64,000 nucleotides of DNA from Paramacrobiotus metropolitanus (taxonomy: Eukaryota > Tardigrada > Eutardigrada > Parachela > Macrobiotidae), in NCBI RefSeq assembly GCF_019649055.1, contig NW_026570223.1:1178001-1242000 (forward strand), given 5' to 3'. How positions within the stretch are numbered: position 1 is the stretch's first letter; every line of letters begins with the position of its first letter. Both the position numbers and the translations under genes were made by a program. This document shows positions 1 through 64,000 of this stretch, piece after piece. The notes beneath the pieces were generated by a model. The model was not told the origin of the DNA, made no database searches, and saw nothing but the letters and a program-made list of their open reading frames with translations.

Positions 1-1311
1 GTGGCTTTTCAAATTTTTCACTGCATATTTTTATTATGTATTAATGATTAAACCACCGCGTACGTATTCTCTTCCTCTACGGAGGAATTGTCACGAATGT
101 GTTTTTTAATTAGCACTGAGCGGTGAAAAGCTTAAGTCATAACGTCAACACAAACTGCACACAGATGATATATCTACTCTAGTAATTACCTAGTATCGTT
201 TAAATAATTTTCAATTACCGATTCCACAGTTGTTTGCTATTCTGGTAGTGGGGGCTGTAACAGTGTAACCAAGGTTTATAAGAGATAACTCATTTATACC
301 GTGGTGTAACTATAGTACCTGTCAAATCACCCACAAAAGGAGGCTTTATTACGGGATCTTGAAGTCTGGAAATTTTTGATTTTGTAAGGATTCAGGAAAC
401 GTACTGTAGTGCGCCGTTGTCTTGGATGAAAACTGCTGCATAGTACTGTTACTGCACCAGTAATTCAACATAAGTAGTTTTTCCAAAGAATTTTCTGGCA
501 TTTTGTAACAAATCAAAATTGCTAGAAAATCCAAATAGCTGAAAAAAAATTCCATTTTTTGGCAGCTAAAGCTAAAGGGCAAAAAGAGATGTTGCATCGT
601 GTGTAGGGAAGAGCTTATAAAAAATTTGAGCTTTCGCGCGAAGCCGACGCACGTTTTTGCTCCAGGAATTTCAAGAAAAAAAATATATAAATTATATAAA
701 AATTTGTAAATTATTACGGATTTCTGGAACGCACTTCTCAAAGCATGGTTACTTAATTAATTATTTTTGACCGAAGCGTAGCGAAGGTTCTCTAGGCTCA
801 ACGTTTATGAAAAACGGGTGTTCGTCCGTCACAGTTGCGGCGCTACTAATGCACATATACGCGGTCACCCTACCACAGTACAGTATGTTCCACTGAATAC
901 GCTATATCCCTGCTATCGAATAAACATAGGCGCGCTGGCCGTATATAGTCTAGCTGTTTGTCAACCATGGTGCCCGTCGGTCACCATCACCAAATGTACA
1001 TAAATAAACACGGTCTCCCTGGCCGGTGCGCGCTGGCCTTATGTCGCATGTAAATTGTGGTGCCCGTTGGTCCCCACCACTTTTTATACAGCTTGTACCC
1101 GCCCCAAGAGACTGCAATACAAAGTCTGGAAAGTACAAGTACTGCAATACAAGATTACAAGTACGGAAAAAGCCTCACACACTGCTCGATGTGACCTTTT
1201 TTGACTTTAAACGGCGACTTCTATGTAGATCAAAATATTTCAATCTGTAACTGGCTCTGGTTGAAAAAATAGGTTACGGGTAAACCGAAATATATTACTC
1301 TTACGAAGTCC
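1..1311. other. Intergenic, no gene supported
   Basis: AT-rich sequence upstream of the F-box gene. A 130-codon minus-strand ORF at 349-741 is rich in Phe/Ser/Leu and has no recognisable domain or splice context, so I do not call it. Around 930-1080 there are two diverged direct copies of a block containing GGTGCCCGT(C/T)GGTC, spaced about 100 bp apart. No RNA gene is visible. Confidence 0.5.
768..783 (+). repeat. Dispersed repeat core, copy 1
   Basis: The 16-mer TGACCGAAGCGTAGCG appears here and again near 4,452 and 6,201. This copy keeps only the core, without the upstream flank shared by the other two. Confidence 0.6.
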
Positions 1312-4300
1312 ATGGTTCATCAAGTTTGGTTGACTATTCCTTTGTGTAGGAAGCACATAAAGGAGTTCTTTACCGACTCTGCTACAATGGAATCAGTGAC
1401 CGCATCGATGCCTCCGTTCCGGCGGCTGCTATCTGGCGCCGGTCAGATGAGCTATCAGAACACTGTTGCTGTCAAGGAAAAGGATGAGATTTGGCTTGGA
1501 TTCATCCAGGATATCAATGGGGGCCAAGCGTTTATCGATTTTGACTCGAAGAAGGAAAAGGCCAGGTGGATCAATGCATCGGTTGTGTATTTAATGCCGT
1601 GGTTTGACACGAATCATCAGCGCGACAAACCCGTTTTCGCGGCACTCCGCGACGAAGACGACGGACCGTTCCGGTTTCAATCGGTTTTTATAAAATATTC
1701 TTTTGCGGCATGTAATCGATGTGTGATGTATTACGTCGAGACAAATATCCAGAGCGGCGATTCGACCAACCCTCGCATCGAGCTGGTGGATTATCGTCAA
1801 ATCCTCGGACCCGAGTGGTTCACTGAGCCTCCATTGCTGTACCGCAACAGCGGGCTCTTATGTACTAAGTATTTTGTTCCCTCTGCCACGACGAACCAGA
1901 TCCTCAGCAAACCAACCGACCGATCGCGAATTATTAAACATTTTCGCGAAGCTTTTGAGAGCGATCCCGTGCAAGCTACCATACTACGGCGGGACTGCTG
2001 CCGATTTCATCTGCGCATCGAAGCGAAAGGCTGTGTGTTTGTGGTCATCAGCACCGAAGCGAACGCGGACACAAAGGAAAAGACAATTATAAAGCTCTCG
2101 ACAATTCTGGAAAGGCATTTAGTGACCCGGGCCAATCTGATGCCCATTTGTTTTTGGAAGTGCCCCACTAACGAAACTCATATCTGCATGGCAGGTAAGG
2201 GTTGCTCTTTTAAACTTAACTGCAGTTTGATCTTTCTTTTACCAATCAGAAGGCTACTTCTGTAATTCTAGATTAAAAAAATAAATTAAACTGACCAGCA
2301 GGCCAGTACTATCTTTGTAATTATCCAGTTACAAAATAAAACGTGATAGCGTTATTGAATAGCAGTTTTACTAATGCTACTAATTCGAGCGTTTTACTAA
2401 TGCTGTTCCTAATAATTTAGACTCTCGAATGGAACTATTTTGTTCAGAGGCCTTGCTTGGCTACCTGCCTCATTGGATCTTCAGTGAAATCTTTTCTTAT
2501 CTGGACCTGCATTCACAGTTGAAGTTCCAACGGTATGGTCTCAGCTCACATAGTAGCCCAAAACTGTATTATAAATTTTTATGTTTCTTCCGGGAACAGT
2601 GAAACCGAAGTGAATTACTCGGCCGCACTGGGCCATTGGCCCGTCTGGAAATATATAGCAGATTGTCATAAACATTTTAAAGAAATCCCTTTAAGTTTCT
2701 AAATATCGAAGAAACCGTTAACCATAAGCACTTGATCCACACAGTCCTCGGCCTATCACCTAAGGACTGCACGGTTGGAACCGGCAAGTCTACGTATACT
2801 ATAACATGTAACAGACGCATCTGTATATCAAGGAAGATCAGATTCAAGATCTATAGAAGTATCACTACGGAAAACCCCGTACGATCTGGTTAGAAATGAC
2901 CAAACAACTAAGCGAAAAACCGCTAACGCCTTTCGATTTGGCATGTCTGGAAACTATGTCACATGCACTGTTTTAAAAGATCTGCTCACAAAAATAGAGT
3001 CCGTTCGCAGATGCCGGTGCCTGTAGATCTGAATTCAAAGTGATCTTAAAAATAATATTTAAAATCCTGTTGCATAGAGCAAGAATATACGGCAAAATTT
3101 ATTTTTTACCAGAAACTGTTCACCTAGATAATCAAACATAAATTTTTCAAATTTTTTCCAGCTTTCAATCTATTCAACACTCATTAACACGCTTAATCAC
3201 TACAGAGTACAGTATACCAATTTAAACCGAACAGTGGTAGTAATATTGCAGGTCCTGTACCTCCATTCACGTAGCAGCCCTGGTCAGTGATTCCTACGCT
3301 TTTTCTGGATTTTGATCATTTCAGAATCAATGTTTCAGAAAACATGCATTTGACACAGATTCGAAACATCTAACGACGCCTGCATTTACACGCACGGGAT
3401 GTTGTTTTACCCTGTATGCCGGATAAAACAACATCCCGTATAATTACTAATAATTAGTAAAACTGGACTGCAAAAATTTTCTTATAATTTTCCCTTTTCG
3501 TTGCTAATTTAAAATTTCTGAAAGCTGTCCTGAAAATGTTTCTTTTTTGTCTTTGACTGAAAACGTTTTGTACGCTGAAACGTGATAACCGACTTTTACC
3601 GCACTTACTCGCGTTTTAACTGGTTTTTCAACGTCATATTGAAAGCATTTCCAGTTCCGGCATCTGTACGATGCTCTCACGGCAGGTATTTTTGAAAGTG
3701 AGTGTGCTTTTGGTAGGCCGCACTATTAAAAAAAGGCTGTAGCTGCTATCTCATAGCCCTCCCCTTAAACTGTTGATCTCGGACAGTGGCAACCGTTCCC
3801 TTTATTCACTGGACTTGGTCGGTAGATAGACGTGTGAGCTCTGCACGGTCACTTCATTCGTCCGCTAAAGTATTTTCACTGTGCTGGGCAGCGGTTACCC
3901 ACTTATCCATCAGCACTAACACGAGGTCCTGTAACTTCCGTTCATTCAGCAGGCCTGATCGGCGGTCAAGTATCTTCGAAACAACTAACCGAATAAAGCA
4001 TTAGCGAAGTACGGCTGTGTTTTTCCCGTTGCTCAATAGGCCACACTTGCCCTGTAAATGCTTTTTACAATACCGTCCAGCTCTGCAATATAGCATCGCT
4101 TTACTACTCGAAGGCGAATCTGACCAAGAATCGCGCAGCTCTGCCTACTGCTCGGTGCTAAATAGAGTACTTGAGATGTCAAGAACCGCGCAAAGGGTCA
4201 CTCTCTACTGCAACCAACGCTGTGCGGCCTGCCCAAAGTACGATAATAAAAACAACTTCCTTTTTTCGGCGTTTATTCCTAACCAGCCCACGCCACTGCG

Positions 4301-6004
4301 TTTGGCTTGCGCAGGAAATGTTTTGAAGAGGTTTTGAGATAATGAGCAATAAAACCCAATAGAAATCCAGTCTAGCATGGTTTTTTAAAGATACGAGTGT
4401 CAATTTTTTGAGTTAACTAGGAAAGCGCACGGGGTTTTTGCGGGCACTGCATGACCGAAGCGTAGCGGGATTAGATCGTTAGTTTAGGTTACTGTTTATG
4501 CTAGCGTGATTTTACAGTAATTATTTATTTTCTATGAAGGAGCGTTACGAAGTACAGTAACTGCATATTATAAAAACAAAACCGTCTGCTGAAAACATAA
4601 CCGCCATAGATTCTGTGCACCCGGTTTTTCAAAATATTGAAAACAAAATATGCGTCATTCATCGAATTAGAGCTAATTCTAATCGCGTAAATTAGTCTTA
4701 GAGAAATTTTGTGATAGGAACCACTTTTATTCTTTTGCCAATGTTGTATACGTAAATTCGTCTTACATTCGTTTACATCTGAATTCGATATGTGCTATCT
4801 TTGGAGCTGACTGCTGACCAGTGATTGGGAGACATTCATTACTGACCGTTATGGTTTGCGCAGAGTGTGCGCATTATGGCACGAACTGCTACGAAGTCCC
4901 CATACAACCGAGCACGTCCGCATATGTCTGGACTGCATGACTAAAGCATCTACGTCCGACAACTACAATTGCTCCCAAGTGGCAGCGCTGCTCACTCGCA
5001 CCATCAACTCAACGACCAAAAGTCTCACCATAGTGACGGAATCTCTTAGCGAGTACGAGTTTTTTCCTGTTTTCCTCCTGATGGGTATGGAATTGGTCTT
5101 GGAAGTTCACGTGCCTCTGGTAGTACTGAAGGACTATATCCTTGGCAGCTATAAAGCGATTAAGTCGGTGTGTTGTGCGTTTCACTTGGAACATCCTTTG
5201 GTGAGTGATGTGGTCAGCCTTCAGCACAGATGTGAGCGGATCATACTGCATAATTGGAAAATCAGCCACCTCTTTGGCCGACCAATGTACGAAATCTTTG
5301 CCCAGAAGAGATTTATGTACCTGCGGCCGCTGCCACATCGGGAAAAGAATTTAATGCTGCCTCTAGGTTGGGACCACGTGCTCGCCATTGATCAGCTGGA
5401 GATCACGGTGGAACGAGTCGTTCTGGACTGTGACCTTGACCAGGCAAACATGGTCAGCCGCATCATGTCGGCCGTGAACGAAACCTTTCCGATTGTTACG
5501 GATGAAATGCATGCAAAGGTCAAAGCCATTTACGCCCGTTGGGTGCGTAACCTTGTCTATCCGACTGAGTGGGAAACCATTCGTAGCTATTTATCACTGT
5601 AAGTTTTGTCATGCCCAACCTGACCGTTTGAAGGAAACGCCGCCATTTTATTTGCTCTATCGAAGATGATTACTTACCATCTGTTCTCGATCATAAAATC
5701 CGAATTTACTGTAACTCAACGCCGGCCCGTGCGGTGTTAAAATTTAACAGCCCCTCCCGTAGTCAGGAAATATTAGACGCCCCCGAAATTATAAAAATAG
5801 AGAAATTGTCTTTTGTAAGCTGTGAAAGCATCTGCAAAATTGCTCATGAGGCTCTAGGTGCACTCTCATTGCAGGTTTAGTGGCTTTTATTCGGACGGCA
5901 CATTTCGTTCATGGGTGGGCGTCGACCTGAGAGTAGTGGATCCTGGCGACCTGAGCAAAATGGCATTGTACGGAATCAACGAAATATTCCTGGTTGACCA
6001 GTAG
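1312..6004 (+). CDS. F-box protein with Tudor-like N-terminal domain
   Basis: Four exons with consistent phases: 1312-2194, 2421-2532, 4864-5598 and 5875-6004, stop TAG, giving about 619 residues. A downstream ATG at 1387 is an equally plausible start and would give about 594. The N-terminus has a Tudor/agenet-like stretch (IWLGFIQDINGGQAFIDF, then ARWI). Exon 2 plus exon 3 encode a good F-box at roughly residues 310-341: LPHWIFSEIFSYLDLHSQLK, then QRVCALWHELL. The box is interrupted inside an Arg codon by a 2.3 kb intron. F-box proteins are substrate adaptors of SCF ubiquitin ligases that bind Skp1; the substrate here is unknown. The C-terminal ~280 residues show no repeats or domain I recognise. 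Exon order, phase and the restored F-box make the model convincing; the function beyond F-box is inferred. Confidence 0.75.
3394..3439. repeat. Perfect 16-bp inverted repeat (hairpin)
   Basis: Arms ACGGGATGTTGTTTTA at 3394-3409 and its exact reverse complement at 3424-3439, with a 14-nt loop. It lies within the long intron of the F-box gene. Confidence 0.8.
4444..4467 (+). repeat. Dispersed repeat core, copy 2
   Basis: Contains GCACTGCATGACCGAAGCG followed by TAGCG. Together with the copy at 6193 the similarity extends about 35 bp upstream (ACTAG.AAAG.GCAC then a TTTTTGC.GGCACTGC stretch), so a longer mobile unit is likely. Confidence 0.7.
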
Positions 6005-6192
6005 CCACGCATGCCGTGCTTGATGCAGACACTACTGACGCGATACTCTGGGCAGCAATTGTGGCTCGTGGTCACAATTCAGTTAACCAAATGCAAACCG
6101 AAACAACCGAATAAGTGGACATTTTGAATTTTTCGCTAAATATTACTGTGTGGCGACTTAGTTTACTAGTAAAGTGCACTACCTTTTTGCAG

Positions 6193-6216
6193 GCACTGCA
6201 TGACCGAAGCGTAGCG
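6193..6216 (+). repeat. Dispersed repeat core, copy 3
   Basis: Identical 24-bp core to copy 2 at 4444, with about 35 bp of related sequence upstream. Confidence 0.7.
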
Positions 6217-6600
6217 TTCACTTTCATTACTTAAAGGATAAGAATTAATTTTGTCGGGTTATTGCTAATGATAACGTTAGTTTAATTAGTTCTTTCTGCG
6301 AGAACTGCACTGCATATGATAAATGTTGCTTGCTTTATTCCGCATTTGTGCAAATGGCTGCGTCGGCTGCTTTGGCATTTTTGTGTACAGAATCACTTGA
6401 ATAGCAAGGATGATCAGGTTGTAAAAGCCGACTGCAATAAAACGGTGCGGGGATGTGCTGTTTTTATTATCAGTAAACGGTATTTCTCATTATATTCTGA
6501 TTTGTCATAGTTCTAATACACAAGCAAAATTGTCGTGCATATGAAATAGGATTGAAGCATTTTTTTAAAAATGTTTCTTCACTCTTCAGTGAATTGGACG

Positions 6601-6653
6601 CAGTGAGAGACTTCACCATCAAGGCATCAACCAGTGAGAGACTTCACCATCAA
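6601..6653 (+). repeat. Two-copy 31-bp tandem repeat
   Basis: CAGTGAGAGACTTCACCATC plus AA occurs at 6601-6622 and 6632-6653, separated by GGCATCAAC. It is a small local duplication. Confidence 0.8.
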
Positions 6654-7475
6654 CCGCGATACTAAAATACAGATGTAATTAAATTGCTCTAAACAAGTGC
6701 ACCGTACGCATATGGAAACCTTTTCCGGAAATCTTAACTTCTTGTGCTTTTTCCATGCCATCTACTGCAAATACTGTGTAACCAACCATGAACCGGCTTG
6801 GCTATAACACAAGTGTCGACAATATTTGATTTGCACATCCGTATATTTACTAGTACTTGCGTAAATGTCGGTAGGCAAACAAAGCTGCGTTAAATATGGA
6901 TATGGTTAAAACTCCTGGAGTTCGCTAATTGTTGGACAAGATGTAGGAGATAGCAGAATAGCGTGCACATAAAAGCATAATGCCAGGAAACATAATAAGG
7001 CGTAGATACTTGTCGTAAGTAACGTTGAAGGTGTTAAACTGATGACATTTCTCAAAGAAAGTTTCAAGGAGTCTTTAAATTCACTCTGGAACAGCTCAAA
7101 ACGGTGCGTTCGGCTTTGGATGGTTCCTTTGATTTAAAATTACAAGGTACAAAACACAATTGCCGACTGCGTGACATAAATGCTTTGCCTCTTGCAGTCA
7201 GAACGGAATTAACGTACTTTACATAATTACTGCACCAGTTTCTAGTTTACCTCAGAGCGATTCAACAGCCGGGGTACAACAAAACTGTCAATGCTGCTGC
7301 CGAGTCTGCTTCTACAACAAATGTTTGGTACAACACAAGATCAAGGAAGAAATTTTTTGTTGTTTTTGATTTTACCAAATTATGAATTTCCATTGGCGCC
7401 CAGATGATTACCCAGTACTCAGTACAGGGCAATCATGATTAGCACCGGCACTGTTGCCGAAAAGCGTGCGATTAA

Positions 7476-8055
7476 TCACCATGTCGGATTAAGATCCGGA
7501 ACGTATGCGTACAAAACAAAACATGAGATGGTCACCAAAGTATCCATGGTGTCGCCGATAATGCAAACGAAAACTGGATAGTTGAACGTGGATTCCACAG
7601 CACCGGCGTATCGCTTTACCTCGCTAAATTTCTTCACCAACACGGAACTGGTCAGAGCTTTATTCTGCATCATTGCCGCAGCTGTATTAACTATTAACGT
7701 CTCGGATAATATGAGCAATCCCTGAAGCGAGTCTCGAACAAGCGGTAACAGATAGTACTTCCACAAAAACGTGTATCCATACCGGATACGATTAGTCAAG
7801 TGCAACTAAACTGGTGGCGAATGTGGCCGTTGTAGGAAAAATAAAATACGGCACATCGCGTACTGTTGGATCTCGCACTGCCAGAATCAAAGTGGCCGCA
7901 AAACGCAGTAATATAGAACAGAAAATAATAACAATTCCAGGAAATAATTTCCTCCCGTCTGAGTGCCAGTCCCAGTTATTGAATCCATGTTTCATTAAAC
8001 GATTAAATGCTGGAAAAACTAGGAAAATTAATGGCGAGGTAGATAAGGAAACCAC
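7476..8055 (-). pseudogene. Seven-transmembrane chemoreceptor-like fragment, frameshifted
   Basis: Two overlapping minus-strand frames (8055-7792, then 7805-7476) read as one hydrophobic protein broken by a frame change near 7,800. At least four stretches look membrane-spanning: PGIVIIFCSILLRFAATLIL, then VPYFIFPTTATFATSLVAL, then LLPLVRDSLQGLLILSETL, and DTMDTLVTISCFVLYAYV. The alternation of hydrophobic helices with short basic loops resembles invertebrate gustatory-receptor-type proteins, but no diagnostic C-terminal motif is visible. It could be a real gene with a sequencing indel, a missed small intron, or a pseudogene. No matching upstream exons were found. The family assignment is tentative. 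Confidence 0.35.
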
Positions 8056-8065
8056 AGCAGCGTAA

Positions 8066-8540
8066 CAAAATTAACGTTTGAAGAAGTGTTGCGTCGGACA
8101 GTACCGGACTGGCGCCGATCAGATGGAATCGTTAGGTGTATGAATTCTGTGAGGATTGGTCCTGAGTCGTTAGCGAATTTAATGCCTTCCTGTCAAGCCG
8201 ATCATGGGCAGTACAGTTATACTGCTGGCTTTTATCTTTCCAGTCCGTAAATTGCATAAAGTACAGTTATTCTGATTCCTTCGTGAAATGCACAAGCGTC
8301 CCAAATCTGATAATAACAGTGAAAAAAAATTAAATTTTATTTAACATAATTAGTAAGTAAATAGTTAAAAAAACTGGAATAGTGAGTAACAGTAAAGTAT
8401 TTGAAAAATTTTGGGGTCAACAGCAAGTAATAGTAAGTAAAAGTTTTGGAAAATTAGTAAATAGTAAGTAAGGTAACTGAAAGCAAATACTGAAAGCTGT
8501 AGTAGCACATCAATAACTTAGTCTCCATTTATTACTTATG
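8066..8540. other. Intergenic with AGTAAGTA-rich low-complexity DNA
   Basis: Between roughly 8330 and 8480 the sequence is dominated by variants of AGTAAGTAAATAGT. No gene is supported. Confidence 0.5.
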
Positions 8541-8554
8541 TCGTCGACGGGGTC

Positions 8555-9244
8555 ATGATGCACGCGCACGTACTCATCGCCATTATAACCGCTCTGTGCT
8601 TTGACCTTTCGTATTTCGTACACCGGATGCAACACGGTGCGCGCGGCGCTGCTTTGGCTTTGTGCATTTACGTCCACACGGTGTGTCTGCCGTACGTCGT
8701 GTTGGATGCGCTACACTATCGAGTATTGACTACCCTTAGAGACAGCCGGATGTCTGATTAACACGGAGGCGCTGCAGATCTGGAGCCTGCTACGATTGTT
8801 CCTGATTTACACGCTCCCTATCGACTTCATTGCCGCGGTTTCCCGTACCTGGTGTACAAGCGTCGGGCTCGCCGAATTGCAGGGAATATTGTCGCGCCCG
8901 ACAATGACCAAACACCGGCGTCGGATAAGGTCGAAACCGGGTAAGTGGAAGTTCTTGCGAAAAGTGGGACATAAAATGCAAAGGGGGAAAACGCGCATTC
9001 CGAGTACTGACGGCATTGACCTTTATCTTAACGCTGTTGTGGACGCCGTCGTGCATATTTTTTAATGTCAACTGCTTCGTCGATATCAGCGGCCAAACAT
9101 TGCTGAATCAGAATCGTGCTGGTTATGTTCGCTTCGGATGCGGTGCTGGATTTATTATTGTTTGCTCTGGTTTTGGATGATGTGCGGGATTTTATTGTCG
9201 GTTTGGTTCGAGCGCTTTCAGAAGCGCGTGATCATATGAAAAGC
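8555..9244 (+). pseudogene. Rhodopsin-like GPCR relic
   Basis: Fragments of a class A receptor lie in shifting frames on the plus strand. A TM5-like helix followed by a basic loop can be read around 8790-8870, but a one-base change of frame separates FLIYTLPIDFIAA from VYKRRARRIAGN. At 8989-9060 a TM6-like segment reads RVLTALTFILTLLWTP, with the WTP turn typical of TM6, then a TM7-like segment that shifts frame again. The upstream ORF (8555-8761) has hydrophobic stretches that could be TM2-TM4. No single frame gives seven helices and no splice model repairs it, so I call it a decayed receptor. The receptor subfamily is unknown. It is adjacent to another receptor-like relic at 7476-8055. Confidence 0.45.
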
Positions 9245-9713
9245 TATTGATTTTATGAGGTCGATTTTTCAAGGCACTGATAGTAGTAGGCTTTACTGAA
9301 AACATGGGTGTAGAATTGTGGCAGTCAAATAATTTATAGATAAGTTATGTATTTTCGAAGCATGTTGCATATGATTTTGAGATTTCGTTTTCTGCTGAAT
9401 AAATTGATCAAAGCCACAAAAGCCCACCCATAATACTGAGGTTTCATTCTGGTCACGCTTTGGCAGTACAATTATTAAAACATTTTTGTTGATAGTAGAA
9501 CAGTTCATCTCTAATTGTAAGGTATGAAAATCGCAGCAGTCTATGCGCAATCCGCATTGTACATAATAACCTATCTGGACAACCGGCAGTTATTCATATG
9601 ATACATCAGCGTATCTCTTACAACGATAATTCTGCTTTATAATAACAACCTACCGTAATCCGCGTTATAATAACCTACCTGGACCACCGACAATTATTCA
9701 TTATGATACATCA

Positions 9714-9941
9714 TGCCCTTGTCAAAATTATAATATGATTTAATGGTAACTTTTGCATTAAATCTGGATATTACATATCCCAAGTAGTTGCAAATATGAA
9801 ACATTTAGATATGGATTATTAATTATTTCATAATTCCATATCTAATTGGCTGCCAAATTGTTACCGTGGATACGTTTTGTGATAGACTGTGGAGGTTTTG
9901 AGGTATCTTGATATAATTTAGAAAACATTTTTTGACTAGGG
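9714..9941. mobile_element. Small TIR element (MITE), TCA target duplication
   Basis: It interrupts a segment that is continuous in the right arm (near 52,080). Flanks are TCA on both sides (9711-9713 and 9942-9944). Near-terminal inverted repeats are CCCTTGTCAAAA and TTTTGACTAGGG. The interior has no ORF. It is absent at the equivalent right-arm site, so insertion followed the duplication. The superfamily is not assignable from these ends. Confidence 0.6.
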
Positions 9942-10156
9942 TCAGCGTATCTTTTACGCAGATAATTCTGCTTTGAAATCGCTGTGCTGTGCATTGGTCA
10001 AGGCTTTTCTTATTCCTTTAGCAGCCGAGAAAATATAAAACAACCCCGATGCTGAAAAGGTTTCCGGCAATGTTAGCTGATAATATCTTGCAGAAGCTTT
10101 ACGTGCTCACGGTTCAATATTACGTTAGTAACCGAGCTGTCTAAATTAAAATTACA

Positions 10157-13073
10157 ATGGCAGTGTCGTTTGCGATGGTTTTATTACTCATAATAGGGAT
10201 TTCGATCAAATTAATTAAAATAATTGATTAAATGAAATGCGTTTATTAATTCGTATCGCTAAGAATGTTAATATCGTACATATCGTTATTAATTCATATC
10301 GTTTTGTAGGTACGACGAATGTCGATCCAGAATGTGGACGTTGGGATAAGACTCGTATTCCTTACTGCTTTGATCCTCAGCTAAGTAAGAAGCGAATAAT
10401 TTAATGGCGCTTTGTTTACAAATAAAAACACTCACAAGACCGTTTGGTTAAGCCAAGGGAATAATCATAATCATTCTGTCTTTTCCTTTACAGCCACAGT
10501 AGAACAGTCAGCCGTCAATAGTGCCATTGCGATTCTAGCCGGCACTACTGGAGTTTTTCGCGCCGGTACCATGTACTTCCACAGAATTTAAAATTCGATT
10601 CACTATTCCCACCGGCACGTAAGTGAACGACTTCAAGCCAATTCAGCGTAAGACTTTGCTTTTTAAACCAGCAATGTTTTCGCAAATATTCGTTCATTTT
10701 CTGTGATGGGTTATCATAACGAACGTTGCAAATTGCCCTCGTTTACGAGGCAACCTTTTGTCTCCAAGCTGAATAAGACTGTACGTAAATATAAACCGTA
10801 TGTCCAAGCAATTATAACCACGTATATAATTTAATTTATCTGGTGTATTACCGATTTGTAGCGGGACGGCCGCTTGCTCATCCAGTATGCCCGGTCGTTG
10901 GATGAGGGCACCCACCGGAACATATGAGCAGGCTGTCTCCTTGGCGCGCGATGCCCTGACGCGCTGCAGCACCGATCCCAGGTGTATAGCGCGCTACATT
11001 GTCAACACCATGGGCAAGCGTAACGAGCACGAACGTGGCGATCGCGATAGCTTCATTACCGTACAACCCGACTCATCGCTGACCGTACCAGTACGTTTTG
11101 AGGAAATAAAGCTAACGTAATTACTGCATTAGTAGTCCTGTTATTAATCGTGCTAACACATAAGGAATTCGTTTTTTCAATAAAGTTTCGATGGAAATAT
11201 GCAGTAAACAGGTAAATCTGCATATAATTAGCAAATTAAAAGGTTAATAATCAAGCGGTTGAGAATTATGCGCTAATTCCATGTGAACAGTCATCATAGT
11301 GACCTTTCGAACTGCAGGCGGCTTATCGAAAGTACAGCGAACAAGAAGCGTATTGGAAGAGTTATCCTTATGATTACTGCAGCATAACGGTAAGCAGACT
11401 CTTAACTTTGACACAGCGGAATTCTTCGGCTTATGATGTCAATGGCGTGTTGTTTATTCCTTGCAGCATAACTAGCCCCCTGACTTCGCTGCTACGGGAA
11501 CCGCTTTCACCCTACCGGCTTCAGCGCCCATGCCCTGTATCCCCAAACTGAGTCAGATCAGTGCCACCGACTGCGCGCTGCTGAACATTACCTACCAGTG
11601 AGGACTCCGGTGTGATACCACCAATGTTTGTAAGTCCATTATTTTCTCATCACGGTACACGGTAGTGCTCTACATTATAGCAATTACTGAAAATTATATG
11701 CTGTAACATAATATTATATATATACGTAGTATGAATATCGTATGTACGCAAACATTGCATGAATATTTAGCAAGCATAAAATCGATTGGTATCGCATACA
11801 TTTTGTCACAAATACCGTTAATCAGGTGCAAATTTCCGTTAAGGTATAATGCAGATGTATTGTTACAGCTTCTCGTTGAAATAAATGAATGCACTGCATC
11901 ATTATCGAGCGGTGATACCAAATATTTTTGCCCCGGCCACAAACTGGCACTGATGCATGAGCTACCTTAATGCGCTGCAGTACTCTGCACAAATGATAAA
12001 TGATTCTTTTATCATGTACGGCGACTCAAATCGGCGATAATTATTTAGAAAATACGTGGTAAAATCGAGCAACTGTATAAAAAGCCGAAGTACTGATAAT
12101 GAAAGGTCAGAAAGATTTTCTCTAACGGAAAGGTCACAATGATTCTGTCTGCACTCAGCTTTTGCGTCTGTCTATCCTCTAACGGGGAACAGAGGGAAAG
12201 CTAAAGGTTAGCCTGACCCTGCCTGTGCAGTTGCCGATTCTTTGTCAGATTCCCTTCGGAGTCGCAAAGAGACGCAGGTTAGATTCAAATTTTTTCCGAA
12301 TTTGTTCCTAATCAATCCACGCGCCATCGTATGGTTTCCGTAGGAAACGTTCCGAAGGAGTTTCTACTTTTAGGCTAATCAGTTTTATTCATGCTCGGGT
12401 GCCTCCGGCGCAACAACTGCAACATGCGCACAACTGCCACAAAGGTCAGCCAAAATAACGGGTTTCGAGCCCAACGATCCGGAATTCAAATGGGCCGGTT
12501 CGAAGACGTACGCTTGGTACCGTTACAGCAGTACGTATCTGTAGTAGTTAACTACTGTAACAAATTGCACTTCATTAATAATATTAAATTTTTTGTATAT
12601 AAAGGTCAAACTGACACAGAATTAACTTATAAAAAGCCTTATTTGCACTTTTTAGATACAGCGAGGCAACATGTCAACGAACACACCCAGCAGCAAAGGG
12701 CACCCACAACCGGAACCGGTGTCACGGCTGGTATTACCGGCAACTGGAATGCATGTATAATAATACCATATTATGGTAAAGCGGCAAAATTAATAACAGA
12801 TTAAAAACAACAGCATGCAAATTTTATACGGTCATACAGTATATGGAGTAATGGCGACCTTTTTGGACAGGTTCGAGGAACCGGCGGTACCAACTCCGTA
12901 GTAGTTACTGGAGTGGATAATACCAGCACCAACCAGATGGTGCAAACACTGACACCACAAGGAAACGATGTATTCCAATGGACCGGCACCTCCACAACGC
13001 GCTTTAGGTTGCACGGCCGGCACTGATACCGGCACTGGTACCACGGAACTGAAACGGGAACCGGAACAGGTAA
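10157..13073 (+). pseudogene. Left-arm copy of the astacin-like secreted protein, broken
   Basis: Inverted counterpart of the gene at 48,204-51,861. Recognisable pieces: signal-peptide exon at 10,157 (its 3' end and donor deleted), exon 2 near 10,311, exon 3 near 10,494 with a ~13-bp deletion that shifts frame, exon 4 at ~10,860-11,090, exon 5 near 11,318 and exon 6 near 11,466 with in-frame stops (CAT AAC TAG, and TGA after TACCAG). Exons 7 and 8 are missing and replaced by unrelated DNA, and exons 9-11 lie between ~12,375 and 13,070. Exon 4 keeps GKRNEHERGDRDSFITV, so the zinc-ligand losses predate the duplication. It cannot encode a full protein. Confidence 0.85.
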
Positions 13074-13680
13074 AAATGGATGAGGCTAGAATTAACTTTG
13101 GCATACGCTGTGCGTAACACAACGCTGTACATGTGGATCAGCAAATTACATGTCGTGTTTCCTAAAATTATATATTTCGGAGATTTTATAAATTTCCCAG
13201 TGAGTTTCCCAGTGACAGTTCATGAGTGTCCAAGACTCCAAGTTAATATTGTCCGAATATACGCGGAATATATAGTTTCTAAAATTATTCGCGTTACTTA
13301 TAGCCTATAGGAACTTATCTTATTATTCAGGGATGTTGTTTACTTATTCCCGAATCACGAGTAACATGATTGTTGTTTTCCGTAAGATCATTAAAAGAAT
13401 AACATGAATAAATAATGACATTGTTGGACATATATGACCAATAGGTTGAACCATATATTGTAGTATTAAGAATTTTTATGCGCATTTCACTTCAGAAATG
13501 CGTAGATTAACTAGTACTAGTCGTTTGAACAAAAAACGCTGTTACATACTGTAGATAATTTAAATATTTCTCTGTAAGCAAGAATTATTGCACTGTAAAA
13601 ATATAAGGTCAGCACATTTGGTGCTCCGAGTTCGATGATTACTGCGAAAAATTAACCGTAGTGAAATAATCGTTGTCCAG
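13074..13680. other. Intergenic, left arm
   Basis: AT-rich sequence matching right-arm 47,690-48,200 in inverse orientation. No gene is supported. Confidence 0.5.
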
Positions 13681-13896
13681 TTAACTTTTACTATATGCCC
13701 TTAGAGTAACGTGAATTCTTCCGAAATCCAATCCTTCATTATTGCAGGGACTGGCCAGGGTCCCCCATCCGTTATGGATTTTATCAATCGACCCAAACTT
13801 GCCGGCTAGAAGCGCCCAGGCGTCTATCCTAGCGTGTGTTTCTGCTTTTGCAACTTGCCTGACATACTTGATGGTGTTCTTGTTAGTACAAGTCAA
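13681..13896 (-). pseudogene. Left copy of a small conserved ORF of unknown function
   Basis: An open frame of about 70 codons matching the right-arm ORF at 47,461-47,680 at about 80% of residues (shared NTIKYVRQVAKAET, SIDKIHN, GWGTLA, GRIHVTL). The splice acceptor present in the right copy (TTTATTGCAG) is GCGG here, so this copy is probably not used. No family recognised. Confidence 0.4.
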
Positions 13897-14363
13897 TTTT
13901 TGTATTTTTTCCGCAATAAATCAAATACAAAATGCCAGTTCGAAAATTAACTACAAATTCACGTGAAGTACGTATTAAAAAATGCTGTTTCACGGTTTGC
14001 ACACGACTAGGTAAATGTACATTTGAACGTGTAAAGCATATTCACATTCATAAGAGAAAACAACGTGTGATTGGAACCGTCTACAATTTATTTCACCGAA
14101 AATCAGTAAATATTTTAGTAACATTCCAGCAGCAGTATGCAAGATTTTAATCGTTGCGTAACACAGTTACGCTTTATCATCTGGTGTCCGCATATTTTCT
14201 GACCCACAACCAGCTCACACAAAACAGACTTCATCCAGCACGTCGGATGTTGCGAAAATGTCAACAGTGCTTCGGTATATAAATACAGATTCTGTATGAA
14301 AATTACTTGCAGTTCTTTATCAAGTTAAGTTTTTCTTCATCTGCTTTCACATCAAAACCAACC
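13897..14363. other. Intergenic, left arm
   Basis: Corresponds inversely to 46,690-47,250 of the right arm, including what would be the 5' flank of the GM2-activator-like gene. A 72-codon plus-strand ORF at 13,932-14,150 is not preserved in the other arm and is not called. Confidence 0.5.
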
Positions 14364-14369
14364 ATGAAT

Positions 14370-15020
14370 CTCAGTATCTGTTTCACCATTTGACATCATA
14401 TGAAACTAATGCACACAAAATCACGGCTGTGCATGTACTTCGAAGTATACATAATAGGAAGAAAAAAGATACGTTTTGGAAATACTTATAAAGATCCATA
14501 CGTTGTGCACATCTAGAAGAAACCTAATTACTGTATATACAGATACACACAGTTTGTGTGAATGTGATTCGAAATTTTTGATAGAATATCAATGCGAAAA
14601 TTTAAGTTTAAAATATGCTCCTTGACAGATTGGCTGGATGAGATCCGAAGAAATACTGATGCTGTCGATTTTAAGGATGTCGGTGGTGGTTCCGCAGGAT
14701 TTTCATGAGAAATGGACAGATGAAGGTTCTATGCCACCGCCTACCTTAGAAAATGATATGTACATGTACACTTGAATGTTAAGGAGATTCCCGATTTGCG
14801 TACTAAATATTTTTAGCATTCTGCGGAGTCGTATTAAACGGCGAAAGTAAATGCAAAGATTAATTTTAGGAGCTTCATAACTGCATAACATTACCCATTT
14901 TATGTAACAGAAAATTCCATTGCTGCGTGGTATCGTTCGCAGCGTGGTTGGACCATTTGAACGGCAACAGCATACCCAATGTACTGGATACAATGGCCAG
15001 GATAACGGTCACTTCGATGA
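14370..15020. other. Nested inversion inside the left arm
   Basis: This ~650-bp block matches right-arm ~46,000-46,675 in direct orientation, whereas everything around it matches inversely. One breakpoint is just after ATGAAT of exon 1 (14,364-14,369). The other is in exon 1 after GGTCACTTC (~15,013). It separates the promoter and start codon from the remaining coding sequence. Confidence 0.8.
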
Positions 15021-15299
15021 AATCAAAGGTAATATTGCGCTATATATCCTAAGTACCATTCTGGTGCATCTCGCACAGGATGCAACCATGTGTTACAGGA
15101 GTGTTGCTAAAACAATGCTTGTACAACTGATCCTACAGCGCCAGTGCAAATTACCGCATCTAGAGCCATCACCAAACAAATCGACCAGCTGGACGTATAA
15201 CAGTATAACTCATAAAAACTTGAGATAAAAATATCTTTTCAAATGTTATCGTTTTTTCAACAATCATACATAATTGTTTTCAGATCGATGTCGTGATTC

Positions 15300-15454
15300 T
15301 TACGTCAGCGTCTGTCGATTGAAATACAACGAGGCAACGCGGCTTCCGTGCTGGGGACGATGGAAGGAGCGGATAAATTAGAAGAAATTTTGCTGTTGTA
15401 ATTCTATTTTTGTTGCCAATTCATGTATTCTAACTGGCTTGTGCTAATAAAGGG
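15300..15454 (+). mobile_element. 155-bp cDNA-like insertion with 13-bp target duplication
   Basis: Flanked by perfect direct repeats GATGTCGTGATTC at 15,287-15,299 and 15,455-15,467; the right-arm exon has this sequence once. The insert reads as an open frame from its first base to TAA at 15,399-15,401 (33 codons, including SIEIQRGNAASVLGTMEG), then ~45 nt of AT-rich tail with AATAAA at 15,446-15,451. That is the layout of the 3' end of a messenger RNA. It stops two bases after AATAAA without a poly(A) tract. The parent gene is not in this window and I do not recognise it. Confidence 0.7.
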
Positions 15455-15640
15455 GATGTCGTGATTCAGAAAAAGGTTTTCGTATGGATTACAGTCCCAT
15501 GTGTGAATGGAATGGGCAAGTGCACTTTCACCTTTTTGCTACAAGATGGCAGTATTTTGACGATGTAGAGTAAAGCGTAGAAGAGTCGATGTATAACTCC
15601 GCGCGGACATCGATATAATACTTACGAGTAGTAATACTTA

Positions 15641-16387
15641 CCAGGGAACATATGGGTCCTCCCCCTTCAGAAAAATCTCAATTTTTTCACAAAGGTAGTA
15701 AACATATGTAGGACATTTAAAAAAATATTTTCAGCTGCTGTAATCAAGGTAGGCGTGGTCAAACGCAATTTAAAGTCGTTAAATCAGCCATGTCTTTACA
15801 TATGCTAATATATTAGGTTTTTTCTCCGTTACTTCTTCGTTTTCATGAGTGACACCACCGTTTAGTTTTTTGTACATGATAGAAACTTTGAGGTCGTGAT
15901 ATTTTATAGCTGCTCAAACGAAATTCAAGAGAAAAACTGATGATAAAGGAATATATTTACAACCATTCCAGTAAAGAACATTTTCGGTAAAAATTCGGTA
16001 AAAACCGCTCTGACAAAACAGACATGTGATAGAATACAGATACGCATGCTGCGTTGCAGCAAAGTACAGGAGTGAAGTACAGGCAGGAGTACAGTACTGG
16101 AGTGAAATGCTTGATGTGTGGTTTTCAATGCGGTTTTCTTGACCACAGCAGGTGAACTCGTAGCCTTATACCATGCGTCACTTATGAAATCAAAGAATTA
16201 ACTGACAAAAAATCGATATATTATCATATGTGCAGTACTTACCAACTTGACAATTTTAAATTACGTTTGACCACGCCTACCTTGATTACAGCAGCTGAAA
16301 TATTTTTTTAAATGTCCTGCATATGTTTACTACCTTTGTGCAAAAAACGCGATTTTTCTGAAGGGGGAGGACCCCTATGTTCCCTGG
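15641..16387. mobile_element. Foldback MITE with TTA target duplication (Harbinger-like)
   Basis: Flanked by TTA at 15,638-15,640 and 16,388-16,390. Ends are CCAGGGAACATA and TATGTTCCCTGG, and the inverted arms continue for about 130 bp each (GGACC...GGGGGA, GCGTGGTCAAACG). The ~450-bp interior has no transposase ORF. A 3-bp TTA duplication with CC...GG ends is typical of PIF/Harbinger MITEs. It is absent from the right arm. Confidence 0.75.
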
Positions 16388-16980
16388 TTAGGAGACATCC
16401 ACATATATGTGGATGGATGTGGTGGTTTTGCTGTAACAAATCATGAAGGTGTACACCATTATTTGATACAGCAAATTACAGTGTTGCTTAGATACCATGA
16501 TTGTCATGTACTGCACAGAAGTCAGTCATTATAATTTTTGCAGTATTGCACTTCTATATTGCAGTACTGCATATATACAGTACTGCAGTATTGCAACCAG
16601 CTCATTTAACTCATTCAACTCAGCCCTTTCAACCTTGTGTAATTCTGTCATTAATGGGCCAATTTGATTTAGGAAGCTGCAATTATACGGACGTGTGTAG
16701 TCTGTTGCCGCCTCAGCCCTATCCGAAACCCTTTCAGTAACAGTCCATTCCCTGTACTTGTCCATTTCCGGCTGTAAAAGCACTGAATTACTGATCTTTA
16801 TTGTTAGTGCAGTGTTATATGCATAATCTAGCCCTGCGAATGGTTAACATTTTTCTACTTTTTGATCTGTTTATTAAGTAATTCAAAAGTGAAAGGAGGA
16901 AAACGTGCATGCGCATTATGCGCGAAAATTTAACAGTGCTGTTACACAGAATACAGAATGCTGGAACTGAAGTTAATTAA

Positions 16981-17569
16981 GGGCAGTCGATTGCCTCAAC
17001 CGTGTACGCCTCCCTGGGCGGCTGGCAAAACAGCCTGCAATGTTATGAAACTGGTCGCCTCACAGTATTTCATCCCATAGACTTATACGGTAACCTCATC
17101 GACTTGTGTTTCACACATTTCTAAATGAAACCATGCAACCGATATCTCCAACGATAGAGAAAAAATTAAGACATTTTTTGATACCAAACAAGATGTTATT
17201 GATGGCGATTAAGCCAAGATGTTCCCATTTCAGGTTCTCGTAGACATAGCATAGGACCTCTGCGTAGAACCCTGACCATGCATTCAATGCTATGTCTAAG
17301 AGAAATCCCTAATGGCTCTGTGTTTTCTTACTCGCTTTTAACAGCACCTCATTTGGTTTCAAAATCTTCTTTATTTTTTGCCTACTTTTTAAGATATCGA
17401 TTAGGTAATTCTATTGAGAAATAAGCGAGTTGCAAGTGTTAGATCTTAACACAGGAGTCAATGGAGAAAATAACGACGAGGCGACCAATTTTACAGCACA
17501 GAACGGCGTTTTGCTGTCGCCTGACAACCGCCCGCTGCAGGCGTACACGGTTGAGGCAGTCGACTGCCC
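16981..17569. mobile_element. Foldback element flanked by TTAA, with a nested relic
   Basis: TTAA on both sides (16,977-16,980 and 17,570-17,573). Inverted ends start GGGCAGTCGATTGCCTCAAC and run about 35 bp with few mismatches (CGTGTACGCC). Inside, 17,150-17,390 is a second, degraded inverted structure (TTTTTTGATACCAAA against TTTGGTTTCAAAATC) whose centre resembles that of the element at 22,202-22,756. The right arm lacks it. TTAA targets suggest a piggyBac-type origin, but the ends are not canonical. Confidence 0.65.
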
Positions 17570-17929
17570 TTAATTCATCTCTCTTGATTGACAGGCAACG
17601 TACAACGTCAAGGATTTGCCGGTGATGATCACCACACCATCCAAACAAATTTCTTCCTGGCTTGATAAAAGTTAGTATAAAACCAGTCATTTCTAAAATT
17701 TGAGTAACGTCTCACAACATAAAGACGAACGCTTCGAATCTTTTGTTATCGTACGTTGCGCGACACGGGCATAAGGTACAGTTAAGGCATTTATTGAAAC
17801 ATTTTGCATTTATTGAAAAAATATATCAGTTGTGTATTACTTCAGATGGCGGGGAGGCAAAATAGCGAAACTTACTTTTGGTACGTCCTTTGTAGAATAG
17901 TTAAAGATCCCTAATAGAGGAGAACATAT

Positions 17930-19160
17930 CGGTAATAATCCACCGTCGGCATCTCACACCGAGGCACTTTCTGTGTCCGCATGGCCAACTCCACTTTACC
18001 GATGGCCACCTGGAAAACACTCACATTTCGAAAAACAAGGTCCAGACCAGAAAGGATAGACGTCGGATCAGAGGAAGTCAAACGCTATAGCCCGTCGGCC
18101 GTAAAAGGCTTTGCGTCACAGATAATAACAGCATCGACATTTTCTAAAATATAATCAGTAGGCGCAGTTTTCCAGATAATTTTTTTCTGTTCGGATTTAC
18201 AGAGGTGATCCACAGCCGGTGATGATCCACAGCCGTACACTCGCTATACGACAGTTACACATAAAAACCAGTTCTATTAATATATATCATGTAATAACCC
18301 TTTCACGGATCTTTTACAGAACCCACCGTTGTTGTGGCCATATCCAAAGCAAAATAATCCCATTAGCTGCCGGCGCCATCACGCACATGGGGTTCGTGCC
18401 CAAGGCTAACTACAAATTATAATCACCAACAACACCATAATTTTACCACTGCTGCTACTGTACTTGCTCCAAGAATTGCCAGCGCTGGCGGAGTCCCAGC
18501 TTTGCCAGACATCGGCAATTTTAGAACACAAAGTAACGCTGGGAAACAATGAATTTGAAAAGAATTCGGAATAGAATTCGAAGTTCCCCTGTGTATACTT
18601 TCGAATAGAAAAATAAAAAAGTAGAGCTCAGTACTTCCAGCCTGGTTTTTAAAAATGCAAATCTGGTGACTAACTACCCGTAGTAAGTAGTAACTACATC
18701 TACAATTCAGAAGAAAGGTGACATTTTTATCAACTTCCTCGCATGTCTTTAACGCACACACGTATGATGTACATACGGCACGGCACAGTCGGTACTTACT
18801 GTTTCGGTTCGCGGTAGGCATTGCCAGCGGACTGGTATTACAAAATGCAAATCCGATTAATCCTTCCCGAACAGCTTGTAATCCATAATAGCCAGCAATA
18901 CCAAAATGATTAGACGCTATGATTCAAAAACGACGACTAGACTGCGGTTAATCTGCAAAAATCTTGATCGCAATAGTACAGCGTAATATCGTAACTCGCA
19001 TTTGCTAATTTGAAGGCACGATTTTGACAAGTGATTCTTCTATGACTTCTAAGATGTTAACCGTAACCATACGCAGTACAAAAATCATAACGATACGCCG
19101 ACCCAGATAACAAAGCACAATCATCGATGTTTTTAATACGGTACACCACGATTTACCCGG
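17930..19160 (-). pseudogene. Extra partial copy of the malate dehydrogenase gene (exons 4-6)
   Basis: Holds sequences matching exon 6 (~17,940-18,010), exon 5 (~18,325-18,410) and exon 4 (~18,825-18,930) of the right-arm gene at 40,350-44,074, plus the start of intron 3 (~19,060-19,110). A second set of exons 4 and 5 is present in the main left copy, so this is a local duplication within the left arm. Its edge has removed the last exon of the GM2-activator-like copy. Not translatable as a protein. Confidence 0.7.
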
Positions 19161-20506
19161 GCCAAGCAGTGCAACATAAGATTCTGCAAAATAAATATGT
19201 AAAAAACTGATTGTTTAATCAATCAAGCAATTAGAAAAAAAAACAGCATATAAAATCCAAATAAAATTAACAACTAAAAACAATAAAATTCCATCACCGA
19301 ATGTCTTCTGAAAAAAATATACAGTAACACAACAGGAATGACTAATGAGCGGCATTAAATTTAATGTAAAAAAACGAACAAAATCAATGGCAAAATAATT
19401 TGGAAAAAAATCTTAACGGAAATGTTTACTGCTTTGAGCGCATTGTTGTGCTACTTCTTCTGCGTGGCGAATCTGGTTGATGTGGTAAGGGATGCCTCCC
19501 AATCGTTTGCATTTATCCATATGCAACCGCTCAGGATCACCGGGCACTAATACGGGTTTGGATGGATCAGCCTGCAAAATACAATTCAGGCTTTTACTTG
19601 TTCTGAACGGTGCCTTAAGCTGCTGCTTCAAGAAATTCCTATCAAAAGCAAATAAATGCTACCATTATCTAGCTGAAAACCAGCATCCTGCAAAATTTCT
19701 CGCAAACACAGCACCGAAAACAAATTTCAAAGAAAAAATACAAATCTTTCATAATACACGACAGATTTTAAGCAACTCTAACGCAAGCCATGTTATATGG
19801 TCACGACTCACGAATCACATTGAGCGATGAAAGGAGTGAATGCCACAATACCACGCTAGCACACCAGCTACAGCTATTCAGGTACACGTATAAACCGTGT
19901 GAATTACACAGACTTCCGATGAACACATTTCCCCGGTGTTAAAACTGTCCAAACTACTTACCGGTTCCAAATGACCCAGAATATTGAGGAATCCATGCAG
20001 ACGCTCACGGAATCCATTACCAAAACAATCCGGATCAATGGCACCCCAACATTGACCCTAAACAGCTGCAATTAGAGGTGACGGAAGCAGCCTAGGTTTA
20101 CAGAAATTTCCAGTCGATTTCCGGGGGAACAATATGCGAGTACACATTATCGGTGGCGCGAATTACTAAGTTTATTACCAAATTCGCCTCACTGGTCGGA
20201 TTGGTCCACGGGCGCACCAGCGGTCCGAACGCTGCATTAGCTAATATTCCACAGAAAATCTCCACCATAACGTTCAGCGCGTAGCCTTTAAGTAGCCTCC
20301 GTTAGCCTCTAAACCTGTACAATAAACAACCCCGGGGTTAGTCAATTAATACAGCAGGTTTTCTCAGAAAACTTTCCACTAAAATCGTTTCAGAAACCAT
20401 TTTGATTTCAGAAACTGGGAAAACTATAACACAGAAAAACTGCAACGCAATCCAAACTCTGCATTAAATACAGCTCTAAATACTAAAAAAAGTAAGCAAC
20501 ATACAT

Positions 20507-20544
20507 AAAACGTGCCTTAGAAGTCAAACGCTAAGGCACGTTTT
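20507..20544. repeat. 14-bp perfect hairpin unique to left arm
   Basis: AAAACGTGCCTTAG, a 10-nt loop, then CTAAGGCACGTTTT. The right arm has only one side of this stem, so the second side was copied in locally. Confidence 0.8.
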
Positions 20545-22201
20545 TTGCTACAGATAACAACAGCACTGATATTTCCAAAATAATGATTAGTAAGCGTAAT
20601 GTTTTAGATAATTTTCTTCTTTTCGGATTAACAGAAATGTGATACACAGCCGTACACTCGCTATACGACACCTACAAATAAAATCCAGATCAGTTAACGT
20701 GTTTCCTGCAATAACCCTTTTCCGGGTTTCCTTTATTGAACCCACCGCTGTTGTGGCCATATCCAGAGCAAAATAATCCCCATTAGCTGCCGGCGTTCGT
20801 CCCCATCACGCACATGGCGTTCGTGCTCAAGGCTAGCTACAATCACCAAAAGCACCATTACTTTCACCACTGTTGTGCTTTATACTTGCTCATCTTCTCC
20901 AAGAAGATAACTGTAAGTATTGACAGAACTGGCGAAGTCCCAGCTCTGGTAAACAGGGCAATTTTTCAACAAAAAGTAACGCTGGGAAACTACACGTAAA
21001 TTCAAAAAGAGTTCGGAACAGTAATTCCAAGTTCCCCTATACAGACGGAAAGACTTTCTAAGAAAATTAAAATTCCGAATAAAGACAGCAGAGCTCGCTA
21101 TTCCAGCCTTATTATGAAAAATGCAAATCAGGTGACTAACTACACCTACAAATTAGCAGAAAGGTAAATTTTCCATCAATTTCCTGGCATGTCTTTAATA
21201 CCGCACACACGCACATACGGTACTTACTGTTTTGGCTCGCGTAGGCACTGCCAGAGGACTAGTATTACAAAATGCAAATCCAATTAATCCTTCGCGAACA
21301 TCTTGTAATCCATAACAGCCAGCAATACCAAAATGATTCGATGCTATGATACAAAAACAACAATTTTATAGACTGCGGTTAATCTGCGAAAATCATTTTC
21401 GCAATAGTACAGCGTAACATCTTTAACTCGTATTTGCCACATCTGACGACACGATTTTTAAAGTAAATTTTGTATGATTTAACCATGACCAGACGCAATA
21501 AAAAAATCATTATTATAAAAAGATCAGATCATACGCGCAATCATCGATGCACGATTTACCTCGGGCGGAAACCCATCCCACACCGGCTTCCTTCGCTTTC
21601 CTCATGGCAACACCCATGGTCAAGTTGCCCACCACCGCACATAAACATTTTGGGAACATTCTCAGTAGCATGAATAAGCTTAAATAATGATGTGTTTTAT
21701 GGAACCATCCAAATTTCCGTAAAAGAAAACTACAACGCACATGCTTGCTCGAACCTGTAGTTTTTAAAACAAATGCCAAGACAAGTAGTCGCAATTATAG
21801 CATTATTACTTGAAACCTCTACACTACTGTGCACGCCTCCTGTTGATGACATTCCTGGTGTTTACATTATACATGCATTTCAAAAACAATTCTGCACCGT
21901 TCTGGAAGTTCTGTTGTATTAAGCGACGTACGCCAGCAATTTTAATCCCTTCGTAGAGCAATTATTTTTACAGGTAATGATTTCTTAATATAAGCAACTA
22001 GATTACCAGATGCACAAACCCTGGCCAGTGTTTTTACCTAGAAGATTGTTCCCATCGACGTGGATGCTGATTCCTTGATGATGCCCGGTACGCCGGACAG
22101 ATTGGTTAAATTCCTCTACACATCCAAGATGTACATATCTAAACAACGAAGTAACAGCAAGGTAATAATAATGCGTCCAAAACCACATCTTAAATTACCT
22201 A

Positions 22202-22756
22202 CAATGTACGACAAAAAGAGGTTGAACCGATCAGTCGGTCCGCGGTTCAAAATAACCTCGCAAGGACACGCCACCACTAAAACTTTGACGCTTACTCACT
22301 ACTTTCAGACGCTCGCGCTCCGTGAATATCAAAGTGCAGCTATACTAGTTGCACATCAAAAGGTGTAGAAAAAAATTTTAAACTTTTTGATACTAAACCT
22401 GCGGCTGTTTATGGCGAACAGCACAAATTCTAGCCATTTTGCTTTCTCGTAGGCACAGCATAGGATCTGTGCGCATAATCGTTTGGCTTGCAATCAATGC
22501 GTAAGTCTATGGGAAAGCAAATGGCTAGAATTTGTGCTGTTCGCCATAAACAGCTACAGGTTTAGTATCAAAAAGTTCAAAATTTTTTTCTACACCTTTT
22601 GATGTGCAACTAGTATAGCGGCACTATGATATTCACGGAGCGCAAGCGTCTGAAAGTAGTGAGTGAGCGTCCAAGTTTTAGTGGTGGCGTGTCGTTGCGA
22701 TGTTATTTTGAACCGCGGACCGACTGATCGGTTCAACCTCTTTTTGTCGTACATTG
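22202..22756. mobile_element. Foldback MITE with TA target (Tc1/mariner-like)
   Basis: Nearly the whole element is an inverted repeat. Arms of about 240 bp (22,202-22,446 and ~22,512-22,756) are over 95% identical by eye, with a ~65-bp centre. Ends read CAATGTACGACAAAAAGAGG and its complement, flanked by TA on each side. The right-arm intron lacks it, giving an empty-site comparison. No transposase. The high arm identity implies recent activity or arm-to-arm conversion. Confidence 0.8.
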
Positions 22757-23391
22757 TATAAAACATTACATCTGCCATTCTGTTAGTTGTTTTGGCAAAA
22801 AACCGTATTTATTCTGTGCTCGTATAATATGCAACACAATAAAAAAACATCATTTTTGAAGCAAAGCACGTTTTAAAAATTCCCTAATTTAGCAATGTAC
22901 TGAGTCCTAGCTCCCATCATAAAAATTAAAATTGTATCAGCGATTTCCTAATTACCATTTTTGCCACATTAAAAATTACCAGAATTCATTCAGTAGTATT
23001 TGCTGTCGAAAGAAATTTAGGAAAGAAAACCAGTCTCAAATTAGCCAAATCTCCTACGATCAGATTCCCATGAAAAGATTCCCGTAAGATCTCAGACAGA
23101 TCGCATACCTACTCGATTTTAATCCATGGGAAAAATGTCCGCGATGATCCGCCGTGACATGAAGATCTCCCATTTGCGTAGCTTTCGCAAGCAGCGCTCG
23201 ATAAAATCCCGTGCTTCATCGATCTCCACCACAACCCGATCCGCCTCTAACTCAGCGGCGTTCTGAATTTGTCGAGGCTGTGATTTCGGGGCTGGATTGG
23301 GCTGGAAACTCGACGAACTCATCCAACGCACCGCATCCGAATTCTGCACCGTTTTCCGGAGACGATAAATACTTCGCAATCGCAACGGCAT

Positions 23392-24765
23392 TTTAGAAAA
23401 TTCCTACAAATTCCACACAGTACAATAAATACGAAATAACCATCCGTTCCTTATTTCATAAAAATACAGTCCAAAACCAAGAGCAACATTTCTCGTCATC
23501 CGCCAGCAAGAGCGAACAGATTTAAAGGCAAAAATCACCACGCATTTCTACGCCGTTGTAAGTCAGTTTCGTAAGATTTTCTAGGGAATTTCATATAACG
23601 GAAATCTGCAAAACGCACGTAACGAAAACACTGGCTTACCGTGGTACACTCGGGAATAATTATGTTGTTAACTCAGGTAAAGCGATTCGTGACAGATTCA
23701 GCATCCACAACAAATAAGTGGATGCTGAATCTGTGAAGACTTCTTCTGAGAAGCAAACAAAGAAACGTGGAGGAAGATCGAGAATCAGACCGATTCTCAC
23801 GATCAATCTCTGCAGTTCAATGTGGGCGCCGCGAGTATGTACGTACTTACGTGGACGGTGCAACAGCTGTTTCCTACAGGATAATCATATGTTGCGCCAA
23901 AATAACTGTTGAAAGAAAAGTCGTTCACCGATAATTACGTACCAAAACTGGCAAAAACATTGATTTAATAATGAACCGTCGGTGGCGCTGTAGTGGCATG
24001 TCGTTTTAATATTAATTTTTACAGATGTCAAGAGTTGTAACTTACACGTAGTCGTATGGTTTTCTTTTTTAATCACAATTTTCTCGTATGTGTCCTTAGC
24101 AAATTAGCAATTAGGTTCGATATCACAACAGTATGACAACAGTATGATCCAGTTATCGGTTATCAACTAAAATTATCGTTATTTAATAGATTCATAATCC
24201 ATTTTGTTCCGTATTTTGTGAGCAGTGAATTGCATTAACAACAGCTTTACAGTGTCAGTGTGTAGTCAGTCTCCGGAACCAGCGCAGTTATCGCAACCCT
24301 CGATCTTTCTTAATTAATCACAGCAGCATTTTTTTTAATGTTTAAATTCTAACGATTAAGTAGGGTGTCAGCGCATGCATTTTTTGTTATTTGGGTGGCT
24401 ATTGCCAATAAAGATAAATCACAGGCTCACAGCAGCATCCGCTAGACCCTCTGAAGGGCAACAACCGGCGCCAGCGACGGCCGATTGCGCAGTACGTACC
24501 GATGGCCCATTGCGGTATCCTGGTTGATACATTCAAAACACAATTCTATACAAATTTGTACAAAGAAGATTTAGGAAATTCCCAATGGCTCTTTGTGCAC
24601 CACTTTAAAGGTTTATAGTTGGTATAACAATGATCTGCCCATTCACACTGTCAATCAGATAAACCAAAGCTGCTCAGACGGATTTCGGAGACGTACGTAC
24701 GGCTTATGACGGTGCACAATGCACTGTATGTCCAGCTCGGCGCTGACTGCACTGAGTGCACTCCT
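23392..24765. other. Gene-free left-arm stretch between MDH and peptide loci
   Basis: Matches right-arm 39,090-40,349 inversely. A block around 23,700-23,900 is well conserved with 39,850-40,040 (shared KKRGGRSRI in opposite readings), but frames are not preserved in both arms, so I treat it as non-coding or regulatory. Confidence 0.4.
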
Positions 24766-24771
24766 TATAAA
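24766..24771 (+). promoter_or_regulatory. TATA box, left arm
   Basis: TATAAA within ACTCCTTATAAAGGC, 167 bp before an ATG at 24,933. The right-arm partner box at 39,083-39,088 is 168 bp before its ATG, so core promoter spacing is conserved between arms. Confidence 0.6.
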
Positions 24772-24932
24772 GGCTGCAAATCCCTTGCCGAATTCGGCAA
24801 TCTGAATTTCTTTGTCGTAACGTCGTCCTACTTTTTTGCAGGCTACTTTTATCCGCCTCGTACATTTGCTTGTTTAGTGACCTTCCAGATTGCCCGTCCT
24901 TTCGTCTACGTGTGTTAAGCTTTTTGATAATC

Positions 24933-25695
24933 ATGACCTCGGGTAAGTCAGAAGATTCAGCCTGAGTAAAGCTTCGCTGTTTATTATTTTGAACCTGTAT
25001 TAATTTTTATGGTGTATTTTTTGAAATCTATGAAAATTTGTGGAATATGTTTTTCCTTTTTTTTGCAGCCATATATGAAATGACATTCCTAGTTCGTAAG
25101 TCAGAAAAGCCTTACCCAGACTGTACTAACAAACAAAGAATCTTACAAATTTGTTTCAAATTTTGCAGGGGAAGATGCAGCGCCAGCTGCCCACATGCCC
25201 GCTGCGATGGCAAATCCCGATTCCGACACGGTGAAAACCATTCTTAACGTAAGTAAAATTGCAGTACGTAGCAGTTTAGAATTCGATTTTTTTCGGTTTG
25301 CATGCATTTTACGCTTGACGAAGGCTACAGACAAGACTGTATAGTTTCGGATTATGAGCCGCCTTCTAAAGCCCTTAACAACATGTAGGGTAGTACTTAA
25401 ATTGCTCTGTGGTGATATTTAGGTTACCAAGCCGATCGCCGTGGCCAAAGACACGCTTCCGAACCCGGTTATTGATCACGGGTTTATCGTGCGTCTTCGG
25501 GTAGAGGCCAACACCTACTCGTTCGCCAGCATCGCTAGGTAACAGTACAATTACTTAATTAATCAAGTACAATTAATTTTATGATTGTTGTCTTTCCGCT
25601 TAGAAAGCTTATTGATTTATTAACAATAATTGACATTACACCGCGACAGTGATGAGTCATACCACTACGGCCGGTATTGCACAGTCAAGAATTAA
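24933..25695 (+). CDS. Possible novel five-exon gene of unknown function
   Basis: Exons 24,933-24,942, 25,069-25,095, 25,169-25,248, 25,423-25,538 and 25,650-25,695 join in one frame (phases 1, 1, 0, 2) to give 92 residues. Donors are GTAAGT or GTAACA, and the acceptors mostly have good pyrimidine tracts. The middle reads NVTKPIAVAKDTLPNPVIDH, then GFIVRLRVEANTYSF. No signal peptide, membrane helix or known domain is visible. About 650 bp of this is absent from the right arm, where the same TATA box drives the Gly/Trp-rich secreted peptide. The start codon was created by a small deletion relative to the right arm. It may be a captured set of exons or a chance reading; transcript evidence would decide. 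Confidence 0.35.
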
Positions 25696-25845
25696 AAAAA
25701 GCAATTCAGTAATTTAGTTTAAATTTTTTATAATTGTAATTTAAATTAATATTTACAAAAAGCACTTCGTATTTGCAGAAACTGTGCGCGTGAACTTCCC
25801 CCCGGCGTTGAGCTCCTGCACTCTGAACAGGAGTAGTAATTCCCC

Positions 25846-25900
25846 TTTGCAGATCGGACCCTTTGGAGACTGGAGCGGTCCTGGGCCGTGGTGGAAGTAA
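25846..25900 (+). pseudogene. Remnant of the Gly/Trp-rich peptide exon
   Basis: After a TTTGCAG acceptor-like site, the frame IGPFGDWSGPGPWWK-stop matches the C-terminus of the right-arm peptide at 38,436. The signal-peptide part of the exon and most Gly-rich repeats are gone. Confidence 0.7.
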
Positions 25901-26733
25901 AGGTCATGATGATGGCTGTGCTGCGCTGTTGGTAATTTTTTGTCAGTTGTTGGGTAGTGGAATTTTTTTGTTGTTTGCAACCCGGAACGTGATGGCCTGA
26001 GTGCCTTTGGATATGTACATACGTAATTTTTACCGTTTTTATTTTTTTATCGGTTGAACTTTGTATGTGACTACGAATCGCGCTTCATCAGGAAATACTG
26101 CTGTTTTTGTATCAGTGCTGTGACGTCTGCGTAAGAATGATCTTGATCTTGATTATTGATCCATTAAAATTCAGCGCGTGAGTTTCGGCGGCTTGCCTCA
26201 TTCGTTGTCGTACCGTAATAATTAGTACTGTATAATTAGTTAATTACCCACACATGGGTACAGCAAAGCTGCAGAAAATTAAAATGTGGAATTTGCAACA
26301 CGGAAATCAGTAAAACATCGTTGGTAAAAATATCGAACTTAAGACGCGGTCATTTTAATGCAATGAAGTGAATAATGGAGTGTTGTAGGTAAATTATAGC
26401 AGTTCTCCATTAGAATAAAATTCAGTGATTAATAATTTTTCACTCACTATTTTCATGCAATAGCCTACAAACTGTGGCAGATGAGTTTGGTTGATTACTA
26501 CTGTATAAAAGCAGAGATTGTGCGCGTTCACATTTTCACCCAGTCGAAGATGCGAACGCACAAATTTTACTAATTCCCGCAAGTTTTTATACCCTTGTAA
26601 AATTTATTCAATTAAGCAGACCACTCATACAATGAACGTGAAAAAATCGAAACCTATACATATCATGAAAAACAGCTATTAATAAATATAAAATTAGTAA
26701 GTACTCAGCATTAGCACATCAACAAAACTGCCT
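25901..26733. other. Intergenic, left arm
   Basis: Inverse match to 37,560-38,430; contains the 3' flank of the eIF3c copy. No gene supported. Confidence 0.5.
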
Positions 26734-28942
26734 TACAAAAGCTCAATATTCAGCAGCTTCGCGCTGTCGCTGATCACGCTGTTCCCGGTTTTCGCGGTAC
26801 TGTCGGCGATCCTGCCAGCCTCCTTGCCCTGGCGTTGGAAGGTCGGATTCTTCATCTCCAGCATCCTTTCATTGTTCTCCACCAGGTTGATCAGCTTGTC
26901 AGCCAACTGCAGCGACAACTGCTGTACCCGACTCGGTTCCGTCCGGTGCATGATCACAGTCTGGCTGGGGGCATCGACCGAGGCCGCCAGGTTTTCGCTA
27001 ACGACCATCTTACCAATCAGACTGAGAATGTCCTGAAAATCATCATAACCGTGAGAATACGAATTTTCTAAAAATTATGTATCACAGAAAACGAAAAACA
27101 ACGAAAGCACGTTAGCCACTGATGAAGGAAAATCAAGCTAAAATATCTGTTAAAAGCGACAGAAAAAATAAAGGTTTATTTACTTACATTGTACAAAGAA
27201 TGAATGAACACTGAATTTAAAAACAAGCATGAAAAATGTCGAAGCTTCACAGACAGCCAAGACCAGTAGGAGTGATTTAAAACTTCCATACGATTGATTA
27301 TTTCAATATTTAATACTACAGTAATTTTGGCATTTAATAATACTAATTTCTCGTATTTTAAATTTAAATTCGACTCGTTCGCTTTTGTAATTCAACCGAA
27401 TCTACCGCACTGCTACATGCTGCTGGATCTATGTTAATCAGGAAAATTAGAAAGGGAGATGCGTGCCCGGCATGGTATTTCTTAGCTGTTTACCTCCTTG
27501 CTCAGCAGAAACATGGTTTCCAGCGTCTTCACGGAAATGGAGTCGTAGAACGCGGAATTGGTATACATGAAGCACCGCAAACTGTTCTCCTGGATCTTCC
27601 TCTCCAACATAGCCTTAATCTTGTCCGGCTCATAAAAGAAATCCCAGACGCGTTTGCCCAGTTTCTCCGACAGAATCAGCTCACGGCACTTCTTCCAGTC
27701 GCCGGTCTTCATGGCCTTACTGGCGGCGATGACGTACTCGGGCAGCGTTTCCGGGGGACCGGAGAGGGCGTGACGTTCGCTCTGCTTCATAGAATGATAG
27801 AAGTATTTGGAGATGATGCGGCGACGCTGGTCGTTCTCATGCGCAGCCAAATACGGGACTTCGATGAACATGGCGGACACCAAGTAGACGCACTCCAGGA
27901 CGTCCAGGTTGATATGCATATGGAAGGGAATCTGGCGACGCTTTTCAATCTTTTCCTGTTCCGCGCTGCGCTCGTGCTGCCGCACCGGTAGCAATCCTTG
28001 AGCCAATAACTCTTTGGGACGACCGCTGCTTTGAATGTCCATAAGAGCGTTGTGCGCTTCATTGACATTTCCTACAATAAGCAAATTGCCAAATCTGGTC
28101 AACAAGATTAAAATTTCAAAACCGTCGTAACATTTAAAAAATTCTTACACATGTGCATTTTCCAGTGATATTTCATTGCTGAACAATTTGAACAGTAATG
28201 GATACCTATACTGTAGATATTCTGTCTGTACATATTATTATTACACACTTATTTACAGCGATAAAGTAGAAAACTTATCCTGCAAACTGTCAAACAGCAA
28301 AACTTACCTTGACGGAAATCTTGATACCCAGCTGCACCATCACCCGATTGTACAGCACTTGCGTCGGCGGATCAGCAAGTTGGATGATCTGTTGCGCTTT
28401 GCTCATCGACATCAAATCAGGAGCATCGTACCACTCATTATGCAGTGCCAAATGATACACGCGCATCAAAATCGCCCGGGAACGGATTCGATCCGTTTCA
28501 TCATTGTTGTAATTTCGAAGCTTGGATCTGAGACTTCCCAGACTCTTTAAATTCAATTTATTCAAAGTGCTATTGTCCGTCCAACACTGATTAACAAAAT
28601 CCTCTATCTTAACTAGGCATCGAATGTAGAATACCGGGATACCTTCCTTCTCAATCCCCTTCTGAGATTTGGAAAACAGCTTCGTCAATTGGTCGAACTC
28701 TTGAAGAACTTTGTATCAATCTTTGATCTTCTTCGAATTTCTGAGGCCTTTGATAACGGCTTGGATTCGAATTTCCTCGAAACGTTTATCCTTGGCACTG
28801 CGCAGAGTGCGCTTGGATTCCTCCTCTTCATCGATCAGATACGCCGGGAACTTGGAGGCGACTCTTGGTCAGTCCTCAGAGCTCTCCGATTCGGCCTCCG
28901 ACTCGGGATCTTTCGACGCGATAAAGGCATGAAGCGAGACAT
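26734..28942 (-). pseudogene. Left-arm eIF3c pseudogene
   Basis: Inverted counterpart of the eIF3c gene at 33,434-37,551. Exon 1 (28,942-~28,530) has frameshifts and an in-frame TGA where the right copy has GGA in DGPKVASK. It is joined directly to the middle of exon 4 (SLRSKLR then [11 protein letters not shown]), so exons 2, 3 and the introns between them are deleted. Exon 5 (28,072-27,495) is open and encodes the same residues as the intact gene from MDIQSSGR onward. Exon 6 (27,032-26,734) has lost one G (GGGCAAGGAGG against GGGCAAGGGAGG), which changes the last ~28 residues. Introns are retained, so this is a DNA-level duplicate and not a retrocopy. Confidence 0.9.
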
Positions 28943-29508
28943 TTTCAATAATTCCGATAAAATAACGTTATGGCAATCGCAAAATCTTTTAAAAAAGCTT
29001 CACTTCACGGCGTTTTAAACTTCAGGATGTGATGCAAAAAAAGGGAAAAGTTTCCCAAACGCTAAAAATGACAAAATTCACAATGCGCATCACTGCGTTT
29101 GTCTGGCAAATCGATGACGACACCGGAACGCGGACGAAAAAATGCCGTACGTGTATGCACCGTCACACCGTGTATGATGTATATCCACGCTTTTCCTTGT
29201 TTATAGAGAAAAAGTCGGCAGCGTAGATTTTGGCAAGCGCCACACGGCACACGCCACAGACATTAGGCGCAGATCGTTTTGATACTGTCCGTAAGTATGT
29301 TTTGTTCTATTTTCTACCATTTCGTGGGTTTTTTTCGCGGATTTTTGACTTGACGTTTTTTTGCACAATAATTATTTCTTTTCATTAATTAAAGTGCATC
29401 TATTAGTGCTTATCATAATTTCCTTCGCGAGTGTGGCTATAACGGGGAGATGATTGACTGTTGCAGCTGGTTCGTGGTAGGTTGAAAGTTATAAGAACTG
29501 CAATCGCC
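28943..29508. promoter_or_regulatory. Left copy of the divergent eIF3c/PRPF40 promoter
   Basis: Separates two broken start regions. About 29,080-29,200 is markedly more similar to 33,200-33,300 than introns are (CGTTTGTCTGGCAAATCGAT is exact), which suggests a constrained core shared by the two promoters. Confidence 0.5.
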
Positions 29509-29635
29509 ATGTCGATCACCGAAGAGACTTTTTGACCGCATATGGTTCTCGATCGTATTCGCCAGTTGGCTTCTGATCGTACGATCCGCTTTGCAAGAGT
29601 ATCTCGCACCCAAAGGCGATAGTTTATTCTGACAC
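29509..29635 (+). pseudogene. 5' fragment of PRPF40
   Basis: Reads MSITEETF then TGA, continuing in altered frame through VLDRIRQLASDR before diverging around GGCGATA. It matches the first ~40 codons of the intact minus-strand PRPF40 gene whose start is at 32,847. It marks the inner edge of the left arm. Confidence 0.8.
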
Positions 29636-29836
29636 CCGGACAGTTTTCCAACAGTAACATCATTTATTTAAAACCAAAAGATGTGTTCAATGCGAAAACA
29701 AACACTACCGCTCCGCCACTCTACCAGGTCAGGCTCCAAATCGTCTTCACTCGCCGAAATGCAAAACTCCATTTAAACCAACCCACTAGAAAGAATCTGC
29801 TCCACCATGCTCAATAAAAACAAATGCCACGCCCGC

Positions 29837-32800
29837 CTACTCCTCCATCAAACCCAGTTGCTTCATCAGCAACTTCCGCTGTTTCTCCAACTCGGCCTCC
29901 GACAGCTCGTTAGCCAACTTCTCCGCCTTCTCCACCACCTTATCCTTCCTCTCCTCCTTACGATCGGCCCGCCGCTCCTTTTCGCGGCGTTCTCGTCGCC
30001 GCCGCTCAATCTCCCGATCACTATCCTCATTCTCCGGAACCGGGGATTTCCGGTGGCGTTTCTTGCGACTTTCCCGTTCATCCGGCGAGGGAGAACGATG
30101 ATGGCGTTTCTTCTCCTTTTTTTCTTCTTCGACGGCGAATCCTCCACATCCGCTTTATCCTGCTTGTCATGCTTACTCTTTTTCTTCTTTGCTTCGCCGT
30201 CATCACCATTGAGGATTTTATTCTTGAATTCATGGAACAGCTCAATCCGTTCCTCTTCGGATTTGATGGCTTGGTACGCGGATTTACTGGAGAATTTATC
30301 CTGGATGGTGGTCCATTTTGTATCCTGGTTCACTGATAGTTTGGCGTCGCGGAGCATATTGATGAAGTTGTCGCGGAGAGATTTCTTCTGCTGGACTTCA
30401 CGCTCTTCCTGCCGGCGGATTTCATCCTGTCGGTTCTTGTCGTTGCGGATAGCTGCGTCCTTCAGCGAGTCAAACGCTGCCCGGATGTTGCCGCGATCAA
30501 TGTGCATGCAGGAGTCGTCCTTGTGGATGATGCGAAAATAATCCGAGAAATCTGTCGTCGGGGTGACGGTGAAATCGCTACGTTTCAGCACAGCCAGGAT
30601 TTTCTCCAAGTCGGAATTGTAGCGATTCTTCAAGTCTAATACGTATAATTTAAAGAGATCCAAGGCATTAGAGCCAAACTGCTCCTGAAAGGAAAACAAA
30701 ATACTTTCCAGATGCTGTCGTTGTCACAATCTGAGTAACTCGCAGAAATCAAAAACTATTTTTCATATAATTTGCGATAAATTAACAGTTACTATTTGTG
30801 AACCAGGCACGAACGATTAATAGGAAGTACGGAGATTTAACTAAGGGATAAATAATGTAAGGCTAACATGTAGTTTAAAGCATATAGTAAAATACGGACC
30901 GTAATACGAACATCATCGGGAAGCTGTAAAAGAACTAAGGCTATTAAAATTGATGATTTCAAGGGTGCGTCAAATAACGCATTAATGCTTCTCTAACTGT
31001 TTTGGCACACATTCACTGGAAACCAGGCAAAATTAAGGAATATCTCGAAAAATTCTCACCTGCATATTCACAAATCGAGAATCATTCCTGATAACCGGGA
31101 ACACACTCTTCCACTTGGACATGGAATGCACAATCCCCTTCTGCGCCAGCTCATCCAGCAACACCATATACGCTTCGCGATTTTTCCTGTGAACACGCTT
31201 CCTTTGGCGTTTTTCCGCTTTCTGCTCCTCATCCTGTTCTTTCTCCAGCTTGATAATGTGGTCCTTAAAAACCGTCAACGCATCGAGTTTGTTGATCTTC
31301 TTTACCACCGGATCACCGACAAAGGCTTCGGAATCCGCCAAGAGCTTCTGGCACTCGTACCACGTCGTTTTATAGCGGATGCGAGGAATATTGTCCAAGA
31401 TAATGGCCAGTTTTTCCATGGCTTCCACCCGGTCGCGCTCAGCCTGTTCTTTCTCTCGTTTCTCCACCGTGGCCATCACATCCTCGTACAGGGCTTCGCG
31501 GTCACGTTCCGGAACGGCGCGCCAGATTTTATCGTTGGCAAAGGTCTTTTCGGCGTCGCGGTACGGCGTGGAGTAGGAGACACGGTCGGTGGTGGAGAGC
31601 ATCTTCTCAAAGGCTTCACGAGCGCGTTCGACACGCTTTCTCTGGTCTTCCCGTTCTTGTTTCTACAACCAAACATAAAAACTAAGTATGCACTATTCGT
31701 GCCATTTGTTGTAAAATAATTAATTTTGCAATCAACAGTTGAAATTTGTAAACTAGGTACAAAATGAACGAAGCCAATCTGAGACGAACGCCTTCCATTT
31801 TTACGCAATAACCCTTACTGTTAGTGCAAGTGTATCGTAGAATATGGCACTTCAAGCAAGAAAGTCTATAAACATAAACTACCTATATGACGGTACAACT
31901 GTTAATTAAATATTAACAAGAATGCATCGGGTAAAATCTATCCAGCAATGATTTTTGTATACATTTCGGACACCATAGCATCAATTGCCAGTATACTAAC
32001 CCGTACAAGTTACACATTTTTAAGTACCATAATTATGCCTAACTGAACTAGTCTAACTTGGCTAAATATACAGTACCTGTCGTAAAACTTTGTACTGATT
32101 AAACGTCTGCTTCCGATCTGACCATTTTTTCCACACTTCAAACCGCTTATCCGACTGTATCAGCTTCACACAATTTTCCCAGTTGATATTGGAAGGAATA
32201 TTCTTCTCCTCCAGGAACTTGCGAAAGGCCTCCGCCGCATCACGTTTATCCACGGTATTAATATCACCCACGGCGAATACATCAAACACCCGCTCATCAT
32301 CTTTCTCCTCCTCCAACTCCGGCAGAATGGCCAGTGCTGGCTTGGCAGATGATACCACCGCCGGCGACGAGGTGCGGGAGATCTCGGCCGAGGCCCCCGC
32401 GGGTTTCTCATCTTCGGATCGCGTTTCGGAGCCCGCACGGCTGGAGAACAGGCCGTCGAGATCATTTTCGATCTTCACGGGCACATCATCGCCGGATGCG
32501 GCCGCAATACGCGCATACTCCTCCAGGACATTTTTCAATTTGGTAATGAGCTCCGGACAATCCCAGCGGGTTTCACTAGTATTTTTATTGTGATAATACA
32601 CGGAGCCTTCCGGGGTTTTGTACTCTTTCCACGGTGTATCGGATAAAATTATCTCCGCCGGGGTTTTCAACTCGGTGGGCTTCTCCCAAGTTGTCGTTGA
32701 TGTTTCGGCATTATAATAGTAGAATGTATCGCCTGTCGGTGCGGGATACTCCTGCCATGCGGATGCAGCGTTTCTACGATCAGAAGCCAACTGGCGAATA

Positions 32801-32847
32801 CGATCAAGAACCATAATGCGGTCAAAATTCTCTTCGGTGATCGACAT
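29837..32847 (-). CDS. PRPF40: Pre-mRNA-processing factor 40 (U1 snRNP-associated splicing factor)
   Basis: Three exons: 32,847-32,077, 31,662-31,060 and 30,684-29,837, about 740 residues. Two WW domains sit at residues 31-57 (WQEYPAPTGDTFYYYN...W) and 73-98 (WKEYKTPEGSVYYHN...W). Several FF domains follow, for example EAFRKFLEEKNI...W and YRDAEKTF...W. The C-terminal region is Lys/Arg/Glu-rich with SPSPDERES. PRPF40 bridges 5' splice site and branch-point factors in the nucleus. Exon 3 needs one more base in an A7 run (around 30,117-30,123) to keep frame through the typical C-terminus ending LLMKQLGLMEE. As written, translation shifts into a basic Arg-rich tail. A polyadenylation signal lies at 29,663-29,668. 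Its 5' end is divergent from eIF3c. It is the only gene in the spacer between the arms. Confidence 0.9.
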
Positions 32848-33433
32848 GGCGACTGTAGTTTCTTATGACTTTCAACCTACCACGAACCAATTATAACACT
32901 CAATCATCTCCCCATTATAGCCACACTCGCCACAGAAATTCTGATAATGCACTAACAGACACACTTTAATTTCGGACTAATTATTGCACAAAAAAACGTC
33001 AAATCAAAAATCAATCACAACGAAAAAACCCACGAAATGGCAGCAAATCTGCAAATAAAACAAAACTTTTTACCCGAAATCAGTCCGGATGCTCGTAGTA
33101 GTACAACAGTATCAGAACAACCTGCGCCCTGTAATATCCGTGGTGAAACTGCTTGCTTAAATTTTTGCTGCCGACTCATCATTTCTGTACAACAGGGAAA
33201 GCGTGGATATACGCGGTGCGTACACGTACGGTATTTTTTCGTCCGCGTTTCGGTGTCGTCATCGATTTGCCAGACAAACGCAAAGCGATGCGTATTGTGA
33301 ATTTTGTCATTCTTAGCGTTTGGGAAACTTTTCCCTTTTTTGCATCACATTCTAAAGTTCAAAACGCTGTGGAGTGAAGCTATTTAAAAGATTGTGTTGT
33401 TGCTATAAGGTTATTTAATCGGAATCATTGAAA
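32848..33433. promoter_or_regulatory. Divergent promoter between PRPF40 and eIF3c
   Basis: 586 bp separate the two start codons, with PRPF40 leftward and eIF3c rightward. A sub-block at ~33,190-33,360 is strongly conserved with the left arm. No TATA box is evident, as expected for housekeeping genes. Confidence 0.6.
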
Positions 33434-36400
33434 ATGTCTCGCTTTTTCGCCTCGAAAGATTCCGAGTCGGAGACCGAATCGGAGAGCTCTGAGGACGGAC
33501 CAAAAGTCGCCTCCAAGTTCCAGGCGTATAATCTGAGTGATGAAGAGGAGGAATCCAAGCGGACTCTCCGTAGCGCCAAGGATAAACGTTTCGAAGAAAT
33601 CCAGGCCGTTATTAAAGGCCTCAGAAATTCGAAGAAGATCAAAGATGTTAACAAAGTTCTGGAAGAGTTCGACCAGTTGACGAAGGTGTTTTCCAAATCT
33701 CAGAAGGTGATTGAGAAGGAAGGTGTCCCGGTATTCTATATTCGATGCCTCGTGGAGATGGAGGATTTTGTTAATCAATGTTGGACGGATAAGAATACTT
33801 TGAATAAATTGAATTTGAAAAGTTTGGGAAGTCTCAGATCCAAGCTGCGAAAGTACATCAAAGACTACGAGGATCAGATGAACAAATTTAGGTGGGTGAC
33901 GGTATTTCCCTGTTGATATAGTATGATTTACGCGTGCGATATACAGTTACGTTCATTTCCGGTTTATATTTAATTTTTCTATCAAAAATTTAATACTTCT
34001 TTAGTATTTAAGCAATTTGTACATGTCGCGGTTGGTTTTTTCTGAAAATTTACAGATGTGTAAGCGGTAGTAACTAGTAAGCATAATGGTTATTACTAAA
34101 AGAAGTCGGTCAAATTTATATTTTGGAATTGAATAATTCTCTGGTTTTTGGAAGTGTTTTAATTTCGACCATTATATTGCAGAGAGAATCCCATCGCATC
34201 CGAAGAGGAAGCAGTAGACGAAGCCGAAGATGAAGACGAGGAAGAAGAAAAGTCCGAATCGGAAGATGAATCCGGTGATGAAGATCTGAAAAAGAAGCCC
34301 GTTGCTGGAAAGAAGCCAGCGCGAACCGCGGATGAGTCTGGCGAAGACAGCGACTCAGACATGTGGGCCTCCGACACCGATGAATCGTCGGACGAAAGCT
34401 CGGATGATGAGCGATACAAGGACGACCCAGCAGCCAAATTCAGGAAGAAAGTGACCGATAAAGATGATGAGAAAAAGAAAGACAAGAAAGATCGGGAGAA
34501 AAAGGTAAATTTGCATCCTTTAAGCGCATCGATGGGAGGTTTTGTGTTATGTACTCTGTATTGTTAATTGTTACAAATTGCGTGTTTTATTGTCAGAGAA
34601 TTTTTTACACGCCAGATTTTCATTTGTTGAGCAATTTTTAAATTTGTACTGCGTCACACAAATGATTTTAGCCAAATATAGCTTTTTGATTTTCTTAATA
34701 CAATTTTCGAATGCTTTTTTTAATGTATTGTATGATTTCTTACTGGATAGTGGGTATTTGTCGTGAGTTCATGTGCAATGATTTACGTGTATAGACTCGT
34801 CCCAAGCGAGAGAAAGTGAAGGTTGTCGGCGAGGATGGCTTTACAATGATTGTTGACAAGCCAAAACTCTTCAGCAAAGAAACCGAAATCACTCATGCCG
34901 TGGTTCTTAAGAAACTGAGTGAAATCATTGCCCAGCGCGGCAAGAAAGCCACCGATCGGCAGGAGCAGATTGAGTTGATCGAAGAGCTGCGAGTGGTCGC
35001 CCGCCGTTCCGCACTGGGACCGGCTATCGAAGTGAAGCTGATTATGAGTCTGGTCTCCTCGATTTTCGACTACAATCCCAATGTGGCGTCCTTCATGAAG
35101 CCGGACATGTGGCGGCGTCTGCTGGAAGCCATTGCCGACATGGTGAAATTCCTGCGCGATCACCCGGAAGTGGATGTGGGCGATCATATCCCGGAAGATC
35201 AGGAGCAGTACGAGGTTAATGGACAGCCGCTGCAGGTGCACGGGATGCCGCTGGCCCTCGTGGAACGGATGGACGAAGAGTTTGTCAAGATTCTGCAGAA
35301 TTGTGATGCCCACTCGCCCGAATATGTGGAGAATTTAAAAAGTGAATTGAAAGTCTGCACCATTATCGACAGCATGATGGTAAGATGAATTGCTACTTTA
35401 TAATTTTATTTTTTTCTTCGAAACTATTTTTTGTTGTAGCGTATAATTTAAGGATGTATACGATTTAGAAATTAACGCATCAATGTTTTCTTATAGAATT
35501 ATTTGGAATCCAAGGATGCCGCCACAACTGATCTGTGCCGCATCTACGAACGACGGATTGCCCATACTTACTACAAGATTGATTACCGTTTCATGGATGC
35601 GGAAAAGAAGGGGAATAAGATTACGGGGGAAACATCACTGGATCTGATGGATCGTCTGTGCACCTTCATCTACAACAACGACGAAACGGATCGCATCCGT
35701 ACCCGGGCTATTTTAATGCGTGTGTACCATTTGGCACTGCATAATCGGTGGTACGATGCTCGTGATTTGATGTTGATGAGCAAAGCGCAAGAGACGATCC
35801 AGCTGGCGGATCCACCAACGCAAGTGCTGTACAATCGGGCGATGGTGCAGCTGGGTATCAGCGCTTTCCGTCAAGGTACTTTTTGCTGTTTGCAGGATGT
35901 TTTTTGTTTATCGCGGTAAATACGATTACTTATATAATACGTACAGATAGGACAGCATAGGTATTCGATACAGTACTGTTTAACTATGGAGTATTACTGG
36001 CAAATGCACCTATTTAAAGTTTTTTGACTGTTGCGATTTTCATTTTAGTGTCTGTTAAAGTGGAGATCAGAATTTGATTAAAATTAGAACTAAAAAGAAT
36101 TCTGTCAGAATTGTTCGATGTTGGATACAGTACAGTACAGTTTTAATCGATTAGGTTTGTAATTTTCTTTATCATTGTTTGATATTGTGTGGGTTTTAAT
36201 TCGATTTTTGGTCTGGTTTTTTAATCTTGTTTACGAGCATTTGATAATTTGCGTTAATTGTAGGAAATGTCAATGAAGCGCATAACGCTCTTATGGACAT
36301 TCAAAGCAGCGGTCGTCCCAAAGAGTTATTGGCTCAAGGATTGCTACCGGTGCGGCAGCACGAGCGCAGCGCGGAACAGGAGAAGATTGAAAAGCGCCGC

Positions 36401-37551
36401 CAGATTCCCTTCCATATGCATATCAACCTGGACGTCCTGGAGTGCGTCTACTTGGTGTCCGCCATGTTCATCGAAGTCCCGTATTTGGCTGCGCATGAGA
36501 ACGACCAGCGTCGCCGCATCATCTCCAAATACTTCTATCATTCTATGAAGCAGAGCGAACGTCACGCCCTCTCCGGTCCCCCGGAAACGCTGCCCGAGTA
36601 CGTCATCGCCGCCAGTAAGGCCATGAAGACCGGCGACTGGAAGAAGTGCCGTGAGCTGATTCTGTCGGAGAAACTGGGCAAACGCGTCTGGGATTTCTTT
36701 TATGAGCCGGACAAGATTAAGGCTATGTTGGAGAGGAAGATCCAGGAGAACAGTTTGCGGTGCTTCATGTATACCAATTCCGCGTTCTATGACTCCATTT
36801 CGGTGAAGACGCTGGAAACCATGTTTCTGCTGAGCAAGGAGGTAAATAGCTAAGAAACTTCACGCATGTCCCTTTCTAATTTCTCATGATTAATATGGAT
36901 TCGTCCGCAGTACCGTAGATTCAATTGAATTGCAAAGCTAATGAGTTAAATTTAACTAAAAATTCGAGATATTAGTAATAATTAATTAGATAACATGGAA
37001 ATTAGTCGTATTGACTTTTTGAATTGTCCCTACTGTATTTGGCTGTCGGTGAAGGTTCACCGTTTTAGCGTACTTATTTTTTAATTCTCTGTTTGCTTAT
37101 TCTTTGTACTCATACAACTGAAGCAAATAAACCCTGTTTTTTCTGTTGGTTTTTAACAGAACATTTACCTTGAATTTCCCTTGCCTAACTTGTTTTTCGT
37201 TTTTCTGTTATACATAGTTTTTTATAAAATTAGTATCTTCAAGGTTGTGATGATTTGCAGGACATTCTCAGTTTGATTGGTAAGATGGTCGTCAGCGAGA
37301 ACCTGGCGGCCTCGGTCGATGCCCCCAGCCAGACTGTGATCATGCACCGGACGGAACCCAGTCGGGTACAGCAGTTGTCGCTGCAGTTGGCTGACAAGCT
37401 GATCAACCTGGTGGAGAACAATGAAAGGATGCTGGAGATGAAGAATCCGACCTTCCAGCGCCAGGGCAAGGGAGGCTGGCAGGATCGCCGACAGTACCGT
37501 GAAAACCGAGAACAGCGTGATCAGCGACAGCGTGAAGCTGCTGAATACTGA
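33434..37551 (+). CDS. EIF3C: Eukaryotic translation initiation factor 3 subunit C
   Basis: Six exons with matching phases: 33,434-33,891, 34,183-34,504, 34,795-35,379, 35,497-35,875, 36,264-36,841 and 37,261-37,551, giving 870 residues against ~913 in human. It begins [20 protein letters not shown], the usual acidic start. The conserved N-terminal segment includes [19 protein letters not shown] and [20 protein letters not shown]. Exon 2 is almost all Asp/Glu/Ser/Lys. The C-terminal PCI region is in exons 5-6, and the tail is Gln/Arg-rich. eIF3c is a core subunit of the eIF3 complex that loads the 43S initiation complex in the cytosol. The ATG at 33,434 was chosen because the frame upstream starts only with TTG. 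Confidence 0.95.
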
Positions 37552-38435
37552 GCTTTTGTAGGGCAGTTTTGTTAATGTGCTGATGCTTATTAATTTTATA
37601 TTTATTAATAACTGTTTTTCATGATATCTGTAGGTTTCCAGTTTTTCGCGTTCATTGTAGGAGTGGTCTGCTTAACTGAATAAATCGTACAAGGGTATAA
37701 AAACTTGCGTGAAGTTAGTAAACTTTGTGCGTTGGCTTCAAGTAAATGCGTACAATCTTTGCTACAATTTGGTTGCACGTAATAGTAATTTGAGCATGAA
37801 CCAAACTCACGTGCCACAATTATGTAGGCTGTTATCCAAAAAAATTACTGAAGTAATCGAAAGTAAAAACTGATCCGACTTATTAAACTCTATAAAATTT
37901 ATTCTGATGGAGAACTGTGATTTACTTACCTATCACACTCCAATTGTTACATTAAAATTTGCCACGTCAAAGTTCACTTTTCTACCGATCATGATAACTG
38001 AAAAAGTTCTCTGGGATTTCCGTGTTGCAAATTCCACATTTTAATTTTCTGCAGCTTTGCTGCGTAAGTGCGTACCGATTTGTGGACACTCGTAAATTGT
38101 AATAATATTAACGATTAAGGTACGAATACGAACGAGGAACACCGCCGAAACTCACGCGCTGAATTTTAATGAATCAGTTATCGCGATCGAGATCATACTT
38201 TTTGCGCACACAAAATTGACCAAAAAAAGTAGCAGCATTTCCTGATGAAGCGCGATTCGTAGTCACATGCAGAGTTCAACCGATAAAAAAATAAAAACGG
38301 TAAAAAATTATTTACATATCCAAGGCACTCAGGCCATCACGTTTCGGGTTGCAAACAACAAAAAATCCGACTACGCAACAACTGGCAAAAAATTACACTA
38401 CCAACAGCGCACTAGCGCAGCCATCATCGTGACCT
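37552..38435. other. Intergenic, right arm
   Basis: 3' flank of eIF3c; an AATAAA is present about 130 bp after the stop. No other gene is supported. Confidence 0.5.
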
Positions 38436-38920
38436 TCACTTCCACCACGGCCCAGGACCGCCCCAACCACCGAAGGGTCCGTATCCGAAGGGACCGTAGC
38501 CGCCGTAGCCCCATCCACCGAACGGGCCTCCCCAGCGTCCGCCGTACCAGCCGCCGAATCCACGTCCATACCAAGCGTCCGCCGTGGTTACAGCCATAAC
38601 GATAACCGCCAGGACAAGGAGTAAGATCTGCCAATGACCAATACACGAAAATCAGAATCATGGTAGGCAAAACAAGGCGCAAAGTAAGAACAACCTGTAC
38701 GTTATACGGTTGAACTACAATTCAATATCCAGCATAGTAAAGTGAGGAAACCAAGCAGAAAAATGCAAATCATATTTGAATTTTAATTAGCAATTAATCT
38801 GAATTATGTCGCAACAATTAAATGTGAAATTTCTGCTACGACTGCATGAACAGCAACTCGAAGGAAACTTAAACAAAAACATAACGGAAAACCTGCACTT
38901 ACCGATTGAATGGAGATCAT
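38436..38920 (-). CDS. Small secreted Gly/Trp/Tyr-rich peptide
   Basis: Two exons, 38,920-38,903 and 38,627-38,436, give 69 residues. The first 24 form a signal peptide (MISIQSILLLVLAVIVMAVT then TADA). The mature ~45 residues are Gly, Trp, Tyr, Phe and Pro in short units such as GGWYGGRWGGPFGGWGYGG and end PGPWWK. There are no Cys and only Arg/Lys charges. The composition resembles glycine-rich antimicrobial, cuticular or adhesive peptides of invertebrates, but the role is not established. Donor GTAAGT and acceptor TTGGCAG are good. A TATA box lies 168 bp upstream. The left-arm copy retains only the C-terminal ~15 codons. Confidence 0.75.
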
Positions 38921-40349
38921 GTTGGCAAGAGGTCACTGGTAGTGGTGATTATCAAAAAGCTTAACACACGTGGACGAAAGGACTGGCAATCTGGAAGGTC
39001 ACTAAACAAGCAAAATCTACGAGGCGGATAAAGTAGACAGCAAAAAATCCAGACTGCGAAGTCGGCAATGGGCTTGGCGGCGTTTATAAGGAGTGCAGGC
39101 CCACCGTGCAGTCAGCATCGAGAATAGCTAGCTGTAGTGCTGCTGTACGATGTGCAACCGTCATACGTCTCCGAAATCCGTCTGTGCGGCTCGGTTTATC
39201 TGATTGTGCAGACGATTGTTTTACCAACTTTAAACTGGCACACAAAGAAAAGAGCCATTGGAAATTTCCTACCTCTGCTTTGTACCAATTGTATGGAACT
39301 GTGCTTGCAGTGTATCAACTTCGGTGTTCGGATACCGCGTACGTATTGCGCAATGGGCTATCGCCGGCGCTGGTTGTTCATTGTTGCCCGTCACAGCGTC
39401 TGGCGGATGAGGCTGCGATTAATTAAGATCGAGGGTTGTGAATCTTGTGATAACCGCACCAGCTCCGGAGACTTCACGCTGACAGCGCACTGCACATTTG
39501 ATTGTGAATGCAGTGCACTGCTCATCATGGGAAAAAATGGATTTAAATATGAATCTGTAAAACTAATGATAATTTAATAACTGGATCATACTGCTATGAT
39601 ACCGAACCTAATTGCTGTTTGCTACGAGTGCAGCAGGAAAAAAAAGTAAATTAATGAAGCAAAGAACAAGGCTGATGGAAAACAATTGCAATCCATGGAA
39701 CTATTTCGTAGTTTTTTCCCTTTATTTTGGGACTGACTTGTACATGCAAATCCAATTATCGTTTATCGCAATTTGATGAATCTTTATGTTGCGGGAGTTT
39801 TCAGAATTCAGATTTTTGGGTAATCATCGGTCAGCGACTTTTCTTTCAAAAAGTTATTTTAGCGCAACATATGATTGCCCTGTAGGAAACAGCTGTTGCA
39901 CCGTCCACGTAAGTACGTACTCGCGGCGCCAACAACTGCAGAGTGCAGAGATTGGGAATCAGTGTGATCCTCGATCTTCCTCCTCGTTTCTTTGTTTGCT
40001 TCCCAGACGAAGCATTTGTTGTGATGCTGATTCCTGTCACTCATCGCTTAACCTGAGTTAACCACATAATTATCCCCGAGTGTGCAACGGTGAGCCAGTG
40101 TTTTCGTGGCGTGTGTAGTGCGTTTTGCAAAATTTCCCTTATTACGTGAAATCCCCTAGAAAATTTTGACGAAGCTTACTCGCAACGGCGTTGTGATGCA
40201 TGGTGATTTTTGTCTTTGAATCTGTTCGCTGTTGGTGGCGGATAACGAGAAATTTTGCTCTTGGACTGTATAATAATAAATGAAACATGTCAGCGGATAG
40301 TTATTGCATATTTGTTATACTTCTGTGGAATTTGTAGGAACTTTGTAAA
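38921..40349. other. Upstream region of peptide gene and of malate dehydrogenase
   Basis: Contains the TATA box and several ORFs over 100 codons (39,106-39,577) that show no domain and are not kept open in the left arm; not called. Confidence 0.5.
39083..39088 (-). promoter_or_regulatory. TATA box of the secreted peptide gene
   Basis: TATAAA on the minus strand within CTCCTTATAAACGCC. The spacing to the ATG is matched in the left arm (167 versus 168 bp), which supports it as a core promoter element. Confidence 0.65.
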
Positions 40350-43300
40350 ATGCCGTTGCGATTACGAAGTATTTATCGCCTCCGGAAAGCGGTGCAGAAT
40401 TCGGATGCGGTGCGTTGGATGAGTTCGTCGAGTTTCCAACCGAATCCAGCCCCGAAATCGCAGCCTGGACAAATTCAGAACGCAGCTAACAATGAATTAG
40501 AGTCGGATCGGGTTGTGGTGGAGATCGATGAAGCTCGGGATTTCATCGAGCGCTGCTTGCGAAAACTACGCGTTAGTCAGTCGCATGCTGCGCAAATGGG
40601 AGATCTTCTTGTCACGGCCGATCACCGCGGACATTTTTCCCATGGATTAAATCGATTAGGTATGCGATCTGTCTAAGATCTTTAGGTAATCTATTTCCAG
40701 GGAATCTGATCGTAAGAGATTTGGCTAATTTGCAACTGATTTTCCGTTCTGAATTTTTTCGACAGCAGATACTACCGAGCAAATTTTGGTAAGTTTTAAT
40801 AATGTTAATTAGGAAAGCACTCATACAATTTTTATTTTCTTGATGGTAGCTAGGATTCATTGCACTGCGAAATTGGGGAATTTTTAAAAAGTAATTTTAT
40901 TTTGCTTCAAAATGCGGTTTCTCTATTATGTTGCATGTCATACGAACAAAGAATCAATACGATTAAATTTTGTTTGCCAAAACAACTAACAAAATGGCGC
41001 GTTTTGGTCTTTTAGAGGTAATTTGAATTTTGAGATGTGGTTTTTGGCACGTTGTTCTAACCTTGCTGTACTTCGCTATTTAGATATGTACATCTTGGAT
41101 GTGAAGAGGAATTTAACCAATCTGTCTGGCGTACCGGGCATCATCAAGGAATCAGCATCCACAGCGCTGGTCGATGGGAACAATCTTCTAGGTAAAACAC
41201 TGGCCGGGGCTTGTGCATCTTGTTGCTTGTATTAAGAAATCAATTCCTTAAAATTACAAGAATATAATTGCTATATGAAGTGATTAAAATTGCTGGCATT
41301 TCTCCCTTAATACAGCAGAGCTTCCGGAAAGGTGCAGAAATTTGTAGATCTCGTCTTGTGAAGTCATGTGTATAACGAACTCAAAAGTAGGCTGCGATCG
41401 TAGTGCCGAGGCTTCAGCTATTAGATACTAATGCGATTACTGTATATCTTAGCCTTTGTTGTACAATTACATGTTCGAGGCTTGAGAAAGCGTGTGCGTT
41501 GTAGGTTTCTTTTTACGGAATCTTAATGGTTCCATAAAACGTATTAATATTTATCTTTTTCTTCTTATTGAGAATGTTTCCGGAATATGTAGGTGCTGTG
41601 GTGGGCAACTTCGCCATGGGTGTTGCCATGAAGAAAGCGAAGGAAACCGGCGTGGGATGGGTCTCTGCCCGAGGTAAATTGTGTATTATGAACATCGGTG
41701 ATTGCACTGTACTGATTCTGTGTATGGTAATGATTTTTTTTATTGCGTATGGTTATGGTTAATATCATGCAAGAATCGCTTGTAAAAATCGTGCCGTCAA
41801 ATGTTGCAAGTACGAGTTACAGATGTTACACTTTCACTATGGATCAGATTTAGCAGATTAACCGTAGTCGTCGTTTTTGTATCATAGCATCGAATCATTT
41901 CGGTATTGCTGGGTATTATGGATTACAAGCTGTTCGGGAAGGATTAATTGGATTTGCATTTTGTAATACCAGTCCGCTGGCAGTGCCTACGCGAGCCAAA
42001 ACAGTAAGTACCGTACAGATATGTGCGTGTTTGCGGTATTGAAAGATGTGCTAGGAAAATCGTTTGAAAAGTTCATCTTATTTTTATTTGTAGATGTAGT
42101 TAATCGCCTCATTTGCATTTTTAATAACCATGGTGGAATTAGCGAGCGCTGCTTTTGTTTGTTCGAAAGTTTTCTAGACAGTATGTACAGGGGAACTTTG
42201 AATTACTATTCCGAATTTTTTTCAAATTTATAGTTTCCCAGCGTTACTTCGTTCTTAAAACTTGCCGCTGCTGACAAAGCTGGGACTCCGTCAGCTCTGG
42301 CAGTACTTATATTATCTTCTCGGAGAAATGAGCAGTACAGTACCAGCGTTGGTAAAATTATGGTGTTGTTGGTGATTGTAGTTAGCCTTGGGCACGAACG
42401 CCATGTGCGTGATGGCGCCGGCAGCTAATGGGGATTATTTTGCCCTGGATATGGCCACGACAACGGTGGGTTCTATAAAGGAAACCCGGAAAAGGGTTGT
42501 TACATGAAATGCATTAATTGAATGGGGTTGTATTTGTAACTGTCGTCTAGCGAATGTACGGCTGTGTATCACCTTTCTGCGAATCCGAACAGAAGAAAAT
42601 TATCTAAAAAATTACGCCCGCTAATTATTTTTTTATAAAAATAATATCGGTGATGTTGTTAACTGTAGCGCAGCGTGCCTTAGCGTTTGACTTCCTCAAA
42701 CCGCTCGTTTGTTCTTTTTAATCAGGACGTGGTGCATCTGTTTTTTTAATATGTTGAATTGTTTTCTAGGTGGCCATCGGTAAAGTGGAGTTGGCCATGC
42801 GAACGCAGCAGAAAGTGCCTCCGGTGTGGGGTGTCGATAAGGATGGAAAAGAAACAACCGACCCCGAGAAAATTTATGTCGGCGGTGGTTTATTACCAAT
42901 TGGAGGTTAGATGTGTTCAGTTTTATCTGAGATCTGTTATTATTCCCTTACTCAGTAAATTAAAACTCTTCATAATTTATGTTGGGAAAATCTGTTTTAT
43001 GTATTTTATTCAGTAGTCTTTCTGAATGGTTTTGTCATTTGTGCGTTGCTGGTTTCTTTTGTATATTTAAAAAAATTTATATTTGTTTCTGAAAGTGATA
43101 TCAGTGGAAATATTTTGTGAAAATTATGCTGTAATAATTGACTGAACCCTGGTTGTTTATTGTACAGGTTTAGAAGGTAACGGAGGCTACAAAGGCTACG
43201 CGCTGAACGTTATGGTGGAGATTTTCTGCGGAATATTAGCCAATGCGGCGTTCGGACCGCTGGTGCGCCCGTGGACCAATCCAACCAGCGAGGCGAATTT

Positions 43301-44074
43301 GGTAATAAACTGCGTAATGCGTGTTACTGATAATGTATGCTCGTATATTGTCCACCCGGAAATCGATGGGAAATTTTTCTAAACTTAGACTGCTTTCGTC
43401 ACCTCTAATTGCGGCTGTTTAGGGTCAGTGTTGGGGTGCCATTGATCCGGATTGTTTTGGTAATGGATTCCGTGAGCGTCTGCATGGATTCCTCAATATT
43501 CTGCGTCATTTGGAACCGGTAAGTGGTTTGAACAGTTAAAACAGAGAAAATGTTTTCATCGGAAGTCGATGTAATTTACACGGCCTATGCACATAGATGT
43601 ACGAAGCTACGGTATACCGAATAGCTTATACCCAGCAGAAATGATCAGATAACGTAGTGTTGTGGCATGCAATCTAGTTCCTTCCCTCTTGGAACATATT
43701 GCTTTCTTATCACTATGTAAAACGTGTCATGTGTAGAGGTAAGACTGCAGACTTTATTTTTGAAATGTATTTGCCGTGTTGTTTTTGCGAGAAATTTTAC
43801 AGGATTCTGGTTTTCAGCTAGATATGGTAGCATTTGCTTTCGATAGGAATTTCTTGAAGTAGCAGCTTAAGACACCGTTGACGACAAGTAAAAACGGAAA
43901 TTTATTCTGTAGGCTGATCCGTCCAAACCGGTGTTGGTGCCCGGTGATCCTGAGCGGTTGCATATGGATAAATGCAAACGATTGGGAGGCATTCCATACC
44001 ACATCAACCAGATTCGCCACGCGGAGGAAGTAGCACAACAACTGGGCGTGGAACCGATGCGCACACAGCAATAA
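40350..44074 (+). CDS. Malate/L-lactate dehydrogenase, Ldh_2 family, probably mitochondrial
   Basis: Nine exons with continuous phases: 40,350-40,659, 41,084-41,191, 41,593-41,673, 41,888-42,003, 42,382-42,465, 42,770-42,905, 43,168-43,301, 43,423-43,518 and 43,913-44,074; 408 residues. Family hallmarks: [69 protein letters not shown] and [19 protein letters not shown]. The family oxidises 2-hydroxyacids such as malate with NAD(P). Family members are usually ~340-360 residues; the extra N-terminus [20 protein letters not shown] is Arg-rich and lacks acidic residues before position 19, as in a mitochondrial presequence. AATAAA overlaps the stop codon (44,070-44,075). It converges with the GM2-activator-like gene. 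Substrate not determinable from sequence alone. Confidence 0.9.
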
Positions 44075-44479
44075 ACATTTCCGTTAAGACGTTTTTCCAA
44101 ATTATTTTTCCATTGATTTTGTTCGTTTTTTTACACTTAATTGCGCTCATTCCTGTTGTGTTATATTTTTTTCAAAAGACATTCGGTGATGGAATTTTAA
44201 TGATTTTAGTTGTTAATTTTATTTGGATTTTATATGCTGTTTTTTTTCTAATTGCTTGCTTAATGAAAGAACCAGATTTTTTACATGTTTCTTTTGCAGA
44301 ATTTTATGTTGCGGTGCTTGGCCCATAAATTTACGTTAATTTATATGAAAACAAAACCTATTTGAACAGACCGTCGGCACTTTAGAAGCGTAAATTATAA
44401 AACAGTCCAATAATGTCGAGAATTCTAGATGGTGTTTTGGCCTTGCGTCTTTCGTATCAGCATTCTGGAAATTGGCCCT

Positions 44480-46680
44480 TCAGTTGTCTTCGTGAGTGAT
44501 CTTCTTTCGATCCTTTGCTCCGACAATATTTAACTCCAGATCGTAGCATCCCAAAGGGATCTCGCCAGCTTTCAGCACAACGTGGGCTTTGAAATCACCT
44601 GCAATTATAAAAGTTCGGTTCGGTCACATGTTTCCATATGAATAATTATTGAAGTGCTGTTCCACTACAGACAAACTAAACACATTTTGTTAAAGCTTTT
44701 AATACCACAAAATTATAAAGTACAGAAAAGGCATTTTTAATAAATACCTTATCATTGTGTTCTTTATCTGTACCTTATCTGTACTCTATCTGTACTTTAT
44801 GCCCGTGCGACGCATCGTACGATAACGAAAGAAGCGTTCACCCTTATGTTGCAAGACGTTGTTCAAATTTCAGAAAACAGTTGGTTTTATACTAACCTTT
44901 ATCTAGCCAGGAAGGAATTTGTTTGGATGGTGTGAACATCACCGGCAAATCCTTGACGTTATACGTTGCCTGTCATTAAAAGAGAGATGAATTAGTAATT
45001 TCAGTTCGAGCAATCTTGTACAGTATTAAGCGTAATACCACCGTTTAATTTTCGCGTATAATGCGTATGCAACATTTTCCACCTTTTTGAATTGCTTAAT
45101 AAAAGATCAGCAAGTAAAAAATATTACAAGTCATTCAATCGCAGGGCTAGATTATATTCATTTATATCGCCCTACAAACAAAAATCAGCAATTCAGTGCT
45201 TTTACCGCCGGAAATGGACAAGTACATGGAATGGACTGCTGCTGAAAGGGTTCAGGACAGGGCTGAGGCGGCAACAGACTGCATACATCGGTATAATTGC
45301 AGCTTCCTAAATAAAAGTGGCCCATTAATGTCAGAAGTGCACAAGGATTGAAAGGTTGCTCAGAAGTGCAATATTGCAAAAATTATGATGACCGGCTTTT
45401 GTACAGATCATAAAAATATAATTGTATCTGAATAACACTGTTTTCCTATAATAGATCATGATGATGTGGATGAATACGTATACAGAATTAACATCCGCGC
45501 GGAATATCCACTCTTATACGCTTTCTCTACATCGTCTAAGTATTGACATCTCCTAGTAGCAAAAAACGTTAATGCGCATGCAAACTTGCCCATTCCATCC
45601 ACACATGGGACTGTAATCCATACGAAAACCTTTTTTTGAATCACGACATCGATCTGCAAAAATTGTTTGTATGATTAACGCTGTTAAACGTTTGAAAAAT
45701 TTTGTTATCTCAAGTTTTTATGAGTTATACCTCCAGCTGGTCTATTTGTTTGGTGATGGATCCAGATCCAGTGATTTTCATTGGCGCTGTAAGATCAAGA
45801 AAATTATACGAGTGCGGTATTGTTTCAGCAACACTTCCAATGAACACTCGTTACGTTTCCTGAAAAACTGGAAGTGCGAATGCGGTCGTAAGAGCTTTGT
45901 ATGCAAATAGTGCAATCCAAGTAACGCGGTTGTATCCTGTGCGAGATGCACCAAAATTGTACTTATACTTACATATATCTATATAATCTGTTTTACCATT
46001 TAATGCTAAATTCGTATGAAACTAGGATCAAACACAAAATCACGGCTGTACAATGTATACATATATACATAACAGGTAAAAAAAGAAGATTTAAAATGCA
46101 CTTTTTGGGCATACTTTACTAATAAAGATTTATACAGTACGTTGTGCACTTCTGGAACAGACTTTATATATAAATTGTTTTGTGTGATTACGTTATAGAA
46201 ATTTTTTGCTAGAATATCAACACGTACGCGAAAGTTTTAGTTAAAATATTTTTGGTTACTCCTTGGCTGACTGGTTACGTACAGCCCAACTGGATGGGAT
46301 CCGGTGAAATGCTGATGCTGTCGATTTTAACGATGTCGGCGGTGGTTCCGCAGGATTTCCATGAGAAATGTTGCAGATGAAGATTCTTTGCCACCGCCTA
46401 TAAAATAATATGTACATGTACAGTACACTTGTATGTGAAGCATGTGCCCGGATTGTGATAAGTTTTTAGCGTTTTAGGGAGCCGTATTAAACGGCGACAG
46501 TAAACGTAAAGATTATTTAGGAGCTTCACAACTGCACAACATTACCCATTTATTTAACAGAAAATTCCATTGCTGCGTGGCATCATCAGCAGCATGGCTG
46601 GACCATTTGAACGGCAGCAGCATACCCAGTGTACTGGATGCGACGGCCAAGATAAAGGTCACTTCCCACAATACATTCAT
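44480..46680 (-). CDS. GM2-activator-like ML-domain lipid-binding protein
   Basis: Seven exons: 46,680-46,546, 46,397-46,283, a third ending 45,731 (5' edge uncertain, ~45,860), 45,653-45,590, 45,306-45,206, 44,969-44,897 and 44,598-44,480. Exon 1 encodes a signal sequence (VTFILAVASSTLGMLL). The ganglioside GM2 activator pattern follows: FSWKSCG, then SISPDPIQLG, KKVFVWITVPC, GSCNYTDVCSLL, PCPEPF...IPCTCPF, IPSWLDKGDF and GCYDLELNIVG. Cysteines align with those of the human lysosomal activator, which lifts glycolipids for hexosaminidase. Exon 4 has a GC donor (GGCAAGT), kept in the left copy. Around exon 3's start, a GNVTSV-like reading is out of frame with the rest, so either the boundary is unusual or this copy has an indel. 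Confidence 0.8.
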
Positions 46681-47460
46681 GATTGGTTTTTATGTTAAAA
46701 GCAGATGCTGAAAAACTTAAACTCGATAATGAACTGCACGAAATTTTCATAAAGAATCCGTATTTATATACAACGAAGCGCTGTTGACAATTTTACACAA
46801 CCTCCTACCGTCTGAAGTCTGTTTTGTGTGAGCTGGTTGTGGGCCTGATGATATGCGGACAGTAGACGATAAAGCGTACGAGTAGCTGTGATAAGCGATT
46901 AAAATCTCGCATGCTACTGTTGGAATGCTGCTAATTCGCATGCTGCTAATTCTAAATGTTTACTACGGTATTCAACGCTAGAAAGGATGTTTGGTGTAAG
47001 GTCAAAGTGTAGATGGCTCTAATCATATAAGTTATTTTCCCTTATGAATGTGAATATGCCTTATACATTCAAATGCACATTTACCTAGTCGCGTACATAT
47101 GTATTACATTGTCATTCTACAGGAGATGTTAATGGCACAGAAAAAGTAGTTGATAAACTATTATGGTTTCTTATTACTGTATTGTATGTTGGAAATTGCC
47201 AGCACATTACAGATCATTACATATATAATGGAATTTAGTAATTCCTACTTCATATTCCCCAGAATGCCAATTTGAAAATTACTTACCGATTTAATTTACG
47301 CAAGGTACTTATTAGTACGTATGTTGTTCCAGAGTTTACGCAGATACCGATATTTTTTTATGCGAATGTCGAGATATAACATATTGTATAGCATATGGTA
47401 GTGCAGCTCTGGCTATATATGCTGCTGATACAAAATAACTGGATTTGGTTTATTGCAGAA
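46681..47460. other. Intergenic, right arm
   Basis: 5' flank of the GM2-activator-like gene and upstream of a small ORF. No additional gene is supported. Confidence 0.5.
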
Positions 47461-47680
47461 AAAAACACAAAAATTAACGTCTACTAATCAGAACACCATC
47501 AAGTATGTCAGGCAAGTTGCAAAAGCAGAAACAAACGCTAGGACAGACGCCAAAGCGCTGTTAGCCGTTAACTTTTGGTCGATTGATAAAATCCATAACC
47601 GGTGGGGGACCTTGGCCTGTCCCTGCAATAATCAAGGATTGGATTATGGAAGAATTCACGTTACTCTAAAGGACATATAG
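47461..47680 (+). CDS. Putative terminal exon of an unknown small protein
   Basis: Open from a good acceptor (TTTATTGCAG at ~47,460) to TAG at 47,678-47,680, 72 codons, containing NTIKYVRQVAKAETNARTDA and NRWGTLACPCNNQGLDYGRI. The left arm keeps the same frame with mostly amino-acid-changing but no truncating differences in the core, which supports coding at the time of duplication. I found no convincing upstream exon or start. Family unknown. Confidence 0.35.
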
Positions 47681-48203
47681 TGGAAGTAAACTGGTTATGA
47701 TTATTTCACTGCAGTTAATTTTACGCAGTAAACATCGAACTCGGTGCACCAAATGCGCTGACCTTACATTTTTAAAGTGCAATAATTCTTGCTTACAAAG
47801 TAATATTTAAATTATCTAGAGTATGTCTCTGCGATATTTTTGTTCAAAGAAAAAGTACTACTTAATCTGTTTCAAGTGAATTGCGCATAAGAAATCCTAA
47901 TATCAAAAATATGGTTCATTCTATTGGTGTCACACAATGTGATCACTTATTTTAACGGCCATTAAATGATCATACAGAAAACAACAATCATGTTACTCGG
48001 CAGCACTGAATAATAAGATGAAGTTCGTATGACTAATGCGAATATTTTCAGAATCCATATCCACATATGCGGACGTTATAATTAACTGGGAAACTCATTA
48101 ACTCTCCGAAATATATAGCTTTAGGAAACACGTCATGTTTTTTTTATCCACATGTACAGCGCTGTATTACGTGCAGCGTATGCCAAAGTTAATTCTACTC
48201 TTA

Positions 48204-51200
48204 TCATGTTTTACCTGTTCCGGTTCCCGTTCCAGTCCCGGTACCGGTGCCGGTATTAGTGCCGGCTGTGCAACCTAAGGCGGTGGTAAGTGTTGTGGCG
48301 GTGCCGGTCCATTGGAATACATCGTTTCCTTGTGGTGTCAGTGTTTGTACCATCTGGTTGGTGCCGGTATTATCCAATCCAATAACCACTACGGAGTTGG
48401 TACCGCCGGTTCCTCGAACCTGTCAAGAAAGGTCATCATTGCTCCATAGACTGTGCGATTGTATGTAATTATTTGTGTTACTGTTGTTTTACTTTAGTTA
48501 TCAATATTAGTGCCGGATCAAAGCTTATATGCCGTTTACCATATATACACCGTTCCAGTTGCCGGTAATACCAGCCGTGACGCCGGTTCCGGTTGTGGGT
48601 GCCCTTTGCTGCTGGGTGTATTCGTTAACATACTGCCTTGCTGTATCTGAAAAGGGCAAATAACACTTTTTTACGTTAATTCGATCTAAGTTAGCCGATG
48701 TTTACAAGAAATATTACTAACACACAACGTTCATTGCAGTACAGTGCGAGATCACGTTAACTGTTACAGATACGTACTGCTGTAACGGTACCAAGCGTAC
48801 GGTCCAGTTTGCGAGCCGGCCCATTCGAATTCCGGATCGTTGGGTCCGAAACCCGTTATTGTGGCTGGCCTTTGTGGCAGTTGTGTACACGTTGCAGTTG
48901 TGGCGCCGGAGGCTCCCGAGCAGGAATAAAACTGATTAGCCTAAAAGTTAAAATACGTAATAAAATTATTATCATGGCGCATGCGTAGCTACGTGCTTCT
49001 CTTCATCTGTAGGAAGCCAGTGCGTTCTTTGATAATTTTCTTATACACTTCACTAAGAATCTCATATGTATTACCACTTTAACAGGTAATAGCTATCAAA
49101 ATAATAAAAAGTGTAAAAGCGGACATATTACTTCACAGTTTTACGTACTCTGCATATATTTGTACATATTCGCGAAATTCGTAATTACCTGTGTCTGCAC
49201 GTAAGTAGTAAAGCTCATCTGATCCGTCCACACGGCTGACACCGGTCCCGTTACACCGATCAGCATACTGCCAATGGTTCGCGATTGTGCTCCGGTAATC
49301 AGTCTCGTTGTCGGGCCGTCAACTTCGATCATACAGGCACCTACATAGCAGCATAACGTTGTTGCTTTAATCTGTAAAGGTCATACTCATCAATGTGTCG
49401 TTGTATAGTAATAAGATGTTACCAGAGAATAGATAGTATCGATTGTTGAAGAGCAGTGATGCTTCGTTGATCTGGGGTGGCGGGGTGGAGCAGAAGTTGA
49501 CCTGGCAGTTGGGTGACGGTGTCGTGGTCGTTGTGGTTGGTGTGGTCGTCGTCGTTGTCGTAGTCGTGGTTGTGACGCCGGTGCACTGCGCGGGGTTGCA
49601 CTGGGCAACATCTTGATTAAAAATACAAGGATTTATAGATTACATGGTACCGAGGGCTTCCATGCAGCAAATACTGGAAGTTTTTAAAGAGATGTAAGGA
49701 CAGCTTAGTATTAAAATACAAATAGACCCTGGTGTTTGCTTTATTGAAACTAATTCCAAAATTAACTTTGGAATTAGTTTCAATATACCTTAGTTTCCGT
49801 GTATTTACTTATTTGGTTCATTTGTAAAAATTTCAATGATTTGTCTCTTTCGAGATATAAGTCTGAGTAAAACAGATATCAGTACTTCGGCTTCTTCTAC
49901 AGTCGCTCAATTTTACCATGCATTTTTTAGAATAATTATCGCCGATGCAAGTTGCCGTACACGGCAAACGAATTTATCGTTTGTGTAAACTATTACAGCG
50001 CATTATAGTAGTTCATTGCCGGTTTGTGGCCGGGGCAAATATATTATTAATTTTGGTGTCGCCGCTTCGATAATGATGCAGTGCATCCATTTATTTCAAT
50101 AAGAAGCTATAAAAATACATCTACATTAAATCTTAACTGAAATTTGTACCAGATTAACCGTATTTGTGACAGAATGTATGCGATGCCAATTTTATTTTAT
50201 GCTTGTTAAATATTCGTGCAATGTTTGTGTACAATATTCGTACAACGTACATAACATTACAGTATTTAATTTTCAGTAGTTGCTACAATGTAGAGCATTA
50301 CCGTGTACCGTGATAAATAATGGACTTACAAACATTGGTGGTATCACATCGGAGTCCACACTGGTAGGTGATGTTCAGCAGTGTGCAGTCGGTGGCACTG
50401 ATCTGACTCAGTCTGGGAATACAGGGCATGGGCGCAGAAGCCGGTAGTGTGAAAGCGGTTCCAGTAGCAGCGAAGTCAGCGGGCTGATTATGCTGCAAAG
50501 GAATAAACAACGCGCCATTGACGTCATAAGCCGAAGAATTCCGCTGTGTCAAGATTACTAATCGTATTCTTACCGTAATGCTGCAGTAATCATAAGGATA
50601 ACTCTTCCAGTACGCTTCTTGTTCGCTGTACTTGCGGTAAGCTGCCTGCAATTCGAAAGGTCACCATGATGACTGTTCACATGGATTGGCGCATTATTCT
50701 CATCCGCTTGATTATTAACCTTTTAATTTGCTTAGTTACATGAAGATTCACCTGTTCACTGCATTTTTCTATCGAAACGTTATTGGAAAAACAATTTCCT
50801 TATTTAATAGCACGATTAAGAACGTTACTAATTAGGCAGTAATTCTTAAAGTTAGCTTCATTTCCTCAAAATGTACCGGTACGGTCAGCGCTGAATCGGG
50901 TTGCACCGTAATGAAACTATCACGATCACCACGTTCGTGCTCGTTACGCTTGCCCATGGTGTTGACAATGTAGCGCGCTATACACCTAGGATCGGTGCTA
51001 CAGCGCGTCAGGGTGTCGCGTGCCAAGGAGACAGCCTGCTCATATGTTCCGGTGGGCGCCCTCATCCAGCGACCGGGCATACTGGATGAGTATGCGGCCG
51101 TTCCGCTACAAATCGGGAATACAATAGATAAATTCCATCCTATACCTACGCGGGTTATTACTTGGACATACGGCGTATTTTTTGCGGAAGCACTTTTCAT

Positions 51201-51861
51201 TAACTTGGAAACAAAAGGTCACCTCGTAAACGAGTACAATTTGCAACGTTCGTTATGAAAATCTATCACAGGAGATGAACGAATATTTGCGAAAACATTA
51301 CTGGTTTTAAAATGCGAAGCCTTACGCAATTAGCTTGAAGTTGTTCACTTACGTGCCAGTGGGAATAGTGAATCGAATTTTAAATTCTGTGGAAGTACAT
51401 GGTACCGGCGCGAAAACCAAACAGCCTTGCAGTGCTCCAGTAGTGCCGGCTAGAATCGCAATGGCACTATTGACGGCTGACTGTTCTACCGTGGCTGTAA
51501 AGGAAAAGGTAGAATGATTATGAATATTCCCTTGGTTTAATTTAACCAAACGGTCATGTAATACTGTACTTTTTCTATTTGTAGACAAAGCGACATTAAA
51601 TTATTCGCTTCTTACTTAGCTGAGAATCAAAGCAGTAAGGAATACGAGTCTTATCCCAACGTCCATACTCTGGATTGACATTCGTCGTTCCTAGAAAACG
51701 ATATAAATTAATAACGATATGTACGATATGAACATTCCTAGCGATACGAATTAATAAACGCATTTCATGTTATCAATAATTTTAATTAATTTGATCCACA
51801 AACCGTGTGTAAATGAAATCCCTATTATGAGTAATAAAACCACCGCTAACGACATTGCCAT
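48204..51861 (-). CDS. Secreted astacin-like pseudo-metalloprotease with one hemopexin-like module
   Basis: Eleven exons: 51,861-51,804, 51,690-51,616, 51,494-51,353, 51,105-50,877, 50,645-50,574, 50,492-50,330, 49,611-49,423, 49,340-49,189, 48,940-48,778, 48,646-48,540 and 48,419-48,204 (reading into intron-like sequence to TGA); ~521 residues. Signal peptide MAMSLAVVLLLIIGISFTHG, then astacin-type RWDKTRIPYCFD, an early TC-like segment and the motif region RYIVNTMGKRNEHERGDRD (residues 136-154). In active astacins this is HExxHxxGxxHExxRxDRD; the His ligands at 136, 140 and 146 are Arg, Asn and Asn, and the catalytic Glu is Tyr137. The Met-turn (SIMHY) is SIT. After a Thr-run linker comes a module ending FQWTGTATTLTTALGC and a Gly-Thr tail. 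Probably a non-enzymatic extracellular protein. An exon beyond 48,215 cannot be excluded. Confidence 0.8.
49742..49785. repeat. 19-bp perfect hairpin with 6-nt loop
   Basis: TATTGAAACTAATTCCAAA at 49,742-49,760 and its exact complement at 49,767-49,785, inside intron 6 of the astacin-like gene. Confidence 0.85.
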
Positions 51862-53980
51862 TATAGGTTTAATTTGGGCAGCTCGGTTACCAACAGTAAT
51901 ATTGAACCGGGAGCACGTAAAGCTACTGCAAGATATTTTCAGCTAACATTGCCGGAAACCTTTTCGGCATCAGGGTTGTTTTATATTTTCTCGGCTACTA
52001 AAGGAATAAGAAAAGCCTTGACCAATGCACAGCACAGCGATTTCAAAGCAGAATTATCGTCGTAAGAGATACGCTGATGTATCATAATGAATAATTGTCG
52101 ATTGTCCAGGTAGGTTATTATAACGCGGATTACGTATAGACTGCCGCGATTTTCATACCTTTGAGATGAACTGTTTTACAATCAGCAAAAACAATTTCAA
52201 AATAATTATGCTGCCGGTTACCAACTATTGCGGACGCCGCAATGTCAGTATATGGTCCTGTTAACTGGAGATGACGTAAAAACTGCGTAAAGGTATGGTA
52301 ATTTAAATTTCCACGTTTTGACTACAAATTCATCGTAAACCGGAAGAAAAGTTAGTTTAGTGTTCAGAAAATTTAGTTTTCCCTGGTGTAAACAGTACTT
52401 CGTCATTGTTATTGCATTGAAAGGACCTACCGCCCATATCATATTCTACACAGCAGAAGATTACGTACCGTTTATATTATAAATATTGTACAACTGTACA
52501 TAAGGTAGTAAAACAAACGTTGTTAGTCTAAATTGCTTTTATTGCTCCTTGACTCCTGTCCATGTTGTTAAATTGGATATGCAACTCTGACTCACAATCA
52601 AGTAAGTACAGACTGTAACAGCGATGTGCGATTAATTCAACGGTATAGCGCGCTCGTATTCAACGGTATAGCGCACGCTGATATCTATATACACACAGTG
52701 CCGTATTAGTGACCACTGGCAATCGTTTGCTTATCACATTTGTCTGCATGCAGTTGTCCTGCAACAATAACTTTCGGCCGCAGAAAAAGGAAAAGAATAT
52801 CTATTTCATGGGGCATCCATTTTCGCTACTGGACAGTGGTCACTTCGGTGACCACCAAAACACAACCAGTTGAAAGCCCATAAAAGGTTGTCTTAGACTA
52901 CCAATCTGCAGAATGTTGCGACTTACACTGAGTTTACTAGGAAATTTTGTATAATGGCTGTAATGTACCCCATTGCCCGTTGTTGTCAAAATGATACCAT
53001 GTTTTTTAAAATATCACCAGCGGTCATCCATTTCACGTATTACAAAAATATAAGTTGTGTCAGGTAACACATAGAGTCAACTACCTAACCCATTTATTTA
53101 GATTTTTTCGCATCACGCGGATGGCCAGGAGGTGTTAGCGACCTCCGGTCACCCGTGGTATAAAAAAATGGCCGACTTTGGTGGCCACTGGCGAGTGCAT
53201 GTTAGACTTATACTTAGTGGTCAAGTTTTGTAAAATGGACCTCAACATCTTAACTCGCTAATAAAACTGAAAAATCCAAATTCCCATGCTACGTTCAGGT
53301 ACAGGAGCAAAAGTCCTCTACGGTATCACTTTGATATCAATGGGAAGAAACAGGTTAATGCAGCTATTTGTCTTGGAGATTACATTTACAGAGTGCACTT
53401 ACGTGAGTTTAAAGTCACTTTAACTGAAAGCGGAGAATCTGACAAATTAACGTACTCGTGATAATTTAATAAGTGCCACAAACAGTGTCCTTGAAAACAA
53501 TCCACGATACAAGTTTAATATATCTGTAGAAACGGTTCTCATTGCATTAAACACACTGATCCGGGGCATGTACAGAGTATACAGCTTCAGTTTTAATTAT
53601 TGGTCTGCTTATTAAGTTGTTATATACCATATGTTTGTCAAAGATAATTTAAAAACACCATATTTTTATGGTAGCTTGCGTGCAAACGACGCTTGGCACA
53701 TAATAGCATTAGCGGAAAACTGCACCAAACTTTGCAGTTTAGAAATCCCGAATTTACGAAAAACAGACAAAGAAGAACAACAACAGCTATCATGAGCAAT
53801 CAGGGCGACAGCAAAGCAAACAACTAACTAGAAAAATAGAGTCGATAATCAACATATACCACGGCAAATTACACGACGGTGTAATTCTTGTCACATCCCT
53901 CGATAGCCAGCAAATCATACTGTGCTTATGGTTAACATTTTCTGGATAGGTCCAACCAGTTGTGTAGCCGCAAATTATTA
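51862..53980. other. Intergenic spanning the outer edge of the right arm
   Basis: Similarity to the left arm ends near 52,210. Beyond it, 52,690-53,200 contains repeated short blocks around CCACTGGC, possibly an old element, but no clear ends. No gene or RNA is supported. Confidence 0.5.
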
Positions 53981-56900
53981 TTAGCCGCTTCCTGTTGGAC
54001 AAGCTAAAGCTGTGCCTAACGGAACTGCTGCAGCGCTCCACTGGAAGGTGTCCGCTGCTGTAGATGTCATCTGCTGCACATACTGGACACCGGTGCCGTC
54101 CACACCAATAACATTGACTGTGTTTTGCGCGGTACCACTACCGTCGCTCCTGACCTACAACATGGTAAATATGCGTGTAAAGGTCATCAGTAACTATTAA
54201 AGACAATTTCGATACTTTATACCGTGGATACGCCGATATTTCCACGTTACATATGAAAGCAGATTGTGATAAGATTTACCATGTACGCCGCATTCCAGTT
54301 CCCGGTAATTGTTGCTGTGATGCCGGTCGCCGTTGCTGGCGCCTTCTGCTGTTGTGTGTATTCGTTGACGTATTGTTTTCCGGTGTCTAAATTAAATGGT
54401 AACCAAATTGGTAATAGTATAGTTAGGCAAAATAGTAGCAAGTAGTGTTCCTTACTGCTCCATCGGTAGATGGCGTACGGTCCCGTGGATGATTGCGCCC
54501 ATTCAAATTCCAAATCGGTTGGCCCGTAGCCAGTGATAGTGGGCGGTCGGCCGCTGGCCACCTGCGAACATGTGGCTGATGTGGCCGTGGCGGAGGTGGC
54601 CGTGCAGGCGTAGAACTGGCTAGACTAATGCAGATCGAACAACCGTCAACAGTAGTAACACTTACAGAGTACTATTCTGATTTTGATGGTATATTGTAAT
54701 AATAAAATTAATATATTTCGGAATTCTTAGCTTATTACCTGTGTTTGTACGTATGTAGTTTGGGTCATCTGATCCGTCCAGACGGCGGCTACCGGCCCGG
54801 TTACACCAACTAGCATACTGGTAATAGACACACCGTTAGCTGGATTGACCGCTGTCACGAGTTTATTTGTCCGGTCCACTTCCACCATACAAGTGCCTGC
54901 AAGTTTAAACAAATGTACCGAGAGTACCGAAGTAGGGGAATAATTTGAATATACCGGAGAACATGTAGTATTTGCCATTGTACAAAATGGACGCTTCGTT
55001 AATAGTCGGCGGCGGATTGGAGCAAAAGTTCACCGAACACGGTGTGGTCGTACCCGTCCCCCCGGATGTCCCGGAACAACCGAGAGCCGTGGCAAAGGGC
55101 TGGCTGGTGCCCGCCCACTGAAATGTATCGGCTGTACCGGTGTAGGTCATCTGCTGCACCACCGTATTACTGCTGCTATCCAGCCCGATGACGTTAACGG
55201 CATTCGGCGTTGTGCCAGCGCCAGTTTTGACCTTAAAAATCATAATATGTGACAAGTGGCAACTGTTATCGATGGTGAATATCCAACGTGTTGTGCAGAA
55301 ACAAACGATTTATGTATTTTACCAAATATGCTCCAAGCCAGTTTCCGCTGATTGTCGCCGTCACACCAGTGCCGGTTGTTGGCGCTTTCTGTTGCTGGCT
55401 GTATTCATTGACGTATTGCTTAGCCGTATCTGGAATAAGACATATCTGTAGCATACGCTTTACAGATCTGTCAAGGTATTTTAATTATTGCAGTTTATGT
55501 ACTGCTATAACGGTAGATGGCGTACGGCCCCGTTCCGGTACCGGACCATTCGAACTCCAGATCATTGGCCGTGTAGGGTGTAATGGTGGCCGGGCGTCCT
55601 TGGGTTACTTGGGTACATGTTGCTGTCGTGGCCGTAGTGGCGCCCACGCATGAATAAAATTGGCCAGCCTATTAAAGATCACATTATTAGACAGAAGTTA
55701 CCGGAAATATGCAGTACTAAAATAGCCAGCGTAGAAAATCGTATTGTTAAACAGAAATTATCAGAAATATGTGATCAGCTTATTAAGGTCACGATATTTA
55801 AAACGAAGCGTCGGAAGCAAAAGTACAAAATAACAGAAGCATCCTAAAAAAATGTTGTACCTGCGTCTGGACAAATGTGGTGCCGCTCATTTGATCCGTC
55901 CATACCGCCGCTACCGGTCCCGTAACGCCGACGAGAATACTGTTGATGGTCACACCGTTCGTGTTTGTCGGTGTGACCATCTTGGTGGTGGCGTCCACCT
56001 CAATCATACATGTGCCTACATTCCGTATAACCATCCGTTAGTGAGAGATAAGCTGGAAGGCTATCAAAATTCTTGTACCAGAGAACACATAGTATTTATT
56101 ATTGAAGAGCACGGACGCTTCGTTGATGGCTGGTGTTGGCGTGGCGCAGAAATTGACCGTGCAGGGCGTGGTAGTACCAGTGCCGCCGGTTCCAGTGCCG
56201 CCGGTGCCGGTACACTGCGACGTAGTGCACTGTGCCACATCTGCAGGTGCATACAATAAGAAATTAAGATGGTGTTATATTATTGCTATACCTATGATAA
56301 ATTAGTGATTAATTTCTAGAAAGCTAAACTGATCATTCCGAACGGTCGTTCAAAACACTTATGTGTACAGTTACGAGTATTTAATGTGCGTTGTCTGCAA
56401 TTAATTTTAAGGTTTACAGTTAGATTTTATTAAACTACGCTTTTTTTAAGAGTAGTACTGGATAATTATACTTAGTATGGGTGTACAGACTAATAAAGAC
56501 TTACACAAGTTTGACGCATCGCAAGCGATGTTGCACTGGTACATGATATTCAGCCATTGGCAGTCCGTGGCGCTGATCATATTCAGTTTCGGGATACAAC
56601 CAGGTGTCGTGGTTATGGTGGTCATGGTAAAAGCGTTACCCGTTGTCGCAAAATCAGCGGGTTGATTATGCTAGAAACCGTGAGGAATATTTATAACGAA
56701 TTTTTTAACGTAAATATCCCAGGCAATATTTCCGTACCGTGATACTACAGTAATCATAGGCATAATAGCCCCAGTATGCTTCCGATTGGTTGTATTTGCG
56801 GTATGCTGCCTGGAATGTTAGCGATAATGAAGTGCAGCATATTATAAAGTGCAATAAAGTTTAGTTTTGCTCTTCAGTGTTTCCGAAACCATGCATAACG

Positions 56901-58116
56901 GAGAAAACATATTGCTGGAAATGGCCGAGTAAGTATAGCACAATTTGCGTATTACTACACGTTAAACGCACCGGTACGCTGAGCTGACTATCCGGAGCTA
57001 CTGTAATAAACGAGTCACGGTCACCCCGCTCATGTTCGTTGCGCTTCCCCAGAGAATTGACAATGTAACGCAGGATGCAGCGCGCTGTTGTACTGCAGGC
57101 GGTGGCGTCACGGGCTAGGTAGACTGGCTGCTCAGCGGTCGTCGAGGGAGCACGTACCCAACGACCCGGCATACTGGACGAATAGGCGCTTACTCCTCTA
57201 CAGACACAAAATCACTTTAACTGGCACCCAAAACAATTTAAAATCACGAGAGAACAACCTCTATAAACATACAATCACTTAATACCGGCATTAAAGTAAT
57301 TCAAAAATCACTTAAGTGCTACTGTGCTTGGCTGAACACAATACACGTCAACACGTTAAATATAGTAAATACAGTATGTCTGCACGTTAATTTTTTTGAA
57401 GGACTGAATACCATCATAACATACCATATTGCAGAGTTATACGAAGAATTATAAATTTTCTACTGAATACAGTAGACAATTTTGAGATACTTTGATTCGT
57501 GTTGGAAAATGTTTTTACAGAACCTACGTGCCAGTGGGAATGGTAAAGCGAATCTTAAAATCCGTCGTTGACGTACACGGCACCGCCGTAAAGGTGATAC
57601 AGCTCTTCATGCCTCCGGTGGTCCCCGATAAGAGAGCGATGGCGGCGTTAATAGCCGTCGTTTCCGTAGAAGCTGATAACGGCAGCATTCGATAAGTAAG
57701 GGCTGACCATTCTGTCAAATACCGTGAGAGACCTTACTCATTTGCGGATCGATACAGTACGGGATGCGGGATTTATCCCAGCGCGAATAATCCGGATTGG
57801 AGTTGGTTGTTGCTACATGCATGAAATACGCAATGTTAGTACATTGTCACCTAATACAACACTTTAATAAAAGTAAAATCCTGTTATGATCTTGTTCGAA
57901 TGTAGATCTTATCACTTCGAGTTTAATACAAAACATATACAGCTGCGCACAATTATTTTTTGCTGTTTCTATCTATACGGTGCAACGTAAAAGCAGTAAA
58001 CGTAAGACTTTAAAGTAAAGATTAAATAGGCATTGTATGTGTACATATTTATGTTTATTTTTACCATAAACGAATAAACTCCTTAACAGAAGCAATAAAA
58101 CTATTTGCGGAGCCAT
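53981..58116 (-). CDS. Secreted astacin-like pseudo-metalloprotease with two hemopexin-like modules
   Basis: Fifteen exons, all phases consistent: 58,116-58,065, 57,812-57,738, 57,672-57,528, 57,197-56,972, 56,809-56,738, 56,670-56,505, 56,240-56,079, 56,015-55,861, 55,668-55,503, 55,429-55,323, 55,231-54,955, 54,896-54,739, 54,624-54,456, 54,386-54,280 and 54,154-53,981; 736 residues. Signal peptide MAPQIVLLLLLRSLFVY. Astacin fold at about 20-250, with RYIVNSLGKRNEHERGDRD (134-152) lacking all zinc His. Two ~190-residue modules follow, each with VNFC..P.P.INEAS, GVTGPVAAVWTDQM, LEFEW..T/S.TGPYAIYR, QYVNEY.QQQKAP and a final Cys after TAL. First and last Cys per module and four short blade-like units recall hemopexin propellers. 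It lies tandem to, and on the same strand as, the right-arm gene. Confidence 0.85.
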
Positions 58117-59470
58117 TTTTAGACAAATTCTAAACAATATAATCGGCTGCGACGTATAACGTGGCCCACAGGAGCAGCTGTACGCATAATATCTTAACCA
58201 GTGCCATAAAACCATTGTCCGCTATACCTTTTATATGTTTGTCTTATTGAAGAGAATTCTTGAAAAATCTACGACTTGGCGAATTTTAAATAATTACTAA
58301 TTATGATGTGAGGAGAATATACGCTGACGTACGTGCTCAGTAAGTGCTTAATGTGTTTCCGTTCCAGCTGGGCTGTCTGAAATTCGGATAATCATTAACT
58401 GATCACGTGTACAGAAAATTGATGTAGCAGTTTTTATAAATCTGCAGAATGAACAGTCGATAGTATGTAATCAACATATCGTAGACACATAAATTATGGA
58501 ATTTTCCTGCAAATGTCCTCCTTTTCAAACCAAAAGATGGCATACTGACCGCTTCAGATAATATTGATTTTTCTCTTTGTATGATTATTCTGCATTTTGA
58601 AAACATCTGCATTCTTGAATAATTAATATTATCACTAGATTATCAATGAATCAGATCTGCCATGTTTTGTTATATTTTCTCCTTGCTTAATAACATTTCA
58701 TTTGCGTTTACAAAGAAGTTTAATTTTTTTAGTATTGCATGATTAATTAAAGTAATAATACTTCAAAAATGCGTGAACTGGTAAAATATTTGTTTAATGA
58801 AGTGGAGGCATTTTTTGAGTCAAATGTGAAGTACAGTAAGCCATAGTATTATACAAGTCTGCTGTGACAGCACCAAGTCAAGTACCGGTATTGGCATTTG
58901 TAGAATTTGTATTATTTCATAACAGACACCAAGTCTACATGCATCACTTTCCCACGTTGCGTACACTGTACGCCATTTATACTCATAAGAATAACGCGTA
59001 AAACAGAGAATTTGTTGTCGCTCTTTTTATTACGTTGTGCAACCGCAGCTGATATATTGTGCGGTTGTGTTGAAAAATAATAACATTGAAATATTTTCTA
59101 CCTGGCAATATCCGTGCTAATACTGATGACGATAGCGCTTGTGATATTGATGTTCCAGGAGCAAAAATTTAACGAAGACACACGACAAAGAGCCGAATAA
59201 ATCTCACCAGATTTATTTTCGTTTAATACTACAGCGGTTTACCTGTAATCGCATGATGTTGCGGATTTTCGTGCTTAAATTGATTTATAATTTAGTTGAT
59301 ATGCATAACGAGGATTCGGTGCTGAACAAAACTTGTACTATTAAATTTTGATACAGAAATTATAATTTACAACCAAGATATCAATCGTTATCAACCAACG
59401 CTGAAATTGTAGTAAACCTAGCGGAGTGTCACGTTATCGTTTTCGTTGATTCTGCATCCTGCTGCTCATT
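58117..59470. other. Divergent intergenic region
   Basis: Lies between the start of the two-module astacin-like gene (minus) and the SLC26 gene (plus). A second hydrophobic start-like ORF on the minus strand begins at 58,207 (MALVKILCVQLLLWATLYVA) but joins exon 2 in the wrong phase, so I did not use it. No other gene seen. Confidence 0.5.
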
Positions 59471-62400
59471 ATGGGGAATCTCAGTTCGCGGCGGGCAAAA
59501 ATTTACGAAGTCGAGATCAGCCAAAATCAACGGCCTATACCACCGCGTAAATCTGACGCTGTCAAACGCCGACTGTCTGACGTCATTCCCGATACCCTAC
59601 CGGCACCAACAGTGAAGAAAAGCGATTCCACCATAAGTGCGTTTTTAATAGAACGTTTTCTAACGTTTTATATACTCGCAATAAATATTTATCATCCTGC
59701 GAAGCCTATTGCACGCAGTACAGAATCAGCTACTGAATCAACATTTTTTGGTTTTATATATATGTTACCGAAGCTTTGATTTACTGAGAAGGCGCTAAAA
59801 AACGCAGTTTATGTAATTACAAGTATATTTATTTGATATCATGATGTGCTCGTTCAGCCGCTGTAACGGTGACCGATGTGACCATATGTATAGAAGTATA
59901 GTTTTTCGCCAGTTTTTTAACGTCGCACACTGTGATGCTTGCATCTGTCTGCGTATTGTTGGGATGCGACATTATTCTGTTGTAATATTGTATTGTGGCG
60001 CGTGCTTTTGTATCCCTAGTGTTTGTTATTTGCCAGATATCCCCGCAAAAGATATTTCATATATAACCGGCGAAAACGTTCCTAAATCAAAAAGCTCAGA
60101 TTCGTCTTCCAACGGTCACAATTCCAGTGACAAACCGGGAAATCGACTCCACAAACCCAAACTAATAAGCCTGAAGGAAGTCAGACAAGTAACTACGTCA
60201 GTTGCCGCGTCCACCACCGCGATCTTATCACCACAAGAGTTGGATGACCTTAGCTAAAATTAACAGCAACTAACTTTTGTTGCAGTAATTTTCTGACGAA
60301 ACGCATCTATGGCCTGGACAAATCACCGCGCAGCTTTATTGAATCATTATTTCCTCAACCTACACGCTTATTTAATTATCGCTTATTATGGGTATCATAT
60401 GACCTTTTGGCCGGTTTACTAGTAGCCATGATACATTTCACTCAAGGTACAGCGAGCTTAATTTATGTATATCATTTCTGCATTATGTATTGGAAAAAAT
60501 AGAGACCTTTATGCCTGTTCTTCAGAATTTGCCACGGCCATGACGGGAAGTATGCGGCCCACACAGGGATTGTACATTTCCATCTTTCCGCCTCTTATCT
60601 ACGCCTTACTAGCCACATCCCCGCACAATTCACTGGGCGCCATGCCCATAACCGCCGCCGTTGTCGGCGTGTCGGTTATGGGCATCCAGGAAACCTATTA
60701 TCCGCAGCAGTACGATGCTGCGACGGGAACCCTCCTGTCGAATGGCGCACAGTGGGACCTTCATTTCCAGGTATCCACCGGATTGGCCTTCTTTGCCGGC
60801 TGCTTTATGGTATGGCTTTCCACAAAATTCACTGTGTAAAAACCAATATTCATCATCTTTAGTACACAAGGATCGCCAAATTAAATGCAGTAAAAAAAAC
60901 CAAAATTCAGTAACTCAGACAAACATCAGACGCGATGGAATTACTGTTATACATATAAATGCAAAGGTCAACTCTAGCATAAAAAGTCTAGTGGGAAGCC
61001 GCAACATATCTTCCAGACGTACGCAATGCAAAAACAACTATCGACTAAAGCAATTGTTTCTGCAGATAGCATGGGGATTACTGAAGATGGGCTTTCTCTT
61101 CACAATCATTTCTCCATCGGTGATGGACCCCTTCGGGCTGGCTTGTATGCTGCAGTCGATCATGGCACAGGTTCCTGCCGCCTTCGGAATACAGGTTCCG
61201 GTCAGGTTCACTTATGCCAAACATTTCCGTGTACGATGCACTTTACACCTTTAGCACAGACATAAGTAATATTATTATTTATGTATTATGTTTGGTTGTT
61301 AGGATCTCATCTACTTTCTAACAAATATCTATTCCATCAAAGTGTGGGAAGTCGTCATTTCCATATCATTTGCCAGTGTGGTGCTTGTATTCCGTGAATA
61401 TCTCCAACCAATTATTTATCGCAAGACTAAACTTGTCGTCCCCATTGTAAGGTTGACTGAAACATATAATATAGCGAAAGTCATCAAAACTTGTGCTGGT
61501 CTTTTAAATTAGGAGTTCCTTATGTTTGTTGTGGTGATTGGTTTGAGCTATCACTTTCGCTTCCAGCAGCGATTAGATGTCCGCGTTGTCGGCAGTTACA
61601 ACCACGGGTAAAGAAAATTAATAGCTATGATTTTTTAAACGTATACAGTATGTTGCAAATTATGCATTAGTACTATTAAATATATTATTTCGACTTAGTC
61701 CTGGGATAAGGTTATTTAATTATGCTGCAACTGATTCAGATAGGGAGGTTGCGCTGGTGCACCTACGCTACGATTTATGTAAAAGCTTATAAAACTAATA
61801 AAGTTGATAACTTCACAGTTAAGCAACAGCGCAAATCTGTGCTAACGAAAGATCAACCAAGCTGCTTTCTTTGTGTTGCAGTCTACCATGGCCAAGCATG
61901 CCCGGCTATGACTACGGTTTGAACATTGTCTGGCATGGATTCTTCTGTGCCGTTATTGCTTACTCAGTCACGCTGGGTTCAGCGCGTACATTAGCCCGTA
62001 AAAATAAGGACAACATCAAGACCAATCAGGAGCTGATCGCCCTGGGCTGTGCTCATCTGTTCGGGTCGTTTTTCTCCAGCTTCATCGTATCGGCACCCAT
62101 GGGGCGGGGCATCATCAACCAGTCGATGGGCAGTCGCTCGCAATTATCGGCGCTCTTTGGCAGTGTTTTCTTGGGGATTATTGTGGCATTTGCCGGACCG
62201 GCGATTTCTTATTTACCTCAAGTAGGCATTACAAACTGATAGTGTACTATCTTACTAATCACTTTTTAGGATAATAGGGAGTTTCGTATAACCGCGAGGC
62301 CCAGTAGAGTATATCACCGAAAACTGCCATTTTCTTATCGATACGGATGACCAGATAGACATATGTTTAAACAAGGTCACGCCCTGCTATCGCGCTTTAT

Positions 62401-63947
62401 AACGATGCTTTCTGTTTTCTAGTGCATAATTTCGACAACGATCGTTCTGTTCCTTGTGTTTTCTTTACGGGGATTTACCGAGCTGCCAAAACTGTGGAAA
62501 TCTAACAAATTTGATGCGGTAAGGAAAGCGATAACTTTTTCTGTTTCCTAATTACAATTTTTCAGACTTGGGCGAGGGCTGATTAGTTTGCTGCTGCACT
62601 TTAAATGCTACTTTGCAGCTTGTCTGGGTTTTGACCTTTGTCGCATCCGTTACACTGAATGTGCAAATCGGATTTTTACTTGGCATAACACTCTCCGTTG
62701 TTGGCTTAACAATTCGTACCCAAAGGTTAGAGCGAAGTCGGGTTGTTTTTTTTAAATAGTTTCAATTCTTAATCTTGTTTATCGAATTCAAACAGTCCCA
62801 AGGTACGCGTTCTTGGTCGATTAAAGAACTCAAATGGATTTGTGCCACTGAAATATTATAATAAGGTAAATTTCACCGCCCTACATTTCTATCATGATGC
62901 ATGGGTTAATAATACAGTAATTTGCAGGCCGAAGAAATCGCTGGTATACGGATTCTGCAGATCAACTGTCCACTGCACTACGCTAATGCCCATTATCTAG
63001 TCCAGGATGTGCTCACGTTAGCCATGGAGCCGTTCGTCATTGCCAAGAGCAGCTTTACTAACGAGAGTAACCTGTTCAATGAAAGCGGGCATTCATTGCG
63101 CTCCTTCCTCGGCACGACATCGGTAATGCCAGTAGAAAACATCGGTATACAGTTATACAGTTATACTGTATCTACTGCTGAATCTGTGTTGATTCACTAT
63201 TAACTATGTATCAAAAACTAATTATATTTCACAATTTGTTCTCGAGATTGCAAGTTGATTCACATCCTGACTGTAGAACCCAAAACTGTACCGCTCCAAA
63301 AACCGCTTCGATAATGGTGATAAAACTGGCAGCGGTACAACGGAACGGCCGCGGTTTACAAGGAAGTTATCCAGCTCGCAACCAGAAGAGTTTCCCCCAT
63401 ATAAACCGCCAACATCCACGACACGCATTTCCAATGAGTTTATCATGATTGCCGGCAGTTCGACCAGTAAGGCGTCCCGCGTTATTCTGGATCTGGGCAC
63501 GGTTGGTTACATTGATGCCGTAGGAATTCGCGGTCTGGAACAACTGGCCAGTGACCTTAAGGTTAAAGCTATCGAGCTGATTTTGGCGCAATGCAAAGGT
63601 AACATCAGACTCCTTGCAAAACATTTAGACATTCAAATTTCTTTCCTGCATAAGATTAATCTAGTAGTAAATATCAGAAACTTCGAAATACGGCAGCTAT
63701 CTAGCATTTCGTAGGTTCTGTGCGCAAGCAACTACGGGAGCTGGAACTTGGCAAAATAGTGCCAGAGCGGAATATCTTTCCCAGCCTGGTGGATGCTGTG
63801 AACGAATCCAGTCGGCGCATCCGTATTAAGACAATTGAAGCCCAGGGCACGATTCGGGATCGAGAACGGCGCGATGTACGGTTTTGGGATTTTCCAGTGG
63901 CCAGTCGGATATCTGGATTGCCCCAAATCAATTATCGCAAAGATTAG
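59471..63947 (+). CDS. SLC26-family anion transporter with STAS domain
   Basis: Fourteen exons: 59,471-59,636, 60,037-60,238, 60,286-60,446, 60,526-60,809, 61,066-61,194, 61,303-61,446, 61,513-61,607, 61,882-62,221, 62,423-62,518, 62,619-62,725, 62,796-62,865, 62,928-63,122, 63,277-63,598 and 63,715-63,947; ~847 residues. The membrane part has RPTQGLYISIFPPLIYALLA, GAMPITAAVVGVSV, GFFCAVIAYSVTLGSARTLA, then NQELIALGCAHLFGSFF and GRGIINQSMGSRSQLSALF. The C-terminal STAS domain begins around AGIRILQINCPLHYANAHYL and includes SRVILDLGTVGYIDAVGIRG. The family exchanges sulfate, chloride, bicarbonate and related anions at the plasma membrane. The exon 2 donor (GAGTTGG) and exon 5 donor (two options 6 bp apart) are the weakest calls; the first two exons are hydrophilic. 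Substrate unknown. Confidence 0.85.
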
Positions 63948-64000
63948 ACTGGTTAAGGCGTAGCTATACTGACTGCTGCAAGATCTGCACCGATGAAATT

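Follow-up and report, generated by a model that had tools for sequence, protein, structure and literature searches.

Astacins (M12A, PF01400), to which the fish hatching enzymes, the meprins and BMP1/tolloid belong, and the matrix metalloproteinases (MMPs), which combine an M10 domain with hemopexin (PF00045), are the described systems closest to the two genes analysed here, g1 and g2. With astacins these genes share a match to the whole family profile, the IPY start, an ExxRxDRD tail of the Glu103 type and the equivalents of Cys42 and Cys198. Unlike astacins, they lack the zinc ligands, the general base, the Met of the Met-turn and the switch Tyr; moreover, exon 1 indicates no prodomain, and a hemopexin-like module is joined to the astacin domain. 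Their general layout is comparable to that of MMPs, with a metzincin domain, a linker and a C-terminal module of the hemopexin type, whose introns also match. In contrast to MMPs, the N-terminal domain is an astacin and not a matrixin, up to two modules are present, and the module has diverged beyond the reach of the Pfam hemopexin model.

The ADAMs and the carboxypeptidases have well-known dead relatives. The inactive ADAMs presented in the available part of PMC11266112 (ADAM2, ADAM11, ADAM22, ADAM23 and UNC-71) are metzincins in which the zinc and base residues have been replaced; some of them act by binding. They belong to M12B and typically keep the Met of the Met-turn, whereas Thr takes this position in all 25 rows used for the dead astacins described here. 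Another combination has been named for the tardigrade Ramazzottius, that of the LysM-astacins. These also associate an astacin with another extracellular domain, and the available sections of PMC9848320 name no hemopexin-like module for them. In the genome studied here, LysM adjoins two strong Astacin matches on C21.

The sequence-only reading of this locus had proposed that no family joining an astacin to hemopexin modules was described. The literature consulted agrees with this view: no dead astacin is named in the accessible part of a 2024 review of pseudopeptidases, hemopexin is missing from the domain list in the accessible part of a 2023 astacin review, the word hemopexin is absent from the main text of PMC12549020, and a literature search for tardigrade, astacin and hemopexin together gave no match. 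The Pfam names Astacin and Hemopexin can meet in one protein, since the available part of PMC11788884 gives Astacin with DUF3377 for human genes of the MMP24 group that also bear Hemopexin; these Astacin entries may correspond to a weak call on matrixin domains.

Organization of the two genes

The window, i.e., the whole stretch of DNA analysed, covers 64,000 nt of the Paramacrobiotus metropolitanus (Tardigrada) assembly GCF_019649055.1 (contig NW_026570223.1, forward-strand positions 1,178,001–1,242,000). The two genes together span exactly positions 48204–58116 of the window, on the minus strand, where all their features given below are located. The left gene, g1 (48204–51861), has 11 exons and encodes 521 residues, comprising a predicted signal peptide, a zinc-less astacin domain, a Thr-rich linker and one hemopexin-like module. 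The right gene, g2 (53981–58116), has 15 exons and encodes 736 residues, with a predicted signal peptide, a zinc-less astacin domain, Gly/Thr linkers and two such modules. The frames, first described from the letters as intact over 11 and 15 exons, are indeed open; the attachment of modules to both genes also stands, with the correction that g1 carries one and g2 two. In the manual gene models, all junctions of both genes have a GT donor and an AG acceptor, and matching junctions have identical intron phases. The domain and module exons of g1 were also recovered when spliced alignment was run with the g2 protein as seed. The linkers are Thr/Gly-rich (Ser/Thr/Gly-rich) and of highly variable length.

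Exon 1 (51804–51861 in g1, 58065–58116 in g2) encodes only a hydrophobic signal-like peptide, as judged by eye, so that the products would be secreted and would lack a prodomain. Exon 2 of g1 begins with TTNVNPEYGRW, which leaves no room for an astacin prodomain. As modelled, exon 2 of both genes starts a few residues before RWDK, and the prodomain required for latency would be absent.

An astacin domain deprived of its catalytic site

On sequence comparison, the N-terminal domains of g1 and g2, encoded by exons 2–6, are astacin (M12A/PF01400) by descent. Pfam Astacin matches residues 30–237 of g1 (50330–51690) with an E value of 1.3e-14 and residues 28–237 of g2 (56505–57812) with an E value of 1.5e-16. 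The corresponding scores are 54.8 and 61 bits versus a cut-off of 22.5, and the matches extend over positions 1–188 and 1–189 of the 189-position profile. In the PDB, the family profile matches the solved structures of hatching enzymes, meprins and BMP1, with E values down to 2.4e-14. No matrixin catalytic domain was found by Pfam in the N-terminal half of g1 or g2, only Astacin; a true MMP of the same genome matches PF00413. The motifs on which the astacin scaffold had first been recognized, RWDKxRIPYC, NEHERGDRD (within RNEHERGDRD) and YDYCSI, are all found in both genes. The equivalents of C42, C84 and C198 are present in both g1 and g2; that of C64 is absent from both and kept in 6 of the 13 aligned family members.

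The pseudo-active-site helix and turn, at the position of HExxHxxGxxHExxRxDRD, reads RYIVNTMGKRNEHERGDRD in g1 (50919–50975) and RYIVNSLGKRNEHERGDRD in g2 (57014–57070). HExxHxxGxxH is converted to RYIVNxxGKRN, the first His being replaced by Arg, the Glu by Tyr, and the second and third His by Asn; neither gene retains any of the four zinc-and-base residues of metzincins. The complete Glu103 and RxDRD set follows the position of the third His in both. The loss of the Met-turn, also part of the sequence-only reading, is seen in g1 and g2 as a change from SIMHY to SITHN, in which both the Met and the Tyr are replaced. This segment is split by the exon 5/exon 6 junction between YDYCSIT and HN (50487–50594 in g1 and 56665–56758 in g2, intron included). 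Among the 25 rows used of the family alignment, the Glu and the second Arg of the ExxRxDRD tail are found in 25, the first Arg and the Asp in 24 each; the first His has become Lys in 20 rows and Arg in 5, and Asn replaces the Tyr of the Met-turn in 22, next to the constant Thr.

These proteins might still be enzymes, with a different metal site or chemistry housed in the same cleft. In favour of this view, conservation extends to the cleft segments, and a Lys/Arg, a Glu and a His persist near the old site. Retained catalysis looks nevertheless very improbable, given window genes devoid of all four metzincin catalytic residues.

Modules related to hemopexin

Each module is encoded by five exons, located at 48258–49507 in g1, and at 55061–56163 and 53984–55039 for the first and second modules of g2. 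In the window genes, it comprises about 220 residues from the first to the last framework Cys, and not about 190 as first estimated. The framework Cys observed in the alignments at both ends, as in hemopexin, correspond to the terminal Cys noted earlier.

Naming the modules by sequence match to Pfam or the PDB was tried and rejected, since these searches gave only chance matches. Pfam Hemopexin was not matched by any of the eight modules up to E 10, and none of the eight exceeded the cut-off of any family (best chance match, E 0.053). The module profile found no hemopexin chain in the PDB up to E 10, the sole match being an alcohol dehydrogenase at 0.67. A single-sequence hemopexin matrix run on the plus strand of L001–L005, L009 and L011, which are module-bearing or neighbouring loci, found nothing. 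Self-comparison revealed no internal repeats in the modules, and none in true hemopexin either, which makes this analysis uninformative. The hemopexin assignment thus rests on profile–profile comparison and on introns.

Compared with true hemopexin domains from this genome, the module gave an hhalign score of 42.5 (probability 84.5, E 6.9e-6); 150 column shuffles gave a mean of 12.6 and a maximum of 20.1, and the reversed profile scored 17.1. Strong alignment is confined to blade 1 and the beginning of blade 2, with a weak match in blade 3 and none in blade 4. Introns were compared at positions judged equivalent from the profile alignment and by eye. The blade 1 intron, at FS^[G]D, is in phase 1, as in the true hemopexin locus L022; this phase is found in 11 of 11 modules and in one of the five hemopexin models covering the spot. 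The blade 2 intron is in phase 0 in 7/8 modules and 5/7 hemopexin models, and the blade 3 intron in phase 1 in 7/8 and 6/7, respectively.

A different repeat domain, resembling blade 1 by chance, would be consistent with the silence of Pfam and of the PDB and with a strong alignment confined to the first blade and the start of the second. Such a coincidence is considered quite improbable in view of the margin over the shuffles and the reversed profile, the matching phases in blades 1, 2 and 3, and the framework Cys at both ends. Profile scores far above those of the shuffles, together with shared intron positions and phases, support a kinship of the modules with the hemopexin domain (PF00045), as initially suspected. 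The same genome may show the move of an MMP hemopexin domain onto another metzincin, with introns as witnesses.

A broken copy and the traces of selection

On the plus strand, the left arm of a palindrome harbours a broken copy of g1 (about 10312–12996). Its best model contains two in-frame stops and a disrupted exon 3, where the alignment jumps over 40 bases and 19 residues; spliced alignment found no match for blade 1 of the module. It carries the same active-site replacements as g1 and g2, in keeping with the earlier statement that the three zinc-binding His and the catalytic Glu are replaced alike in all copies. The dN/dS value of 0.08 between g1 and this copy suggests that the damage is recent.

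The astacin domains of the other close pairs gave dN/dS values of 0.20, 0.12, 0.21 and 0.30, and the L001 modules a value of 0.41. Silent sites are saturated between g1 and g2, which precludes a usable value for this pair. The dead astacin domain is under purifying selection in close pairs (0.08–0.30), which supports, at this level, the selection proposed from the frames of the zinc-less genes. Purifying selection is evidence of a function, without saying which one. In addition, the mean frequency of the top residue is 0.77 in the former active-site segments versus 0.49 elsewhere, a difference reached by none of 20000 permutations. Such above-average conservation, combined with low dN/dS, looks like repurposing rather than decay. 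It could also stem from folding instead of binding.

Decay toward functionless pseudogenes would leave copies such as the one in the left arm, with its two stops and disrupted exon. It was set aside as an explanation for the family because of the open frames of g1 and g2 and the low dN/dS; the new motif is moreover conserved across dozens of paralogs, and progressive decay appears extremely improbable.

A putative extracellular binding protein

The g1 and g2 products are best explained, with a probability of roughly 60% estimated from sequence data, as secreted, non-catalytic binding or adaptor proteins of the extracellular space, in which a dead astacin is associated with a captured hemopexin domain. 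The dead domain would retain the astacin fold. Its cleft, rebuilt with Lys/Arg instead of the first His, an aromatic or aliphatic residue instead of the Glu and SITHN instead of SIMHY, would provide a putative binding surface. The module would fold as a propeller and, by analogy with MMPs, could dock onto a partner protein or the matrix. The entire product would then act as an extracellular adaptor or decoy, and not as an enzyme. If the cleft does bind something, this family would illustrate the conversion of a peptidase fold into a receptor.

A large family in the same genome

The relic and the two genes initially described are real, but the family extends far beyond what the window suggests. 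The genome contains at least 164 Astacin matches, counted exon by exon and including the dead ones. Fifty astacin-like domains were scored, at loci picked by similarity in a scan where most canonical comparison loci fell below the threshold; 44 of them have none of the four zinc-site residues, and Glu103 is kept in 48. Among the 19 loci fetched for comparison, 11 are canonical, nine by a first pattern and two more by a looser one. The astacin-domain scan gave no match in L033, L036, L043, L047–L050 and L054–L057.

This abundance of Astacin matches and of canonical loci would suit a decoy or inhibitor role, in which the dead domain tunes proteolysis by competing with the active astacins for their substrates, inhibitors or partner chains. 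The good conservation of the cleft segments points in the same direction. A competitor of this kind seems unlikely, however, because the rebuilt site differs from the active astacin site in both charge and hydrophobicity.

In the tree, 38 of the 49 tips form one group apart from the active astacins, with a support of 86 and a long stem. The tree covers the loci other than the broken copy, L027, L030 and L038, which are short, and L039, L041, L042, L044, L045 and L052, where the search pattern was not found. The SITHN class accounts for 28 tips; a whole or partial module was detected in 10 of them, and a partial one in L009. This count is limited by the fact that some fetched stretches stop shortly after the astacin domain. 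Module carriers are a minority of the dead-astacin class, and the module and the dead domain are not tied to each other. Outside the window, the two module queries matched at C175, C30:638k and C3:1457k, and C175 holds a gene cluster.

Clusters such as that of C175, the tandem modules of g2 and the Thr/Gly-rich linkers of variable length could also be those of a structural part of the matrix, the cuticle or an adhesive. The dead astacin would then be only a stable disulfide-bonded scaffold, the linker and modules doing the work. A purely structural role is judged somewhat doubtful: it does not need former active-site segments more conserved than the rest, and most of the SITHN class has no detected module in the stretches fetched, some of which end early.

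The binding or adaptor reading can be extended, more tentatively, to one lineage, probably the tardigrades, in which a peptidase family might have evolved into an extensive set of receptors built on dead astacins. The cleft would have been rebuilt as a conserved non-metal binding site (Lys/Arg–aromatic, SITHN), the prodomain would have been lost and an MMP gene would have supplied the hemopexin propeller, yielding an extracellular recognition system without counterpart in what was searchable. Some forms of the family retain only the second His of the zinc site. With such forms, this dead-astacin group of dozens of members offers a series of graded stages in the disappearance of a metal site under selection. 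One weak module match containing a stop was also observed on C13 (E 0.12).

Two genes with a zinc-less astacin domain

Manual gene models place two minus-strand genes in 48204-58116: g1 (51861-48204, 11 exons, 521 residues), with one hemopexin-like module, and g2 (58116-53981, 15 exons, 736 residues), with two. All junctions have a GT donor and an AG acceptor, matching junctions agree in phase, and the g1 exons are reproduced by a spliced aligner, custom-written for this analysis, with the g2 protein as seed. The intact frames over 11 and 15 exons described in the sequence-only reading are thus confirmed.

Judged from its sequence, the N-terminal domain of both products is an astacin by descent. 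The whole Pfam Astacin profile is matched with E 1.3e-14 (g1) and 1.5e-16 (g2), and a 13-member family profile retrieved fish hatching enzymes from the PDB (E 2.4e-14), followed by meprins, tolloid-like 1, BMP1 and astacin, which bears out the scaffold first claimed. In alignments to Pfam and to solved astacins, RYIVNSLGKRN stands at the zinc motif HExxHxxGxxH and SITHN at SIMHY. According to these positions, Arg, Asn and Asn take the place of the three His, Tyr that of the general base, Thr that of the Met-turn Met and Asn that of the Tyr ligand; the announced replacement of the zinc His, catalytic Glu and Met-turn is thus found again.

Exon 1 of both genes codes for nothing but a short hydrophobic stretch that looks by eye like a signal peptide. 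Exon 2 starts with TTNVNPEYGRWDKTRIPYC or TTNSNPDYSRWDKSRIPYC, an opening about as long as the mature astacin N-terminus, and these models therefore lack a prodomain. Upstream of ten paralog rows, a crude search run with no control placed a hydrophobic first exon of matching phase in seven cases and of differing phase in two, and one row gave no such exon. Glu103, which binds the mature N-terminus of active astacin according to the available portion of an astacin review (PMC9848320), is retained in the dead domain.

Selection on the dead domain

Between close paralogous loci of the same genome, the dN/dS of the dead domain is 0.20 (L001 pair), 0.12 (L003 pair), 0.21 (L008-L010) and 0.30 (L002-L003), and it is 0.08 between g1 and its broken duplicate. 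This range of 0.08-0.30 upholds the selection initially argued from the intact genes; in the g1 to g2 comparison proposed at that stage, silent sites of the dead domain are saturated. For the modules, values of 0.05 (L003 pair, 73 codons), 0.41 (L001 pair) and 0.34 (g1 and the broken copy) were obtained, and of 0.08-0.11 among the window modules, where the underlying dS is near-saturated.

Over 25 members, the mean top-residue frequency is 0.77 in the two former active-site segments (29 columns) versus 0.49 in 180 other columns, an excess matched in none of 20000 permutations. The first His is replaced by Lys in 20 members and Arg in five, the Met by Thr in all 25 and the Tyr by Asn in 22. The former active site looks rebuilt, not drifting, and may serve binding or folding.

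Relatives in the genome

Protein searches against the species' own genome (169.8 Mb, 533 contigs) located relatives of g1 and g2 on contigs C175, C30, C3, C75, C39, C2, C4, C125, C87 and others. Under one scoring scheme, 44 of 50 domains have lost all four zinc-site residues, four retain the second His alone and two are canonical; these loci were picked because they resemble this family or Astacin, and 44/50 is not a genome share, since 11 scanned loci had no match in the scan, nine of them canonical astacins.

A tree built from 49 half-domains, with a canonical copy as root, gathers 38 tips into a main group (support 86, stem 0.95) separate from the nine canonical tips; the sister of this group is a copy keeping one His (support 100). 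The earliest branches of the main group are its two members still having the second His, which suggests that this was the last zinc ligand lost there. The degraded copy L046 pairs with a canonical copy (support 74), suggesting that site loss happened more than once.

L028, L029, L035 and L046 are astacin-like with the second zinc His only and seem to represent an intermediate step in losing the site; of these, L046 falls outside the main group. L039-L042 and L051-L053 are more divergent zinc-less astacin-like frames, with a C-terminal half made of one exon and forms such as FDYNSIT or FDFNSIT replacing SITHN; L042, the sole one of these scanned, is below the Pfam Astacin cut-off.

Origin of the modules

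The earlier description of the modules as hemopexin-like is supported by profile-profile comparison and introns, but not by any Pfam or PDB sequence match. None of eight modules has a Pfam family above cut-off, Pfam Hemopexin is absent from them up to E 10, and a PDB search with the module profile gave no hemopexin chain. Against a reference profile of six hemopexin domains of the same genome (one of these loci, L018, matches Matrixin and Hemopexin), hhalign paired blade 1 with blade 1 at a probability of 81-85 and an E-value near 1e-5. This comparison scored 42.5; over 150 column shuffles the mean score was 12.6 and the highest 20.1, while the reversed profile reached 17.1 and comparison with an astacin profile 12.9. 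The opposite direction aligned 130 columns extending from blade 1 into blade 3 (probability 73), blade 3 being weakly aligned and blade 4 unaligned.

Each module blade has one intron: phase 1 at YYMFS^[G]D in blade 1 (11/11), phase 0 in blade 2 (7/8), phase 1 in blade 3 (7/8) and phase 0 in blade 4 (7/7), shortened modules being scored only for the blades covered. Of eight hemopexin loci retrieved, seven yielded a gene model, with phase 0 at FF.K^ in blade 2 (5/7) and phase 1 at YF.K^[G/N] in blade 3 (6/7). At blade 1, the true hemopexin L022 (C3:2882k) is interrupted at YMFS^[G]D by a phase 1 intron that has a GTAAGC donor and contains stops; four other models span this spot without intron and two start right there. 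The blade 4 module intron has no counterpart in the seven models. The equivalence of positions was drawn from alignments and by eye. Taken together, profile scores and matching introns make an MMP-type hemopexin domain the most likely ancestor of the modules.

The ten tree tips with a detected module or part of one all fall in a single group (support 85), which also includes L008 and L010, where no module was detected; among the ten, L002 and the L003 pair show only blade 1 and the first part of blade 2. L009, outside this group, has a partial module match scoring 767, whereas the highest of 60 shuffled scans, used as null, reached 416. Besides the window itself, two module queries found matches on C175, at C30:638k and at C3:1457k, and one weak match on C13 (E 0.12). 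In L004 (7080-8735), the linker between dead domain and module contains SGSTSPAPSSTSPGSTV-like units in a long tandem series. In L011 (5069-5431, minus strand), a Thr-rich stretch then CPGFCATAP...YLLFSG follow the L011_6564 domain; this is perhaps the start of a divergent module, with no match in the module scan.

A putative binding function

Lacking metal ligands, base and prodomain, the g1 and g2 products cannot be regulated astacin peptidases of the known type. The hemopexin domain of MMPs binds matrix and partners. Selection, a signal-like first exon, variable Thr/Gly linkers and an MMP-type binding domain point to a putative binding protein, and the dead astacin plus module probably acts as an extracellular adaptor or decoy.

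Within the open-licence literature, the accessible part of a pseudo-metallopeptidase review mentions inactive ADAMs, members of M14 and some others, with no astacin among them (PMC11266112). Of the 30 labels that the astacin review gives alongside the catalytic domain, none is hemopexin, and neither "inactive" nor "hemopexin" occurs in its main text (PMC9848320); the part available of a C. elegans astacin paper reports no dead members (PMC2824743). Since the astacin review cites another paper for >100 partner domains in helminth astacins, an astacin and hemopexin combination could already be listed in that source. The review also names a LysM-astacin of the tardigrade Ramazzottius (PMC9848320); two LysM matches on C21 sit downstream of same-strand Astacin matches, at a distance of ~870 bases, which makes a tardigrade a likely source of this genome.

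Other features of the window

As assembled, 10204-51796 is a large inverted repeat, either a real palindrome or an assembly effect, centred near 31 kb, with arms of ~18 kb whose ungapped blocks are 85-99% alike; the left arm contains the broken g1 copy (~10312-12996, plus strand) and the right arm g1 itself. The arms are 99% alike between 27478-28078 and 36257-36857, which suggests recent duplication or gene conversion; the right-arm segment, 36257-36857, encodes the end of an eIF3c N-terminal domain, the start of which matches 33428-33913. WW and FF domains, PRPF40- or TCERG1-like, are found near the palindrome centre at 32065-32847 (minus strand), and two open frames at 60465-62236 match the sulfate permease family.
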